Of a DNA stretch of 53,840 nt, positions 1 to 53,840 are shown in pieces. The stretch is from a bacterium (lineage in GTDB: Bacteria; Sysuimicrobiota; Sysuimicrobiia; Sysuimicrobiales; Segetimicrobiaceae): assembly GCA_035945995.1 (NCBI GenBank), contig DASYZR010000163.1, forward strand, positions 1 through 53,840. The letters run 5' to 3'. A model generated the notes under the pieces. The model ran no database searches, was not told where the DNA came from, and worked only from the letters and a program-made list of their open reading frames with translations. Each line of letters begins with the position of its first letter. Positions within the stretch are counted from its first letter, which is position 1. The position numbers and the translations under genes were made by a program.

Positions 1-754
1 GCACGACGCCGAGTCCCAGGCCCCCGGCGATCGCCCCGAAGAACGAGCCCATCCCGCCCAACGCGAATGCGACGAAGCCGAGGTTGGTGAAGAAGCGCCC
101 GGTATCGAACGCGATCGAGGTGACCGGTCCCAGCACCTCGCCGCCGATCGCGCCGATTGCCGCACCGACGGCGAACGCGAAGAGCGTCATCCCCGAGACC
201 TGGACGCCCATGAGGCTGGCCGCGACCGGGTTCTCCGCGCAGGCGCGGAGCGCCTTGCCGAAGGCCGTCCGCGCCAGCACGTACCACAGCGCCGCGACGA
301 TGAGGCCGGAGATGCCGACGATCCAGAATGCCTGCGTCGGGACACCGACGCCGCCCACGATCACCGGCCGCTCGCCCGAAAACGCCGGAATCGAGTAAGG
401 CTGGCTGCCCCAGATGAGCAGGCTCGCGCCCTCGAAGAACGTGAGGAGCCCGACGAGCAGAATGAGCATGCCGCCCACCGCGAGGTGCGCCCGCGCTGGC
501 CGGACGACGAACCGTTCCATCGCGGCGCCGATCAGCGCGGCCGCGCCCGCCGCGCCGGCGGCCGCGGCCGCCGGCGGCCAATGGCCCTGCGTCTCGAGCG
601 AGTACATCCCCAGCGCCCCGAGCACGACGAACGCACCCTGTGCAAGGTTCGGGACGCCCATGACGTTGTAGACGAGCGTAAACCCGAGGGCAACCAGGGC
701 GAAGACGCTGCCCGCCAGCAGGCCGCCGACGGCGATCTCAGCGGCTTCCCGCAC
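1..754 (-). CDS. LivH-like branched-chain amino acid ABC transporter permease (partial)
   Basis: Reading the minus strand from a GTG at 754 gives 251 codons without a stop, running off the window edge. The protein opens with a hydrophobic stretch followed by the LivH-type sequence GFTLVYNVMGVPNLAQGAF, then alternating membrane segments and a loop ENPVAASLMGVQV typical of the permease family that imports branched-chain amino acids or related amides. AAGGA lies 10 nt before the GTG, which supports this start. It is the inner-membrane channel of an HAAT-family importer; its partner genes must lie to the left of the window. The upstream intergenic region has been hit by the 913-8844 insertion, which may have separated this gene from its original promoter or neighbours. 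Family assignment is firm; the substrate is not. Confidence 0.85.
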   Translation of the reverse strand, partial: MREAAEIAVGGLLAGSVFALVALGFTLVYNVMGVPNLAQGAFVVLGALGMYSLETQGHWPPAAAAAGAAGAAALIGAAMERFVVRPARAHLAVGGMLILLVGLLTFFEGASLLIWGSQPYSIPAFSGERPVIVGGVGVPTQAFWIVGISGLIVAALWYVLARTAFGKALRACAENPVAASLMGVQVSGMTLFAFAVGAAIGAIGGEVLGPVTSIAFDTGRFFTNLGFVAFALGGMGSFFGAIAGGLGLGVV

Positions 755-907
755 TGCCGCGCCGTTCCTTCGATCGGGATGAGGGGAACGTCATGGTCCC
801 ACGCACGCCTCACGACGTTCAGGCTCGCGGCGCGATTTCCTTTCCGCGGCCCCGCGGCCCGCGTAGCGAGGCGCCGGCGTCCGGCGCGGGTCCGCCGGCG
901 AGGGAAC

Positions 908-912
908 CCCCG
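908..912. repeat. Left target site duplication of the 7.9-kb element
   Basis: CCCCG sits directly before the left terminal TG of the element and is repeated directly after the right terminal CA at 8845-8849. A 5-bp duplication is within the range made by IS21-family transposition. Confidence 0.75.
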
Positions 913-939
913 TGTAGGTTTCTCACGATAGTTTTCAGT
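913..939. repeat. Left terminal inverted repeat (L1)
   Basis: Starts TGTAG; the core TTCTCACGATAGTTTTCAGT at 920-939 is identical in inverted orientation to 8819-8838. It marks the outer boundary of the mobile element. Confidence 0.8.
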
Positions 940-973
940 GGCACCCCGTCAAAATCAAGGAAATCGAGCGGGT

Positions 974-1017
974 CACCTGAGATACTTTTCAGTGGTATTC
1001 TCAAGATAGTTTTCAGT
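974..1017. repeat. Two internal copies of the left-end repeat (L2, L3)
   Basis: The copy at 981-993 (GATACTTTTCAGT) matches 12 of 13 positions of the core's 3' part. The copy at 998-1017 (TTCTCAAGATAGTTTTCAGT) matches the 20-bp terminal core at 19 of 20. Both have the same orientation as the outer left repeat. Arrays like this are usual transposase-binding sites at IS21-type left ends. Confidence 0.7.
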
Positions 1018-1069
1018 TTCTACGTCGAACGACCGTGCGGTAGTGTGGCCGCGCCCAAAGGTGTGTCCC

Positions 1070-2662
1070 ATGACGACGCCTTGGATCGAGGTCCTCCGCA
1101 ACGCCACCGTGGGGGCATTCCAGGGGCCAAACGGGGATTACCCATCCGTACTCGACGTGCTCGACGGGCTGACCGCCGTGCAGGCATCTTGGAAACAGTC
1201 CCTGTACCGGCATTCGATTTGGCAGATCGTCGATCATCTCGCCAAGAGCAAGGAATGGGAGCGCCGAGTCATCCTCGGCGAGCGGCCACCGGCACCGACC
1301 TGGGAGGATCCCGGCGGCGACGATGCCGCATGGCTGGCGGCCATTGTGCGGCTTCGAGGTGCGCAGGGACAGCTATTGGAAACGATCGACCGCTTGGCCG
1401 AGGACGAGTTGTGGAAACGCCCGCCGACGCAGACAGGATGGCCGGTCGTTAACCTGGTCCTCAACAAGGCAGCCCATGACGCGTACCACGCCGGCCAAAT
1501 CCGCCACCTGCGGGCACTTCAAGAGAATCTGAACGATGAGATGGTGACTCGTCTAGTCAGGCAGCGCGCAATGCCAACAGGACCTATTGAGGCGACGGTT
1601 CGCGCCGTACGGAGAGAGCACTTTCTTCCCGGGGTAGCGTTGGAGGCCGTTTACAGCGGCGAGGCGGTAATCACGCGGCGAGGGCCCGAGGGGATCCCGA
1701 TCAGCTCATCCAGCATGCCCGAGATCATGGCGCTAATGTTGCAGCAACTCGACGTGCAGCCCGGGCACCGCGTCCTCGAGGTTGGCGCCGGAACCGGATA
1801 TAATGCGGCGCTCTTGGGCGTCCTGGCAGGGCCGGCCGGCGACGTGACGACTGTCGATATCGACGCGGCAATCGTTCAAGAGGCACGACAGCGCCTTGAT
1901 GCTTCAGGCCACCCGGTTGTTCGCACTGTGACCGCCGACGGCTGGCTTGGCGTGCCGGAATACGCACCCTTCGACCGGATCGAGGTGACGGTCGGCGTGT
2001 CGGACCTGTCGCCCGCATGGGTGACCCAGCTCAAAGACGGTGGCCGGCTCGTCGTCCCGCTGTGGCTCGCGCGGGGCCAGGAAGTGGCGGTCGCCTTTCA
2101 TAACCGCGCGGGTTGCCTGCGGAGTGTCGCTGTCATACTCTGTGGCTTCATGCGCCTGCGCGGTCCGCACGCCGGACCCGAAACCTTCGTCACGGTGCGC
2201 GATTGGTTCATTCCGTTGGAGGAACCTGATCCAGTGCGGTTGGCGGCGCTCGAGACTGTTCTCGCATGCGAGCCGCGCGTCGAGCCGGCTCCGCCTGGAC
2301 TGCAGGGCTGGTGGGCCCGCCTGCTGCTCGAGGAGCCCCGCGCCATTACTTTAGGCCGCAAAGGTGAGTGGCGAAAGAACGGGTGCGGCATTTTGGAGGT
2401 TGGCGAACGGCCAGGTCTCGCGTTCGTCACCGCGAGGACGTGGGATCATCAACTCTACACGTTCGGAAGCGATGCCGCCCGCGCCATGCTTCTTGAGAGG
2501 TTGGTGGGCATCCGACCCCTCGACGTTCGTGATCTAACCATCGAGGCGATTGCTGCGACGGCGCCGCAACCGCAGGATGGCATGGTGCTTCGCCGGCGGA
2601 ATTTCCAGTTCGTACTCCGAGAGCGCGGAGCCACCGACAGGCAGGGGTGCTTTACGATCTAG
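1070..2662 (+). CDS. DinB-like domain fused to protein-L-isoaspartate methyltransferase-like domain
   Basis: A protein of about 530 residues with two recognisable parts. Residues about 5-155 resemble a DinB/YfiT four-helix bundle, with candidate metal ligands H56 (VDHLA) and H136/H140 (HDAYHAGQ). From about residue 165 it resembles PCMT/FxLD-type methyltransferases: a PISSSSMPEIMALML stretch takes the place of the Pcm substrate motif, followed by the SAM-binding motif VLEVGAGTGYN at about 235-245. About 200 further residues follow the Rossmann core. The ATG at 1070 has AAGG nine bases upstream and is preferred over an in-frame GTG at 1043. It is the first cargo gene of the mobile element and faces two decayed acetyltransferases; its stop overlaps the end of one of them. 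A role in thiol or methyl transfer, repair of damaged protein or peptide modification is possible; none is shown. Confidence 0.75.
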   Translation: MTTPWIEVLRNATVGAFQGPNGDYPSVLDVLDGLTAVQASWKQSLYRHSIWQIVDHLAKSKEWERRVILGERPPAPTWEDPGGDDAAWLAAIVRLRGAQGQLLETIDRLAEDELWKRPPTQTGWPVVNLVLNKAAHDAYHAGQIRHLRALQENLNDEMVTRLVRQRAMPTGPIEATVRAVRREHFLPGVALEAVYSGEAVITRRGPEGIPISSSSMPEIMALMLQQLDVQPGHRVLEVGAGTGYNAALLGVLAGPAGDVTTVDIDAAIVQEARQRLDASGHPVVRTVTADGWLGVPEYAPFDRIEVTVGVSDLSPAWVTQLKDGGRLVVPLWLARGQEVAVAFHNRAGCLRSVAVILCGFMRLRGPHAGPETFVTVRDWFIPLEEPDPVRLAALETVLACEPRVEPAPPGLQGWWARLLLEEPRAITLGRKGEWRKNGCGILEVGERPGLAFVTARTWDHQLYTFGSDAARAMLLERLVGIRPLDVRDLTIEAIAATAPQPQDGMVLRRRNFQFVLRERGATDRQGCFTI

Positions 2663-2916
2663 GGCCTAGTGATGGGGGACCCGTCGCCCGCGAGCGTCAG
2701 CACCCAGGCCATGCGCTCTCCGGACCGGCGCATCTCCTGGCACTGGCGAAGAAACTCGTTTACCTCGTCAACCGCGTAGTCCGGGCCCCACGTCAAGTAT
2801 CGGACGACGTCGGCGTCCTGCGCCCACCGCTCGAAGATCGCCGGCCCATCGTCCATCGTCGGTGCGCGCAGCACAAGCCGCGCGGTCTGGATGCGGTCGG
2901 GGAACGACAAGGTCAT
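2659..2916 (-). pseudogene. Truncated GNAT (RimJ/RimL-type) N-acetyltransferase
   Basis: An 85-codon frame starting at ATG 2916 (AAGGG eight bases upstream) reads as the N-terminal half of a GNAT acetyltransferase: IQTARLVLRAPTMDD, then an acidic helix region. GNAT proteins of this type are usually about 170-180 residues with the acetyl-CoA loop in the second half. That half is missing here, and the frame closes at the stop of the convergent DinB-methyltransferase gene. The truncation therefore looks like a recombination junction. ATGA overlap couples it to the preceding acetyltransferase remnant. Probably inactive. Confidence 0.6.
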
Positions 2917-3339
2917 CCGGCGGCCCTTTGGGACGAACTCCAGTCGGCCCGGTTGAGCGCGTACCATACAACATCCCGCGGGACGTGCAGCCGGCGGTCG
3001 ATCACCGCCACGGTACCTTGGTAGGTCAAGCCGCACTTCTCCATCACGCGGCGTGACGCGGTGTGGTAGGGCACCGTGATTGCGATGAGCCGCTCAAGCC
3101 CAAGACCCTCGAACGCTTGCCGGATGACGGCGCGCAGCCCAGGCGCCAAACCCGCGTTCGTCCCAGAGCCGAAGAATCCGCGCGTGAGCCTGTTTCGCCT
3201 CCTCGTAGGACAGCGGTCCATACTCGTGCGTGATGTAACGCATGACGTCGGGATCAGCAAGCAGGCGCGCATACTCGTCCAGATCGGTGGGCCGCCAAGG
3301 GTACAGCACAAGACGAGCGGTCTCGATCTCACGAGTCAT
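2913..3339 (-). pseudogene. GNAT N-acetyltransferase with internal deletion and frameshift
   Basis: The 5' part from ATG 3339 reads METARLVLYPW-like (IETARLVLYPWRPTDLDEY) up to RGFGAWA, typical of a RimJ-type acetyltransferase N-terminus. The C-terminal half continues in a different frame with LRAVIRQAFEGLGLERLIAI and ASRRVMEKCGLTYQGTV, the conserved C-terminal signature. The middle strands carrying the acetyl-CoA pyrophosphate loop (about 50 residues) are absent and the two parts are out of frame, so this is a decayed gene. Its start overlaps the stop of the DUF120 gene (ATGA), so it was once a translationally coupled operon member. Confidence 0.65.
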
Positions 3340-3734
3340 CGAAAATCATCCCAGTCGACTACTGAGAACGAGATTTTGTCGCCATCGCTCAGGCCGAGAA
3401 GTGGCCTAAGCTGAATCCCCGCGACCAACTCGACTTGGTCCGCGGGGTATCCGGGTTCGTCAGCCTGAAACGCCAACCCTCGGTAGCGGTCGGCGATGAG
3501 GGCGCGGATGAGGAAATAGCCAGCTTGACCAATCTGCTGATGCCACTGCGGGCTGATTTCCGCTGCGGCGAGGTAGCGCCAGTTTGGGCCCCGCGTAGCC
3601 GGCTCGGAGAGGCGCACGTTAAGCGTACCGGGGACGATCGGACAGCCGGCTGCTGCCTGCAGTCGTTCGATGATCGCGGAGTCGGTCATGCGTGGCACTG
3701 CGAGTCCGCGGCCTGGCTTCACAACCCCGGTCAT
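3336..3734 (-). CDS. DUF120 / CTP-dependent riboflavin kinase-like protein
   Basis: A small protein (132 residues from ATG 3734; an in-frame GTG at 3746 is an alternative). It shows the glycine-rich start GVVKPGRGLA, the PGTLNVRL motif near the N-terminal third, and a C-terminal VELVAGIQLRPLLGLSDGDK segment. All three are hallmarks of the cradle-loop-barrel DUF120 family, whose archaeal members make FMN from riboflavin using CTP. In archaea the domain is often fused to an HTH; here it stands alone. It heads a minus-strand operon whose two downstream acetyltransferases are decayed. Function as a riboflavin kinase is inferred from family only. Confidence 0.65.
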   Translation of the reverse strand: MTGVVKPGRGLAVPRMTDSAIIERLQAAAGCPIVPGTLNVRLSEPATRGPNWRYLAAAEISPQWHQQIGQAGYFLIRALIADRYRGLAFQADEPGYPADQVELVAGIQLRPLLGLSDGDKISFSVVDWDDFR

Positions 3735-4227
3735 GACTGCACCCACACCACGATTCTACCGGTAAAGGCGAACCGGAGCAGTCCGATTGCTGACTAAGGT
3801 ATTGTGCCAGCTCGCCGACCTACGTCCTCGGGGAAGGGAATACGATCAAGCGTACGCTGAAAAGTACCTTAATCGAAGGTGATCGCCGATTCCGAAGGGA
3901 ACGCGGTCACCATTCCGGGATGATCCCGGTCAGCCATCGGAGTGAAGCGACACAGATTTTGTGATTGTGGAAGAAGTGATCGGATTCGTCAAGAGAAAAT
4001 CCGGAGCGCAGCGGAGGAAGAATGCCGCAGCCGAGGAAAGGGGCGCGGGGAAAGGACGGCACGTCCTGTCCCCGCCTCAGCGCACAGAGACCCCGGAGCG
4101 CGAAGAGCGCTCCGGCACCAAAGATAATCCGGATTGCCGACGATGCACCCGAGGCGACGCTGCGCCACCTTCCCCAAAATGCATTGCACCGGCGGCGCGG
4201 GAGAATAGTAGCGAGGGAGGGATTCCC
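3735..4227. other. Gene-free stretch inside the element with one internal end repeat
   Basis: Between the DUF120 gene and the oxidoreductase I find no convincing gene. The one clear feature is a 27-bp repeat at 3844-3870 that recurs at 6429-6455. Several frames stay open here but lack homology signals and a plausible ribosome binding site. The stretch is probably junk left by successive insertions plus the promoter region of the oxidoreductase. Confidence 0.5.
3844..3870. repeat. Internal copy of the element end repeat (right-end orientation)
   Basis: GATCAAGCGTACGCTGAAAA followed by GTACCTT; identical at 26 of 27 positions to 6429-6455. The CTGAAAA core has the same orientation as the outer right end at 8819. 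It lies between two cargo blocks. Confidence 0.7.
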
Positions 4228-5160
4228 GTGAAAGCAGTCAGGACTCACGGCCGGGGCGGGCCGGAGCAGTTGTTTTTCGAGGATGCACCGGTGCCGGTGG
4301 TTCGGCCTGGGGATGTGCTGGTACGGGTACGCGCGACGGGCATCACGCCCGCAGAACTGACTTGGGATGAAACCTATCAGAGCGCCGATGGCACGCCGCG
4401 GATTCCAGGCATTCCGGGACACGAGCCATCAGGCGTGGTAGAGGAGACGGCACCCGATATCACGGATTTTCGGGCGGGCGACGAGATATATGGCCTGGCT
4501 GATTTTCCACGGGACGGGGCGGCCGCCGAGTTCGCGGCAGTGCGTGCGGCGAACCTCGCGTTAAAGCCACGCAGCATCCCACACGTGCAGGCGGCGGCAC
4601 TGCCGCTTTCGGCGCTGACCGCCTGGCAGGCGCTCTTCGAACACGCGCATCTCGCTGTGGGGCAAGCCGTGCTGATCCACGGAGGCGCCGGCGGGGTGGG
4701 AACGTTGGCAGTGCAACTGGCACGGTGGCGAGGGGCCCACGTACTAGCCACGGCATCTGCGCGCGACACGGCGCTCGTGCGCAGTCTGGGGGCTGACGAC
4801 GTGATCGACTACCACGCTACGCGTTTCGAAGACATTCTGCGAGACATCGATGTAGTGCTGGACACGATCGGCGGCGAGACGCGGGAGCGTTCCTGGCGCG
4901 TGCTGCGGAAGGGCGGTGTGCTAGTGACAACGGTCTCCGCGATTCCGGCTGATGTCGCCGAGCAGCACAGCGTGCGCGGTGTGTTTTTCATTGTTAGCGG
5001 AAATCGAAAGCAGCTTGATCAAATCACCGGACTCGTGGACACCGGGAAGCTGAAGCCGGTATTATCCGAGGTGCTTCCGCTTGCCCGCGCACGCGAAGCG
5101 TTCGAGCACGGTGCTGCAGGCCACACTCCAGGCAAAATCGTGCTTCAGGTGGCTGCATAG
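4228..5160 (+). CDS. Zinc-independent MDR oxidoreductase (quinone reductase-like)
   Basis: 310 residues from GTG 4228, preceded by a GGGAGGG-type ribosome binding site. The N-terminal GroES-like domain (residues about 1-125) begins MKAVRTHGRGGPEQLFFEDA and carries the PGHEPSGVV motif. The Rossmann domain shows LIHGGAGGVGTLAVQLA, the NADPH-binding loop of quinone oxidoreductase-like MDR proteins. No structural zinc cysteine cluster is visible, as in the QOR/zeta-crystallin branch. It probably reduces quinones or enones with NADPH in the cytosol. It stands alone in the transposon cargo, with a gene-poor stretch on either side. Confidence 0.85.
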   Translation: MKAVRTHGRGGPEQLFFEDAPVPVVRPGDVLVRVRATGITPAELTWDETYQSADGTPRIPGIPGHEPSGVVEETAPDITDFRAGDEIYGLADFPRDGAAAEFAAVRAANLALKPRSIPHVQAAALPLSALTAWQALFEHAHLAVGQAVLIHGGAGGVGTLAVQLARWRGAHVLATASARDTALVRSLGADDVIDYHATRFEDILRDIDVVLDTIGGETRERSWRVLRKGGVLVTTVSAIPADVAEQHSVRGVFFIVSGNRKQLDQITGLVDTGKLKPVLSEVLPLARAREAFEHGAAGHTPGKIVLQVAA

Positions 5161-5438
5161 CCGCGTATTAACCGTCGTGAGACGGTATCATCCTGACCAC
5201 GAAAGGATAAGTATGCATAGATATCTTTGGTTTCGTCTTCGTAGCTCTTGACGATCGAAATTCGGATCAGCGGCATAAAGCATACGGGAGTCTGTAAAAA
5301 TCCCTCGCGAAGTCGTTTCACTGTATTATGATGGCAATCTTTTACAGTCAAGAAGAAAAGGAATCTTTTCTAAAGAAGTGGCAAAATAACATAGCTGATT
5401 AACGTGTAACCATTATCCTCCAGCCGAAAATACGATTT
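5161..5438. other. AT-rich gene-free block
   Basis: A stretch clearly richer in A+T than anything else in the window, with runs such as TCTGTAAAAATCC and TTTTCTAAAGAAG. A 68-codon minus-strand frame (5145-5351) would start at TTG without a ribosome binding site and has no recognisable motif, so I do not call it. The composition suggests DNA from a different source than the flanking cargo. Confidence 0.5.
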
Positions 5439-6047
5439 ATGACGGCGGCGTCGGCGGGCCTCATCATGTTCGGCTACCTGATCGGGGCGGTGCCGACGGG
5501 GTTGGTGCTCGTGCGCCTCTTGTCCGGGGCCGACATACGCGAGCACGGCAGCGGCAACATCGGCGCCGCCAACGTGCTTCGGGTGGCGGGCCCCGCGGTC
5601 GCGGCCGTCGTGCTTGCCGCAGACGTCCTCAAGGGCTACCTACCCGTGTGGCTGGCGATCCGGTACGGCGGGGGGCCCTGGACGACCGTGCTGTGCGGGC
5701 TGGCCACGATCGCTGGCCACAACTGGTCGGTGCTCCTGCGCTTCGGCGGCGGCAAAGGGATCGCGACGTCGTTCGGGGTGCTGCTGGGGCTATCGCTTCC
5801 GGCCGCGCTGGTGGCCGCTGCGGTCTATGTCCTCGTCGTCGCCCTGACCCGCTACTCCTCGCTAGGCTCGCTGCTCGCAGCCGTCCCCGTGACGTCCTCC
5901 CTGTGGCGCCTCCGCGCGCCGGATGCCTACGTCGTTTTCGGCGTCGTGGCCGTCGCGTTCGCGATCTACCGGCACCGCGGCAACATCGAGCGCCTCCGCG
6001 CCGGCACGGAGCGCCGGATCACCGACCGCGAGTCCCCCACGCGCTAA
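5439..6047 (+). CDS. plsY: Glycerol-3-phosphate acyltransferase PlsY
   Basis: 202 residues, within the usual PlsY length. All three family motifs are present: HGSGNIGAANVLR near residue 36, AGHNWSVLLRFGGGKGIAT in the middle, and HRGNIERLRAGTERR near the C-terminus, with hydrophobic segments between them. PlsY transfers acyl from acyl phosphate to glycerol-3-phosphate in the inner membrane, the first step of phospholipid synthesis. No clear ribosome binding site precedes ATG 5439; an in-frame ATG nine codons downstream is an alternative start. A phospholipid gene as transposon cargo is odd: it may be an extra copy rather than the essential one. It sits beside the AT-rich block but is itself GC-rich. 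Confidence 0.9.
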   Translation: MTAASAGLIMFGYLIGAVPTGLVLVRLLSGADIREHGSGNIGAANVLRVAGPAVAAVVLAADVLKGYLPVWLAIRYGGGPWTTVLCGLATIAGHNWSVLLRFGGGKGIATSFGVLLGLSLPAALVAAAVYVLVVALTRYSSLGSLLAAVPVTSSLWRLRAPDAYVVFGVVAVAFAIYRHRGNIERLRAGTERRITDRESPTR

Positions 6048-6120
6048 CCCAAGTTCCGCAGTTGAGGCACCACTGAAAGAATTTTAGGCCATTGAATCGG
6101 AAATCCGGACTTAATAGTTC

Positions 6121-6336
6121 CTAGGCGCAGATCTCCGACGGGAACCGGCTGCAGATGTCCACCCACCGGAGACGCAGCAACTCGATGGTGGAGTAGTGCC
6201 TCCGTGGCTGTAACAACTCGACGTGGTGCCTCTGCGGCAGAATTTGATTTGTCCCCGTGAAGTTTGCGATGGCCGCGATGGCGATGAGGAGCAATCCTGC
6301 GGCAGCGAGCCTGATCAAAACCTCGCGGGTTCTCAT
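6121..6336 (-). CDS. Small hypothetical protein with N-terminal membrane segment
   Basis: 71 codons starting at ATG 6336, with GGAGG placed eight bases upstream, a strong ribosome binding site. Residues about 6-26 form one hydrophobic segment (VLIRLAAAGLLLIAIAAIA) followed by a polar, arginine-rich tail. This could be a single-pass membrane peptide or a signal-anchored one. No family recognised. It lies between plsY and the internal end repeats of the element. Confidence 0.4.
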   Translation of the reverse strand: MRTREVLIRLAAAGLLLIAIAAIANFTGTNQILPQRHHVELLQPRRHYSTIELLRLRWVDICSRFPSEICA

Positions 6337-6428
6337 GGGGATCGCCTCCGTCGATGGTCGCCGGCCTAAGCTTCGCTATATCGTCCGCCATCGTGCCCCA
6401 GTGCTCTCATGGCGGGGGCGCGGGCACC

Positions 6429-6494
6429 GATCAAACGTACGCTGAAAAGTACCTTGACGCTGTTCGCTGAACGTTCGCTGAAAACTATCTTGAT
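6429..6494. repeat. Two tandem internal copies of the element end repeat (right-end orientation)
   Basis: The first (6429-6455) is 26/27 identical to 3844-3870. The second (6472-6494, CGTTCGCTGAAAACTATCTTGA core) shares 16 bp, CTGAAAACTATCTTGA, in inverted orientation with the left-end copy at 1001-1016. Two spaced copies are what an IS21-type right end would look like, so this may be the fossil right end of an older or related element. Confidence 0.65.
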
Positions 6495-6531
6495 GTCATA
6501 AGAGCGTTGGCTTCCGATCCAGGGTAGGGTA

Positions 6532-6554
6532 GGCTGGCTCTCAAAGGGCCAGCC
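6532..6554 (+). ncRNA. Hairpin upstream of IS110 transposase, possible part of a bridge RNA
   Basis: GGCTGGC (6532-6538) pairs perfectly with GCCAGCC (6548-6554) around a 9-nt loop, within the non-coding left end just before the transposase. IS110-group elements encode their bridge RNA in this place. One hairpin is not proof, and the loop has not been matched to target or donor. Confidence 0.3.
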
Positions 6555-6579
6555 GAGACGATCCGGGGGAGGCTGAGGC

Positions 6580-7641
6580 ATGGTGACGGTTGGGGTAGAC
6601 CTCCACAAGCGCGTGTCCCAGATTGCAGTGCTCACGCCGGCCGGCGAGATCGTACAGCATCGCCTGGACAATGATGCGGAGAAGATCGCGCAGTTTTTCG
6701 GTCAGATCCCGGCACCGGCGTCCGTGGCCATCGAGGCCTCAGGCACCTGGTGGTGGCTCGCGGACCTACTCGAGCAACTCGGTCATCACCCAGTGCTCTC
6801 CAACCCGAAGCAAACGAAAGCGATCGCCGCGGCCAAGCTGAAGAATGACCGCGTCGACGCGGAGCTCCTGGCGCTATTGTTGCGGGCTGATCTCCTCCCG
6901 CGAGTGTGGATCCCTCCGGCGGCGTTGCGCGAGGCGCGCGAGCTCCTCCGACATCGCATTGGCCTAGTGTGGCTCCGTACCCGGACAAAGAATGCATTGC
7001 AGAGCCTCGTGGCGCGCCGAAACCTTTCCCCACGGTCGGCGATGAGCTGGATGAGTGCCTCGGGGCAACGCGAGCTGGCGGCGTTGCCTTTAGCGCCGCA
7101 GCCGGGGACCATCAGGCAGCAATATTTCGCGCTGCTGGATTTCCTCAATCAACAGATCCGTGTGGTCGATAAGACGTTGATGGAACACTGGCAAGCCGAC
7201 CCGCAGGTGCGTCGACTCACGACGATCCCGGGGATCGGCTTCTTCACCGCCACGCTATTGGTGCTGGAGCTCGGCGATATCCATCGCTTTCCCTCCGCGA
7301 AACACGTGGCCAGCTATGCGGGCCTAACGCCCCGGGTGCGCGCGAGCGGCGAGCGGCTTCGTACCGGCCAGATCTCAAAGGAGGGCAACCGCTTGATCCG
7401 GTGGGCCCTGGTCATGGCAGCGACACAGGCCGCCCGCCGGCCGGGTCCATTGCGTGTCTGGTTTCGCGCGATGCAACGACGCCGCGGTACAAAGATCGCC
7501 AGAGTCGCGCTGGCGCGGCGGCTGAGCGAGATCGTCTACCAAGTGTGGAAGACGGAGACGGATTACTTCTCCACGATGAATCGGACGGCTTGTGCAGGGG
7601 CGGGCCCGTTAGTTTCTCTGGTCTCCGGACCGCTATCTTGA
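6580..7641 (+). CDS. IS110-family transposase (DEDD)
   Basis: 353 residues, ATG preceded by GGGGGAGG. The N-terminal RuvC-like domain shows GVDLHK (D7), IEASG (E52) and NDRVDAELLA (D90, D93), the DEDD set. The C-terminal Transposase_20 region carries IPGIGFFTATLLV, SYAGLTPRVRASGERL and GQISKEGNRLIRWAL, including the serine-containing segments used for strand exchange in this family. The reading frame is intact and full length, so the element may still be active. The stop codon TGA lies inside the right copy of the 10-bp flanking repeat. Members of this family are guided by an RNA made from their own non-coding end. Confidence 0.92.
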   Translation: MVTVGVDLHKRVSQIAVLTPAGEIVQHRLDNDAEKIAQFFGQIPAPASVAIEASGTWWWLADLLEQLGHHPVLSNPKQTKAIAAAKLKNDRVDAELLALLLRADLLPRVWIPPAALREARELLRHRIGLVWLRTRTKNALQSLVARRNLSPRSAMSWMSASGQRELAALPLAPQPGTIRQQYFALLDFLNQQIRVVDKTLMEHWQADPQVRRLTTIPGIGFFTATLLVLELGDIHRFPSAKHVASYAGLTPRVRASGERLRTGQISKEGNRLIRWALVMAATQAARRPGPLRVWFRAMQRRRGTKIARVALARRLSEIVYQVWKTETDYFSTMNRTACAGAGPLVSLVSGPLS

Positions 7642-7818
7642 TTGGGCAACCCCTCGCCTTCGACAGAGGGCGATAGTCGAACCGTCATCATGGGCCGCAC
7701 GTGCCCGAAGAGATGAGTGGTGCACAAGCAAGTGTGGGCCAACGCTTGCGACACCGCCCGCGTGAAGCGCAGCAGCAGAACCACGTCCGCGAGCAACGGG
7801 ATGGCGGGAGGTAGGTCG

Positions 7819-8739
7819 ATGTTCATAAGTCAGGCAAGCAAAGGCGGACGGCTAATCGCGGATCAGATCGCACCACGCTACTGCGAAAATCCCCACGTTG
7901 CCGCCGCGGTCGTAGGTGGATCGGTAGCTAAGGGATGGGCAGATGAGTTCTCAGACCTCGAGCTTACGATCTTTTGGTTCGAAGCTCCGTCGGATGCGGA
8001 GCGTAAACAAGCGATTGGGCAGCTTGATTGTGATATCTGGAAGTTCGACTCGTATGATCAGGGACAGCGCGGGGAAGCGGTGGAGCACCTAGGCCTGCGT
8101 TCCATCGAGATCGACGGGACCCGCCACAATGGCACAGTGATGGTGAGTGTGCAGCACCTGACTGTCCGGGAGGTTGAGGCCCATCTCGAGGACGTCACCG
8201 ATCACTGGGACACCACGGTAGAGAAACAGACTCTCGTATATGCTATCCAGCACTGGCTTCCGTTGCGAGGAGCCCGCTTGCTGGATGCTTGGCAGGCAAG
8301 GGCAGCGCAATATCCGGACGGGCTAGCTCGAAAAATGGTTGAGGAGAACCTCTGGATGGGCCCGTGGTTCTATCCCGAGGCGTACGCGTCGCGGAATGAT
8401 CGACTGGTACTCTACCGGCATTTCTGCATGACAACGCAGCGTCTGCTCTGCGTGCTGCTCGGACTGAATCGAATGTACCACCCCTCGCATGAGTACAAGT
8501 GGTTGGAGCACGTTGCCGGAAAGATAAAGATCGCGCCGCAGGATCTGGCCGGGCGACTGAAGGGGGTATTTGGTGGCGATCTGCTGGCCGGCGGCCACGA
8601 ACTCATCTCGCTGATTCACGAAACGCTGACACTGGTGGAGCGAGAGATGCCGGAGATTGATACGAGACGGGAACGCGGTCGATGGCAAGGTTGGCACCCG
8701 TACACGCTGTTGAATCGAGTAGGAGCGACAGCAAGCTGA
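7819..8739 (+). CDS. Nucleotidyltransferase-fold protein
   Basis: 306 residues from ATG 7819, chosen because GGGAGGT lies eight bases upstream; further in-frame ATG/GTG codons upstream lack such a site. Near the N-terminus is AAAVVGGSVAKGWADEFSDLEL, the GGS-x(n)-D-x-E/D pattern of the polymerase-beta-like NTase fold (aminoglycoside nucleotidyltransferase and related proteins). The rest is helical with many aromatic residues and may be the substrate lid domain. Substrate unknown: antibiotics, a toxin-antitoxin role or RNA are all possible for this fold. It is the last gene before the right end of the mobile element, in the place where resistance-type cargo is often found. Confidence 0.7.
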   Translation: MFISQASKGGRLIADQIAPRYCENPHVAAAVVGGSVAKGWADEFSDLELTIFWFEAPSDAERKQAIGQLDCDIWKFDSYDQGQRGEAVEHLGLRSIEIDGTRHNGTVMVSVQHLTVREVEAHLEDVTDHWDTTVEKQTLVYAIQHWLPLRGARLLDAWQARAAQYPDGLARKMVEENLWMGPWFYPEAYASRNDRLVLYRHFCMTTQRLLCVLLGLNRMYHPSHEYKWLEHVAGKIKIAPQDLAGRLKGVFGGDLLAGGHELISLIHETLTLVEREMPEIDTRRERGRWQGWHPYTLLNRVGATAS

Positions 8740-8818
8740 ATTGGTCTATGATTTGAAGCTGGCTGCTGGATGCCCGTCGCATTCGGCTTGACAGGGCCAA
8801 CGCCCTTAGAGATGAGAA

Positions 8819-8844
8819 ACTGAAAACTATCGTGAGAATCTACA
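8819..8844. repeat. Right terminal inverted repeat
   Basis: ACTGAAAACTATCGTGAGAA (8819-8838) is the exact inverse of 920-939; the end CTACA mirrors the left TGTAG. Only one copy lies at this end. Confidence 0.8.
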
Positions 8845-8849
8845 CCCCG
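8845..8849. repeat. Right target site duplication of the 7.9-kb element
   Basis: CCCCG immediately after the terminal CA, identical to 908-912. Confidence 0.75.
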
Positions 8850-8929
8850 CCGCCGCAGGACCCGTTTACTGTGAGCGCGAACAGACGCGGCAAAATGAAT
8901 AACAATAAGACAATTAGGAGGTCTCCGCC

Positions 8930-9937
8930 GTGCGTGTAGCCCTCAGCAGGCGACAGGTCCTGACGATGGCCGGAGGCGCCGCGGCCGCGGGGTGGCTCGG
9001 GGCCGCCCGGGCGCCGGTCCGGGCGCAGGGCATGACGCCGCTCCAGGTCGGCATCGCGTTCCAGAACCTCGACGCGGTCTGCGCGTGGATCGCGCTGGAC
9101 CGGGGGTACTTTCAGCGGTACGGGCTCGACGTGACGATCGTCACCATCCAAGGGGGCGCCCGGACGATGGCGGCGATGGCGGGCGCCGACGTCCCCCTCG
9201 CGTTCACGGCCGGGTCCGACGTCATCACCGCCCGGTCCCGCGGGGTACCGCTGTCGTTGGTCGCGGGCCTCATCGACAAGTTCCCGTACGACTTCGTGGT
9301 GGCGAAGAACATCTCCAGCGGGGCACAGCTCAAGGGGAGCAAGGGCGCGATCAGCGGCTTCGGTGGCTCGTCCCATTTTGCCGCGCTCTACGCGCTCGGC
9401 AAGCTCGGGGTCAATCCCACCGACGTGACGCTGCTGCAGGTCGGCAACGAACCGGCCCGGCTCGCGGCGCTCCAGTCCGGGCAGATCCAGTTCACCGTGC
9501 TCACGGCGGGGCTCGATCTCGAGGCGTTCGACATGGGATTCAAGCCGATGCTCAAGCTGTATACGCTGGACCAGCCCTACCAGCACACCGGGATCGCCGT
9601 CAATACGAACTGGGCCAAGGCGCACGCGTCGACGCTGGACGGGTTCATGAAGGCCATCGTGACGGGCACCGTGTACGTCCAGGACCCCCTTCACGTGGCC
9701 GCCGCGCAGGCGCTCATTCACAAGCACCTGCCGATCAAGGACGACAACCTGCGGCGCGGATTGGCGCTCTACCGCGAGCAGTTCTATCAGACCTACCCGC
9801 TGGTCACGGTCCCGGGGATGGAGTTCATCCTGCGGCAGAAGAAAATGACCGACCCGGTCACGGAGTTCTACGACAACAGCTACATCCAGGCGCTCCAGAG
9901 CGCGAACTTCGCGGCGACGGCGAAGAAGTCGCTCTGA
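8930..9937 (+). CDS. NMT1/SsuA-type ABC transporter substrate-binding protein (Tat-exported)
   Basis: 335 residues from GTG 8930 with a strong TTAGGAGGT ribosome binding site. The N-terminus has a twin-arginine signal (SRRQVLTMAGG, then an alanine-rich core ending ARAPVRAQG), so the protein is likely exported folded by Tat. The mature part begins LQVGIAFQNLDAVCAWIALD and resembles periplasmic receptors of the NitT/TauT family for sulfonates, nitrates, pyrimidine precursors or aromatic acids. It is the first gene of an eight-gene operon running to 17598, overlapping the next gene by 1 nt. The insertion at 913-8844 ends about 80 bases upstream, so the native promoter may have been changed. No ATPase or permease is adjacent on this strand; the pair at 21866-23498 could serve. 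Confidence 0.85.
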   Translation: MRVALSRRQVLTMAGGAAAAGWLGAARAPVRAQGMTPLQVGIAFQNLDAVCAWIALDRGYFQRYGLDVTIVTIQGGARTMAAMAGADVPLAFTAGSDVITARSRGVPLSLVAGLIDKFPYDFVVAKNISSGAQLKGSKGAISGFGGSSHFAALYALGKLGVNPTDVTLLQVGNEPARLAALQSGQIQFTVLTAGLDLEAFDMGFKPMLKLYTLDQPYQHTGIAVNTNWAKAHASTLDGFMKAIVTGTVYVQDPLHVAAAQALIHKHLPIKDDNLRRGLALYREQFYQTYPLVTVPGMEFILRQKKMTDPVTEFYDNSYIQALQSANFAATAKKSL

Positions 9938-10596
9938 TGCCCCGCCCCGGGACGGCCGCGATCTGCGCGCTGCTCGCGATCGCGTGCGGCGCCGTCCCGC
10001 GCGCTCTTCCCGGTCCGGCGGACGCCGCGCCCGCCGGACCGCGGACGATTGTGGACGAGTGGACGGCGGCGAAGGCGCCGCCGGCGCCCCCGCTCAAGCC
10101 GGTGACCGCGGACCCCGGAACGACGGCGTTTCTCATCCTCGACGTCCAGCGACAAAACTGCGCGTCCCGGCCCCGGTGCGCCGCGACCGTGCCCCGGATC
10201 GCCGCGCTGCTGGCCCGCGCGACCGCCGCGGGGGTGCTGGTCGTGTACAGCGTCTTTCCCGGAGGGCACGTCGACGACATCCTCCCCGAGGTCCGTCCGC
10301 TTCCGGGCCAGCCGCTTGTGGCCGCGGGACCGGACAAATTCTTGAACACGAATCTCGACGCGGTGCTGCGCGGCCGCAGCATCAAGACCGTCATCGTGTC
10401 CGGCACGGCGGCCAACGGGGCGGTGCTGGCCACGAGCAGCGAGGCGGCGGAGCGGGGATTCGCGGTGGCGGTGCCGCTCGACCTCATGTCCGCCGAGGCG
10501 CTCTACGCGGAGCAGTACACAGCCTGGCACCTGAGCCACGCCCCCGTGATCTCTCCGCATATCACCCTCACACGGAGCGATCTGATCCGGTTCTGA
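9937..10596 (+). CDS. Isochorismatase-fold protein lacking the catalytic cysteine, with signal peptide
   Basis: 219 residues; ATG overlaps the preceding stop (TGATG). An N-terminal hydrophobic segment (ICALLAIACGAVPRAL) followed by a proline/alanine-rich linker suggests export, which is rare in this cytosolic family. The core shows the catalytic Asp (FLILDVQ, D69) and Lys (K134 in DKFLNTN). The usual nucleophile Cys in the G-x-x-x-N-x-C motif is Ala162 (GTAANGAVLATS). It may therefore bind rather than hydrolyse, or use another chemistry. Set between a solute receptor and a ThDP enzyme, it could be an accessory binding protein of the same pathway. Confidence 0.8.
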   Translation: MPRPGTAAICALLAIACGAVPRALPGPADAAPAGPRTIVDEWTAAKAPPAPPLKPVTADPGTTAFLILDVQRQNCASRPRCAATVPRIAALLARATAAGVLVVYSVFPGGHVDDILPEVRPLPGQPLVAAGPDKFLNTNLDAVLRGRSIKTVIVSGTAANGAVLATSSEAAERGFAVAVPLDLMSAEALYAEQYTAWHLSHAPVISPHITLTRSDLIRF

Positions 10597-12362
10597 TGCC
10601 GCCCGACGCGCGGAGGCCCGAATACGGATCCGACGTCATCGTCGACTGCCTGAAGGCGTTCGATGTGGAGTACGCCGCGCTCAATCCCGGCGCGACCTAT
10701 CGGGGGCTGCACGACTCCCTGGTCAATTACGGCGGCAACACGCGCCCACAGATCATCCAATGCTGCCACGAGGAGATCGCGGTGGCCGTCGCGCACGGCT
10801 ACGGCAAGGCCAAGGGCCGGCCCATGGCCGCGATCGTGCACGACCTCGTCGGGCTGCTGCACGCCACGATGGCGGTCTACATCGCGTGGCTGGATCGCGC
10901 CCCCGTGCTCGTGCTCGGCGCCACCGGGCCGATGGCCGTCGAGCAGCGGCGGCCGTGGATCGATTGGATCCACACGGCGCTCGTGCAGGGGCAGGCCGTG
11001 CGCGATTACGTGAAATGGGATGACCAGCCGGCGAGCCTCGAGAGCATCGTCGACTCGGTCGTCCGCGGCCATCGGGTCGCCATGACCGAGCCGCGCGGCC
11101 CGGTGTACCTCTGCTTCGACGCCGCGCTCCAGGAGCAGCGGCTCACCGGTCCCGTGCCGATTCCCCCGGTCGGGCGGTTTGCGCCGCCGGCGCCGGCGCA
11201 GGCGGACCCGCGGGCCGTGGAGACGGCCGCCCGCTGGCTGGTCGAGGCCAGGTACCCCGTCGCCGTGGCGGATTACGTCGGCCGGAACCCGGACGGCGTC
11301 GGCGCCCTGGTCGACCTGACGGAGGTCCTGAACCTGCCGGTCATCGACCTCGGCAGCCGCTTCAATTTCCCGAACACCCATCCGCTCGATCTGACCGGGG
11401 CGGACGAGGGCCTGCTCGCGGACGCGGACGTGGTGCTCGCCCTGGACGTCTTTGACCTGCAGAAGGCGCTCGGGACGGTCGACCGGACGACCCGGCTCGC
11501 CCGAAGCCTCGTCGGTCCGGACGCCAAAGTGATCCACATCTCCCTGAACGATCTCGTCACCCGCGCGTGGGCGCAGGAGTACGGCCGGCTGCAGCCGGTC
11601 GACCTGGCGGTGACCGCCGACACCGCGGTGGCGCTGCCGGCGCTGGCCGCCGCCTGCCGGGCGCTCCTGCACGATGACGCCGGACACCGTGCGCGATCCC
11701 AGACGCGCCGGGCGGCTCTCGACCGGATCCGCCGCGAGGTCCGCGGCCGCTGGCACGAGGCCGCCGAGCGCGCCTCGGACGCGCGTCCCATCTCGTTTCC
11801 CCGGCTGGCCGCGGAGCTGTGGGAGGTGGTCCGGGACGAGGACTGGGCGCTCGTCAACCGGACGCTGCGCGGGTGGACGCGGCGGCTGTGGGACTGGACT
11901 GTGCCCGCGCAATACGTCGGCGCGCTCATGGGGGGCGGCGTCGGGTACGGCGTGGGCCACGCGATCGGCGCCGCGCTCGCGCATGCGGACACGGACAAAC
12001 TCTGCATCGACATCCAGCCGGACGGCGACTTCCTGTATACCTCGAGCGCGCTCTGGACCGCGGCCCATCACCGCACGCCCCTGCTCGTCGTGATGTTCAA
12101 CAACCGGTCGTACTTCAACGACGAGGATCACCAGGTGTTGATGGCCAAGGCCCGGGGCCGCCCGGTGGAGAACGCGCACATCGGCCTGCGCATGGACGAT
12201 CCGCCGGTCGACTTCGCGGGGCTCGCGCGATCGCTCGGCGTGTACGCGGAGGGCCCGATCGACGATCCGGCCGATCTTCGCCCGGCGCTCAGCCGCGCCG
12301 TCCGGCACGTGCGGCGCGAACGGCGGCCGGCGCTCGTGGACGTCGTCACGCAATCCCGGTAG
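10596..12362 (+). CDS. Thiamine pyrophosphate-dependent enzyme (acetolactate synthase/decarboxylase family)
   Basis: 588 residues; start overlaps the preceding stop by 1 nt. The N-terminal ThDP pyrimidine domain has the activating Glu in CCHEEIAVAVAHGYG (about residue 59). The middle domain includes DADVVLALDVFDLQ, and the C-terminal pyrophosphate domain shows GDF at about 477 with FNN 25 residues later, the Mg/ThDP motif. Overall it resembles the large subunit of acetolactate synthase and benzoylformate or phosphonopyruvate decarboxylase. It is closely related to the enzyme at 25023-26801, sharing for example GQAVRDYVKWDDQPASL. It probably splits or joins a 2-oxo acid or acyl unit in the cytosol; the substrate is unknown. 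Confidence 0.85.
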   Translation: MPPDARRPEYGSDVIVDCLKAFDVEYAALNPGATYRGLHDSLVNYGGNTRPQIIQCCHEEIAVAVAHGYGKAKGRPMAAIVHDLVGLLHATMAVYIAWLDRAPVLVLGATGPMAVEQRRPWIDWIHTALVQGQAVRDYVKWDDQPASLESIVDSVVRGHRVAMTEPRGPVYLCFDAALQEQRLTGPVPIPPVGRFAPPAPAQADPRAVETAARWLVEARYPVAVADYVGRNPDGVGALVDLTEVLNLPVIDLGSRFNFPNTHPLDLTGADEGLLADADVVLALDVFDLQKALGTVDRTTRLARSLVGPDAKVIHISLNDLVTRAWAQEYGRLQPVDLAVTADTAVALPALAAACRALLHDDAGHRARSQTRRAALDRIRREVRGRWHEAAERASDARPISFPRLAAELWEVVRDEDWALVNRTLRGWTRRLWDWTVPAQYVGALMGGGVGYGVGHAIGAALAHADTDKLCIDIQPDGDFLYTSSALWTAAHHRTPLLVVMFNNRSYFNDEDHQVLMAKARGRPVENAHIGLRMDDPPVDFAGLARSLGVYAEGPIDDPADLRPALSRAVRHVRRERRPALVDVVTQSR

Positions 12363-12387
12363 GCCAAGAACGCAGCGGAGGTGCGGG

Positions 12388-13410
12388 ATGCGAATCGTGC
12401 GCACGGCGCTCGGGACGTTGGCGGCGGCGGTGCTCGTCGCGAGCCTCGGGGCGCCGCCCGGCCCGGCTTGGTCCGGCCCAGCGGGCCAGGCCGGGCCGGG
12501 CGCGACGATGTTGTGGGTCGCGGCGTCCGGCTCCCAGGCCGTGGCGTGGGTGACCCAGGAGGGGCATTACTTCACGCGCAACGGCGTGAACGTGAACCTC
12601 GAATACATCTCCGGCAGTCCGACTGCGGCCGCCGCGCTTGTGGGCGGGCGCGTCGATTTCGTCCAGATGGCCGGCCCGGCCGTCGTGACGGCGGACGCGC
12701 ACGGCGCGCATCTCGTCATGGTGATGGGGTTCGTGACCAAGCCGGTGTTCGTCGTCATGGCGACACCCGACATCAAGAGCCCGGATCAGCTCAAGGGCAA
12801 GACCGTGGCGGTCGTCAAGGTCGGGTCCTCCGACGACTTCATGTTGCGCGAGGCGCTGACACACTGGAGCCTGGCGCCCGAGACCGACGTCAAGATCACC
12901 GGCGTCGGCTCGGTGGCGGGGCAGATCGCCGCCCTGTCGAAACACTTGGTCGACGCCGCGGTCTTCGATCCGCCGAACGACGTGCTGGCTTCGCAGGTGG
13001 GCGCGCATCTGCTGGCCCGCGTGGCCGACCTCGGGATTCCCTACCAGGCGGCCGGGCTCGTGACGACGCGCGAGTACATCCGGGCGCATCCCGACATCGT
13101 CGCGAAAGTGGTGCGCGCGATGACCGAAGGGGTCCACCGGTTCAAGACCGACCGGGCCTTCGCCGAGGAAGTTATGGCCAAGTACCTGAAGAACAGCGAT
13201 CCCGTGGTCGTGAACGCGTCGTACGACGCCTACGTCGACGTGTTTGCGCAGGTGCCGGCGCCGAGCAAGGCCGGGCTTCAGGAGATCGCCAAACAAGATC
13301 TGGCGACCGGCGCGCTCCGGAGCCCGATCGACGTGACGCCGATGCTCGACGCGTCGTTCGTCGAGCGCCTCGCGCAGACCGGGTTCATCCAGCGTCTGTA
13401 CGCCAAGTGA
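12388..13410 (+). CDS. NMT1/SsuA-type ABC transporter substrate-binding protein
   Basis: 340 residues, ATG with GGAGG upstream. A Sec-type signal peptide (TALGTLAAAVLVASLGA) is followed by a receptor body with VAWVTQEGHYFTRNGV and the hinge-type segment KSPDQLKGKTVAV, typical of the NitT/TauT receptor family. It is the second such receptor of this operon and differs from the one at 8930 in sequence and export route (Sec rather than Tat). It lies 25 bases after the ThDP gene and 10 bases before the molybdenum hydroxylase genes, suggesting that the imported compound is the substrate of one of these enzymes. Confidence 0.85.
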   Translation: MRIVRTALGTLAAAVLVASLGAPPGPAWSGPAGQAGPGATMLWVAASGSQAVAWVTQEGHYFTRNGVNVNLEYISGSPTAAAALVGGRVDFVQMAGPAVVTADAHGAHLVMVMGFVTKPVFVVMATPDIKSPDQLKGKTVAVVKVGSSDDFMLREALTHWSLAPETDVKITGVGSVAGQIAALSKHLVDAAVFDPPNDVLASQVGAHLLARVADLGIPYQAAGLVTTREYIRAHPDIVAKVVRAMTEGVHRFKTDRAFAEEVMAKYLKNSDPVVVNASYDAYVDVFAQVPAPSKAGLQEIAKQDLATGALRSPIDVTPMLDASFVERLAQTGFIQRLYAK

Positions 13411-13420
13411 ACCGCCGGTC

Positions 13421-15688
13421 GTGACGCGGGAGGTGCTCGTCCCCGTCGAGGAGGGCCGGGACGGCCGGATCGACGGGGATTTGAAGCTGGCGGGCCGGAT
13501 GCTCTACGCGGCCGACGTCCCGGTCGGCGGGTGTCTTCACGCCGCGGTGCTCCGCAGTCCGTATCCCCACGCGCGGATCGACGCGATCGACACGTCCGCG
13601 GCGGACCGCCTGCCGGGCGTCCATGCCGTCCTGACCGGCGCGGACGTCGCGGACATCCGGTACGGCCGCCTGGTGCGCGACGTGCCCATCCTGGCAGTCG
13701 GGAAGGTGCGGTTCGCCGGCGAGCGCGTCGCGGCGGTGGTCGCGGACACCCGCGCGCAGGCCGAGCGCGGTACCATGGCCGTCCGGGTCGACTACACGCC
13801 GCTGCCCGCGGTCTTCGACCCCGCCGCCGCCCTGGCCGAGGACGCGCCCGCCGTGCACGACGAGCCGTGGGCCTACGCCGGCGCGCTCGTGATACCGGGG
13901 GGCCCGCGGAATCTGCAGAGCCGGCACGTCTGGAGCGGCGGGCGCGACGTGGACGCATCCCTCGGCGAGGCCGACGTCCGGATCGACGAAACGTTCACGA
14001 CCCCGGCCGTCCACCAAGGGTACATCGAGCCGCACTCCGCCACGGCGTGGATCGACCCCGACGGGTCCATCCACCTCTGGGCGTCCAACAAGTCGCCGTA
14101 CCGCCTCCGCGCGCAAGTGGCCGCCGCGTTCGCGGTCCCGGAGGAGCGCGTGGTGGTTCACGCGCTGGCCATCGGCGGCGACTTCGGCGGGAAAGGTTCC
14201 CCGATGGACGCGCCGTTGTGCGTGGTGCTCGCGCGCCGGACCGGCCGCCCGGTGCGCCTGACGCGGCGGTACGCCGAGGAGTTGATGGCCGCCAATCCGC
14301 GGCACGCCTCGACGGTCACCGTGCGCCTGGGACTCGGGCGCGACGGGGTGATCGGCGCGATGGACCTGCTGTTCACCTTCAATGTCGGCGCCTATGCCGG
14401 CTTCCGGCCCCGGCCGTTCCTGCACGGCGCCGCGGACGCCGCGTGCTGCTACCGCCTCGGCGCGTTGCGGATCGAGAGCCGCATGGTGTACACGAATCAG
14501 GTGCCCGGCGGGCACAAGCGGTCGCCCGGCGCGCCACAGGCCGTGTTCGCGGTCGAGTCGGCAATGGACATCGCCGCGCGCCGGCTCGGGATCGACCCGT
14601 GGGAGTTTCGACGACGGCATCTCCTGCGGACCGGCGAGGCCACACTACTCGGGGAGCGGTGGTCCGAGATCCGCGGGGGGGAGACGCTCGCGGCGGCGCA
14701 CCGGCTCGAGCGGGCCGCCGTGCCGGCGCCGGCCCGTCCCTCCGTCCGGGTCGGCCGCGGCGTCGCCGTCTACTGCCGGACGACCGCGATGGGCGCCACG
14801 AGTCTGCGCCTGTGGGCCGACGCCGCGGGACGTGTGTGCGCGGAAGTGCCCATTCCCGAAACGGGCACGGGGTCGCACACGATGCTGCGCGCCGTGCTCG
14901 CGCGGCACCTCGACATCGATCCGGCGCGCGTGCGGGTTCACTACAACGGCACGGCAGATCTTCCTCATGACGACGGCGTCGGCGGCAGCCGCGTCACGGC
15001 GACGGTCGGCGAAGCGGCGCTCCGTGCGGCGCGGCTGCTGCGCGGGCGCGCCGCCGCCGAGGCCGCGCGGTACCTCGCCGTCCCCGCCTCACAGGTCGTG
15101 ACGGCCCCGGGCGGCCGGTGGGTCGATCCGGCGTCGGGGCGCGGGGTGGATCTCGCCGGCCTCGCCGCGGCGGCCGGGGCGCGCGGGGCAGAGGTGGCGG
15201 TCGATCTCGAGATGCGCCGGCCGGCGGACGGCCACCCTGACGAGGCCGTCGGCTTCTGCGTCCAGGTCGCGCAGGTCGGCGTCGACGTCGAGACCGGCCA
15301 GATCTTCGTCTACGAGATCCTGACGGTCCACGACGTGGCGGAGGTGCTGAACCCGCGCGCGCACCAGGTGCAGATCGAAGGCGGCGTCGTCATGGGCCTC
15401 GGCGAGGCGCTCACGGAGGACCTGGCCGTTCGGGACGGGCGGGTGGAGGCCGCCCACCTTGGCGACTACCGGCTCCCGTCGATGCGTGATGTCCCGCGGA
15501 TCCGGATCGCGTACCTGACCGGGGGCCGCGGCGTCGGCGAGAACAACGTGAAGGCGATCGGAGAGATGAGCAACGTCGCGGTGGCGGCCGCGCTGGCCAA
15601 CGCCGTCGACGACGCGGTCGGCGTCCGGCTCCGCAGCCTCCCGCTCGCGGCCGAGAACGTCCACGCCGCCCTGTCCCGCGAGCCGTGA
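13421..15688 (+). CDS. Molybdenum hydroxylase large subunit (xanthine dehydrogenase/CoxL family)
   Basis: 755 residues, the usual length for the molybdopterin-binding subunit. N-terminal a/b-hammerhead (about 15-125: DLKLAGRMLYAADV, VLRSPYPHARI), then the Mo-cofactor domains with IGGDFGGKGS, TGTGSHTML and the C-terminal segment KAIGEMSNVAVAAALANAV carrying the catalytic Glu. The loop that identifies CO dehydrogenases (AYxCSFR or AYRGAGR) reads GHKRSPGAPQAVFA here, so this is not a form I or II CO dehydrogenase. A heteroaromatic or aldehyde substrate is more likely. GTGA overlap couples it to the FeS subunit. Together with the next three genes it forms a full hydroxylase set. Confidence 0.88.
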   Translation: MTREVLVPVEEGRDGRIDGDLKLAGRMLYAADVPVGGCLHAAVLRSPYPHARIDAIDTSAADRLPGVHAVLTGADVADIRYGRLVRDVPILAVGKVRFAGERVAAVVADTRAQAERGTMAVRVDYTPLPAVFDPAAALAEDAPAVHDEPWAYAGALVIPGGPRNLQSRHVWSGGRDVDASLGEADVRIDETFTTPAVHQGYIEPHSATAWIDPDGSIHLWASNKSPYRLRAQVAAAFAVPEERVVVHALAIGGDFGGKGSPMDAPLCVVLARRTGRPVRLTRRYAEELMAANPRHASTVTVRLGLGRDGVIGAMDLLFTFNVGAYAGFRPRPFLHGAADAACCYRLGALRIESRMVYTNQVPGGHKRSPGAPQAVFAVESAMDIAARRLGIDPWEFRRRHLLRTGEATLLGERWSEIRGGETLAAAHRLERAAVPAPARPSVRVGRGVAVYCRTTAMGATSLRLWADAAGRVCAEVPIPETGTGSHTMLRAVLARHLDIDPARVRVHYNGTADLPHDDGVGGSRVTATVGEAALRAARLLRGRAAAEAARYLAVPASQVVTAPGGRWVDPASGRGVDLAGLAAAAGARGAEVAVDLEMRRPADGHPDEAVGFCVQVAQVGVDVETGQIFVYEILTVHDVAEVLNPRAHQVQIEGGVVMGLGEALTEDLAVRDGRVEAAHLGDYRLPSMRDVPRIRIAYLTGGRGVGENNVKAIGEMSNVAVAAALANAVDDAVGVRLRSLPLAAENVHAALSREP

Positions 15689-16257
15689 GCCACGACGTCC
15701 CCATCCGGCTCACCGTCAACGGGCGGGCGGTCGAGGCCCGCACCGCCACGGACTCGCTGCTGCTCGATTTTCTCCGCGACCGGCTCGGCCTGACCGGCAC
15801 GAAGGAAAGCTGCGGCGTCGGGGTCTGCGGAGCCTGCACGGTCCTCCTCGACGGCCGTCCGGCCAGCTCGTGTCTCCTGCTCACGGTCCTCGCAGGCGGC
15901 CGAGAGGTCTGGACCATCGAGGGACTGGCGGACCGCCTGGACGTCCTCGACGGCCCGGGCGCCGTGCGCCGGTTTCTCGACGTGCGGCGGGCGATGCTCG
16001 AGCACGAAGGGCTGCAGTGCGGGGCCTGCACGCCGGGCGTCGTCGTCGCCGCGTGCGCGCTCCTCGAGCATACGCCGCGGCCGACGGATGAGGAGATCGC
16101 GGACTGGATGGCCGGCAACCTCTGCCGTTGCACCGGCTACCGCTCGATCATGCGCTCGATTCGCGCCGCCGCCGGTCAGGCACCGCTCGAGGAGACGCCC
16201 GAAGAGATCGCCGCCGGAGACCGCGCGGCGGACGGTGGGGACGATGCAGCCGTTTGA
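15685..16257 (+). CDS. Molybdenum hydroxylase (2Fe-2S) subunit (CoxS family)
   Basis: 190 residues. N-terminal plant-type ferredoxin domain with C43, C48, C51 and C63 (ESCGVGVCGACT); C-terminal helical domain with C112, C115, C147 and C149 (QCGACTPG and NLCRCTGY) for the second cluster. All eight ligands are present. It passes electrons from the Mo centre to FAD. The GTG start overlaps the large-subunit stop and the end overlaps the FAD-subunit gene by 14 nt. Confidence 0.93.
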   Translation: MSHDVPIRLTVNGRAVEARTATDSLLLDFLRDRLGLTGTKESCGVGVCGACTVLLDGRPASSCLLLTVLAGGREVWTIEGLADRLDVLDGPGAVRRFLDVRRAMLEHEGLQCGACTPGVVVAACALLEHTPRPTDEEIADWMAGNLCRCTGYRSIMRSIRAAAGQAPLEETPEEIAAGDRAADGGDDAAV

Positions 16258-17107
16258 CTACCTAGCGCCGGACCGGCTCGAGGACGTGCTCGAGTTGGTG
16301 GCGCCCCCGGATCACGACGTCACGTTGCTCGGAGGCGGGACGGCCGCCGTCCTGCTGATGAAGCAGGACCTGATCGCGCCCGGCACGGTCGTCGACCTCG
16401 CGCACGTCGCTGAGCTCGGCGGTATCACCCCGCAGCCCGACGGGGGGCTGCGGGTGGGGGCGACGTGCCGGCTTGTCGAGCTCGAGGAGTCCCCCATCGT
16501 GGGCTCCACGTATCCCGCAGTCGCCCGGGCCGCCCACGGGATCGGCAATGTGCGCGTGCGCGCCGTGGCCACCGTCGGCGGCAACCTCGTCCACGCCGAT
16601 CCCGCCCAGGACCTGGCCCCCGTCCTCATGACGCTCGACGCCCGCGTCGTCCTCGCCAGCCGGCAGGGCACGCGGCGGCTGGCCGTCGACGCGTTCTACG
16701 TCGACGTGATGGAAACGGTACTCCGGCGTGACGAGGTGCTCACCGCGGTCGAACTACCGCCGCCGCCCGCGGGACGCCGGGCGGCGTACCTCAAGTTTAC
16801 GCCCCGGAGCCTGGAGGATTACGGCACGGTCAACGTGGCCTGCGCCCTCGTGATCGAGGAGGCCGCCTGCCGGTCGGCCGTCCTGGTCCTCGGCGGCGTG
16901 GGCCCGACGCCCATCCGGATTCGGGCGGCCGAGGCCGTGCTTGCCGGGTACCCGATGACCGACGCGCGCATCGCCGAGGCGGCGCGGCTCGCGGCGGAAG
17001 GGATCGAGCCCTGGGACGACCTGCGCGGCAGCGCGGCGTACAAACGCGCCATGGCCCGGGTTTGGACCGCGCGCGTCCTCACCCGCCTGCGCGGGGCGAC
17101 CGCGTGA
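16244..17107 (+). CDS. Molybdenum hydroxylase FAD-binding subunit (CoxM family)
   Basis: 287 residues from ATG 16244. It carries both FAD motifs of the family: LLGGGTAAVLLMKQ near residue 28 and ATVGGNLVHADPAQDLAP in the middle, followed by the C-terminal CO dehydrogenase flavoprotein domain. It accepts electrons from the FeS subunit and delivers them to an external acceptor. The N-terminal frame overlaps the FeS gene by 14 nt and the stop overlaps the CoxG-like start, so translation is coupled through the set. Confidence 0.92.
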   Translation: MQPFDYLAPDRLEDVLELVAPPDHDVTLLGGGTAAVLLMKQDLIAPGTVVDLAHVAELGGITPQPDGGLRVGATCRLVELEESPIVGSTYPAVARAAHGIGNVRVRAVATVGGNLVHADPAQDLAPVLMTLDARVVLASRQGTRRLAVDAFYVDVMETVLRRDEVLTAVELPPPPAGRRAAYLKFTPRSLEDYGTVNVACALVIEEAACRSAVLVLGGVGPTPIRIRAAEAVLAGYPMTDARIAEAARLAAEGIEPWDDLRGSAAYKRAMARVWTARVLTRLRGATA

Positions 17108-17598
17108 CGTTCGCGTATACGATTCCGTTTGCCCGTCCGGCGGACGCGGCCTGGGACGCGCTCGCGGACACGGAGCGGTTGATCCGCTGCATCCCGGGGT
17201 GCGAGGCGGTGGAGCCGGCGGCCGGCGACGCGGCCGGCGGGCCCGGACGCGAGCCCGTCCCGGCCGGGGCGGAGACGTATAGCGTCCGGGTGGCGACCGG
17301 CCTCGGCCCGGTCCGGCTGCGGGCGGCGGGGATCGCGGCGGTGCGCAGGGACCCGTCCGCCCGGTCCGTGACCGCCAAGGTCTCGCTCGCCGATCCGCGC
17401 GCCGGCGCGATGTACGCCACGATGACGCTCGAGGTGCGCCCCGCCGCGGACGGCCGGAGCGAGCTCCGGCTCGCGGCCGACGTCGTGCTCGCCAGCAAGA
17501 TGGGCGAGTTCGCGCAGCCGCTGCTGCGCCACAAGGCGGACCAGACCGTTCGCCAGTTTGTCCAGAACCTCACCGAAGCACTCGACGCGCGCGGCTGA
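17104..17598 (+). CDS. CoxG-like SRPBCC-domain protein
   Basis: 164 residues from a GTG that overlaps the preceding stop (GTGA). The sequence FARPADAAWDALADTERLIRC with a later IPGCEAVEPA is the CoxG/SRPBCC start, and the C-terminal QPLLRHKADQTVRQFVQNL helix is also typical. CoxG proteins go with molybdenum hydroxylases and are thought to help membrane recruitment or maturation. It is the last gene of the 8930-17598 operon and faces the convergent TctC gene 13 bases away. Confidence 0.85.
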   Translation: MTFAYTIPFARPADAAWDALADTERLIRCIPGCEAVEPAAGDAAGGPGREPVPAGAETYSVRVATGLGPVRLRAAGIAAVRRDPSARSVTAKVSLADPRAGAMYATMTLEVRPAADGRSELRLAADVVLASKMGEFAQPLLRHKADQTVRQFVQNLTEALDARG

Positions 17599-17611
17599 TT
17601 TCGCCCCGACG

Positions 17612-18673
17612 CTACTTCTGCATCATGATGCGCTTGATGAGCGCCGCGACCTCGGCCGGCGGATGTGAGGCGTCCGTGATCAGGCGCGTCGTTTCCGCGG
17701 CGTCGAGCGGGTTGACGACCAGCCTGGCCCGGGCCGCCGCGGCGCGCAGATCCGGGTCCTGGAGCGCCTGGGCGAACGCGCGGCGGAGGGCCGCGAGCCG
17801 GTCCGGCGGCACCCCCGGCGGCGCGGCGAGAGGGTGTCCCAGGACCGCCTGGGAGAGCATGAGAGAAACCAGCGCCTCCTTCCCCGGCGGCGCCGCCTGC
17901 GGCAGCGCCGGCGCGTCGGGAAACTCGGCCACCGGCGCCTTGCCGATCACGAGGATGACCCTGGCGCCCTCATTGTGGATGAGCGACTCGACGGAGCTGA
18001 GCGTGCTGACTTTGCCGTCCACTTCGCCGCGCAGCAGCGCGAGATCGATGTCGTTCCCCTGGTAGCCGGTCACGATCTTGAGATGCCTCAGGTCGAAGAT
18101 GGTCTCGAGGAACTTGTAGTCTTCGTAGTCCTCCGTGCCGACCCCGTTCGCCGCGACCGTGACCGTTCGCCCGCCCTCGACCGCGTCCTTGAGGGTCCGT
18201 ATCGGCGAAGTCTTGGACACGATCCAGACCCGCGGCTCGGAGTCGGGGACGCCGATCCAATCGAATTTGGTCATGTCGAAGCGGATGCCGTGCACGCCGG
18301 CGATCTGCGCCACGACGAGGCCCTTGTTGAAGGTGCCGACGGTCAGCCCGTCGGGCTTCGCGTTGTAGACTTCGTTGGCGCCGATGATGTGTCCGCCGCC
18401 GGGGATGTTGCGCACGACGAACGTGCTGCCGGGCAGGTACTTTGGCATGTAGCGGGCCAGCAGGCGGCCGTATCCGTCGTAGCCGCCGCCGGGCTTCGTG
18501 GCCACGATCAAGGTCACCGTCTTGTCCTGGTAAAATGCCGTGCCCGAGTCCGCGGCGGGCGCGGCGCCCCCCGCGGGGGGCCACAGCATCGCCGTCACCA
18601 CGAGCAGGCATGCCGCGATGGCGGCGGGCAGGGCGGGGCGCGTGCCTTCGTGCGTGTGGTCGCTGCGGTTCAT
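17612..18673 (-). CDS. Tripartite tricarboxylate transporter receptor (TctC/Bug family)
   Basis: 353 residues from the second of two close ATGs (18673), which has AGGAG eight bases upstream; the first ATG would be only 2 nt from it. Signal peptide with IAACLLVVTAMLWPPAGG, then the Bug signature KTVTLIVATKPGGGYDGYGR and RNIPGGGHIIGANEVY. This is a periplasmic receptor that hands an organic acid to a TctAB membrane complex. It is the third gene of a minus-strand set with the TctA-TctB fusion and an ornithine cyclodeaminase homologue. Several residues differ from classical citrate receptors, so the ligand is open. Confidence 0.88.
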   Translation of the reverse strand: MNRSDHTHEGTRPALPAAIAACLLVVTAMLWPPAGGAAPAADSGTAFYQDKTVTLIVATKPGGGYDGYGRLLARYMPKYLPGSTFVVRNIPGGGHIIGANEVYNAKPDGLTVGTFNKGLVVAQIAGVHGIRFDMTKFDWIGVPDSEPRVWIVSKTSPIRTLKDAVEGGRTVTVAANGVGTEDYEDYKFLETIFDLRHLKIVTGYQGNDIDLALLRGEVDGKVSTLSSVESLIHNEGARVILVIGKAPVAEFPDAPALPQAAPPGKEALVSLMLSQAVLGHPLAAPPGVPPDRLAALRRAFAQALQDPDLRAAAARARLVVNPLDAAETTRLITDASHPPAEVAALIKRIMMQK

Positions 18674-18724
18674 TCCCATCGCTCCTTTCGTGGCCGCGGG
18701 CCGGGTCGAGCGCGGGCCCGGGCG

Positions 18725-20677
18725 TTATGTCAGCCAGTGCATCAGAAAGCCTCTGAACAAGAAGACCTTCATCCCGACCGCGAAGACGGCGTAGACGAAG
18801 GCGAAGCCGCCCCCGGCCAGCCCCAGCGTCACCGGCCAGCTCTCACGGCCGCGCAGCCGGAGAAAGAGGACGAGGAACAGCGGAATGCTGACCGTGAATC
18901 CGAAGCCGAGCGTCAGCGCCACAAGCGCCGCGGCCCATCCGAGAACGCCGAGTTCCTGCCGCGCCCAGGCGGCGGTCGCGAGCGGCGCGGCGGCCCACGG
19001 CACGCCGGTGCGCAGGTCGAGAATGAGCTGCGCCGCGGCGAGCAGCACGCCCGGGATCGCGATCACGAGCGGCATGAGCCGCGCCAGCCCCGGATAGCCG
19101 AGCGCAATCGCAAGGTAGCCGGCGAAGGCGGCCGTGAGCACGCCGCTCAGGAGCGCGCCGCCCCCCGACGAGACGGGGCGCGGTTCGTGAGAGGCGGCGC
19201 TCCGCCGGAGCCGCGACCAGACGTGCGCGCCCACCGACAGGAGCGCGAGGGCGAGCAGGAACGCCGTGAGCGGCCGCGCGAGGAACGCCCAGCCCCACAG
19301 CTGCAGCGCGAGGTTCAGGTTCGTCTCGGCGAGCCGGCCGAGGACGAAGCCGATCACGAACGGCGCGCGCGGATACGCGAGGCGCTTCATCGCATAGCCG
19401 AGCGCGCCCGCCCCGAGCGTCAGGATCATGTTCTGCCAGGCGCCCTCGGACAGGAAACTCCCGAGCGCGATGAACACCAGCACAAACGGCACGATCAGGC
19501 TCACGCGCAGGAACGAGATCCGCGCGACGAGGCCGCTCGCGGCCAGAAACACGGCGACCGCGAGCACGTTGGCGAGGCCGAGGATCCACACCATGGCCCA
19601 CACCACGTCGAGGTGCTTGATCAGCATGAGCGGCCCCGGCTCGAGACCGAGGATGACGAACGCGCCCAGCAGGATCGCCATGCCGGACCCGCCGGGCACG
19701 CCGAACGCGACGGTGGGGATGAGCCCGCCGCCTTCCTTCGCGTGGTTGGCGCTCTCGGGCCCGATGACGCCTTCGACGTTGCCTTTGCCGAAGGTCTCGG
19801 GGTGTTTCGACGTCTGGCCGGCGTGGCCGTAGCAGATCCACGCGGCCGCATCGCCGCCGAGGCCGGGGATCATGCCCACGAACGCGCCGATCAGCCCGCA
19901 GCGCACGCACAGCCACGCGTGGCGCCGCACGTCCATGAGGCCCCGGACCACGTCCCGGAGCGCGTAGGCCGTGCCGGGATCGCGGTCCCGCTGCGCGATC
20001 GCCGTCCGGTGCCAGCCCAACTCGATGACCTCGGCCAGCCCGAAGATGCCGACGACGATCGTCACCAGATTGACCCCGTTCCACAGCCAGAGCTGCCCCC
20101 ACGTGAGCCGGCCGATCCCTGTCTGCGGATCAAGGCCCACCGTCGACAGGGCCAGGCCGAGCGCGCCGGCGAGCAGGCCCTTCAGGATCGACCCGCGGCT
20201 GACCGCGGCGATCAGGGTGATGCCGAGCACCGCCACCATGAAGATCTCCGCGGGACCGAAGGCGAGGACGATCGGCCGCACCGCGGGGATGAGGGCGGCG
20301 AGGAAGAGATCGCCGACGATGCCGCCGAAGAGCGACGCGCCGAGGGCCGCGCCCATCGCCCTCGCCGCCAGGCCCTGCTTGGTCATCGCGTACCCGTCCG
20401 CCACCGCCGCCGCGCTGGGACCGGTGCCCGGCGTCCCGAACAAAATCGCCGGCAGCGCCCCGCCGGTGTGCACGACGGAGTGCATGCCCAGGAGAAAGGC
20501 GAACCCTGCCACGGGCGACATGCCGAAGACGAACGGGATCATGAGCGCCAGCCCGAGGTTGCCGCCCAGTCCGGGGATGGCGCCGAAGAGCATGCCGATC
20601 GGCACGGCGACGAAGATGAGCCCGACCGCCGGCCACGAGAGCGCCAGCGCCAGCCCGTGCCAGATCGCCTCGAGCAT
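18725..20677 (-). CDS. Tripartite tricarboxylate transporter TctA-TctB fusion permease
   Basis: 650 residues. Residues about 1-500 are TctA: many membrane segments with GAIPGLGGNLGLALMIPF, an ILFGTPGTGPSAAAVADGY loop and a second GMIPGLGGDAAAW loop. Residues about 510-650 form four more hydrophobic segments like the small TctB subunit, after a short polar linker (SAASHEPRPVSSGGG). A normal TctA is about 500 residues and TctB about 150-180 and separate. Start ATG 20677 overlaps the upstream stop (TGATG). It is a sodium or proton coupled importer with the TctC receptor encoded 51 bases downstream. Confidence 0.88.
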   Translation of the reverse strand: MLEAIWHGLALALSWPAVGLIFVAVPIGMLFGAIPGLGGNLGLALMIPFVFGMSPVAGFAFLLGMHSVVHTGGALPAILFGTPGTGPSAAAVADGYAMTKQGLAARAMGAALGASLFGGIVGDLFLAALIPAVRPIVLAFGPAEIFMVAVLGITLIAAVSRGSILKGLLAGALGLALSTVGLDPQTGIGRLTWGQLWLWNGVNLVTIVVGIFGLAEVIELGWHRTAIAQRDRDPGTAYALRDVVRGLMDVRRHAWLCVRCGLIGAFVGMIPGLGGDAAAWICYGHAGQTSKHPETFGKGNVEGVIGPESANHAKEGGGLIPTVAFGVPGGSGMAILLGAFVILGLEPGPLMLIKHLDVVWAMVWILGLANVLAVAVFLAASGLVARISFLRVSLIVPFVLVFIALGSFLSEGAWQNMILTLGAGALGYAMKRLAYPRAPFVIGFVLGRLAETNLNLALQLWGWAFLARPLTAFLLALALLSVGAHVWSRLRRSAASHEPRPVSSGGGALLSGVLTAAFAGYLAIALGYPGLARLMPLVIAIPGVLLAAAQLILDLRTGVPWAAAPLATAAWARQELGVLGWAAALVALTLGFGFTVSIPLFLVLFLRLRGRESWPVTLGLAGGGFAFVYAVFAVGMKVFLFRGFLMHWLT

Positions 20678-21771
20678 CAGTCGCGAATGTCCTCGAGAAA
20701 CCAGGCGTCCGGGACGTCGGTCCCGAGCCCCTCCTCGCGCGCCCGTTGGAGCACGTGCCCGCCGACCGCGGCGAACTGCAGGCCCTGCGTCCCGGTGTTC
20801 AGGAACAACGTGATCTCGTCCGCGCGGGTTCGGCCGGGATGACGGCCCGCGCGAAGGTCCGCGAGCGACGCGTCCGCCGGCCGCTCTGGCGCCGCGCCGC
20901 GGCCGGGGGGAATGCGGGCGCGCTCCGCCGCGGTGCCCGCGATGAAGGCCGCGATCCCGCCGCGCCGCCACTCCATCCCCGGCACCGGCGTGCCGGCCGG
21001 CACCGTGTCCAGCCCCAGTTGCACCACCACGTTCGCCCGCGCCAGCAGCGCTTCGTTCACTTCCCGCCGGGTCACGCACGTGACGTGAGCACCCGGCGCG
21101 AGCCACGCCGGGTCGAACGTCTGGTGCATGGCGTCTGTGGCGGTGGCGACGATGTCGGCGCCCACCACCGCCTCCCGGGCCGACGCCACCGCCTCGACCG
21201 CGATGCCGAGCTGGTGCGACATCTCGGCCGCGAGTCGCTCCCGATGCGCCGGGGTCGGACTGTAGACGCGCACGGCGCCGAGCGGCCGTACCGCGGCGAT
21301 GGCCTCGAGGAAGGTGCGGGCCATTCCGCCCGAGCCGAGCATCCCGAGCGTGCGCGCATCGCGCCGGGCGAGGGCGTCGGCGCCGAGGCCGGCGCTCCCG
21401 CCGGTCCGCATGTGCTGCAGGTAACCGTCGTGCATCAGGGCGAGGGGACGTCCGTCGGCGAGGGCGTACAACAAAATGATGCCGGAGTAGAGTCCCGGGC
21501 GGACGCAGTACTTCTCCTCGGTGCGGCCGTCCGGCCAGGACACGACGTCGGATTTGATGCGGCAGGCCAGCACGCCGAACGACCGGCAGACGCCGGTCAT
21601 GCTTCCCCACCGGTAGTAATCCTCGGTGCGCCCGGTCGGGGCGTAGAGGTCGATCCGCGGGATGAACGTGGCGTCGCCGCCGTCGGCGTCGCGGTATCCT
21701 TGTTCTAGGGCGGCGAGGCATCCCCGCATGTCCAGCACTGCCGCGACATCCCGGTTGTTAAGGAAGAGCAC
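20677..21771 (-). CDS. Ornithine cyclodeaminase / mu-crystallin family protein
   Basis: 364 residues from GTG 21771 with AAGGGAG eight bases upstream. The N-terminal substrate domain includes HDGYLQHMRTGGSAGLGADAL, matching the R-T-G-G-A-x-x-A motif of the family; the Rossmann domain has LGMLGSGGMARTFLEAI for NAD binding. Members include ornithine cyclodeaminase, ketimine reductase and alanine/opine dehydrogenases, so the exact reaction is undetermined. Leading a transporter operon suggests that it acts on the imported acid, perhaps as an imine reductase. It is divergent from the ABC ATPase gene, sharing a 94-bp control region. Confidence 0.82.
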   Translation of the reverse strand: MLFLNNRDVAAVLDMRGCLAALEQGYRDADGGDATFIPRIDLYAPTGRTEDYYRWGSMTGVCRSFGVLACRIKSDVVSWPDGRTEEKYCVRPGLYSGIILLYALADGRPLALMHDGYLQHMRTGGSAGLGADALARRDARTLGMLGSGGMARTFLEAIAAVRPLGAVRVYSPTPAHRERLAAEMSHQLGIAVEAVASAREAVVGADIVATATDAMHQTFDPAWLAPGAHVTCVTRREVNEALLARANVVVQLGLDTVPAGTPVPGMEWRRGGIAAFIAGTAAERARIPPGRGAAPERPADASLADLRAGRHPGRTRADEITLFLNTGTQGLQFAAVGGHVLQRAREEGLGTDVPDAWFLEDIRD

Positions 21772-21826
21772 CGTCAATGCTCCCTTCTGCGAAAAAAGGG
21801 GAAACGTCTCGATCTGAGATATAACA

Positions 21827-21838
21827 GTATGACAATAC
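21827..21838. promoter_or_regulatory. Possible operator in a divergent promoter region
   Basis: GTATGACAATAC, an inverted repeat GTAT-N4-ATAC, in the 94-bp AT-richer gap between the cyclodeaminase homologue and the ABC ATPase gene. The arms match those of the site at 32746-32760, though the spacing differs. Weak evidence. Confidence 0.3.
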
Positions 21839-21865
21839 GCGCCGCGAGGCGGCTGGGGGTCGGCC

Positions 21866-22663
21866 GTGACGCCGAAACTGGAAGCGGTGGACATCACCGT
21901 CCTCTACGAGAACCCGCGGACCGGGACCGCCACGCTCGCCCTCGACGGCTTCTCGGTTGACGTGCACGCGGGCGAGTTCCTCTGCCTGGTCGGGCCGAGC
22001 GGGTGCGGGAAGACGACGTTCCTGCACTGCCTGGACGGGCTGCTGCCGCTCACCCGGGGCACCATCCGGCTGGACGGCAGGCCGATCGCGGGGCCGGGGC
22101 GGGACCGGGCGATGGTCTTCCAGAGCCCGTCGCTGCTGCCGTGGCGGACGGTGCTGCGCAACGTCACGTACGGGCTCGAGCTGCAGCGCACGCCGCTGCG
22201 CGACGCGATCGCGCGGGCCCGGCAGATGATCGCGCTCGTGGGCCTCGAGGGCTTCGAACGCTACCACCCGTTCGAGCTGTCCGGCGGGATGCAGCAGCGC
22301 GTCAACCTCGCGCGCGCGCTCGTGATGGACGCCGACGTCGTGCTCCTCGACGAGCCCTTCGCGTCCCTCGACGCGCAAACGCGGGAGTTCATGCAGGCCG
22401 AACTGATGCGCATCTGGCAGGAGACCCGCCGGACGGCCGTGTTCATCACGCACCAGATCAACGAGGCGATCTACCTGGCCGACCGCGTCGTCGTCTTGTC
22501 GCGGCGGCCCGGCCGGGTGAAGAGCGTTCTGCCCGTCGAGCTGCCCCGGCCGCGTGAGCTGCGCGTGAAGCGGACGCCGCCGTTCCTCGAGCTCGAAGAT
22601 CACATCTGGGGCCTCATCGAGGAGGAGGTCCGGGCGGATCTTCGGAGTCCCGCGCATGCTTGA
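21866..22663 (+). CDS. NitT/TauT-type ABC transporter ATP-binding protein
   Basis: 265 residues from GTG 21866. Walker A GPSGCGKTT at 43-51, Q-loop in MVFQSPSLLPWRTVLRNV, signature ELSGGMQQRVNLARAL and Walker B VVLLDEPFASLDAQT are all present, with the SsuB/TauB hallmark LLPWRTVL. It powers uptake of a small anion such as a sulfonate or aromatic acid at the inner membrane. It overlaps its permease by 8 nt. No receptor gene is adjacent, whereas two NMT1-type receptors (8930, 12388) lack an ATPase, so they may work together. Confidence 0.9.
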   Translation: MTPKLEAVDITVLYENPRTGTATLALDGFSVDVHAGEFLCLVGPSGCGKTTFLHCLDGLLPLTRGTIRLDGRPIAGPGRDRAMVFQSPSLLPWRTVLRNVTYGLELQRTPLRDAIARARQMIALVGLEGFERYHPFELSGGMQQRVNLARALVMDADVVLLDEPFASLDAQTREFMQAELMRIWQETRRTAVFITHQINEAIYLADRVVVLSRRPGRVKSVLPVELPRPRELRVKRTPPFLELEDHIWGLIEEEVRADLRSPAHA

Positions 22664-23498
22664 CGAGAAGACGTTGACGGCCTCCGCCGAGCAGGCGGCC
22701 CGTCTCCCCATGCTGCCGGCCCGCCGGCGGACGTCGCCCGCGCTGCGCTCGCGGACGATCAGTACCATCGCGGTGGCGGTGTTCCTGATCGCCTGGGAGG
22801 GCGTCGTGCGGCTCGGCGGCGCGAACCCGCTGTTCACGAGCTCGCCGACGCGGATCGTCAACATGTTCGCGCAGATGCTGCACGAGGGCGTCCTCGCCAA
22901 GGACATCCGGGTCAGCGGGACCGAGTTTCTCATCGGGTACTCGCTCGCCATCGTCGTCGGCGTGCTGGTGGGCGTCGGGACGGGGTGGTATCGGGACGTG
23001 TCGGCCGCTCTGCAGCCGTTCGTCTCGGCCCTGTACTCCACCCCGCGCATCGCGCTGCTGCCGCTGCTCATCATTTGGCTCGGGATCGGGATCTGGTCGA
23101 AGATCGCGGTGGTGTTTCTCGTGGCCGTGTTCCAGATCCTCATCAACACGGAAGCCGGCGTGCGCGCCGCGGACGAGGCGCTCATCAAGACCGCCCGGTC
23201 ATTCGGGGCCAACGACTGGCAGATCTTCACGACCATTGTCGTCCCCGGGGCGGTGCCGTTTCTGATCGCGGGGCTGCGCCTGGGGCTCGGCCAGGCGCTC
23301 GTCGGCATCGTGGTCGGCGAGCTCTACGCGGCCACGGCCGGCATCGGCTACGAGATCGCGGTGGCCGGCGAGACGTTCCAGACCGACCGCGTGTTTGTGG
23401 GCATCGTGATTCTCGCGACGGCCGCGATCTTTCTGATGTGGTGCCTGCGGCGGCTGGAAGTTCGCTTCGAGGCCTGGAGACCGCAGCGCCTCGGCTGA
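22656..23498 (+). CDS. NitT/TauT-type ABC transporter permease
   Basis: 280 residues with about six membrane segments. The EAA loop region reads ADEALIKTARSFGANDWQIF, matching the SsuC/TauC permease family, and the N-terminus has the cytosolic proline/arginine-rich stretch common there. ATG 22656 lies inside the last codons of the ATPase gene. It forms the channel for the ATPase at 21866. Confidence 0.9.
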   Translation: MLDEKTLTASAEQAARLPMLPARRRTSPALRSRTISTIAVAVFLIAWEGVVRLGGANPLFTSSPTRIVNMFAQMLHEGVLAKDIRVSGTEFLIGYSLAIVVGVLVGVGTGWYRDVSAALQPFVSALYSTPRIALLPLLIIWLGIGIWSKIAVVFLVAVFQILINTEAGVRAADEALIKTARSFGANDWQIFTTIVVPGAVPFLIAGLRLGLGQALVGIVVGELYAATAGIGYEIAVAGETFQTDRVFVGIVILATAAIFLMWCLRRLEVRFEAWRPQRLG

Positions 23499-23518
23499 CG
23501 CGGCGTCGTCCATCGGCC

Positions 23519-24016
23519 TCAGCCGTCGGGGCCGGGCCAGTCACGCAGCTCGGCCAGGACCGCCTGCTCGATCGCCCTGAGCGCGCCGGCGTCGGGGCCC
23601 CGCCACTCGTACGCGAGCGGTGCCACCGCGACCGGCGGCCACGCCTGATCCTTGATCTCCGCGACCGCCAGTTCCCACATCGCCATGGCGAACGGGGATG
23701 CGGCGACGCGCCCGCGGCATTCCCGGGCCGGGCCCTTGATGAGCGCGACGAGATCATCCCGGCCGATCACCTGCAGCGCCGCCTTGCCGGTCCGGGCGAG
23801 GTTCGCTTCGGTCGCGCTCCCGCGGTCGGCGATGAATCGCACGCGGTCCCTGGCCCGCGGCCGGGCCGCAGCCGGGGCCCCCTGGGCGGGGGCCAGGGCC
23901 ACGGCCCAGGTCATGGCCGCATGTCCCCACCCGTCGGCACCGACGGTGACCAGGATGGCGGGAACGCCGGAGGCGAGCGCGCGGGCAAGCCGGGAGCAGA
24001 GCGTCGTGCCGGTCAC
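23519..24016 (-). CDS. Pyridoxamine 5'-phosphate oxidase-like (split-barrel flavoprotein) family protein
   Basis: 165 residues from GTG 24016, which overlaps the amidohydrolase stop (GTGA). The N-terminal part (ALASGVPAILVTVGADGWGH, MTWAVAL) and the middle segment FIADRGSATEANLARTGKAAL look like the split-barrel FMN-binding fold of PNPOx-like proteins. The fold is used by flavin reductases, haem-degrading enzymes and many unassigned oxidoreductases. It is the last gene of the 32713-23519 operon. A flavin-linked partner for the UbiD enzyme of the operon is imaginable but unproven. Confidence 0.6.
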   Translation of the reverse strand: MTGTTLCSRLARALASGVPAILVTVGADGWGHAAMTWAVALAPAQGAPAAARPRARDRVRFIADRGSATEANLARTGKAALQVIGRDDLVALIKGPARECRGRVAASPFAMAMWELAVAEIKDQAWPPVAVAPLAYEWRGPDAGALRAIEQAVLAELRDWPGPDG

Positions 24017-25026
24017 CGCGCGACTCCCCGGACGCGGCGGAGCAGCCGCGCCGCCGTCCCGCCGAGGATGCCTTCCGCCGTCTCGGGCGGCAGCCCGGCG
24101 TCGCGGATCAGGGCGGCGTAGTCGCGAATCCCGGCGACGCCTTTGCCGGTCTGCGTGGTGGCCCCGGTGAAGTCCTGCGGGTAGTCGGTCGCAAAGACCA
24201 GCCGGTCCGGCCGGATCGTCTCGAGCGCGCACCGGAACGCGCCCGGTCCTCCCTCGAACCCGGCCGTGTCGAAGTAGAGCCGGTCGAACGACTCCGCAAA
24301 CGGCCGGCGGAGCGTGCCGAACCGCCCCGCCTTGGCGACGAGGCGCTCCTTGACCGCGGCGATGCCGCCCCCGAAATGCGCGAAGACGAGCACGAGCTCC
24401 GGGAACTCTTCGAGCACGCGGCCCGCGATCACGCGGGTGACGGCCAGCTGGAGGTCAAGCTCCCGTCCCAGGATCCGCGCCAGGTCGTAATCGCCGCAGA
24501 ACGGGTAGCCGGCGGGGAGCTGCGCGGGATGAACGAAGACCGGCAGGCCGCGCGCGGAGGCCAGCCGGTAGAAGGGGACCAGGGCGTCTGCGTCCAGCGG
24601 CAGCCCGTTCACCTGCGAGGTGATCGTGGCGCCGCGCAGTCCCAGATCCTGGACCGCGCGCTCGATCTCCGCGAGCCCGGCCGGCTCGAGGATCGGCGCG
24701 TGCGCGAGCCCGAGGAACCGCTCCGGATGCCGGCGCTGGAGCTCCGCCGCCCGGTCGTTGATCAGCCGGCAGTCGTCGAGCGGCGCATCCCACCCGAGGT
24801 TGCAGGACAGGACCGCCACATCGATGCCGGCCGCATCCATGTCCCGCAACTGGAGATCGAGATCGTACAGGCGGTTGTGCAGGGTGAGCTTCGGCACGCC
24901 GCCTTCGATGAGGTTGCGCCGCTCGCCGGCGCCGAATCCGCGCCGCTCGACCAGCTCGAACGGGACGAAGTGGTGCTGCACGTCGACGACCATCGGCCCG
25001 GTCCGCGGGTCTTGGCTCGCCGTCAT
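24013..25026 (-). CDS. Amidohydrolase 2 (ACMSD-like) family protein
   Basis: 337 residues from ATG 25026, overlapping the ThDP gene's stop (ATGA). TIM-barrel metal-dependent hydrolase: N-terminal VVDVQHHFVP (metal His pair H18/H19 in place of the usual HxH), LPVFVHPAQLP, LVFAHFGGGIAAVKERL and the C-terminal FATDYPQDF aspartate. This group includes 2-amino-3-carboxymuconate semialdehyde decarboxylase, gamma-resorcylate decarboxylase and OMA hydratase, all acting on ring-derived acids. Beside UbiD and CoA-transferases it supports an aromatic or heteroaromatic degradation locus. Confidence 0.82.
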   Translation of the reverse strand: MTASQDPRTGPMVVDVQHHFVPFELVERRGFGAGERRNLIEGGVPKLTLHNRLYDLDLQLRDMDAAGIDVAVLSCNLGWDAPLDDCRLINDRAAELQRRHPERFLGLAHAPILEPAGLAEIERAVQDLGLRGATITSQVNGLPLDADALVPFYRLASARGLPVFVHPAQLPAGYPFCGDYDLARILGRELDLQLAVTRVIAGRVLEEFPELVLVFAHFGGGIAAVKERLVAKAGRFGTLRRPFAESFDRLYFDTAGFEGGPGAFRCALETIRPDRLVFATDYPQDFTGATTQTGKGVAGIRDYAALIRDAGLPPETAEGILGGTAARLLRRVRGVAR

Positions 25027-26801
25027 GTCACGGCGATGACCACGTCGAGCAGCGCCGGCCGCCCCTCGTCCTTGACGGCGCGGACCGCCCGCCGGAGCGC
25101 GGGACCGAGGAGCGACGGATCGTCGATCGGCCCGTCGGCCTCCACGCCGAAGGCGCGCGCCATTCCGGCGAAATCGACGGCCGGATCGTCGATCCGAATG
25201 CCGACCGTCCGGTTCTCCACCGGACGGCCCCGTGCGCGGGCGATGAGCGTCTGATGGTGCTCGTCGTTCGCGTACGAGTGGTTGTTGCAGATCACGAACA
25301 ACACCGGGAGCCGGTGGTGCGCCGCGGTCCACAGGGCGCTGGGGGTGTAGAGGAGGTCCCCGTCGGCCTGCAGGTCGAGACAGATCGTGCCGGTCCCCCG
25401 GTAGGCGAGGGCGGCGCCGATCGAGGCCCCCGCGCCGTAGCCGAGTCCCGCCCCGCCGCTGCCGCCGAGGTATTGCTCGGGCCGGGTCCACTCCCACAGA
25501 TCCCGCGCCCAGCCGTCGAGGCCGCCGTTCGCGAGCACCCAGTCTTCGTCCCGCAGCACGTCCCACATCTCGGCCGCGAGCCGCGCCGGCGACATCGGCC
25601 GGTCTTCCCACCGTTCCTCGCAGCGCGTCCGGGCCTCTCGACGGAGCGCCTCGTGGCGCGTCCGGAGCCGGTCGGCGCGCGCGCGGTGCGCGGCGCCGCC
25701 GGCGGGCTCCGCTTCCAGCAGCGTCGCGAGCGCCGGAAGGGCGACCGCGGTGTCCGCGAGGATCGGCAGATCCACGGGATGCAGCCGCCCGTACGTCTGC
25801 GCCCACGACCGGGCCGCCGGTTCGTTCAGCGAAATGTGCACCACGCGGGCGGCGTCGCCGATCAGGGGGCGCGCGCGGCGCGTCGTGCGATCCACCGTCC
25901 CGAGCGCGCGCTGCAGGTCGACGACGTCGAGCGCGAGGATCAGGTCGGCCTCGCCCAAGATCTCCGCCTCGGCGCCGGTGAGGTCGAGGGGATGGGTGGT
26001 CGGAAAATTGAACCGGCCGTGCCCGTACCCGTCGATGACGGGGGCTGCGGCGAGTTCCGCGAGGCGGACGAGGGCGGCGGCGGCGGCCCGGTTCCGGCCG
26101 ACGTACTCCGCCACGATCACGGGCCGCTCCGCGCGCCGAAGCAGCGCCGCGGCCTCCTCGAGGGCCGCCGGCGCCGCCTGGATCGGGGAGGGCGCCGCGT
26201 AGCGCGCGACGTCGGGGATGGCGATCGGCTCGTCGAGCGTCGTCTCCTGCAGGTCCGCGTCGAAGCACACGTAGACCGGGCCCTGCGGTTCGGTCGTGGC
26301 GATCCGGTAGCCTCGGATGAGCGCTTCGGGAATCGACCCGAGGCTGGCCGGCTGGTCGTCCCACTTCACGTAGTCGCGCACGGCCTGGCCCTGCACGAGC
26401 GCGGTGTGGATCCAGTCGATCCAGGGCCGCCGCCGCTCGACGGCCATGGGCCCGGTGCCGCCGAGGACCAGTATCGGAACCCGGTCGCACCAGGCATTGT
26501 AGATCGCCATGCTGGCGTGCTGCAGGCCGACGAGATCGTGGACGATCGCGGCCATTGGTTTGCCGGCCGCTTTGGCATAGCCGTGCGCGATCGCGACCGC
26601 GATTTCTTCGTGGCAGCACTGGATGAGCGCCGGCCGCCCCGGGGCCAGGCCGCCGCCGTAGTTCACGACCGAGTCGTGAATGCCGCGAAAGGTCGCGCCG
26701 GGGTTGAGCGCGGCGTACTCGATGCCGAGCGCCCGCAGCACGTCGACGATCAGGTCGGACCCGTACGCCGGTCCCGCGCCGCGCTCCGCTCCGTGTGTCA
26801 T
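25023..26801 (-). CDS. Thiamine pyrophosphate-dependent enzyme (paralogue of 10596-12362)
   Basis: 592 residues from ATG 26801, overlapping the transporter stop (ATGA). Same three-domain layout as the enzyme at 10596: N-terminal CCHEEIAVAIAHGYAKA with the activating Glu, middle domain with LILALDVVDLQRALGTVDRT, and C-terminal GDLLYTPSALWTAAHH followed by CNN for Mg/ThDP. The N-terminal 170 residues are, by eye, about 70% identical to the paralogue, so they probably share chemistry on related substrates. Family members decarboxylate 2-oxo acids or form acetolactate-type products. Its place between UbiD and the amidohydrolase suggests a step in the same pathway. Confidence 0.85.
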   Translation of the reverse strand: MTHGAERGAGPAYGSDLIVDVLRALGIEYAALNPGATFRGIHDSVVNYGGGLAPGRPALIQCCHEEIAVAIAHGYAKAAGKPMAAIVHDLVGLQHASMAIYNAWCDRVPILVLGGTGPMAVERRRPWIDWIHTALVQGQAVRDYVKWDDQPASLGSIPEALIRGYRIATTEPQGPVYVCFDADLQETTLDEPIAIPDVARYAAPSPIQAAPAALEEAAALLRRAERPVIVAEYVGRNRAAAAALVRLAELAAAPVIDGYGHGRFNFPTTHPLDLTGAEAEILGEADLILALDVVDLQRALGTVDRTTRRARPLIGDAARVVHISLNEPAARSWAQTYGRLHPVDLPILADTAVALPALATLLEAEPAGGAAHRARADRLRTRHEALRREARTRCEERWEDRPMSPARLAAEMWDVLRDEDWVLANGGLDGWARDLWEWTRPEQYLGGSGGAGLGYGAGASIGAALAYRGTGTICLDLQADGDLLYTPSALWTAAHHRLPVLFVICNNHSYANDEHHQTLIARARGRPVENRTVGIRIDDPAVDFAGMARAFGVEADGPIDDPSLLGPALRRAVRAVKDEGRPALLDVVIAVT

Positions 26802-27802
26802 GGCCGTTCTTCGATCCGCAGCAGTCGCCACGCCCCGTACGAAAGCGACCAGGTCGCCACGAAGAGCCCGACGAGCAGGTACCCGAGCCGGCCGAAATCG
26901 AGCATCTGCAGCCGGCCCCAGACGCCGGCGGTGAGCCCGAGCGCCTGGGCGGCGGCTTGGGCGAGCTCGATGCCCCCGACGAGGAGCGCCGCGACGACCG
27001 AGAGTCCGGTCACGGTGAGATTGTAATACACTTTGCGGATCGGCGTGGCGAACGCCCACCGGTAGGCCGTGGTCATGAAGATGCCGTCGGCGGTGTCCAT
27101 GAGGCTCATCCCCGAGGCAAACAGCAGCGGCAGGGCCAGCACGCCCCAGACGGGCAGCGCGCTGGCGGCGGCGCCCGCGGCCAGCGCGAGCAGCGCCACC
27201 TCGCTGGCCGTGTCGAACCCCAGGCCGAACAGAAAGCCCAGCGGATAGGCATGCCAGCCGCGGCTGATGAGGCGGACGAGCGGGGCGGCCGCCCGCATGA
27301 CGAGGCCCCGCGAGTCCAACAGGGCCTCGAGCGCCGTCGCGTCGTGGCGGCCGCGGCGCATCCGTTGAAAGATGAGGTAGATGTCGAGCCAAATGAAGAG
27401 GTTGATCACGCCGATGAGGATGAGAAACCCGCCCGACACCGTGGTGCCGATCAGGCCCCCGAGCGTGCGGAGATGCGGCAGCGCCTGCTCCGTCCCGTGC
27501 GTCAGCGCGACCGCGGCGGCGGCCATGAGGAAGACGACCGTGGAGTGGCCGAGCGAGAAATAGAAGCCGACGCCGAGGGCGGCCCGCCCGCGGCGGGCCA
27601 GCCGGCGGACGACGTTGTCGATCGCCGTGATATGGTCGGCGTCGAACGCGTGGCGCAGCCCGAGCGTGTAGGCGAGAAACCCCATCCCGAGCAGCGCGGG
27701 ATGCGCCCGGGCCGCCGCGAGCAGGGCCGCCAGCCCGCCGGCGTGCAGCGCGAGAATCGCGGCCCCGTAGCCCGCCCACGCCGGCCGGACCTTCGCCGTC
27801 AC
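26798..27802 (-). CDS. NiCoT-family nickel/cobalt transporter
   Basis: 334 residues from GTG 27802. The signature RHAFDADHI (residues 50-58) in the second membrane segment, FGLGFDTASEVALLAL and GMSLMDTADGIF are the diagnostic motifs of the HoxN/NixA family, with about eight membrane helices. It imports Ni2+ or Co2+ across the inner membrane. A metal importer inside a catabolic operon suggests that a pathway enzyme needs nickel or cobalt, for example the amidohydrolase or a B12 enzyme served by the EutA-like reactivase nearby. Ends in an ATGA overlap with the ThDP gene. Confidence 0.93.
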   Translation of the reverse strand: MTAKVRPAWAGYGAAILALHAGGLAALLAAARAHPALLGMGFLAYTLGLRHAFDADHITAIDNVVRRLARRGRAALGVGFYFSLGHSTVVFLMAAAAVALTHGTEQALPHLRTLGGLIGTTVSGGFLILIGVINLFIWLDIYLIFQRMRRGRHDATALEALLDSRGLVMRAAAPLVRLISRGWHAYPLGFLFGLGFDTASEVALLALAAGAAASALPVWGVLALPLLFASGMSLMDTADGIFMTTAYRWAFATPIRKVYYNLTVTGLSVVAALLVGGIELAQAAAQALGLTAGVWGRLQMLDFGRLGYLLVGLFVATWSLSYGAWRLLRIEERP

Positions 27803-27842
27803 CCCCGGCCCCCCGCCGGCCGCGTACGCGCCCGCCGCATGC

Positions 27843-29405
27843 CTACCGTCCGGTGCGCGCGAGCAACTCGACCCATCCCCGCATCAGGGCCTTGCCCTTC
27901 GCAATCTGCTCGGCGTCGAAGAATTTGTCGAGGCCCACCGTCTGGATGGGGTAGACCGGCCGCTGGAAGTCCTTCTCGTATCCGTACGGGACCGTCGCGT
28001 CGATCGCCATGCCGCCCTCGAAGCGGGTGTTCATGGCGGTCCACTGGCGGTCGCCCGCGGTGAGCCGTTCCTCGGGCATGAAGGTCTGGCCGGCGCCGCC
28101 CGGCACCGGGTTCAGGATGTCGTTGCGCGGGTTCACGCGGGTCGTCAGACACCAGATGATCTCGTCCATGTTGTAGATGTCGACGTCCTGATCCACCGCG
28201 ATCGCGAGCCGCATCCCGTGGCTCGTGGCCATGGTGGCGGCCAGGAAGTTGCGGACGTGGCCGTCGTCGGTCTTGAGCCGCTTCTTCACCTGGAAGATGC
28301 AGCCGCCCCAGTCGGTCATGCAAAAGGGGATGTTGACGTCCTGGACGATGCCGGGCTGCAGCCGCTCGCACAGTTCGTAGATCGCCGACTCGCGCACCGT
28401 CGTGTCGATGTTGTTGCAGTCGAGCATGTGCACGCCGAGCAGGTAGAAGATCGGCTTCGTCGCGCGGCGCCGCATCGTGATCCCCGTGACGTGGAACGTC
28501 GGCGCGCGGTACGCCTTCCCCATGTAGCCGGCCCACTCCGGGTGGAAGGGGAACCGCCCCTGGACGTCCGCGGCCTCGGCCTCCGCGGTCTCGTAGCGCT
28601 TGTCCCGCGGGTGGAGCAGGCCTTCGAGGACCAGCTCGCAGTCCGCCACGGCCCAGGCGTCGACGGTCCGCGCCCGGACGATCCGGATCGGAGCGCCCTG
28701 CGCGGCCCCGGCGGCGCCGAGCTCGTCGCCGCCGCGCGGCAGGATCACGTAGTCGAACCCGCCGCCGGCGATCAGCGTGGCGGCCGGCGGGAGGCCGAAG
28801 CACATCGTCAGCGGGATCGGCTGCTCGTCGTGATAGTGCTCGGTGATGACCTGCCACATGTGCGAACCGGGGGCGGACTGAAACGTGCAGACGTTCCCCC
28901 ATCGGGCGTTCATCCGGTTGTAGCCGATGTGGCTGCCGCCGTGGAAATAGGGCCCGACCACGACGCTGTTCCCGCTCCCGATCGTCCGCTCGGACTCGAG
29001 CTCCGTGTGGCGGATCGCGATCACGTGCTTGTTCACGTCGAGGTCGCCGGTGAGGACCTCTTCCTGGCACGGCGCGTCGGCCTGCGGGATTTCGACCGGC
29101 GGGATCGGGTGCGTGAGGGCGTGGGCAAGGCGGTGGGTGCGTTCCACCGGCGAGCTCCAGCCGAACAGCCGGTCCACGATCCCCATGTTCGCAAAGAGGT
29201 TGGTGACCGCCTGGGCGGCGGGATAGCCCTTCACGTTCTTGAACAGCAGCGGGTAGCTGCCGTCCAGGTGCTTCTGCACGCCGGTGACCTCGAGGTCCGG
29301 GTCGATCGGGACCTCCGTTTCCAGGAGCAGGCCTTCCTGCCTGAGCCACTCGAGCGTGCCGCGCAGCGACTGAATGCCGCGCTCGACCTTCACCTGCGTC
29401 GCCAT
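27843..29405 (-). CDS. UbiD-family prenylated-FMN decarboxylase
   Basis: 520 residues from ATG 29405 with GAGGAGG upstream. Begins with LRGTLEWLRQEGLLLE, the UbiD N-terminus, and contains RIVRARTVDAWAVADCELVLEG and FPFHPEWAGYMGKAYRAP in place of the usual E-G-P-F-G-E-x-x-G-Y region, then a long C-terminal domain ending with GLDKFFDAEQIAKGKALM. UbiD enzymes need prenylated FMN from UbiX, which is not encoded in the window. The altered active-site loop (HPEWAGYMG) suggests a distant branch such as phenylphosphate carboxylase or AroY-like enzymes. It follows the CoA-transferases by 46 bases. Confidence 0.85.
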   Translation of the reverse strand: MATQVKVERGIQSLRGTLEWLRQEGLLLETEVPIDPDLEVTGVQKHLDGSYPLLFKNVKGYPAAQAVTNLFANMGIVDRLFGWSSPVERTHRLAHALTHPIPPVEIPQADAPCQEEVLTGDLDVNKHVIAIRHTELESERTIGSGNSVVVGPYFHGGSHIGYNRMNARWGNVCTFQSAPGSHMWQVITEHYHDEQPIPLTMCFGLPPAATLIAGGGFDYVILPRGGDELGAAGAAQGAPIRIVRARTVDAWAVADCELVLEGLLHPRDKRYETAEAEAADVQGRFPFHPEWAGYMGKAYRAPTFHVTGITMRRRATKPIFYLLGVHMLDCNNIDTTVRESAIYELCERLQPGIVQDVNIPFCMTDWGGCIFQVKKRLKTDDGHVRNFLAATMATSHGMRLAIAVDQDVDIYNMDEIIWCLTTRVNPRNDILNPVPGGAGQTFMPEERLTAGDRQWTAMNTRFEGGMAIDATVPYGYEKDFQRPVYPIQTVGLDKFFDAEQIAKGKALMRGWVELLARTGR

Positions 29406-29451
29406 GGCGTGCCTCCTCTCGCCGCCCTCGGGTGCCGTCCCCCTGCGGGGC

Positions 29452-30663
29452 TCACTCGATGACGCCGTCTCGTGTCAACCGCGCGATCTCGTCCTCGCGG
29501 AGCCCCAGAATGTCGCGGTACACCATCGCGTTGTGCTCGCCGAGCAGCGGGCTGCGGTACAACGCGGCCGGCGTCTCCGACAGGAGGAACGGCGGCGCTT
29601 CGTAGGAGAACCGGCCCAGCTCCGGATGCTCGAGCTCCCGCCAGGTGAGCCGGTGGCGCAACTGCGGGTCGTCGAACAGGTCGGAAAGGCGGTTCACGAC
29701 GCCGGCCCGCACGCCCGCGGCCTGGAGCGCGTCCATCACCTCGCGGGCGTCGCGCTCCGACGTCCATCCGCGGACGAGGGCGTCGAGCGCGTCCTCGTGC
29801 GCCTTGCGGGCGGCGAGCGACGCGAACCGCGCGTCGGCGGTCCACTCCGGGTGGCCGGCCGTCTCACAGAACCGGCGCCACTCGTCCTCCGAGCAGACCG
29901 CGATGACGCACCACCGGTCCTCGCCGCGGCAGGGATACGCGCCGTGCGGCGCGCCATGCGCGCTCCGATTCCCCGCCCGCATGCGGAGCCGTCCCGTGAG
30001 CTCGTACTCGAGCAACGCCGGTGCGATGAACTGCAGCCCGCTCTCGTATTGCGACAGGTCGATGTGCTGTCCCTGCCCGGTGCGCCGGCGATGGTCGAGC
30101 GCGGCCAGCACCGCGACCAGCCCGAACCCGACCGCCACGAAATCGATGTACGGCCCGAAGAGCAGCATCGGGTCGCCGTCCGCCTCGCCGGCGAGAAAGG
30201 TGAACCCGCTCTGCGACGTGAGCTGCGACCCGAACCCCCGCTGGCCGGCCTTCGGGCCGGTCTGGCCCATGTTGCACGAGCTCAGGTAGACGATCGAGGG
30301 GTTCATCGCGCGCGCGGCCTCGTAGCCGAGGCCGTTGCGGGCCATCACGCCGGGGACGAAGTTCTCGATCAGCACGTCGGCCCACGCCACCAGGCGGGCG
30401 GCCAGGCCGAGCGCCTGCGGATGCTTGAGGTTCAGCGTGACGCCGAGCTTGCTGTCGTTGAAGATGGCGAAGGTGCCGGTGCGGTTGAGCCCGGGGATGT
30501 TGTCTTTGTAGGGGGGATAGTGAACGCGGAACCCGTCCGGCCGCGACCGCGACTCCACGCGGACGACCACGGCCCCGTGCTCGCCCAGATGTTTGCCGAC
30601 GGTGGGGCCCGCCGCGAACACGCCGAACTCGACGACCCGGATGCCGGCGAGGGCCACCGTCAC
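29452..30663 (-). CDS. Class III (CaiB/BaiF) CoA-transferase
   Basis: 403 residues from GTG 30663, overlapping the upstream stop (GTGA). N-terminal IRVVEFGVFAAGPTVGKHLGEHGA, then DSKLGVTLNLKHPQALGL and a VLIENFVPGVMARNGLGYE segment are family landmarks; the C-terminal tail includes LLGEHNAMVYRDILGL. Class III CoA-transferases move CoA between carboxylic acids, such as formyl-CoA/oxalate, carnitine, benzylsuccinate or phenyllactate pairs. Paired with a second family member upstream, it may be one subunit of a heteromeric enzyme (as in BbsEF or SmtAB) or act on a different acid. Confidence 0.9.
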   Translation of the reverse strand: MTVALAGIRVVEFGVFAAGPTVGKHLGEHGAVVVRVESRSRPDGFRVHYPPYKDNIPGLNRTGTFAIFNDSKLGVTLNLKHPQALGLAARLVAWADVLIENFVPGVMARNGLGYEAARAMNPSIVYLSSCNMGQTGPKAGQRGFGSQLTSQSGFTFLAGEADGDPMLLFGPYIDFVAVGFGLVAVLAALDHRRRTGQGQHIDLSQYESGLQFIAPALLEYELTGRLRMRAGNRSAHGAPHGAYPCRGEDRWCVIAVCSEDEWRRFCETAGHPEWTADARFASLAARKAHEDALDALVRGWTSERDAREVMDALQAAGVRAGVVNRLSDLFDDPQLRHRLTWRELEHPELGRFSYEAPPFLLSETPAALYRSPLLGEHNAMVYRDILGLREDEIARLTRDGVIE

Positions 30664-31931
30664 ACCACACCCTCCCGCCGCAGCCGCGCGAGATCGTCCC
30701 CCGAGAGCTCCAGTTCCCCGCGATAGATCTCCTCGTTGTGCTCGCCGATGCCCGGGGCGCCGCGCCGGATCGCCGCGGGCGTCGCCGAGAACCGGGCGAA
30801 CGGGCCGGGGTAGGTGACCGCGGTGCGGTCGCGCGGGTGGTCCACGGCCTGCCAGAAGTCCCGGGCGGCCAGCTGCGGGTCCGTGCGGATGTCCCGCGCG
30901 TCGGCCACCGGGTAGCCCAGGATGCCGTACGCCAGCGACGCGGCGGAGAACTCGGCCTTGGTCCGCCGCGCCAGAAACGCGGCGAGGGGCCGCTCGATCT
31001 CGTCGACCTCGTCCTGCGCGGCGCTCGCCACGTTGAAGGCACCCCAGTCCTTGTGCCGAAGCCACTCCGGCGCCTCGCCCGATGCGGTCATCCAGCGCAC
31101 CAGGCCCTCGTTGGACCGGCGCCCCGCCTCGCCGCCGTAGAGAATGAAGTTGATGTGGCCGTCGCGGCAGCGGTAGATCGCGCGCATGGCCGCGCCGCTC
31201 GTGCTGCGCCCCACGATGCGGGTCCCGCCCCGCTGCAGGTCGGCGCGCCCCAGGCTCCAGTACGCCGGCGCGTTGGCGAGCGCCCACAAGAGGCTGGACT
31301 GCATCGAGACGTCCACCTGCTGGCCGCGGCCGGTGGTCTCGCGATGGTAGTGCGCGGTCAGCGTCCCGGCGGCCGCGTACATGCCGGTCCACATCGGCGC
31401 CTGGGGCAGCGAGACCCGGAGCGGGGGACGGCCGGGTTCGCCGACGAGCGACATGAAGCCGCTCATCGCCATCGCGACCAGGTCCGTGCCCCTGTACGCC
31501 GCGTACGGCCCGCTCTGGCCGAACGGCGTGATGGAGGTGACGATGAGCCGGGGATTGAGCGCCCGGAGGTCGCGATAGCCGGCGCCGCAGGCGTCGAGGT
31601 GTCCGGGCGGAAACGTTTCGATGAGGAAGTCCGCCCGCGCCGCGAGCCGCCGCAGCAGCTCCCGCCCCGGGGCCGAGGCCACGGCCAGCGTGATCCCCCG
31701 TTTGTTCGCGTTGTAGGCAAGCCACGGCAGGCCGCGCTCCGGGTCGGGCTCGTCGCCGGCGAACGGACCCACGAACCGGCCGTCATCGCCGCCGGGCGGC
31801 TCCACTTTGACGACGTCGCAGCCGAGATCGCCCAGGATGCGTCCGCACAGCCACCCGTTCCGGTCGGTGAGGTCGAGAACCCGGTAGGAGCGCAGCGGAC
31901 CCGACGGCGGCTGAGGCACGCGCGGTGTCAC
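30660..31931 (-). CDS. Class III (CaiB/BaiF) CoA-transferase
   Basis: 423 residues from GTG 31931, overlapping the regulator's stop (GTGA). Reads SYRVLDLTDRNGWLCGRILGDLGCDVVKVEPP, with NANKRGITLAVASAPGRELL, DFLIETFPPGHLDACG and a C-terminal GIGEHNEEIYRGEL, all typical of the family. It differs from the following gene across the whole length, so the two are old paralogues and could be the two subunits of a heterodimer. Expected role: activating a carboxylic acid substrate to its CoA thioester with an acyl-CoA donor. Confidence 0.9.
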   Translation of the reverse strand: MTPRVPQPPSGPLRSYRVLDLTDRNGWLCGRILGDLGCDVVKVEPPGGDDGRFVGPFAGDEPDPERGLPWLAYNANKRGITLAVASAPGRELLRRLAARADFLIETFPPGHLDACGAGYRDLRALNPRLIVTSITPFGQSGPYAAYRGTDLVAMAMSGFMSLVGEPGRPPLRVSLPQAPMWTGMYAAAGTLTAHYHRETTGRGQQVDVSMQSSLLWALANAPAYWSLGRADLQRGGTRIVGRSTSGAAMRAIYRCRDGHINFILYGGEAGRRSNEGLVRWMTASGEAPEWLRHKDWGAFNVASAAQDEVDEIERPLAAFLARRTKAEFSAASLAYGILGYPVADARDIRTDPQLAARDFWQAVDHPRDRTAVTYPGPFARFSATPAAIRRGAPGIGEHNEEIYRGELELSGDDLARLRREGVV

Positions 31932-32713
31932 ACCCGGGGATCCGTGCCGGCCCGCGGCCGCCTCGCCCGTACCGGAGCGCCGGGGCGCGCGGCCGGGCGG
32001 GGCGAGTCGACGTCCCCTGCGGTGGGACTTACCCGGGCGGCGAAGTAGGAGACGTGCTCCTGCATCAGGCGCCTCGCCCGCTCGCCGTCCCGCGCGCGGA
32101 TCGCTTCGAGAATGCGTTGATGATCGTCGACGGCGCGCTCCGCCATGTCGTCGGCCGGCAGCAGCGCGGCGAGGGCTTCGTGGAACAGCGCCCGGAACGA
32201 GTTGACGGTGAAGAACAGCACGGGATTCTTCGCCGCCTCCGCCAGCGCCAGGTGGAACGCTACGCTGGTGGGGATGAAGTAGCGGTCGCCGGCCGCGCGG
32301 CCGGCGCGGGCCGCGGCGATCGCCTCCTCCATGGCCCGCAGATCTTCGGCGGTCGCGCGCCGCGCGGCGATGTCGGCCACGTGGGGCTCGACGAGGATCC
32401 GGGCCTCGACGAGATGTCGCAGCGTCGCCTGCTTGAGCCGGAGCATGTTGGCGAGGGATTCGCTCACCGGCAGGGTGCTCGGCCGGGCGACGAAGGCGCC
32501 GCCGCGCGCGCCGACTTTGATGTTGATCAGCCCCTGCGATTCGAGCACGCGCAGTCCGTCCCGGACAGTGATCCGGCTGACCTGGAACTGCCCGGCCAGG
32601 TCCTTCTCGGACGGCAGCGCGTCGGTGGGCTTGAGGTGGCCGTCGAAGATCAGGTCCTTGATCTGGCGGATGATCCCGTCGGACGCCCGGGTCGCGCGGA
32701 CAGGCTGAAACAT
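31928..32713 (-). CDS. GntR-family regulator (FCD domain)
   Basis: 261 residues from ATG 32713, chosen for GGAGG eight bases upstream. Residues about 10-75 form the winged helix: IIRQIKDLIFDGHLKPTDALPSEKDLAGQFQVSR then TVRDGLRVLESQGLI. Residues about 90-230 are an all-helical FCD ligand domain with the metal-binding pattern AFHLALAEAAKNPVL and EHVSYFAAR. FCD regulators usually repress and are released by an organic acid. As first gene of the 32713-23519 operon, with a palindrome just upstream, it likely controls its own operon. An arginine/proline-rich tail follows the FCD domain. Confidence 0.9.
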   Translation of the reverse strand: MFQPVRATRASDGIIRQIKDLIFDGHLKPTDALPSEKDLAGQFQVSRITVRDGLRVLESQGLINIKVGARGGAFVARPSTLPVSESLANMLRLKQATLRHLVEARILVEPHVADIAARRATAEDLRAMEEAIAAARAGRAAGDRYFIPTSVAFHLALAEAAKNPVLFFTVNSFRALFHEALAALLPADDMAERAVDDHQRILEAIRARDGERARRLMQEHVSYFAARVSPTAGDVDSPRPAARPGAPVRARRPRAGTDPRV

Positions 32714-32745
32714 CGAACGCCCCTCCGGTGAGCACGGCACGAAAT

Positions 32746-32760
32746 GTATGATATTTATAC
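32746..32760 (-). promoter_or_regulatory. Candidate GntR operator
   Basis: GTATGATATTTATAC, with perfect arms GTAT and ATAC around 7 bases, lies about 33 bases before the regulator gene and is the only AT-rich spot in this gap. FCD-type GntR proteins typically bind short palindromes of this kind near their own promoter. Confidence 0.45.
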
Positions 32761-32824
32761 GTTTCGCCGGCCGACACCTGCCGGCCGCGGCCCGGCGGGG
32801 ATCGATCCTTCCGGCGAACGCCGG

Positions 32825-34303
32825 CTAGTGGAACACGAGGCTCTTGACGACCACCGGGACGACGTTCTGTTCGAGCATGAGGCTGCCGATGTCCACGTAG
32901 TCGAATTCGCGCAGCGCGATCTGGTCGATGCACACGAGCGGTCCGCGGACGCCGTACTCCTCCCTGAGCGTCCCGCCAATGAGGCCGGCCACGTCGGCGT
33001 CGATCACGAGCAGCAGCGGGCGGCCCGACGCCACCGTCTCCGGCAGCGCGTCCACGATCCCGCCGCACAGCGCGGCCAGCGCGGGATACTGCGGTCCGTG
33101 GTGCCAGTGGATCGCGAGCGCGAACCGGTCCTGCCCGTCCGTCAGGTCCAGCCGCCGCAGCCCCCGGCGCACCGCGTCGGCGACACGGTCGGGCGAGGGG
33201 CGGTCCAGGCCGCGGACGGCCGCGACGGGGACGTTCCGCACCGGCAGCAGGCCCGCGTCCGACAGAAAGATCGTGTTGCCGCTCACCTGCACGGTGTACT
33301 GGGAGGCGCCGATGCAGGTCGCGCGAATGCGTTCCCGCGGCTCCAGGACCACGCGGCCCCGGCAGCGCGCGAGAATCGCGCGGGCCAGCCGCGGCCCGAG
33401 GTCGCCGAACTCCGCGGCCTCGCACCCGTAGATGTACTCCGCGACGCCCCCGGAGAACACGAGATGCGTGAACGGGCCGGGGGTCCCGAGGCGCTCCGTG
33501 ATCCACAGACCGTCGTCGCCGTTCGTGGGCGCCCGTCCGTCGATGACGCGGACGACGAGATCGGCCATGCGGTTCGCGACCGCGTCCAGGAGCTCGGCCG
33601 GCGGGCGGCGGCCGACGGCCGCGTCCCCGCCGGCCTCGTCGGCAAACGCGCGTCCGCGCGCCTCGACGCGCTGCAGCACGCCGTCCGGCCCCCAGGCGAG
33701 CAGACGCGCGCCAGCGTGGATCGCCGCCGTTTCCTGGACGGCGCCCTTCCGGCAGACCGCGAACTTCGTGGTCCCGCCGCCGATGTCCACGTTGAGGACG
33801 GTCGGGTGCTGCGGTTCCCGGGACATCGCGGCGGCGCCCGAGCCGTGCGCCGCGAGCAGGCTCTCGAGATGCGGCCCGGCCGTGGCGCACACGAACTTCC
33901 CGGCGTCCGCCGAAAACAGCTGAATGATCGGCGCCGCGTTGTCCTTCATCGCGGCTTCGCCGGTGGTGATGACCGCCCCCGAATCGATGTCCGACCGGGC
34001 CAGGCCGGCCTCCCGGTACGCCTCGTCGAGAAACGCCGCGATGCGCGCGGTATCGATCTGAGACGGCGACGCATAGGGCGTCAGGATCACGCGGGAGCGG
34101 AAGGACACCTCCCGGTGCACGACCGTGTACTGGCTCGACAGATACCGCCCCTGGCGCGTCAGGACGAGGTCGGAGAAGACGAGGTGCGACGTCGAGGAGC
34201 CGATGTCGATGCCCGCGCTGCGCAGGCGGATGTGCTCGCCGACGTAGACCGCCGGGTCGGCGTCGCCGCCGAGATGGATGTGCTCATTGTCGTCTTCGTG
34301 CAT
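32825..34303 (-). CDS. EutA-like reactivase (ethanolamine ammonia-lyase reactivating factor family)
   Basis: 492 residues from ATG 34303. Actin-like ATPase fold: GIDIGSSTSHLVFSDLVL near residue 30 as phosphate loop 1, VLNVDIGGGTTKFAVC as phosphate loop 2, and HLVFSGGVAEYIYG as the adenosine motif. Sequence and order match EutA, which uses ATP to release damaged B12 from ethanolamine ammonia-lyase. No EutB/EutC or other B12 enzyme is seen in the window, so it is an orphan. A MutL-like reactivase for another B12 mutase is an alternative. It follows the bicupin gene by 7 bases, so the two are cotranscribed. Confidence 0.7.
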   Translation of the reverse strand: MHEDDNEHIHLGGDADPAVYVGEHIRLRSAGIDIGSSTSHLVFSDLVLTRQGRYLSSQYTVVHREVSFRSRVILTPYASPSQIDTARIAAFLDEAYREAGLARSDIDSGAVITTGEAAMKDNAAPIIQLFSADAGKFVCATAGPHLESLLAAHGSGAAAMSREPQHPTVLNVDIGGGTTKFAVCRKGAVQETAAIHAGARLLAWGPDGVLQRVEARGRAFADEAGGDAAVGRRPPAELLDAVANRMADLVVRVIDGRAPTNGDDGLWITERLGTPGPFTHLVFSGGVAEYIYGCEAAEFGDLGPRLARAILARCRGRVVLEPRERIRATCIGASQYTVQVSGNTIFLSDAGLLPVRNVPVAAVRGLDRPSPDRVADAVRRGLRRLDLTDGQDRFALAIHWHHGPQYPALAALCGGIVDALPETVASGRPLLLVIDADVAGLIGGTLREEYGVRGPLVCIDQIALREFDYVDIGSLMLEQNVVPVVVKSLVFH

Positions 34304-34310
34304 CCCCCCG

Positions 34311-35411
34311 CTACACCCGCACCGAAAACGCGTCCATCCGCACGGGGACCCCGCGCGCCGCGCACCGCTCCGCGAACAGGCGATGGATCCGCGGATCCTG
34401 ATCCTCGTACTCGATCTGGTTGCCGCCGTCCTTCTTGCTTTTGTCCACGCCCTGAATGTCGAGGTAGCGGGCCACCTTCCACTTGGCGCCGCCCCAGCGG
34501 ATCGCGAGGTAGCGCGCCGGCCGTGGCCCGGTGTTGAAGTGCTGGTGCCACCACATGCCCGGCGGCACAAACATCGTGCCCGGGTGCCAGGGGATGTCGG
34601 TCATGTCCGGGGCCCCGTCCGGCCACATCACCGAGAACCCCTCGCCTTCGAGGAGGATCACGTGGGCGCCGGGGCCGTGCCGGTGCGCCTTCTTGTACGT
34701 GCCGACCGGAAACTCCGAGATGTGCGCGCACAGGGTGTTGTTGGCGAACTCGAACATCACGTTCTTGCCGCCGGCGCCTCGCTCCGCCCACTCGTGCAGC
34801 TGGAAGCGGTTCACGTCGGCGACAAAGTTGGTGTCCCAGACGCGGCCCGGGTACAGGGTGCCTTCCCCCCCGAAGTAGCCGGCCCGTCCGTCGAAGCGGT
34901 CGAGGAAGTCGAACGGGCAGTTGAAGAGGAAGTCGGTGTTGTGCAGGAGGTTCATCATCATTGGCGCGGTCGTCACGCCGAGGAGCCGCGCCCGGTCCCG
35001 GCCCGAGCCGTTGTGGAGCCGGTGCGAGCAGTTGAGCGGAATCGAGAAGAGGCTGCCGGCCTGCCACTCGAACGACTGCTTCGCGCCGCCGTCGTTCCAG
35101 ACTTCACAGCCGCCGCGGCCGTCCACGACGTAGTAGAATTCTTCGAACACGTGCCGCTCGGTCGCCGTACCCTTCCCGGGCGCGAGTTCGACGATATAGG
35201 CGTTGTTCGTATCCTCGGTGCCGGCCAGCCGGAGATAGGCGCCGCGGGCCTCGAGCCGCGGCCACGGCGCGACCGCGACTTCCCGGAGATCCGGGACCGC
35301 GTAGCCCGCGACGACGGGGACGCCCTCGGATTCGAGCCACCGCTCGTACGCGCTCTTGCGCCATTCCTGCGGCAGCCGGTCTTCTTGAGCGATCCGCGCT
35401 TCACCAGCCAT
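34311..35411 (-). CDS. Bicupin protein
   Basis: 366 residues from the second of two near ATGs (35411), with GGGAGGGG properly spaced. Two cupin barrels: the first around residues 70-145 (ERHVFEEFYYVVDGRGG, candidate ligands H87, E91, H130) and the second around 225-305 (KKAHRHGPGAHVILLEGEG and WWHQHFNTGP, candidates H243, H245, H250, H289). This layout occurs in ring-cleavage dioxygenases such as gentisate 1,2-dioxygenase and in isomerases, but no closer match is evident. Its operon partner is the EutA-like gene; across the divergent gap lies a UbiD gene. Possible role: Fe(II) or Mn dioxygenase of the same catabolic locus. Confidence 0.75.
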   Translation of the reverse strand: MAGEARIAQEDRLPQEWRKSAYERWLESEGVPVVAGYAVPDLREVAVAPWPRLEARGAYLRLAGTEDTNNAYIVELAPGKGTATERHVFEEFYYVVDGRGGCEVWNDGGAKQSFEWQAGSLFSIPLNCSHRLHNGSGRDRARLLGVTTAPMMMNLLHNTDFLFNCPFDFLDRFDGRAGYFGGEGTLYPGRVWDTNFVADVNRFQLHEWAERGAGGKNVMFEFANNTLCAHISEFPVGTYKKAHRHGPGAHVILLEGEGFSVMWPDGAPDMTDIPWHPGTMFVPPGMWWHQHFNTGPRPARYLAIRWGGAKWKVARYLDIQGVDKSKKDGGNQIEYEDQDPRIHRLFAERCAARGVPVRMDAFSVRV

Positions 35412-35539
35412 CGCCATCCCCTCCCGAATGCTGCAGCGGTTCGTGCCGACGTGCCCATCATACCATCCCGCCAAGCAGGGAATCGCGGCATGAACGTGAA
35501 CCCGTGGCATCGTACGCAGCTGCAGGTGGGAGGATGGCG

Positions 35540-37018
35540 ATGAGCCAAACGATCGCCCACGGCCGGCGGACGGGGCCGTACACCGATCTCCGCGACTGGC
35601 TTCGGGCCGTCGACGAGATGGGCGAGCTGCGCCGCGTGGACGGGGCCTCGTGGGAAGAGGACATCGGCCGCGTGGCGGAGATGCTGCACCACACGGAAGA
35701 ATCACCGGCCGCGCTGTTCGACGCCGTGCCCGGCTACCCGCGCGGCTACCGGGTGCTCGTGAATCCGCTCGGCGCGCGCCGCCGGCTGGCGTTCACGCTG
35801 GGGATGGATCCCCAGATCGGCGCCTTCGACTTGATCGACGCGTGGGAGCAGCGGCTCAATCGCATCGATCCGGTGCCGGTCAAGGAAGTGCCGGACGGGC
35901 CGGTGCTCGAGAACGTCCTCGAGGGCGACGCGATCGACCTGTACAAGTTCCCGACGCCGAAGTGGCACGATCAGGACGGGGGGCGGTATATCGGGACCGC
36001 GGTGGCCGACGTGACGCGCGACCCCGATTCGCAGTGGATCAACTTCGGCACCTACCGGGTGATGATCCACGACCGCAACCGCGCCGGGCTGTACATCTCG
36101 CCCGGAAAGCACGGCCGCCTGCACCGCGACAAGTACTTCAGCCGCGGCGAGGCGATGCCGGTGCTGGCGATCGTCGGCATGGACCCGATCCTCTTCCTGG
36201 CGAGTTGTCTCGAGATCCCGCTCGGCGTGAGCGAGTACGAGTGGGCGGGGGCGGTGAAGGGCGGCCCGGTGGAGGTCATCCGCGGGCGGCACACCGGGCT
36301 CCCGCTGCCGGCGCACGCGGAGATCGTCATCGAGGGATTCGTGCACCCGAACGCGCGGCTCATGGAGGGGCCCTTCGGCGAGTGGACCGGCTACTACGCG
36401 AGCGGCAGCCGCGAGGAGCCGGTCATCGACGTGAAGGCGATCTACCACCGGAACGACCCCATCCTCATGGGGTGCCCGCCCGAGAAGCCGCCGTACGAGG
36501 CGCACCATTTCCGGAAATATCTCCGGTCCGGGTTGCTGCGCAAGGCGCTCAAAGATGCCGGCGTCCCCGGCATCACCGGCGTGTACTGCCATCCGGTCGG
36601 CGGCTGCCGGCTCCTGTACATCGTCGCCATCAAGCAGATGTACCCGGGCCACGCCCGGCAGGCCGGACTGCTCGCCTCGCAGGTGCGCGCGGGCGCCTAC
36701 CTCAACCGCATGGTGGTCGTGGTCGACGAGGACATCGACATCACCGACCTCAACGACGTGATGTGGGCCGTGCTGACGCGGGCGGACCCGGACGGCGATT
36801 ACGAAATCATCCGCCGGTGCTGGAGCGGGCCGCTCGATCCCGCGATTCACCCGGATCACAAGGGCTTCAATTCCCGGGTCATCATCGACGCGACGCGGCC
36901 GTGGGAGTGGAAGGAGCGGTTTCCGGTTCCCATCGGGCCGGACCCCGAATACAAGCGGCAGACGCGCGAGCGGTGGGGGTGGCTCCTGCGGGGGGACGGG
37001 CCGCCCGCCGCGCCCTGA
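35540..37018 (+). CDS. UbiD-family prenylated-FMN decarboxylase (second copy)
   Basis: 492 residues from ATG 35540, with GGGAGG upstream and properly spaced for the second of two ATGs. Reads TDLRDWLRAVDEMGELRRV, then DPDSQWINFGTYRVM and the active-site stretch EGPFGEWTGYYASGSREEPV with two conserved Glu. This loop fits classical UbiD/FdcA better than the copy at 27843. Needs prenylated FMN from UbiX (not in the window). Family reactions are reversible decarboxylation of aromatic or unsaturated acids. It is divergent from the bicupin-EutA pair and convergent with a class II aldolase. Confidence 0.9.
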   Translation: MSQTIAHGRRTGPYTDLRDWLRAVDEMGELRRVDGASWEEDIGRVAEMLHHTEESPAALFDAVPGYPRGYRVLVNPLGARRRLAFTLGMDPQIGAFDLIDAWEQRLNRIDPVPVKEVPDGPVLENVLEGDAIDLYKFPTPKWHDQDGGRYIGTAVADVTRDPDSQWINFGTYRVMIHDRNRAGLYISPGKHGRLHRDKYFSRGEAMPVLAIVGMDPILFLASCLEIPLGVSEYEWAGAVKGGPVEVIRGRHTGLPLPAHAEIVIEGFVHPNARLMEGPFGEWTGYYASGSREEPVIDVKAIYHRNDPILMGCPPEKPPYEAHHFRKYLRSGLLRKALKDAGVPGITGVYCHPVGGCRLLYIVAIKQMYPGHARQAGLLASQVRAGAYLNRMVVVVDEDIDITDLNDVMWAVLTRADPDGDYEIIRRCWSGPLDPAIHPDHKGFNSRVIIDATRPWEWKERFPVPIGPDPEYKRQTRERWGWLLRGDGPPAAP

Positions 37019-37035
37019 GGCCGGCGGCGCCTCCC

Positions 37036-37740
37036 TTAGAGGATCCCTTCCCGCCGGCTCTTGGCGACGTAGTGGTCCCAGGTCTTCAAGACGATCGGCC
37101 GGTGCCAGAGGCTCTCCCGGACCCGGCGGACGACCTCGTCGGGGAACGGCCGCGGGGTGCCGAGCGCGGACGCCAGGAGTTGCTGCTTCGCATTTTCCTC
37201 CAGCCAGATCGCGGTCGTGAAGCACGTTTCGATGTCGTCGGCGACCACGACGGCACCGTGGCCGCGCAAGAGTGCCGCACGGCCGGATCCCAATACGCGC
37301 GCCACCGCATCGGCGTCCTCGTTCGTGCGAATGAGGTCCGGGTCGTCATATACGGGCAGGCCCTGCGTCGGAAAGATGGCGCCCAACTGAAACACCGGGA
37401 CGAGCGGCCGATCGGCAACGGTGAACGCGGTCGCGACGGCCGGATGGAGATGGGCGACGCACTGCACGTCCGGACGCGCCGCGTAGATGCGCGTGTGAAT
37501 CGGCGTCTCGATCGGCGGTTCCCCGTCTCCCCCGGCGGGCCGGCCGTCGAGATCGACGGTCACGATGTCCTCCGGCCCCACGGTGCTGCGGCCCGCCCGG
37601 CGGCTGTTGATCAACAGATGATTCGTTCCGGACAGCCGCGCGCTCAGATGCCCGTTCATGTCCATGAGCCCTTCCGCGGCCAGCAGCCGGATCGCGGTGA
37701 CGAGAGTGCTCTTGAGCGTGTGAGGATCGGCGTCGGACAC
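37036..37740 (-). CDS. Class II aldolase/adducin-family protein
   Basis: 234 residues from GTG 37740. Family landmarks: LLAAEGLMDMNGHLSAR near the N-terminus, a substrate loop INSRRAGRSTVGPEDIV, the metal pair CVAHLHPAVATAF and LLRGHGAVV with the third His. Members include fuculose- and rhamnulose-phosphate aldolases, ribulose-5-phosphate epimerase and HCOMODA decarboxylase (aromatic catabolism). Given the neighbours (UbiD, cupins, CoA-transferases), a decarboxylase or aldolase on ring-derived acids is the most likely role. Confidence 0.85.
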   Translation of the reverse strand: MSDADPHTLKSTLVTAIRLLAAEGLMDMNGHLSARLSGTNHLLINSRRAGRSTVGPEDIVTVDLDGRPAGGDGEPPIETPIHTRIYAARPDVQCVAHLHPAVATAFTVADRPLVPVFQLGAIFPTQGLPVYDDPDLIRTNEDADAVARVLGSGRAALLRGHGAVVVADDIETCFTTAIWLEENAKQQLLASALGTPRPFPDEVVRRVRESLWHRPIVLKTWDHYVAKSRREGIL

Positions 37741-37917
37741 GGCGACCGGATTCGGCGGGTGCGAGACGTCCCCTGCGCCGCCGGCGCGACTCGCCGATCC
37801 CCGACCCTCCCGGGCCGGAGGAGGTCCGGGGCGGGGCCACGAACGCGGAGCGCGTCAACGGGTAGCTTCCGCGTCACGCCGTGAGCCGGGAGGAAAGCCA
37901 AATGGCGGGGGGTTCCG

Positions 37918-38349
37918 ATGCTGCGCTTCGTTGAGGAGGTCCGGACGGTTGTCGACGAAGGCGGCGGCGAAGAGGTCGTACCCGAGAAGGTGGCCGCGCT
38001 CCTGCGGTCGCTGCTCAACGAACCGGACGTGCTGGATCCCCGCTACACCAGGCCGAAGACCGGCAACTATGTACTGTATCCTATCTGGGTGGAGCCCGGC
38101 GGACGCTTTTCCATCGCATCGGCCGTCTGGGACGTGGGCCAAGTCACCCCCGTTCACGATCACGGCACGTGGGGAGTCATCGGCATCTATCGCGGCATAG
38201 AGCACGAGGTGCGCTATCGGTCCCAGCGGGACGGCGGCGCCATTCACGTCTACGGGGCCGACATCGGCGCCATCCGGCGCCACGTGTATGATCTCCAGAC
38301 GGGAGATGTGCGCACGTTCGTGTCCGGCTGGACGGCCGTCGAGGCCTAA
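37918..38349 (+). CDS. Cysteine dioxygenase type I-like protein with apparent internal deletion
   Basis: 143 residues from ATG 37918. It shows the N-terminal helical part and the cupin start TPVHDHGTWGVIGIYRG (H80, H82). After HEVRYRSQRDGG the sequence jumps to AIHVYGADIGAIRRHVYD. In family members as I recall them these segments are separated by about 45 residues that carry the third iron-ligand His (G-D-I-H-x-V). That ligand is missing here, so iron binding and cysteine (or 3-mercaptopropionate) oxidation look impaired. It may be a non-catalytic or decaying paralogue. It is divergent from the class II aldolase and 10 bases upstream of the MutM-like gene. Confidence 0.65.
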   Translation: MLRFVEEVRTVVDEGGGEEVVPEKVAALLRSLLNEPDVLDPRYTRPKTGNYVLYPIWVEPGGRFSIASAVWDVGQVTPVHDHGTWGVIGIYRGIEHEVRYRSQRDGGAIHVYGADIGAIRRHVYDLQTGDVRTFVSGWTAVEA

Positions 38350-38359
38350 AGACCGCGGG

Positions 38360-39148
38360 GTGCCGGAACTCCCGGACGTCGAGGCGCTCGCCCGCCGGCT
38401 CCGCCGGCGGATCCTGCGGTGGCGCATCACCCGCGTCGCGTTGCCTGACCCGTCGGTGGTCCGGTCTCCGCGCCCGTCCGTCTTCGGCCGGCGCCTGCGC
38501 GGCCGGAGCATCCGCGACGTCGGGCGCCGCGGCAAGTACTTCCTCGTCCACCTGAGCGGCGGCCTCGTCATCGTCGGGCACCTTCGGATGACGGGCGACA
38601 TCGCCGTGGTGCGGAGGACGGACCCCCTCCGGCCGCACACGCGCCTCATGATCGGGTTCGACGGCGACGAGCTTCGCTTCGTCGATCAGCGGCGGTTTGG
38701 GCACGTCGAGTTGGTCGGCGCCCGGGCGCTCGACACGGTCTCGGGGCTGCGGGGGCTCGGCGTGGAGCCGCTCGACCCCGCGTTCACGCCGGCGCGCCTG
38801 CGCGCCCTGCTCCGCGGGCGGCGCGGGGCGCTCAAGGCGCTCCTGCTGCGTCAAGACCTCATCGCCGGCATCGGCAACATCTTCGCCGACGAGATCCTCT
38901 ATCAGGCGCGCCTCCATCCGGCGCGGCAGATTCGCACGCTGCGGCCGCTCGAGATTGGGGCGTTCTACCGGTCGATCCGGCGCGTCCTGCGGCGGGCCGT
39001 GCGCGCGCTGTCACGCCGCCGCGGTGCCGAGGGGACGCTGCTGGCGGTTCGGGCGCCGGGGGGTGTCTGCCCCCGGTGCGGGGGTCCGTTGCGCGTCGCC
39101 CGGATCGCGGGACGGACTACGTACTTTTGTCCGCGCTGCCAGCGTTGA
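38360..39148 (+). CDS. mutM: Formamidopyrimidine-DNA glycosylase / endonuclease VIII family
   Basis: 262 residues from GTG 38360. After the start comes P2-E3 (PELPDVEALAR), the N-terminal proline nucleophile with catalytic Glu. K59 in GRRGKYFLVHL, the H2TH segment ALLLRQDLIAGIGNIFADEIL, and a C-terminal zinc finger with C237, C240, C257 and C260 complete the set. Bifunctional base-excision repair enzyme removing oxidised purines (Fpg) or pyrimidines (Nei). The family match is firm; Fpg or Nei specificity is not decided by sequence alone, so the symbol is provisional. Confidence 0.9.
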   Translation: MPELPDVEALARRLRRRILRWRITRVALPDPSVVRSPRPSVFGRRLRGRSIRDVGRRGKYFLVHLSGGLVIVGHLRMTGDIAVVRRTDPLRPHTRLMIGFDGDELRFVDQRRFGHVELVGARALDTVSGLRGLGVEPLDPAFTPARLRALLRGRRGALKALLLRQDLIAGIGNIFADEILYQARLHPARQIRTLRPLEIGAFYRSIRRVLRRAVRALSRRRGAEGTLLAVRAPGGVCPRCGGPLRVARIAGRTTYFCPRCQR

Positions 39149-39188
39149 GAGGGACCGTCATTCGCAGAGAATTTTGTCGGTCCACTCG

Positions 39189-41480
39189 CTAAGGCGCACC
39201 AAGTGGCTCCTGGCTGTGGAAGAGATTCAGCGCGGACCCCTTGCGGAACCACTGGAGCTGCGCATCGCTGTAGGAGTGGTTGAGCCACAGCGTTTCGGTC
39301 GAGCCGTCCGCGTGCCCGATGCGGCACTCCACGGGCCGGCCGGCGGCCATCTGGGCCAGTCCGACGAGGCTCACGCGGTCGTCTTCCCGGAAGCGCTCGT
39401 AGTCCGCGGGATCCGGCAGCGTGAGCGCGAGCAGGCCCTGCTTCTTGAGGTTCGTCTCGTGAATCCGGGCGAAACTGCGGGCGATGACCGCCGCGCCGCC
39501 GAGGAAGCGCGGGGACAACGCCGCGTGCTCGCGGCTGCTGCCCTCGCCGTAGTTGTGGTCTCCGACGACCACCCAGCGCAGTCCGCGGGCCTGATAGTCC
39601 CTGGCCACGGCCGATACCGGCTGCCCCGTCTCGCCGGTCACGACGTTCTTCACCTTGCCGGTCTCGCCGGTGAACGCGTTCGCAGCGCCCATGAACATGT
39701 TGTCGCTGAACTTATCGAGATGCCCGCGGTACCGGAGCCACACGCCCGCGGGGGAGATGTGGTCCGTGGTCGTCTTCCCGCTCGCCTTGAGCAGGATCGG
39801 CATGTCGGTCAGGTCCTTGCCGTCCCAGGCCGGCCACGGCTGCAGCAGCTGCAGGCGCTCGCTGCGCGGGTCGACCCGGAGCTCCGCGCCGCGGCCGTCG
39901 GCCGGCGGCGCGACGTAGGTGATGCGCCCGGGATCAAACGGCTTGGCCGGGACCTCCGGGGCCGGGGCCGGGGGCCGGAGCCGGAACGGCCGGCCGTCGG
40001 CGCCGGTGAGCGCGTCGGTGAGCGGATTGAACGACAGCCGTCCCGCGAGCGCGAACGCGATCACGAGCTCGGGACTGCCGATGAAATTCATCGTCGTGGG
40101 CTGGCCGTCGTTGCGGCGCGGGAAGTTGCGGTTGTAGGAGGTGACGATCGTGTTGGGCGCCGCCGCCGCCTTCGCCCGCCGCCACTGGCCGATGCACGGG
40201 CCGCAGGCGTTCGCGAGGACGGTCGCGTCGATCTCGGTCAGCGACGCCATCTGGCCGTCCCGGTCGATCGTCGCGCGGATTTGCTCGGACCCCGGCGTGA
40301 CGAGCAGGGGCACGGCCGCTTTGATGCCGTGGGCCCGCGCCTGCTCAGCCACATCGGCGGCGCGGCTCATGTCCTCATAGGAGGAATTGGTGCAGCTGCC
40401 GATGAGCGCGGTCGAGATATCGTCCCGAAACGCGTTCTTGGCGTCGGCCACCTCGGCGGCCAGCCGCGAGACCGGCCGGGCGCGGTCCGGGGAGTGCGGG
40501 CCGACCACGTACGGCTCCAGCGCCGAGAGGTCGAGGCGAATCACCCGATCGTAGTGGCGCTCCGGATCGGCCTCCACCTCGGCGTCGGGCGCCAGGAGGT
40601 CGCGGTGCTCGCGCGCCGGTGGAACGAGATCGCCCCGGCCGGTGGCCTCGAGGTAGGCGGCCATCCGCTCGTCGTACGGGAACATCGACGTGGTGGCGCC
40701 GAGCTCCGCGCCCATGTTGGTGATCGTGGCCTTGCCGGTCGCGCTGATCGTCCGCGCCCCGGGTCCGATGTACTCGACGATGGCGTTGGTGCCCCCCGCC
40801 ACCGTCAACTGGCCGGCGACGAAGAGAATGACGTCCTTCGGCGCCGTCCATCCGTTCAGCTCGCCGGTGAGGTAGACGGCGATGTGCTTTGGATACAGCA
40901 CTTCCCACGGCAGGCCGGCCATCACTTCGACCGCGTCGGCGCCGCCCACGCCGACGGCGCAGGCGCCGAGGCCGCCGCCGTTCGGCGTGTGCGAGTCGGT
41001 GCCGATGATCAGCTCGCCCGGAAACGCGTAGTGTTCCAGGACGACCTGGTGGATGATCCCGGCACCCGGGCCCCAGAAGCCGGCGCCGTACCTCGCCGCC
41101 GCCGAGCGGAGGAAATCGTAGACCTCCGCGTTCTCTTCGAGAGAGGCGCGCAGGTCCGCCTGGCCCTCCGTCCGCGCCTGGATCAGGTGGTCGCAGTGGA
41201 TGGTCGTGGGCACGGCGACGGCGGTGCGCCGGGTCTGCATGAACTGCAGCATCGCCGTTTGTCCCAGCACGTCCTGTAGCACCACGCGGTCGGGGCGAAG
41301 CAGCAGATAACTGTGCCCCGGCTCCAGGTCCTGCGTGTTCGCGTCGTCGAGATGGCCGAGCAGCACTTTGTCCGCCAGGGTGAGCGGCCGTCCGAGGCGG
41401 CGCCGGACGACGGCGAGCGTCCGCGTCATTCGTTCGTATACGCCGGCGGCCATGGCCGCGGTGGACTCGATGGTGACCAC
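39189..41480 (-). CDS. acnA: Aconitate hydratase (mitochondrial-type AcnA)
   Basis: 763 residues, the length of mitochondrial-type aconitase rather than the longer bacterial AcnA/IRP type. Cluster ligands: IGSCTNSSYEDM and NACGPCIGQW give the three Cys. Active-site segments include LIIGTDSHTPNGGGLG, NYGEGSSREHAALSPRFLGG and TTDHISPAG, with RNFPRRNDG for substrate binding. It converts citrate to isocitrate in the TCA cycle. Start GTG 41480 is divergent from the DNA polymerase IV gene. Confidence 0.95.
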   Translation of the reverse strand: MVTIESTAAMAAGVYERMTRTLAVVRRRLGRPLTLADKVLLGHLDDANTQDLEPGHSYLLLRPDRVVLQDVLGQTAMLQFMQTRRTAVAVPTTIHCDHLIQARTEGQADLRASLEENAEVYDFLRSAAARYGAGFWGPGAGIIHQVVLEHYAFPGELIIGTDSHTPNGGGLGACAVGVGGADAVEVMAGLPWEVLYPKHIAVYLTGELNGWTAPKDVILFVAGQLTVAGGTNAIVEYIGPGARTISATGKATITNMGAELGATTSMFPYDERMAAYLEATGRGDLVPPAREHRDLLAPDAEVEADPERHYDRVIRLDLSALEPYVVGPHSPDRARPVSRLAAEVADAKNAFRDDISTALIGSCTNSSYEDMSRAADVAEQARAHGIKAAVPLLVTPGSEQIRATIDRDGQMASLTEIDATVLANACGPCIGQWRRAKAAAAPNTIVTSYNRNFPRRNDGQPTTMNFIGSPELVIAFALAGRLSFNPLTDALTGADGRPFRLRPPAPAPEVPAKPFDPGRITYVAPPADGRGAELRVDPRSERLQLLQPWPAWDGKDLTDMPILLKASGKTTTDHISPAGVWLRYRGHLDKFSDNMFMGAANAFTGETGKVKNVVTGETGQPVSAVARDYQARGLRWVVVGDHNYGEGSSREHAALSPRFLGGAAVIARSFARIHETNLKKQGLLALTLPDPADYERFREDDRVSLVGLAQMAAGRPVECRIGHADGSTETLWLNHSYSDAQLQWFRKGSALNLFHSQEPLGAP

Positions 41481-41561
41481 GGGATCCCCCCACGCTGCGT
41501 GCGTCGGGCCGGTGTGAGAGGTGCAGGTGAATGAGGCGACGCTGCGCTACTCCAGCCTGAA

Positions 41562-42860
41562 ATGAGGATATCACGCCTCGTGGCGCACGTCGACATGGAC
41601 GCGTTCTTCGCCGCCATCGAGGTCCGCGACCATCCCGAGTATCGCGGCCGTCCGGTCGTCGTGGGCGCCGGCCCCCACGCGCGCGGCGTCGTCGCCGCGG
41701 CGTCGTACGAGGCGCGCCGGTACGGCATCCGGTCCGCGATGCCCTCGCGCCGGGCGTTCGAGCTGTGTCCGCACGCGGTCTTTCTGCCGCCCGACATGGA
41801 GCGCTACCGGGCCGACTCGGACCGTTTGTTTGCGCTTCTGGAGACGTTCACGCCGCACGTCGAACCGGTGTCGATCGACGAGGCGTTCCTCGACCTCACC
41901 GGCTGCCCCGCAGTCGGCGGGGCAGGCCCCACGCCGGGCGAGGCGCGGGACGAGGCAGGGGAGCCGGGGCTCGCGTTCGCCCGCGCGATCCGGCGGCGGA
42001 TTCGCGAACGCCTGGGGCTGCCGGCGTCGATCGGCGTCGCGCCCAACAAGTTTCTGGCCAAGCTGGCCTCCGAGCTCGCGAAGCCCGACGGCGTCCGGCG
42101 CGTCATGCCGAACGACGTCCAGGCGGTCCTCGACCCGTTGCCCGTAGACGCGTTGTGGGGCGTCGGCCCGGGCACGCGGGACCGCCTGCGCGCGCACGGT
42201 ATTTCGACGATCGGCGCGCTGCGGCGAACGCCGGCCGCCACGTTGCGGGCGATTCTCGGGTTCGCCGCCGAGCGGCTCGCGGCGTTGAGCCGCGGCGAGG
42301 ACGACCGGCCCGTCGACGCCGGCGGCGAGGCCAAGTCGATCGGTCGCGAGGTGACGTTCGAGCGCGACACCCGCGACGCGGGGCTGCTCGCCCGGACGCG
42401 CCGCGCGCTCTCCGAGGACGTCGCGCGCCGGCTCCGGGCGGCCGGCGTCGTGGGCCGGGTCGTCACGCTGAAGGTGCGCTTCGAGCCGTTCGACACGCGG
42501 ACCCGCCGCCTCACACTGCCCGTCGCGACCGATCACGGCGGCCGCATCGCGCGCGCGGCCGAGGACCTCTGGCGCTCGCTCGGGCCGCTCCCGCGGCGCG
42601 TGCGCCTCGTCGGGGTCACGATGTCCGGTCTCGAGCATCCCGCGGCGATCCAGGTCGGCCTGTTCGGAGGCGCCGACCGGGCGGTGGGGCGGGACCCCGC
42701 CCCGGTCGACCGCGTGGTGGATGCGATCAACGACCGGTTCGGGGCGGGCACGATGGGCCCCGCCCGGGTGCTGGCGGCGGACCTCCGGCGCGGCCCCGAA
42801 GATCCGCGGCGCGCTACCCGGCGGAGTTCGCCGCGGCGCCCGCCAGGATCTCGTTCTTGA
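41562..42860 (+). CDS. dinB: DNA polymerase IV (Y-family)
   Basis: 432 residues. Palm motifs VAHVDMDAFFAAIEVRDHP with the first catalytic Asp pair and EPVSIDEAFLDLTG with the second Asp-Glu; fingers PVVVGAGPHARGVVAAASYEAR; thumb and little finger (DGVRRVMPNDVQAVLDPLPV, FERDTRDAGLLARTRRALSE). Translesion polymerase. About 80 residues longer than the E. coli enzyme. Its last 47 bases overlap the convergent hypoxanthine phosphoribosyltransferase gene. Confidence 0.95.
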   Translation: MRISRLVAHVDMDAFFAAIEVRDHPEYRGRPVVVGAGPHARGVVAAASYEARRYGIRSAMPSRRAFELCPHAVFLPPDMERYRADSDRLFALLETFTPHVEPVSIDEAFLDLTGCPAVGGAGPTPGEARDEAGEPGLAFARAIRRRIRERLGLPASIGVAPNKFLAKLASELAKPDGVRRVMPNDVQAVLDPLPVDALWGVGPGTRDRLRAHGISTIGALRRTPAATLRAILGFAAERLAALSRGEDDRPVDAGGEAKSIGREVTFERDTRDAGLLARTRRALSEDVARRLRAAGVVGRVVTLKVRFEPFDTRTRRLTLPVATDHGGRIARAAEDLWRSLGPLPRRVRLVGVTMSGLEHPAAIQVGLFGGADRAVGRDPAPVDRVVDAINDRFGAGTMGPARVLAADLRRGPEDPRRATRRSSPRRPPGSRS

Positions 42861-43389
42861 GCACGCCGATGAACGGCAGGTGCCGGTACTGCTCGCGATA
42901 ATCGAGGCCGTAGCCGACCAGGAACCGGTCGGGCACTTCGAAGCCGCGGTACGTGATGTCGAGCGTCTCGAGAATCCGCCGGTGCGGCCGGTCGAGCAGG
43001 GTGCAGATCCGCAGGCTCGCCGGCGCGCGCGCCTGCAGCAGCCGCAGAAGATACCCCACGGTCAGCCCGGTGTCGATGATGTCTTCGACGAGGACAACGT
43101 CCCGCCCGGTGATCTCCACGTCCAGGTCTTTGATCAGGCGAACGACCCCGCTCTGCGCCCGGGCGCTGCCGTAGGACGTGATGGCCATGAAGTCGATCTG
43201 CACGGGCACGGCGAGCGCCCGCGTGAGGTCGGTAAGAAAGTACACGGCGCCTTTGAGCACCGAGACGAGCAGCGGAGAGCGGTCGGCGTAGTCCTGCGAA
43301 ATGGCCCGGGCGAGTTCGCCGACGCGCCGGGCGATCACGTCTTCGCTGAAGACGACTTCCTCGATGTCCGCCGAGGGCGGTGGGATCAC
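42814..43389 (-). CDS. hpt: Hypoxanthine phosphoribosyltransferase
   Basis: 191 residues from GTG 43389. Carries the PRPP-binding loop VVLVEDIIDTGLT (98-110), the N-terminal LLVSVLKGAVYFLTDLTRAL segment and FMAITSYGSARAQSG, all typical of bacterial Hpt. Salvages hypoxanthine or guanine to the nucleotide with PRPP. The upstream gene (43395) is only 5 bases away, so the two form an operon; the 3' end overlaps dinB on the other strand by 47 nt. Confidence 0.93.
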   Translation of the reverse strand: MIPPPSADIEEVVFSEDVIARRVGELARAISQDYADRSPLLVSVLKGAVYFLTDLTRALAVPVQIDFMAITSYGSARAQSGVVRLIKDLDVEITGRDVVLVEDIIDTGLTVGYLLRLLQARAPASLRICTLLDRPHRRILETLDITYRGFEVPDRFLVGYGLDYREQYRHLPFIGVLKNEILAGAAANSAG

Positions 43390-43394
43390 CCCGG

Positions 43395-43772
43395 CTACCG
43401 CGGGACGAGCGGCCGCGCGGCCGCGGCCGGCGCGAGGCCGTACTTCAGCAGTAACTGCCGGTAGTCCCGGCCGTAGAAGATCTTCACGTTCACGCCGGGG
43501 TAGAGCTCCCGCAGCCGGCGCAGCTTGCGGTTCTTCTTCGTCACGAGGCTCTGCTTCAACGTCGTCAGCTCAATGTACAGGTCGAGGTCGGGCAGGTAAA
43601 AATCGGGGTTGAAGCTCTCGACGGTGCGGCCCCGGGCGTCCCACCGGAGGGGGAAACTGCGGGGTTCGTATTCCCACCGAACCCCGTAGAAATCGAGGAT
43701 CCGGGCGAATTCCGCCTCGCTGGCGTGGGCAAAGCGGGGACGTTCCCCGCCGGCGCCTTCGCGGCTCTTCAC
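43395..43772 (-). CDS. PD-(D/E)XK nuclease-like small protein
   Basis: 125 residues from GTG 43772. A helical start (AEFARILDFYGVRWEYEP) is followed by SFNPDFYLPDLDLYIELTTLKQ and then a helix with KKNRKLRRLRELYP. NPDF (D57) and IEL (E68) fit the PD and (D/E) of the restriction-nuclease fold, with the lysine position taken by T70 or shifted to K73. The fold is seen in resolvases and DNA repair nucleases. No precise family recognised. Lies 5 bases upstream of hpt on the same strand, and 122 bases from the divergent HEAT-repeat gene. Confidence 0.6.
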   Translation of the reverse strand: MKSREGAGGERPRFAHASEAEFARILDFYGVRWEYEPRSFPLRWDARGRTVESFNPDFYLPDLDLYIELTTLKQSLVTKKNRKLRRLRELYPGVNVKIFYGRDYRQLLLKYGLAPAAAARPLVPR

Positions 43773-43894
43773 CGAGCCCCGCAGTCCTCCGCGCGTGCCA
43801 ACCTGATGATAGTATAGCCGTCATGGTAAATTATTCAATAGGAGAGGATTTGGGGGGCGGCGAACGTCTGGCCAAACCCCAGGAGGCATGTGTC

Positions 43895-45070
43895 ATGACG
43901 ACGCCCCCATCGGGTGGTCGCCAGGAGCAGGCGGGGCCGGAGCACGAGGTCGAGCGGTACGTGCAGCAGTTGCGCAGCCCGGATGTGACGCTGCGCAGCG
44001 ACGCCGCGCATGCGCTCGGAAAGCTCGCGGACGAGCGCGCCGTGCCGGCGTTGGCCGAAGCCCTGCACGATCAGGACGAGTACGTGCGCAAGAGCGCCAT
44101 CATGGCCCTGCGGCGGATCGGCGGGCAGGGCGCGATGGAAGCGATGCGGCAGGCACTGGGCGATCGCTCGGAGCAGGTCTGCGTGCAGGCCGTCAAGGGC
44201 CTCGGGGAACTGCGCGACGCCGGCGCCGGCGACGCCTTGATCAAGGTCCTGTCCCGGCGGGAGCGGTCGCTCGTCGCCGCGGCCACCGACGCGCTGATCC
44301 GGATCGGCCCCGAGGCGGTCGGGCCGCTCATGGGGGCGTTCAAGGACCGCTATCTCCGCCGCCGCATCGGCGCCCAGGTCTGGCGGATCCTGACCGAGAT
44401 GGGGCCGCGCAGCACCGACGCGCTGCTCCAGTCCCTCGGCGACGAGAACTACTACGTCAAGCTCACCGCGCTCACGATCCTCGGGCGGATCGGCGACAAG
44501 CGGGTCGTGGCGCCGATCATCGGCGTCTTCCTCGCCGATCCGCGGCTTCAGGAGACCGTCGTCGGGACGATCGGGCGCCTGGAAGAGCGGGCCGTCATCA
44601 CCCTGCCGCCGGGCGACCGCGAGGCGGGCCTGCCGGTCGAGGTCGTGCAGGCGCTGTCGCAGGGCGACCGGGAGGCCGTCCTCGCCGCGCTGGCCGGCGC
44701 CATGGACAACCCGATCGGCAAGGTTCGCCGGTTCGCGCTCAAGGCGATGTTCGGCCTCCTCGGGGACGCGTCGTTCGAGCGCCTGCTCGCCTATCTCGCG
44801 GACGAGGACCCCGACGTCAAGCGGCTGGTGGTCCGGCTGCTCGGCAAGCTGCGCGACAAGCGGGTCATCGAGCCCCTAATGGACCTCCTGTTGAAGGACG
44901 GCGGTCAGGTCGAAGAGGCGGTGTGGGACACCCTCAAGGTGCTCACCAACCTCCACGAGTATGAAGAGCTCCGGACGCGGGTGGCGCGGGAGAAGGCGGG
45001 AAGTCGGCCGGTCGTGAAGACATATAAGAAGAAGGATGTCTCTCCGGATTGGTGGCGCGACCAGGATTGA
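43895..45070 (+). CDS. HEAT-repeat protein
   Basis: 391 residues from ATG 43895, with AGGAGG upstream. About ten repeats of roughly 31 residues, such as AAHALGKLADERAVPALAEA, AIMALRRIGGQGAMEAMRQA and TALTILGRIGDKRVVAPII, form an alpha solenoid of the PBS-lyase/HEAT type; no catalytic residues are visible. A protein-binding scaffold is the safest reading. Overlaps surE by 35 nt at the 3' end; the C-terminus ends in a charged WWRDQD tail. Confidence 0.85.
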   Translation: MTTPPSGGRQEQAGPEHEVERYVQQLRSPDVTLRSDAAHALGKLADERAVPALAEALHDQDEYVRKSAIMALRRIGGQGAMEAMRQALGDRSEQVCVQAVKGLGELRDAGAGDALIKVLSRRERSLVAAATDALIRIGPEAVGPLMGAFKDRYLRRRIGAQVWRILTEMGPRSTDALLQSLGDENYYVKLTALTILGRIGDKRVVAPIIGVFLADPRLQETVVGTIGRLEERAVITLPPGDREAGLPVEVVQALSQGDREAVLAALAGAMDNPIGKVRRFALKAMFGLLGDASFERLLAYLADEDPDVKRLVVRLLGKLRDKRVIEPLMDLLLKDGGQVEEAVWDTLKVLTNLHEYEELRTRVAREKAGSRPVVKTYKKKDVSPDWWRDQD

Positions 45071-45869
45071 TTCCCCCCCGTCAGGGGGGGACGGTCCGCT
45101 GCGCGTTCTCCTGACGAACGACGACGGTGTGACATCGCCCGGACTGCTCGCGCTGGCCCGGGCGGTGAGTCGTGTGGCCGCAACCGCGATCGTGGCGCCC
45201 GAGCAGGAGCGGAGCGCCGCGAGCCACGCGATCACCCTGCACAAACCCTTGCGCGCGACGCGCGCGGCGCTGCCCGGTCTCACCGCCCCCGCGTGGGCGA
45301 CGAACGGGACGCCGGCCGACTGCGTCGTGCTCGGGCTCCTGGATCTCCTGGCCCAGCCCCCCGATCTGGTCGTCTCCGGCATCAACGCCGGCGCCAACCT
45401 CGGCATGGACCTCCTCTACTCGGGGACGGTCTCGGCCGCCGTCGAGGCGGCCCTCTTCGGCATCGCCGCCATCGCCGTGTCCGTGGCGGCGTTTCGGGAC
45501 ATCCACTGGGAGCCCGCGGCCGAGTTCGCCGCCCTCCTCGTCCGGCAGGTCGCCGAACACGGCCTGCCGCGCGATACGTTCTTGAACGTCAACGTACCGA
45601 ACCGGCCGGCCGGCGACATCGCCGGCGTCGAGATCACGCGGCAGAGCGCACGGCGGTACGTGAGCCGGGTGGAGAAGCGCGCGGATCCTCGGGGGCGCGA
45701 CTACTACTGGCTCACGGGGTCGCCCGAGGACGACGACAGCCCGGCCGGGACGGACTCCTGGGCCGTCGCGCACGACAGAATCTCCGTGACCCCCCTCCGG
45801 CTCGATATGACCGACGACGAGCTCGACCCGGTGCTCCGGACGTGGGCGCTCAGGGCGCCGGGCCGCTGA
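45036..45869 (+). CDS. surE: 5'/3'-nucleotidase SurE
   Basis: 277 residues. The SurE fold begins VLLTNDDGVTSPGLLALA with the metal Asp pair, followed by VAPEQERSAASHAITLHKPL and VVSGINAGANLGMDLLYSGTVSAAVEA, all diagnostic. Dephosphorylates nucleoside monophosphates and short polyphosphate. ATG 45036 lies within the HEAT gene's last codons and has only a weak ribosome binding site, so translation is probably coupled. FtsE follows 23 bases downstream. Confidence 0.95.
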   Translation: MSLRIGGATRIDSPPSGGDGPLRVLLTNDDGVTSPGLLALARAVSRVAATAIVAPEQERSAASHAITLHKPLRATRAALPGLTAPAWATNGTPADCVVLGLLDLLAQPPDLVVSGINAGANLGMDLLYSGTVSAAVEAALFGIAAIAVSVAAFRDIHWEPAAEFAALLVRQVAEHGLPRDTFLNVNVPNRPAGDIAGVEITRQSARRYVSRVEKRADPRGRDYYWLTGSPEDDDSPAGTDSWAVAHDRISVTPLRLDMTDDELDPVLRTWALRAPGR

Positions 45870-45892
45870 CGCGGGCCGGGCCCGCCCGCCCG

Positions 45893-46591
45893 ATGGTGCG
45901 GTTCGCGGGGGTGTCCAAGACCTATCCCAACGGCATCATGGCACTCCGCAACGTCTCGCTCGAGATCACCGCGGGAGAGTTTGTGTTCATCGTCGGCCCG
46001 ACCGGCGTCGGCAAGTCGACGCTGATCAAGATGATCTACCGCGAGGAAATCCCGACCCGCGGCACGGTGCTGGTCGATGGCCGGGACGTGACCCGCATGC
46101 GGGCGCGGCACATCCCGTTTCTGCGGCGGCGCGTCGGCGTCGTCTTCCAGGACTTCCGGCTCCTGCCCCGCAGGACGGCGTGGGAGAACGTCGCGTTCGC
46201 GCTCGAGGTCACCGGGGCGCCGCCGCCGCACGCCGAGCAGCGGGTCATGGACCTGCTGGAGCGCGTGGGCCTCGCGGCGCGCGCCGATGCGCTGCCGGGC
46301 GAGCTGTCGGCCGGGGAGCAGCAGCGGGTCAGCATCGCGCGGGCGCTCGTGCACCGGCCGCCGCTGCTGCTCGCCGACGAGCCCACCGGCAACCTCGATC
46401 CCGACACCTCGTGGGAGATCGTGCAGCTGCTGTCGCGGATCAACGGCGACGGGACTACGGTCGTGGTGACGACGCACGACAAGTCCATCGTCGACCGGCT
46501 GCGACGCCGGGTGGTCGCCATCGACCGGGGCGCCGTCGTGCGGGACGAAGCGGAGGGGGCCTACGCCGGGCAGGGGCGTCATGAGCGATAG
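45893..46591 (+). CDS. ftsE: Cell division ATP-binding protein FtsE
   Basis: 232 residues from ATG 45893. Starts VRFAGVSKTYPNGIMALRNV, Walker A GPTGVGKST (35-43), FQDFRLLPRRTAWENVAFAL, signature ELSAGEQQRVSIARAL and Walker B LLLADEPTGNLD. The F-R-L-L-x-x-R-T-x-x-E-N string is characteristic of FtsE. Works with FtsX to activate peptidoglycan hydrolases at the divisome. ftsX starts 62 bases downstream after a short duplicated segment. Confidence 0.93.
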   Translation: MVRFAGVSKTYPNGIMALRNVSLEITAGEFVFIVGPTGVGKSTLIKMIYREEIPTRGTVLVDGRDVTRMRARHIPFLRRRVGVVFQDFRLLPRRTAWENVAFALEVTGAPPPHAEQRVMDLLERVGLAARADALPGELSAGEQQRVSIARALVHRPPLLLADEPTGNLDPDTSWEIVQLLSRINGDGTTVVVTTHDKSIVDRLRRRVVAIDRGAVVRDEAEGAYAGQGRHER

Positions 46592-46653
46592 CGCGGGGGG
46601 CCGCTGGCGCGACCGCATGTGGCACCTCCGTATGCGGTACCTCGCGGACGCCC
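46581..46653 (+). repeat. Tandem duplication of the ftsE/ftsX junction
   Basis: The segment starting ATGAGCGATAGCGCGGGGGG at 46581 recurs at 46654 as ATGAACGATAGCGCGGGGGG, including the CGC GAC that follows. The copies lie 73 bases apart, not a multiple of 3, so they are in different frames. Both contain the CAT-GAR-CGA-TAG that ends an upstream frame. The first copy encodes a 27-residue frame. Confidence 0.6.
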
Positions 46654-47583
46654 ATGAACGATAGCGCGGGGGGCCGCCGACGCGACCGGCCGCGGCGGAT
46701 CCGCCCGCTCGGGCTGCGATACGCGCTCGCGGAGGGCGCGCAGGGGTTTGTCCGCAACGGCCTCATGAGCGCCGCGTCCGTCGTCATCACCGCCGTGACG
46801 CTGCTTGCGCTCGGCGCGGCGCTCGCGGTGGCGGGGGCGCTCAATCACGTGGCGGCCGGGCTGGAGCAGCAGCTGCAGGTGGTCGTCTACCTCAAATCCG
46901 GCGCCGGCCCGGAGGAGGTGGCGTCCCTCCGCCGGCGCCTGGAACGGCTGCCCGGCGTGGCCGGCGTCGAATACGTGTCGGCGGCGGAAGCGCTCGCGCG
47001 GCTCGAAGCGCAGCTCGGCGCGCGCGGGAGGTTCCGCGACCTGCTGGTCCGCAACCCGCTGCCGGCCTCGTTCGTCGTGACGGCGACGCGCGCCGACCGG
47101 TTGCGCGCGATCGCGGTGGGGGCGCGCAACCTGCCGGCCGTCGACGAGGTGCGCGACGGCGGGCGCGTACTCGACCGGCTGCTCGTCGTCACCCGGGCCG
47201 TGCGCCTCGTCGGCATCGCGGCCGGCGCGATCCTCGCCAGCGTCGCCCTCATCGTCATCGCGGGAACGATCCGCCTCACGGTGTTCGCGCGGCGCGCGGA
47301 GATCGAGGTGATGCGGCTCGTGGGCGCCACGGCGTGGTTCATCCGCTGGCCCTTCGTCGTCGAGGGCGCCGTGACGGGCGCCTGCGGCGCGTGCGGCGCC
47401 GCGGTGGCCGTCGCCGCCGGGTACGGTCTGCTCGTGCGGAGCGCCGCGCGCGCGCTGCCGTTTGTGCCCCTGCCGGATCTGGGGCAGGTCGCGTTCGACA
47501 TCGTCTGGAAACTCCTCGCGTGGGGCGTGGTGATCGGCGTGACCGCGAGCCTGCTCGCGGTGCGGCGGTACGTGCGCGTTTGA
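46654..47583 (+). CDS. ftsX: Cell division protein FtsX
   Basis: 309 residues. Cytosolic arginine-rich head, first membrane segment about 38-65 ([19 protein letters not shown]), extracellular domain with [19 protein letters not shown] and [18 protein letters not shown], then three C-terminal membrane segments around the loop [21 protein letters not shown] typical of FtsX. Partner of FtsE in divisome control of cell-wall hydrolases. The start region is duplicated just upstream. Confidence 0.92.
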
Positions 47584-47618
47584 GCCCCGGGCGGACAATC
47601 CTAAGGAGGCGACGGCTC

Positions 47619-48887
47619 ATGGCAAAGGCGGTGCTGACGGCACCTCGTGAGGACGCGTGGCAGGTGGCGCTGCGGCAGTTCGAGATCGCCGCGGACATGC
47701 TCGCGCTGAAGCGCGGCGTCCGGGAGCTGCTGGCGCATCCCAAGCGCGAGCTCACGGTGAACTTTCCCGTCAAACTGGAGGACGGATCCGTCCGCGTGTT
47801 CACGGGGTACCGCGTCCACCACACCACCGTACCCGGGCCGACGAAGGGCGGCATCCGGTATCATCCCGACGTCACGCTGAACGAGGTGCGGGCGCTCGCG
47901 ATGTGGATGACGTGGAAGTGCGCCGTCGTCGGCCTGCCCTACGGCGGGGCGAAGGGCGGCGTGATCTGCAACCCGAAGGAGCTCTCGCTCCAGGAACTCG
48001 AGCACCTCACCCGCCGCTATGCGACCGAGATCTCGATGCTCATCGGGCCGGAGAGCGATATCCCGGCGCCCGACGTCGGGACCAGTCCCCGCGTCATGGC
48101 GTGGATCATGGACACCTACAGCATGCACCGCGGCTACTCGGTGCCGGCCGTCGTCACCGGCAAGCCGCTGTCGATCGGCGGCTCCCAGGGGCGGGTCGAG
48201 GCCACCGGCCGCGGCGTGACCATCGTCGCACGCGAGACGGCCCGCCACCTCGGCGTGCCCCTGCCCGGCGCGCGGGTGGTCGTCCAGGGGTTCGGCAACG
48301 TCGGCAGCATCGCCGCCGCGCTGCTGGCGGAGCAGGGGTGCAAGATCGTCGCGGCGAGCGACAGCGGCGGCGGGGTCTACAGTCCCAAGGGCCTCGATCC
48401 GAACGATCTCCTGCGGCACAAGGAGCATACCGGCAGCGTCGCCGGCTACCGGGGCACCGACGCGGTCACCAACGACGACCTCCTGGAGTTGCCGTGCGAG
48501 ATTCTCGTCCCGAGCGCCCTAGAGGGGCAGATCACGAAGGACAACGCCGGGCAGATCAAGGCCCGCATCATCGTCGAAGGCGCCAACGGCCCGACGACGC
48601 CCGAGGCCGACGAGATCCTGCGCCAACGCAAGGTGTTTGTGGTGCCCGACATCCTGGCGAACGCCGGCGGCGTGGTCGTCTCCTACTTCGAGTGGGTCCA
48701 GGACCTGCAGTCCTTCTTCTGGACGGAAGAGGAGATCAACGAGCGTCTCGAGCGGATCATGGTTCGGAGCTTCCGCGAGGTGCTGGAGTCGGCGCAGGAG
48801 CGCGAAGTCGACATGCGGACCGGGGCCCTCGTGCGCGCCGTGAGCCGGCTCAACGACGCGCTGCTGACGCGAGGCATCTACCCTTAG
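47619..48887 (+). CDS. gdhA: Glutamate dehydrogenase
   Basis: 422 residues from ATG 47619, with AAGGAGG upstream. Family stretches: [42 protein letters not shown] with the catalytic Lys and substrate-binding residues, [32 protein letters not shown] as dinucleotide loop, and [17 protein letters not shown]. Oxidises glutamate to 2-oxoglutarate or the reverse. Followed directly by proline dehydrogenase, which supplies glutamate precursors, so an amino acid catabolic pair. Confidence 0.96.
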
Positions 48888-48958
48888 GCGTCCTTCGAAA
48901 CCTCTTCCTCGGGCTCTCGCGGTCGCGGCGCCTGCGTGACGCGGCGCTGCGGCATCCC

Positions 48959-49846
48959 GTGCTGCGCCGGGCCGCCCGTCGGTTCATCGCCGGCGAGCGG
49001 CTCGACGAGGCGCTGGACACCATCCGGCGGCTCAACCGCGAGGGGCTCTCGGCCACGCTCGATTTTCTCGGCGAAGACACGACGAGCCGCGCACGCGCCG
49101 AGGCGAGCGGCGACGCCTATCTGACGATTGTCGATGCGCTGCGCGCCCAGTCCCCGCCCGGCGGGGGGGTCGACAACAACCTGTCCTTGAAGCTGACGCA
49201 ACTGGGACTCGCCGTCGATCCCGAGACGTGCGGCCGGCTGCTGCGGCGGATCCTCGACCGGGCGGCCGGCCCCGTGCAGACGGGGATCCCGATGTTCGTC
49301 CGGATCGACATGGAAAGCAGCGCCCACACCGAGGCCACGCTCCGGCTGTTCCAGGCGCTCTGGGCCGAGGGCCGCCGCAACGTCGGCCTCGTGATCCAGG
49401 CCTATCTCTACCGCAGTCCGGCGGACCTCGCGCTGTTGAACACGCTCGGCGCAGGCGTCCGCCTCGTCAAAGGCGCCTACGATGAGCCGCCCGCCGTGGC
49501 GTTTCCGCGCAAGGCGGAGGTCGATGCGGCGTTCGCGCGGCTCACCGAGACACTTCTACTGAAGGGCACCTATCCGGCCATCGCAACCCACGACGAACAA
49601 CTGATCGACCACGCCCGCCGGACCGCCGAGGCGGCCGGGATCGCGGCCGGCCGGTTCGAGTTTCAGATGTTGTACGGCATCCGGCGGGACCTCCAGGCCG
49701 CGCTGCGCCGGCGGGGCTATCGCGTCCGCGTGTACGTGCCGTTCGGCGAGGAATGGTATCCGTACTTCATGCGGCGGCTGGCCGAGCGCCCCGCGAACGT
49801 CGGGTTTGTGGTGCGCAGCCTCGTGCGAGAGCGCGCTGCCGGCTGA
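48959..49846 (+). CDS. Proline dehydrogenase
   Basis: About 295 residues from GTG 48959. PRODH TIM barrel: VDNNLSLKLTQLGLAVDP, MFVRIDMESSAHTEATL, VRLVKGAYDEPPAVAFPRKAEV and FEFQMLYGIRRDL, then a C-terminal YVPFGEEWYPYFMRRLAERP segment, all diagnostic. FAD-dependent oxidation of proline to pyrroline-5-carboxylate. The family sequence clearly continues upstream to about 48893 (NLFLGLSRSRRLRDAAL) but that part has no ATG, GTG or TTG start; I used the first GTG. Coupled after glutamate dehydrogenase. Confidence 0.9.
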   Translation: MLRRAARRFIAGERLDEALDTIRRLNREGLSATLDFLGEDTTSRARAEASGDAYLTIVDALRAQSPPGGGVDNNLSLKLTQLGLAVDPETCGRLLRRILDRAAGPVQTGIPMFVRIDMESSAHTEATLRLFQALWAEGRRNVGLVIQAYLYRSPADLALLNTLGAGVRLVKGAYDEPPAVAFPRKAEVDAAFARLTETLLLKGTYPAIATHDEQLIDHARRTAEAAGIAAGRFEFQMLYGIRRDLQAALRRRGYRVRVYVPFGEEWYPYFMRRLAERPANVGFVVRSLVRERAAG

Positions 49847-49976
49847 CCCGCACGCAGGAATCCCGCGCGCAGGTGCGAACCCACCGAACGCGGTTACCGT
49901 AATGGGGAGCGCAGGGGGGAGCGTAGGCGAGAGCCCGGGGGGAGAACTTGGCGCAGAGCTTAGGGGAGGTGGTTAG

Positions 49977-51170
49977 GTGAGAAGAGTTATCGCATTGATG
50001 AGCGTTCTGGCGGTGTTGGGGTTTGCCTTCGCCGGTCCGGGCGGCGTGGGCGTGCATCCGGCCAACGCGGCCGCCGGCCGGGTCGTCAAGATCGGCGTGG
50101 ACCTGCCGATGTCGGGGGGCGAGGCGCCGAACGGCGTGCCGACCAACAACGGGGTCCTGCTCGCGATCGAGCAGGCCAATAAGGCGGGCGGCCCGTACAC
50201 GTTCGAGGAAGTGTTGAAGGACGACGCCGTGAACGGCGTGCACGATCCGGCCCAGGGCGCGAAGAACGTCCAGGAGCTGGTCGCGGATTCCGCGGTCGTC
50301 GGCATCGTCGGCAACTTCAACAGCAACGTCGGCAAGGCATCGATTCCGATCAGCAACGCCGCGGGCGTGGTACAGATCACCCCGTCCCAAACGAACCCCA
50401 CGCTCACGAAGGGGCCGGATGCGAAGGCGCTTCGGACCAAGCCGAACAACTACTTCCGCATCTGCTCGACGGATGATCTCCAAGGTCCGGTCGCGGCCGA
50501 CTACGCGTACAAGGCCTTGAAGGCCCGGAAGATGGCGATCCTGGACGATACGGAGACGTACGGCAAGGGCATCGCCGACGAGGTCGAGAAGGAGTTCAAG
50601 AAGCTCGGCGGGACCGTGCTGAGCCACGACGGTATTCCGAAGGGCACTCAGGACTTCCACGCGATCCTGACCAAGATCAAGTCGGAGAATCCGGACATTC
50701 TCTTCTTCGGCGGCGTCACCACCACGGGCGGCGGCTTGGTCCGCAAGCAGATGCCGGACGTCGGCCTGAAGGCGGCCTACGAAGGCGGCGACGGCATCGT
50801 CGAGGATGAGTTCCTCAAGGTCGCCGGCGATACGGCGGAAGGCTCCTACGGCACGGTCGCGGCGATCGACGCGACGAAGATCGCCTCCGCGAAGGCCTTC
50901 CTGGCGGCCTACAAGGCCAAGTTCAACGATGATCCGGGTGCCTACAGCGCGAGCGCCTACGTCGCGGCGAAGGTCATCATCGACGCGGTCAAGGCCGGCG
51001 GGCCGGACCGCGCGAAGGTCCTTGCGCACGTGCGCGCCCTCAAGGGCTACAAGAGCATCCTCGGCACGTTCGGGTTCGACGCGAACGGCGACACCACCAA
51101 CCGGGTCATCAGCGTCTACGTGGTGAAGAACGGCAAGTGGGTCTGGGCCGACCAAGAGATCGCGCAGTAG
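49977..51170 (+). CDS. livK: Branched-chain amino acid ABC transporter substrate-binding protein
   Basis: 397 residues from GTG 49977, with GGAGGT eight bases upstream. Sec signal peptide (IALMSVLAVLGFAFAGPGG, cleaved near ANAAAG) and a type I periplasmic receptor: VKIGVDLPMSGGEAPNGV, VGIVGNFNSNVGKASIPISN, DDTETYGKGIADEVEKEF and SASAYVAAKVIIDAVKAGGP. Binds leucine-type amino acids or related amides. First gene of the liv operon; a strong hairpin separates it from livH. Substrate preference is not shown by sequence. Confidence 0.9.
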   Translation: MRRVIALMSVLAVLGFAFAGPGGVGVHPANAAAGRVVKIGVDLPMSGGEAPNGVPTNNGVLLAIEQANKAGGPYTFEEVLKDDAVNGVHDPAQGAKNVQELVADSAVVGIVGNFNSNVGKASIPISNAAGVVQITPSQTNPTLTKGPDAKALRTKPNNYFRICSTDDLQGPVAADYAYKALKARKMAILDDTETYGKGIADEVEKEFKKLGGTVLSHDGIPKGTQDFHAILTKIKSENPDILFFGGVTTTGGGLVRKQMPDVGLKAAYEGGDGIVEDEFLKVAGDTAEGSYGTVAAIDATKIASAKAFLAAYKAKFNDDPGAYSASAYVAAKVIIDAVKAGGPDRAKVLAHVRALKGYKSILGTFGFDANGDTTNRVISVYVVKNGKWVWADQEIAQ

Positions 51171-51194
51171 TTAGGCAGACGACCCAAAGGGAAC

Positions 51195-51231
51195 GAGGGG
51201 GCGGGAGGCGGATCGCCTAGCCCGCCCCCTC
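51195..51231 (+). terminator. Strong hairpin between livK and livH
   Basis: GAGGGGGCGGG (51195-51205) pairs perfectly with CCCGCCCCCTC (51221-51231); a second stem AGGCG/CGCCT with a 3-nt loop lies inside. There is no following T-run, so a partial terminator or an mRNA-stabilising structure is more likely than a full stop. This would give more receptor than permease. Confidence 0.6.
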
Positions 51232-51243
51232 GGCCCGTCTGCG

Positions 51244-52161
51244 ATGAATTGGGTCCTCTTCAGCCAGCAGCTGATCAACAGCCTGTCGCTCGGGGCCATC
51301 TACGCCGTGGTGGCCCTCGGCTACACCATGGTCTACGGGATCATCGAGCTGATCAACTTCGCCCACGGCGACGTGTACACCGCGGGGTCGTTCGTGGCCC
51401 TCACCGTCCTCGTCTTCATGGGCACGACGCACCGCATGGTCGGCGCGGCGCTTACGTTTGCGCTCATCGTGGTGTTTCTCGTGACCATGCTCGTGATGGG
51501 GGCGACCGGGGTGGTGATCGAGCGGTTCGCCTACCGTCCGCTGCGGGGCCGCCAACGGCTGGCCCCGCTCCTGACCGCGATCGGCGTCTCGTTCAGTCTC
51601 GAGAACCTGCTCCAGATCTGGAAGGGGCCGTCGCCGGTGCCGTTCCCGCAGATCATCGCCAACCCGTTCTTCGACCTCGGGCCCGTGAGCGTGGGGCAGA
51701 TGCAGCTCATCGTGATCGGCTCCTCGCTCGTCATGATGGTCGGGCTGCAGCTGTTCGTCAACCGCACGAAGCTCGGCCGGGCGATGCGGGCGACGGCGCA
51801 GGACTGGATGGCGGCCGAGATCATGGGGATCGACATCAACAAGACGATCGCGCTGACGTTTTTCATCGGCTCGGTGCTCGCGGGGGCGGCGGGGGTCATC
51901 ACCGGCCTGTACTACGGCGACACCTGGTTCATCAACGGGTTCCGGGCCGGGCTCATCGCGTTCACGGCCGCCGTACTCGGCGGCATCGGCAACACCACCG
52001 GCGCGGCGCTCGGCGGGTTCCTCATCGGCTTCATCGAGGTCATGACCGCCCAGTACATCGGCTTTCAGTGGGCCGAGGTGACGATCTTTTCCGTCCTGAT
52101 CCTGGTCTTGATCTTCCGGCCGACCGGCCTGCTCGGCCAGCAGCTGCCGGAGCGCACGTAG
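51244..52161 (+). CDS. livH: Branched-chain amino acid ABC transporter permease LivH
   Basis: 305 residues, about eight membrane segments. The N-terminal ALGYTMVYGIIELINFAHGDV and the ATAQDWMAAEIMGIDINKTI loop are LivH marks. Forms the inner-membrane channel with LivM. Start ATG lies 73 bases after livK, past the hairpin; it ends 4 bases before livM. Confidence 0.93.
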   Translation: MNWVLFSQQLINSLSLGAIYAVVALGYTMVYGIIELINFAHGDVYTAGSFVALTVLVFMGTTHRMVGAALTFALIVVFLVTMLVMGATGVVIERFAYRPLRGRQRLAPLLTAIGVSFSLENLLQIWKGPSPVPFPQIIANPFFDLGPVSVGQMQLIVIGSSLVMMVGLQLFVNRTKLGRAMRATAQDWMAAEIMGIDINKTIALTFFIGSVLAGAAGVITGLYYGDTWFINGFRAGLIAFTAAVLGGIGNTTGAALGGFLIGFIEVMTAQYIGFQWAEVTIFSVLILVLIFRPTGLLGQQLPERT

Positions 52162-52165
52162 GCCC

Positions 52166-53317
52166 GTGGCCGGGCGTTCGGCTGGGCCGGATGCCGTGGC
52201 GCGGCCCGGCGTGCTGGAGCGGCTGGGGCGGTACCGCTTCGCGCTCGGCGCCCTGGTCCTGTTTCTGCTCTACCCGCTCATCGATCACAATCCCGGGCAC
52301 GTCAACGCCGCCGCCGACGCGGCCGTGTTCGCGCTCCTGGCGCTGGGGCTCAACATCGTCGTCGGCTTCGCCGGACTCCTCGATCTCGGCTACGCCGCGT
52401 TCTTTGCGATCGGCTCGTACACGTACGCGCTCTCGGCGTCGCCCTTCTACAACATTCACATGCCGTTCTGGCCGATGCTGTTCCTCGGCGCGATCATCGC
52501 CGGCGTCTCCGGCGCGCTGCTGGGCGCGCCGACCCTCCGCCTCCGCGGCGACTACCTGGCCATCGTGACGTTGGGGTTCGGCGAGATCGTGCCGACGGTG
52601 TTTCTGAACCTTCCCAAGTACACCGGCGGGACGAACGGCGTGGTGGGCATCGACAAGCCGACGCTGTTCGGCTATAGTTTCGGGTTCAACCCGGTCCCGT
52701 ACTACTACACGTTGATCGCGATCCTCATCCTCTCGGTGATCGCGGTCCTGCGTCTCCGGGATTCGCGCCTCGGGCGGGCGTGGCTCGCGGTGCGGGAAGA
52801 CGAAGTCGCGGCCGCCTCGATGGGCATCAACCTGACGACGACGAAGCTCCTCGCGTTCTCGTTCGGCGCGTTCTTCTCGGGGTTCGGCGGCGCCCTCTAC
52901 GTCGCCAAGCTCGGGATCGTGAGCCCGGAGCAGTTCAATTTCACCGTCTCGTTCACGATTCTGGCAATGGTGGTGCTGGGGGGGATGGGGAGCGTCTTCG
53001 GCGTGATCGCGGGCGCCGGCATCCTCTACGAGTTCCAGACCCTCTTCCTCAACGATCTCACCCAGTGGTCGCACAGCCTCGGCGGCGCGTGGGGGATTCC
53101 GCTCCTTACGAGGCTGAATTTCGTCGACCTCAAGTTCCTGCTGTACGGGCTGGGGCTGATTCTGTTGATGCTGCTCCGGCCCGAGGGGCTGTTCCCCGAG
53201 CGGCGGACGCGGGCGATCATCACGGAGCGGGTCGCGGCGGAGATCCCGCCCGAGGACGTCTCCGCCGCCGCCGGCGCCACCGGCGCCGCGGACGCTCCGC
53301 CGGAGGGCGGCGCGTGA
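52166..53317 (+). CDS. livM: Branched-chain amino acid ABC transporter permease LivM
   Basis: 383 residues from GTG 52166. LALGLNIVVGFAGLLDLGYA, RGDYLAIVTLGFGEIV and AVREDEVAAASMGINLTTTK are LivM marks; the N-terminus is extended by about 25 polar residues and the C-terminus by an alanine/proline-rich tail. Second channel subunit. The stop overlaps the livG start (GTGA). Confidence 0.93.
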   Translation: MAGRSAGPDAVARPGVLERLGRYRFALGALVLFLLYPLIDHNPGHVNAAADAAVFALLALGLNIVVGFAGLLDLGYAAFFAIGSYTYALSASPFYNIHMPFWPMLFLGAIIAGVSGALLGAPTLRLRGDYLAIVTLGFGEIVPTVFLNLPKYTGGTNGVVGIDKPTLFGYSFGFNPVPYYYTLIAILILSVIAVLRLRDSRLGRAWLAVREDEVAAASMGINLTTTKLLAFSFGAFFSGFGGALYVAKLGIVSPEQFNFTVSFTILAMVVLGGMGSVFGVIAGAGILYEFQTLFLNDLTQWSHSLGGAWGIPLLTRLNFVDLKFLLYGLGLILLMLLRPEGLFPERRTRAIITERVAAEIPPEDVSAAAGATGAADAPPEGGA

Positions 53318-53840
53318 GCGACTTCCTCCTTGACGCGCGCGGGGTCACGAAGACGTTCGGCGGCCTCGTCGCCGTCAACCACGTCGACTTCACGGTGCCC
53401 GCCGAGAGCGTCGTCAGCCTGATCGGACCGAACGGGGCGGGGAAGACGACGTTCTTCAACGTGATCGCCGGGCTGTACCATGCCACCGCCGGGAGGATTA
53501 CGTTCGCCGGACGCGAGATCACGGGCCTGCGGGCGCACGAGATCGCCCACCTCGGGATCGCGAGGACGTTTCAGAGCATCCGGATTTTCGCCAACATGAC
53601 CGCGCTCGAGAACGTGCTGATCGGCATGCACACCCATCTCACCGCCGATCCGGTCCGGATCGTGCTCGGGACGGGAGCGATCGTCCGTGAGGAGGAGGGC
53701 GCGCACCGGGACGGGCGCGAGCTGCTGGCGTTCGTCGGTTTGCGGGGGCGCGAGGACGAGATGGCCAAGAACCTGGCCTACGGCGACCAGCGGCGGCTCG
53801 AAATCGCCCGGGCGCTCGCGCTGCGGCCGCGCCTCCTCCT
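53314..53840 (+). CDS. livG: Branched-chain amino acid ABC transporter ATP-binding protein LivG (partial)
   Basis: The GTG at 53314 opens a frame of 175 codons to the window end. Walker A GPNGAGKTT (38-46), TFQSIRIFANMTALENVLIG with the Q-loop and the LivG-type segment NLAYGDQRRLEIARALA near the edge are present. First ATPase of the importer; livF is expected beyond the window. Confidence 0.9.
   Translation, partial: MSDFLLDARGVTKTFGGLVAVNHVDFTVPAESVVSLIGPNGAGKTTFFNVIAGLYHATAGRITFAGREITGLRAHEIAHLGIARTFQSIRIFANMTALENVLIGMHTHLTADPVRIVLGTGAIVREEEGAHRDGRELLAFVGLRGREDEMAKNLAYGDQRRLEIARALALRPRLL

Follow-up and report, generated by a model that had tools for sequence, protein, structure and literature searches.

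The window analyzed here, a stretch of 53,840 nucleotides from a bacterium of the Segetimicrobiaceae (contig DASYZR010000163.1), harbors a unit with borders at 913-8844. The unit lies between a LivH-type permease gene (2-754, minus strand), named as such in a preliminary description of the locus as well as from its own sequence, and an NMT1-type receptor gene (8930-9937). The features of the unit and its borders are as follows.

908-912, no strand: left copy of the 5-bp target duplication, CCCCG (letters read and script)
913-1031, plus: left end, with TGTAG terminus, core repeats at 920-939, 981-995 and 998-1017, and spacer (repeats; homologous ends on contig C171 and in genome G027)
1073-2662, plus: DinB-domain and PCMT-type methyltransferase (ORF opens at 1043)
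2659-3332, minus: GNAT acetyltransferase region over two frames (Pfam match only in the 2659-3036 frame)
3336-3746, minus: DUF120 (CTP-dependent riboflavin-kinase-like) protein (ORF list and domain search)
3843-3870, plus: scar holding an inner piece of another right end (27 of 28 positions as in 6428-6455)
4222-5160, plus: zinc-type dehydrogenase/quinone oxidoreductase (ORF opens at 3961)
5439-6047, plus: PlsY-type glycerol-3-phosphate acyltransferase (ORF list and domain search)
6424-6491, plus: inner portion of the right end belonging to the unit itself, severed by IS110 (80% match on contig C135)
6492-8814, plus: IS110 element with passenger gene, inside the right end, with GATG at both junctions (comparison with genome G033)
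6580-7641, plus: IS110-family transposase gene (NF033542, 260 bits)
7816-8739, plus: DUF4037 nucleotidyltransferase-like gene within the IS110 borders (ORF opens at 7717)
8811-8844, plus: outer part of the right end, with CTACA terminus (letters read and script)
8845-8849, no strand: right copy of the 5-bp target duplication, CCCCG (letters read and script)

The preliminary description had reported TGTAG/CTACA ends, a 20-bp inverted core, CCCCG directly flanking both ends and two extra core copies in the left end. Reading of the letters and a script confirmed the termini (913-917 and 8840-8844), the core and the duplication, and the extra copies were located at 981-995 and 998-1017. The inverted core is identical at 20 of 20 positions (920-939 versus 8819-8838), and the number of perfect 20-bp inverted pairs expected by composition in 7.9 kb is approximately 9e-5. 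The unit hence presents the TG/CA termini of the IS21 family, a target duplication within the 4-8 bp range of that family and, as in its members, at least two direct repeats per end, with three copies on the left and two to three on the right once the IS110 element is removed. The GC content of the cargo (0.61-0.64) departs from that of the flanks (0.71-0.72). In an empty-site search through NMT1 homologs of six related genomes, no LivH match and no empty site were found within the stretches fetched, and for lack of synteny this outcome is uninformative.

Inspection of the unit revealed that its right end is split. Right-end-type repeats, absent from the preliminary description, are present at 3843-3872 and 6428-6493, and the segment that separates the latter from the outer terminus (6492-8814) encodes a DEDD/Transposase_20 recombinase of the IS110 family, the only transposase within the unit. 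A relative of this element in a related genome (G033:C213; 69% protein identity) starts with TGATGTCATAAGAG, an exact match at the left border, at the point where the right-end repeat of the window stops (~6491). The right border of the relative, CTCTTAGAGATG, has its counterpart at 8785-8814 (83% over 30 nt), abutting the terminal repeat, so that the two elements have their borders in common at unrelated sites. The relative, which interrupts an apparent acyl-CoA dehydrogenase gene and presents one TGA stop in its matched frame (L081), spans ~1.5 kb, and nothing in it matches the DUF4037 gene, which indicates that the IS110 borders in the window enclose a passenger gene. A candidate far border at 7633-7641, CTATCTTGA, was discarded, as the comparison with G033 places it inside the IS110 element.

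In silico excision of the IS110 element yields CGCTGAAAACTATCTT-GATG-AGAAACTGAAAACTATCGTGAGAATCTACA, a continuous repeat-bearing end, and the uninterrupted right-end sequence predicted for a unit lacking IS110 is CTATCTTGATGAGAAACTGAAAACTATCGTGAGAATCTACA. Past the junction, the joined end resembles a related end found on another contig of the same genome (C135, described below), with a distal alignment score reached by 5 of 500 shuffles. Alternatively, the repeats at 6428-6493 might not be the unit's own right end, and the IS110 element might stop near 7720, leaving the DUF4037 gene and the right border as ordinary cargo. The comparison does involve a single close IS110 relative, with nucleotide similarity lost between ~7720 and 8785, but the 30-nt match falls exactly at the right border of that relative and abuts the terminal repeat, the TAAGAG/CTCTTA sequences near both borders and the common GATG fit an IS110 boundary, more distant IS110 relatives end in CATAGATG or similar, and removal of the segment restores a repeat spacing of ~23 bp, near that of the C135 end. 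We consider this alternative quite improbable, and infer that insertion of the IS110 element and its DUF4037 gene into the right end postdates the formation of the unit. The original unit would then have measured ~5.6 kb, with 913-6491 joined to 8811-8844, and the 7.9 kb of cargo initially attributed to the unit must be revised: 2.3 kb of it corresponds to a secondary IS110 insertion within the right end, and the cargo also contains a right-end scar.

Among the cargo genes, the GNAT gene appears to be broken, probably through a split between frames, and a scan of the unit with anti-phage defense models returned a single match, to the methyltransferase domain. The scar at 3843-3870, not mentioned in the preliminary description, is devoid of the outer right-end repeats. 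It shows that at least one rearrangement took place in the past. On the simplest reading, an earlier unit carrying a first cargo block would have lost its outer right end on fusion to a second block, and the farther right end would then have served as the border of the fused unit.

Sequences related to both ends were identified outside the unit. The left end and its spacer recur elsewhere in the same genome (G000:C171:5003-5098; 78% identity), where the ORF just inside the end was taken for an IS5-type transposase; a second end was searched for and not found. This degraded left end and the putative IS5-type ORF have a gene for a Fur-like regulator on one side and one for a cupin-like protein on the other (L004 4018-5100). 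A further copy of the left end and spacer is present in a genome of the same family (G027:C105:358-461; 74% identity) and is followed by non-transposase genes. Just outside that copy are different short repeats, TTGGCCATTT / AAATGGCCAAC, which may be the end of another IS (L023 140-340). The right-end region at 6424-6500, in turn, recurs at G000:C135:19181-19249 (80% over 70 bp). This copy lies some 150 bp away from a tRNA-Thr gene and runs on into sequence of the left-end spacer type. Beyond the C135 end (L078 7948-8300) come genes for an MFS transporter and AraC-type regulators, along with others of accessory appearance. The stretch may be a further cargo unit; no far end was found.

The related ends thus total three, two in this genome and one in a genome of the same family; all are degraded, and no IS21 transposase lies beside them in the stretches read. 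The wider search covered 43 genomes belonging to the phylum, a sample of 386 genomes drawn mostly from across the domain, plasmids and phages, as well as exact patterns in two contig collections, and yielded no further convincing copy of the ends. Exact-pattern matches to the core plus TACA in genome and viral contigs had no partner end and were judged to be due to chance. The same judgment was reached for weak matches in the 386-genome sample (G267, G161, G131, G135, G361, G072 and G106), which lacked partner ends and, in those with an ORF list, fall in ordinary genes. A viral match was also discarded, as it lies inside a ribonucleotide-reductase-like gene.

The preliminary description had noted no IS21 transposase in the unit, and the ORFs inside it include no IstA/IstB-like gene. 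Nor was an IS21 transposase (IstA) found in the whole assembly, which is 98.8% complete; its sole IstB-domain match is weak and lies in a 480-aa frame. IS elements are often missing from MAGs, and the absence of a transposase from the assembly therefore constitutes weak evidence. No autonomous element with the ends of the unit was found in any collection searched, and the ends match no known IS21 element among the IS21 loci of the phylum, plasmids, phages and viral contigs; the 12 IS21 loci recovered from viral contigs with IstA profiles all have other ends (0/12).

The architecture of the ends provides a further indication of the enzyme involved. In the left end of the unit, two repeats match at 11 of 12 positions with a spacing of 24 bp, a result reached by 1 of 200 shuffles. 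A spacing of 24 bp is the top repeat spacing in 11 of the 16 IS21 left ends examined, whatever their repeat letters. The spacing is common across these left ends (L026, L032, L033, L106-L111, L113) even though repeat letters differ widely between subgroups, and might constitute a sequence-independent signature of IS21 ends. The 24-bp spacing of the left end, as in most of the IS21 left ends examined, thus favors an IS21-type enzyme. The repeat letters themselves are unlike those of every IS21 end examined. A likeness between TGAAAACT, common to the unit and IS21 ends, and IS21 repeats such as TGAAAACTGACCC was not retained as evidence, since the sequence is oriented oppositely with respect to the end.

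Multi-repeat ends are also found in other families of rve-domain transposases (ISNCY/ISBj12-like, IS481-like and Tn7/Tn5053-like TniA), and the unit could be a passenger or remnant of one of these. A 5-bp duplication is likewise usual for Tn7 and Tn5053 elements, a 36-bp spacing is present as well in the right end of the unit, near the 35 bp seen in ISBj12-type ends (n = 5; in one of them 42 bp ties with 35 bp), and the only rve-domain gene in the genome encodes a transposase of the ISNCY/ISBj12 kind. The ISBj12-type ends examined, however, consist of GTTGCCTCA-type repeats without the core of the unit, the unit itself does not present such repeats 35 bp apart, the genome's own ISNCY/ISBj12-like copy is flanked by GAGGCA/TGCCTC repeats unlike those of the unit, and the left-end spacing is 24 bp. 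We regard an origin in another rve family as rather unlikely. The transposase in question (G000:C78:9175-10422; L092 1123-2370) is 415 aa long, has the GAGGCA/TGCCTC repeats on both sides and is 42-46% identical to ISNCY/ISBj12-family transposases of rhizobial plasmids.

These results suggest that the unit is probably a non-autonomous passenger transposon, akin to a mobile insertion cassette, mobilized in trans by an enzyme whose gene lies outside the unit, IS21 (IstA/IstB) being the likeliest type, and subsequently invaded by IS110. The passenger-transposon reading of the preliminary description holds in that the locus shows a single clean duplication around a cargo-bearing transposition unit that lacks a matching transposase, and its label of IS21-like ends holds for their architecture (TG..CA termini, direct repeats, the 24-bp pair and the 5-bp duplication), whereas no istA/istB element with such ends was found in the collections searched. 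Since no autonomous partner was found, membership in the IS21 family is unproven, and we do not claim it; our claim is that the unit works like an IS21-type passenger unit. In the proposed mechanism, the long repeat-bearing ends would be recognized in trans by a putative IS21-type transposase from elsewhere, which would link the two TG/CA termini to cuts staggered by 5 bp, giving rise to the CCCCG duplication. The IS110 element would have inserted in the right-end repeat by its own RNA-guided recombination, either before or after the unit reached its present site.

The unit might instead be a decayed autonomous transposon whose own transposase genes were replaced or deleted while the cargo blocks were joined. 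The right-end scar within the cargo and the degraded state of all the related ends are in line with such decay, but the ORFs contain no remnant of an IS21-type transposase, the duplication is clean and the outer termini are intact, and we regard this origin as somewhat unlikely. More broadly, a passenger transposon of this kind could be one of a class, specific to the lineage, of cargo units that lack a transposase, have long IS21-type ends and were assembled in steps that left right-end scars in the cargo, and in which passenger-bearing IS110 elements land in the terminal repeats and add genes without destroying the outer terminus; we put this generalization forward as a doubtful conjecture. 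The present unit would point to gene shuttling in little-studied bacteria by elements that transposase-based annotation would miss, and it includes an apparent example of an RNA-guided IS110 with a passenger gene inside the end of another transposon. If an autonomous partner were found, the long ends would provide a defined substrate for how IS21-type transposases choose distant partners.

Comparison with known systems places the unit near several of them. In the IS21 family, each end is built of several direct repeats (PMC10122671). The unit resembles IS21 elements encoding IstA/IstB, such as IS5376, in its TG/CA termini, multi-repeat ends, 24-bp spacing and short target duplication, but it lacks istA/istB, has other repeat letters and carries cargo in place of transposition genes. 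Mobile insertion cassettes (MICs) consist of two IS-type ends around unrelated genes, with no transposase for those ends and presumed movement in trans (PMC3281130). Like them, the unit encodes no transposase for its own ends. Known MICs have short simple inverted repeats, whereas the ends of the unit are long and multi-repeat, its cargo contains an end scar and IS110 has inserted into it, and its parent IS was not found in the collections searched. Transporter ISs (tIS) carry a passenger gene between their ends (PMC9330008), a description that the IS110 and DUF4037 segment fits, whereas the outer unit is devoid of the transposase that defines a tIS. Finally, IS4321 and IS5075, IS110/IS1111 elements residing in Tn21-type inverted repeats, provide a precedent, cited in PMC11187229, for an IS110-family element inside the terminal repeats of another transposon. 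Here, by contrast, a single case is at hand, a passenger gene is carried and the target occupied by the G033 relative is a different one, so that the location in an end repeat need not reflect targeting by this IS110. Both transposase-less passenger units (MICs) and the insertion of IS110-type elements into transposon ends are hence already known, and what is new at this locus is their combination, together with the long IS21-type ends and the passenger-bearing IS110.

Follow-up and report, generated by a model that had tools for sequence, protein, structure and literature searches.

A probable o-phthalate operon, followed by a second gene module that a local inversion may have placed there, in an uncultured Sysuimicrobiota bacterium

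Do eight consecutive genes in a soil bacterium of an uncultured phylum encode a new degradation pathway? The genes lie in the window, by which we mean the whole 53,840-nt stretch of DNA that was analyzed (contig DASYZR010000163.1 of GCA_035945995.1; Segetimicrobiaceae, Sysuimicrobiota). A sequence-only reading had described a regulator-first series of GntR, two CoA-transferase, UbiD, nickel/cobalt transporter (NiCoT), ThDP enzyme, amidohydrolase, and flavoprotein genes and had proposed that together they form a pathway with no name. All eight minus-strand genes were found in this order between 23519 and 32713 (Table 1), and the 4-nt stop/start overlaps reported for most of them hold at five of the seven junctions (-4, -4, +46, +40, -4, -4, and -4 nt from GntR to the PPOX-like gene), compared with 3 of 24 among the remaining same-strand neighbors in the window. 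The two wide gaps fall on either side of UbiD, one of them at the boundary between the two modules distinguished below. Pfam confirmed seven of the eight family labels; the exception was "flavoprotein," for which the PPOX-like protein gave only a subthreshold PNPOx_N match. Codon-usage scores were high in all eight genes and lowest in the PPOX-like gene, a weak check, since seven of the eight had trained the score. We are confident in the reading that genes 1 to 4 are an o-phthalate operon and genes 5 to 8 a second module, the two presumably joined by a local inversion.

Table 1. Features of the operon and its flanks (positions in the window)
Feature	Position	Strand	Basis or remark
SsuB/SsuC-type ABC ATPase and permease, candidate uptake system abutting the operon	21866..23498	+	Pfam ABC_tran, BPD_transp_1
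Small PPOX-like protein	23519..24016	-	PNPOx_N 22.6 bits, below cut-off 28.1
Amidohydrolase_2 protein, ACMSD/5-carboxyvanillate decarboxylase superfamily	24013..25026	-	Pfam
ThDP-dependent 2-oxo-acid decarboxylase/carboligase-like enzyme	25023..26801	-	Nearest solved relative, benzoylformate decarboxylase
NiCoT nickel/cobalt transporter, opens second module	26798..27802	-	TIGR00802 351 bits, cut-off 333
Pcd, predicted phthaloyl-CoA decarboxylase, UbiD family, prFMN-dependent	27843..29405	-	PDB 8pmk/8oz5 836 bits
CaiB2, predicted catalytic CoA-transferase subunit, Asp174	29452..30663	-	CoA_transf_3 341 bits
CaiB1, probable non-catalytic CoA-transferase subunit (SptA/SptB type)	30660..31931	-	CoA_transf_3 291 bits
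GntR/FCD regulator, first gene of phthalate module	31928..32713	-	Pfam FCD 93 bits, GntR 57 bits
Imperfect AT-rich palindrome CGAAACGTATaaatatcATACATTTCG, putative GntR operator over promoter	32740..32766	-	Arms with 9 matching pairs
EutA-like ASKHA protein	32825..34303	-	Pfam; in 13/79 Pcd loci
Double-cupin protein	34311..35474	-	Pfam; in 17/79 Pcd loci
UbiD2, second canonical UbiD decarboxylase	35534..37018	+	Pfam UbiD 225 bits
Aldolase gene	37036..37740

The supposedly unassigned pathway is mostly one already known. By homology the UbiD gene is that of phthaloyl-CoA decarboxylase (Pcd), because its product matched the solved Pcd structures (8pmk/8oz5) at 836 bits over residues 10 to 520, compared with 147 bits for the next UbiD family, protocatechuate decarboxylase. 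It is 68% identical to the protein of Aromatoleum evansii KB740 and 67.5% identical to the plasmid protein of A. aromaticum EbN1, while UbiD2 of the window is 24% identical to it. Across 80 Pcd sequences, A. evansii included, 147 of 520 positions are invariant, among them R164 and E290, which pairwise alignment matched to the UbiD active-site Arg and loop Glu; these are the two active-site residues that sequence can place, the third, acidic one requiring structure.

The two CoA-transferase genes fit the same assignment. Two family-III CoA-transferase genes together with Pcd make up the characterized phthalate pathway as described in a review and a second paper (PMC13040137; PMC8269228). CaiB1, CaiB2, and Pcd are 47, 52, and 68% identical, respectively, to the A. 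evansii proteins. Comparison with relatives revealed a strict asymmetry within the pair: the catalytic Asp is kept in 61 of 61 CaiB2 relatives and replaced in 50 of 50 CaiB1 relatives, with the same pattern in A. evansii, and we therefore rejected the idea that the two are redundant paralogues (Asp in 61/61 versus 0/50). Because of this asymmetry, and because the two are fused in one open frame at 10 of 58 loci, CaiB1 and CaiB2 look like subunits of one heteromeric enzyme, with CaiB1 the probable non-catalytic subunit of a succinyl-CoA:phthalate CoA-transferase. The best solved relative of CaiB2 is a subunit of another two-subunit family-III enzyme, benzylsuccinate CoA-transferase BbsEF (9fn0_B, 232 bits). 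BbsEF, however, belongs to toluene degradation, whereas the Pcd partner and gene context here point to phthalate, and no bbs genes were recognized within the window.

A neighborhood survey, which the sequence-only reading had suggested as a check, covered 79 Pcd loci and bore out one half of the operon and not the other. CaiB1 was present at 63 of these loci and CaiB2 at 61, in each case no more than 5 kb from Pcd. The CaiB1/CaiB2/Pcd grouping recurs in many phyla as well as in the anaerobic phthalate degrader A. evansii; the NiCoT/ThDP/amidohydrolase/PPOX half is not conserved beside Pcd. The earlier expectation that an aromatic carboxylic acid is activated with CoA and then decarboxylated with the help of prFMN, with GntR as the regulator, stands through homology of the triad to the phthalate pathway, while the statement that no named pathway has this set does not, given that the CaiB pair and UbiD correspond to the succinyl-CoA:phthalate CoA-transferase and Pcd described in PMC13040137. 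GntR, CaiB1, CaiB2, and UbiD would then carry out the known route from phthalate, the acid of plasticizers, via phthaloyl-CoA to benzoyl-CoA. Since the substrate is assigned by homology (67 to 68% identity of Pcd to proteins of characterized degraders) and identity falls to 47% for the second subunit, CaiB1, the triad could apply the same chemistry to another ortho-dicarboxylate, such as a hydroxyphthalate or pyridine-2,3-dicarboxylate. Against this stand the invariant positions of Pcd and the CoA-transferases of PA01 and EbN1, which the review describes as inactive on isophthalate and terephthalate (PMC13040137); we regard a different substrate as quite improbable.

In contrast, the counts for the second half among the 79 loci were one NiCoT (at the cluster's far side), one amidohydrolase, no PPOX, and five ThDP genes, and none of the four lies beside Pcd in A. 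evansii. In relatives this half lies beyond another UbiD gene. NiCoT directly follows UbiD2, not Pcd, in genomes G005, G006, and G008, and adjoins Pcd only in the window's genome among those examined. Behind UbiD2, G008 carries the series NiCoT-ThDP-amidohydrolase; G005 and G006 have transporter genes at the ThDP position, where G006 retains only a ThDP fragment. The amidohydrolase is followed in relatives by UbiD3 and, usually, PPOX, and the PPOX-like protein closes the module in G003, G006, and G008. These positions suggest that genes 5 to 8 are a module separate from the phthalate genes, which a local inversion would have placed behind Pcd and under the phthalate promoter, although the orientation of the aldolase gene is at odds with a single simple inversion. 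The 4-nt overlaps and common strand of genes 5 to 8 imply present coexpression.

The proposed requirement for nickel or cobalt likewise found no support. NiCoT is a genuine HoxN/HupN/NixA family member, codirectional within the operon, and both points favor a wholly unassigned Ni- or Co-requiring pathway. However, the core is already known and its Pcd assignment contradicts such a pathway for that part, and the characterized phthaloyl-CoA decarboxylase is described, in a title cited by PMC13040137, as K+- and Fe2+-dependent. On Pcd identity and the locus counts we rejected a Ni/Co-dependent pathway for the core and consider the reading as a whole extremely unlikely. EutA as a sign of ethanolamine/B12 metabolism that would explain NiCoT was also rejected: EutB was absent from 12 of 12 genomes, with a positive Escherichia coli control.

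Could all eight genes nevertheless serve a single longer pathway, with the ThDP enzyme and the amidohydrolase preparing a precursor that leads to phthalate and CaiB1/CaiB2/Pcd taking the phthalate on to benzoyl-CoA? An aromatic 2-oxo acid with an ortho carboxylate might, for example, be decarboxylated and oxidized to phthalate. The tight overlaps in one direction favor this, as do benzoylformate decarboxylase as the nearest solved ThDP enzyme, ThDP relatives within about 10 kb of Pcd at five loci (L039, L040, L043, L044, and L050) in genomes holding only one or two ThDP copies (E ≤ 1e-100), and an amidohydrolase relative (54% identity) behind CoA-transferase genes at an acidobacterial locus, L029. 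Against it, enzymes of the ThDP subfamily are widespread across the phylum irrespective of Pcd, in several cases encoded beside EutA and cupin genes, and the arrangements in G005, G006, G008, and A. evansii detach the second half from Pcd. Because that half is not conserved beside Pcd and in relatives is located past a different UbiD gene, a single eight-gene pathway is unsupported, and we rate it as unlikely. Given the acidobacterial amidohydrolase and the five ThDP loci, the second module may still have some connection with the phthalate genes. Likewise improbable is an undescribed feeder branch in which the two enzymes would turn a larger natural aromatic into phthalate or a near analogue.

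The ThDP protein shares with benzoylformate decarboxylase and formolase the three-domain architecture and an aligned Glu followed by His, which we take to be catalytic residues, but scores only about 100 bits against them. Its best NCBIfam match, below the cut-off, is the uncharacterized ThDP protein PRK08327, and it had no plasmid relatives at E ≤ 1e-80. ACMSD, suggested earlier for the amidohydrolase, is its best solved match, at only 86 bits and from residue 26. The ACMSD family is expected to carry an HxH metal-binding motif; here the N-terminal motif is DVQHH, with Gln replacing the first His (DFQHH in G006 and G008). For the cupin protein outside the operon, sequence comparison found no solved relative.

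Returning to the o-phthalate operon, CaiB2 (via Asp174) with non-catalytic CaiB1 would form labile phthaloyl-CoA, from which prFMN-dependent Pcd would strip the ortho carboxylate to give benzoyl-CoA. A ubiX gene, sought elsewhere in the genome as the sequence-only reading had recommended, is present (C62; TIGR00421, 230 bits versus a cut-off of 109) and adjoins a type-2 isopentenyl-PP isomerase gene; this UbiX would supply prFMN, and the isomerase could provide the prenyl donor. Isopentenyl-PP isomerases of two unrelated types adjoin Pcd or UbiX genes. A second flavoprotein match was rejected as another UbiX, being CoaBC-like. Benzoyl-CoA would then be dearomatized by a benzoyl-CoA-reductase-like complex encoded on contig 66 by a BcrCBAD-like cluster that includes two different subunits of activase type. 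All four putative subunits are present, with the BcrB and BcrC models as the top NCBIfam matches for the pair that resembles them, but the subunits score below the equivalog cut-offs. Such a cluster shares a contig with Pcd in G028 and lies approximately 5 to 12 kb from it at three actinomycetotal loci (L056, L060, and L063). G003 and G008 have Pcd and lack the HGD-D pair, so that this downstream route is less certain there. The aerobic box route was rejected, with no BoxB above the cut-off in 11 genomes.

The regulator probably represses the operon by binding the AT-rich palindrome over the promoter. At the same site, four family relatives have TTGACA-(16)-TATAAT and an AT-rich palindromic stretch, and family relatives, along with some Anaerolineae and Acidobacteria, have GntR ahead of CaiB1 or Pcd.

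As in anaerobic o-phthalate degradation by Aromatoleum, Azoarcus, and Thauera, two family-III CoA-transferase genes adjoin a UbiD-family Pcd, with UbiX in the genome and a benzoyl-CoA-reductase-like cluster for the putative downstream step. Unlike in those bacteria, UbiX lies outside the cluster, four extra genes are appended, and the organism belongs to a different phylum. The regulator is GntR, whereas the EbN1 genes have an IclR regulator alongside and the gene upstream in A. evansii is regulator-like. The adjoining candidate transporter genes are of the SsuBC ABC type, as on the corresponding flank in G006, and the EbN1 plasmid has similar ABC genes near its Pcd gene, while the genes behind the A. 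evansii transferase appear TRAP-like by eye.

Pcd, mostly with transferase partners, occurs in Chloroflexota, Acidobacteriota, Actinomycetota, Gemmatimonadota, Pseudomonadota, and other lineages, and its tree branches mostly by phylum. It is therefore unlikely that the family in its entirety arose recently as a response to industrial phthalates; this spread and tree suggest natural phthalate-like substrates. In a genome paper on Sysuimicrobiota (PMC11604079), "aromatic," "phthal-," and "benzoyl-" are absent from the text. If the feeder branch were real, its ThDP enzyme and amidohydrolase would have a functional link with the phthaloyl-CoA pathway in two phyla, and the operon here would represent that pathway in fused form. 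The phthalate reading places a pathway characterized in denitrifying Proteobacteria (and, with a ligase, of sulfate reducers) in Segetimicrobiaceae of the uncultured Sysuimicrobiota, and it yields testable predictions on CoA-transferase subunit roles and on prenyl-donor supply for prFMN.

The eight minus-strand genes that the sequence-only reading had grouped in one operon proved to be real and correctly placed, and its claim of 4-nt overlaps at most junctions held (from GntR to PPOX: -4, -4, +46, +40, -4, -4, and -4 nt); such overlaps occur at 3/24 other same-strand neighbor pairs in the window, which is the entire contig 163 of a 4.15-Mb genome (98.8% complete). Pfam matches were GntR plus FCD, CoA_transf_3 (twice), UbiD (three domains), NicO, ThDP (three domains), and Amidohydro_2, with PNPOx_N below threshold for the PPOX gene. 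An IS110-family transposase gene lies ~16 kb away.

That reading found no named pathway for the set; however, the core genes are, judging by their sequences, those of the already known phthalate pathway. The UbiD protein scored 836 bits (residues 10 to 520) against two solved phthaloyl-CoA decarboxylase (Pcd) sequences versus 147 bits for the next UbiD family. A single scan of 84,980 species genomes yielded 259 candidate stretches with Pcd relatives, of which 79 loci were retained (66 to 88% identity). The neighborhood survey proposed in the sequence-only reading revealed conserved grouping of the core: Pcd has the family III CoA-transferase genes CaiB1 and CaiB2 no more than 5 kb away in 63 and 61 of the 79 loci, contig ends cutting several of the others. 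Neither was near Pcd in some alphaproteobacterial loci (e.g., L087, L088, L090, and L091). The loci include Aromatoleum evansii KB740 (gene order UbiX, Pcd, CaiB1, CaiB2; strain number KB470 in cited text on the pathway), and the same pathway steps are described in PMC8269228. On the A. aromaticum EbN1 plasmid, Pcd is accompanied by IclR, UbiX, ABC transporter genes, and a second UbiD. Phthalate is the probable substrate of the core enzymes.

CaiB2 Asp174 occupies the family III nucleophile position (PMC9196870) and is kept in 61/61 relatives; in CaiB1 this position is taken by Pro, Tyr, Ala, or other residues (Asp in 0/50). Both share a single uninterrupted open frame in 10 of the 58 loci having both, and the closest solved relative of CaiB2 is one subunit of the two-gene benzylsuccinate CoA-transferase. 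CaiB1 and CaiB2 would form a heteromer in which one subunit is catalytic.

The suggested search for ubiX elsewhere in the genome returned one UbiX over cut-off, on contig 62, adjoining a type 2 isopentenyl-diphosphate isomerase. The type 2 isomerase occurs in 13/79 Pcd loci, in each case no more than 5 kb away, and the EbN1 plasmid has the unrelated type 1 enzyme near UbiX/Pcd; this pattern suggests repeated recruitment to provide the prFMN prenyl donor. Pcd would receive its prFMN through the UbiX of its own genome.

Downstream, contig 66 encodes proteins with benzoyl-CoA reductase B and C among their best NCBIfam matches (under equivalog cut-offs), two different activase-type proteins (BcrA/BcrD kind), and BadI/Oah-like and BadH-like proteins. 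Two different activases suit benzoyl-CoA reductase better than 2-hydroxyacyl-CoA dehydratase. Related clusters share a contig with Pcd in another genome (G028) and are found within ~5 to 12 kb of Pcd-CaiB1-CaiB2 in three Actinomycetota loci (L056, L060, and L063). BoxB was not found. The HGD-D pair was not found in relatives G003 and G008 (the latter of the same family), both having Pcd; genomes with Pcd therefore do not all share one downstream route.

In four family relatives, TTGACA-(16)-TATAAT and an AT-rich palindromic stretch occur at the place matching the window's palindrome, and TTGACA with a comparable AT-rich stretch is present in an Anaerolineae locus (L032); the window's -35 box is poor. 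GntR may repress its own gene through this region.

Features and gene orders in the window and related loci
Feature	Location	Strand	Remark
Operon	window 23519-32713	minus	eight genes
IS110-family transposase gene	window 6580-7641
Second ThDP gene	window 10596-12362		64% identical to operon ThDP
AT-rich imperfect palindrome	window 32740-32766		upstream of GntR
Type 2 isopentenyl-diphosphate isomerase	L112:13825-14982 (own contig 62)		over cut-off, beside UbiX
Type 2 isopentenyl-diphosphate isomerase	L044:13980-15137		over cut-off
Isopentenyl-diphosphate isomerase	L155:4264-4833		beside UbiX/Pcd
BcrCBAD cluster, divergent, benzoyl-CoA-reductase-like	L125:3693-9797 (own contig 66)		Sysuimicrobiota
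ThDP gene fragment, 55 residues	G006:C44:203408-203572 (L103:7409-7573)		between NiCoT and amidohydrolase
Ald2, Pcd, CaiB2, CaiB1, GntR, EutA, cupin	G006, part 1	minus
UbiD2, NiCoT, ABC genes, amidohydrolase, UbiD3, PPOX	G006, part 2	plus
ABC permease, ATPase	G006, part 3	minus
UbiD2, NiCoT, ThDP, amidohydrolase, UbiD3, PPOX	G008	one direction
cupin, EutA, GntR, CaiB1, CaiB2, Pcd	G008	opposite direction

The preserved parts of relatives G005 and G003 agree with the G006/G008 arrangement. Inverting the Pcd-UbiD2 stretch, with UbiD3 absent between amidohydrolase and PPOX, gives the window order, the aldolase gene orientation being the sole misfit; we infer that the order probably arose in this way, with the 40-nt gap after Pcd as the predicted junction. 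Contig 62 of the window's genome carries a relative of UbiD3 (84%). The G006 ThDP fragment, in a stretch now holding ABC transporter genes, is an apparent gene loss. Near Pcd, the EutA-like, double-cupin, and UbiD2 genes (window 32825-37018) recur together in Chloroflexota and Proteobacteria; EutA-cupin also lies near ThDP in L143, L144, and L147, with no Pcd shown there. None of 12 genomes yielded EutB, which makes EutA a misleading name for this protein.

Across the 79 Pcd loci, NiCoT was present in 1, amidohydrolase in 1, ThDP in 5, and PPOX in 0, and the ThDP subfamily is common across the phylum irrespective of Pcd. These counts point to a second module (NiCoT to PPOX) independent of the phthalate core. 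The ThDP enzyme could instead be a feeder branch to the phthaloyl-CoA pathway: relatives lie within ~10 kb of Pcd in L039, L040, L043, L044, and L050, although these genomes have only one or two copies, and L050 has a unidirectional array of SBP, ThDP, ABC ATPase, permease, Pcd, CaiB1, CaiB2, and isomerase. However, L040, L043, and L044 are close kin, leaving about three independent cases; the association is modest and non-random-looking but falls short of proving a shared pathway, and an independent second module is still the reading we favor. The second ThDP gene of the window follows an isochorismatase-family gene, between two NMT1-type binding-protein genes, and a molybdenum hydroxylase set comes after this region.

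A tree of 80 Pcd sequences required 10 phylum-label changes (minimum possible, 7; shuffles, 37). The Pcd family is old and spread across many phyla, and transfer within it may also have occurred; industrial phthalates are not required to explain its origin.
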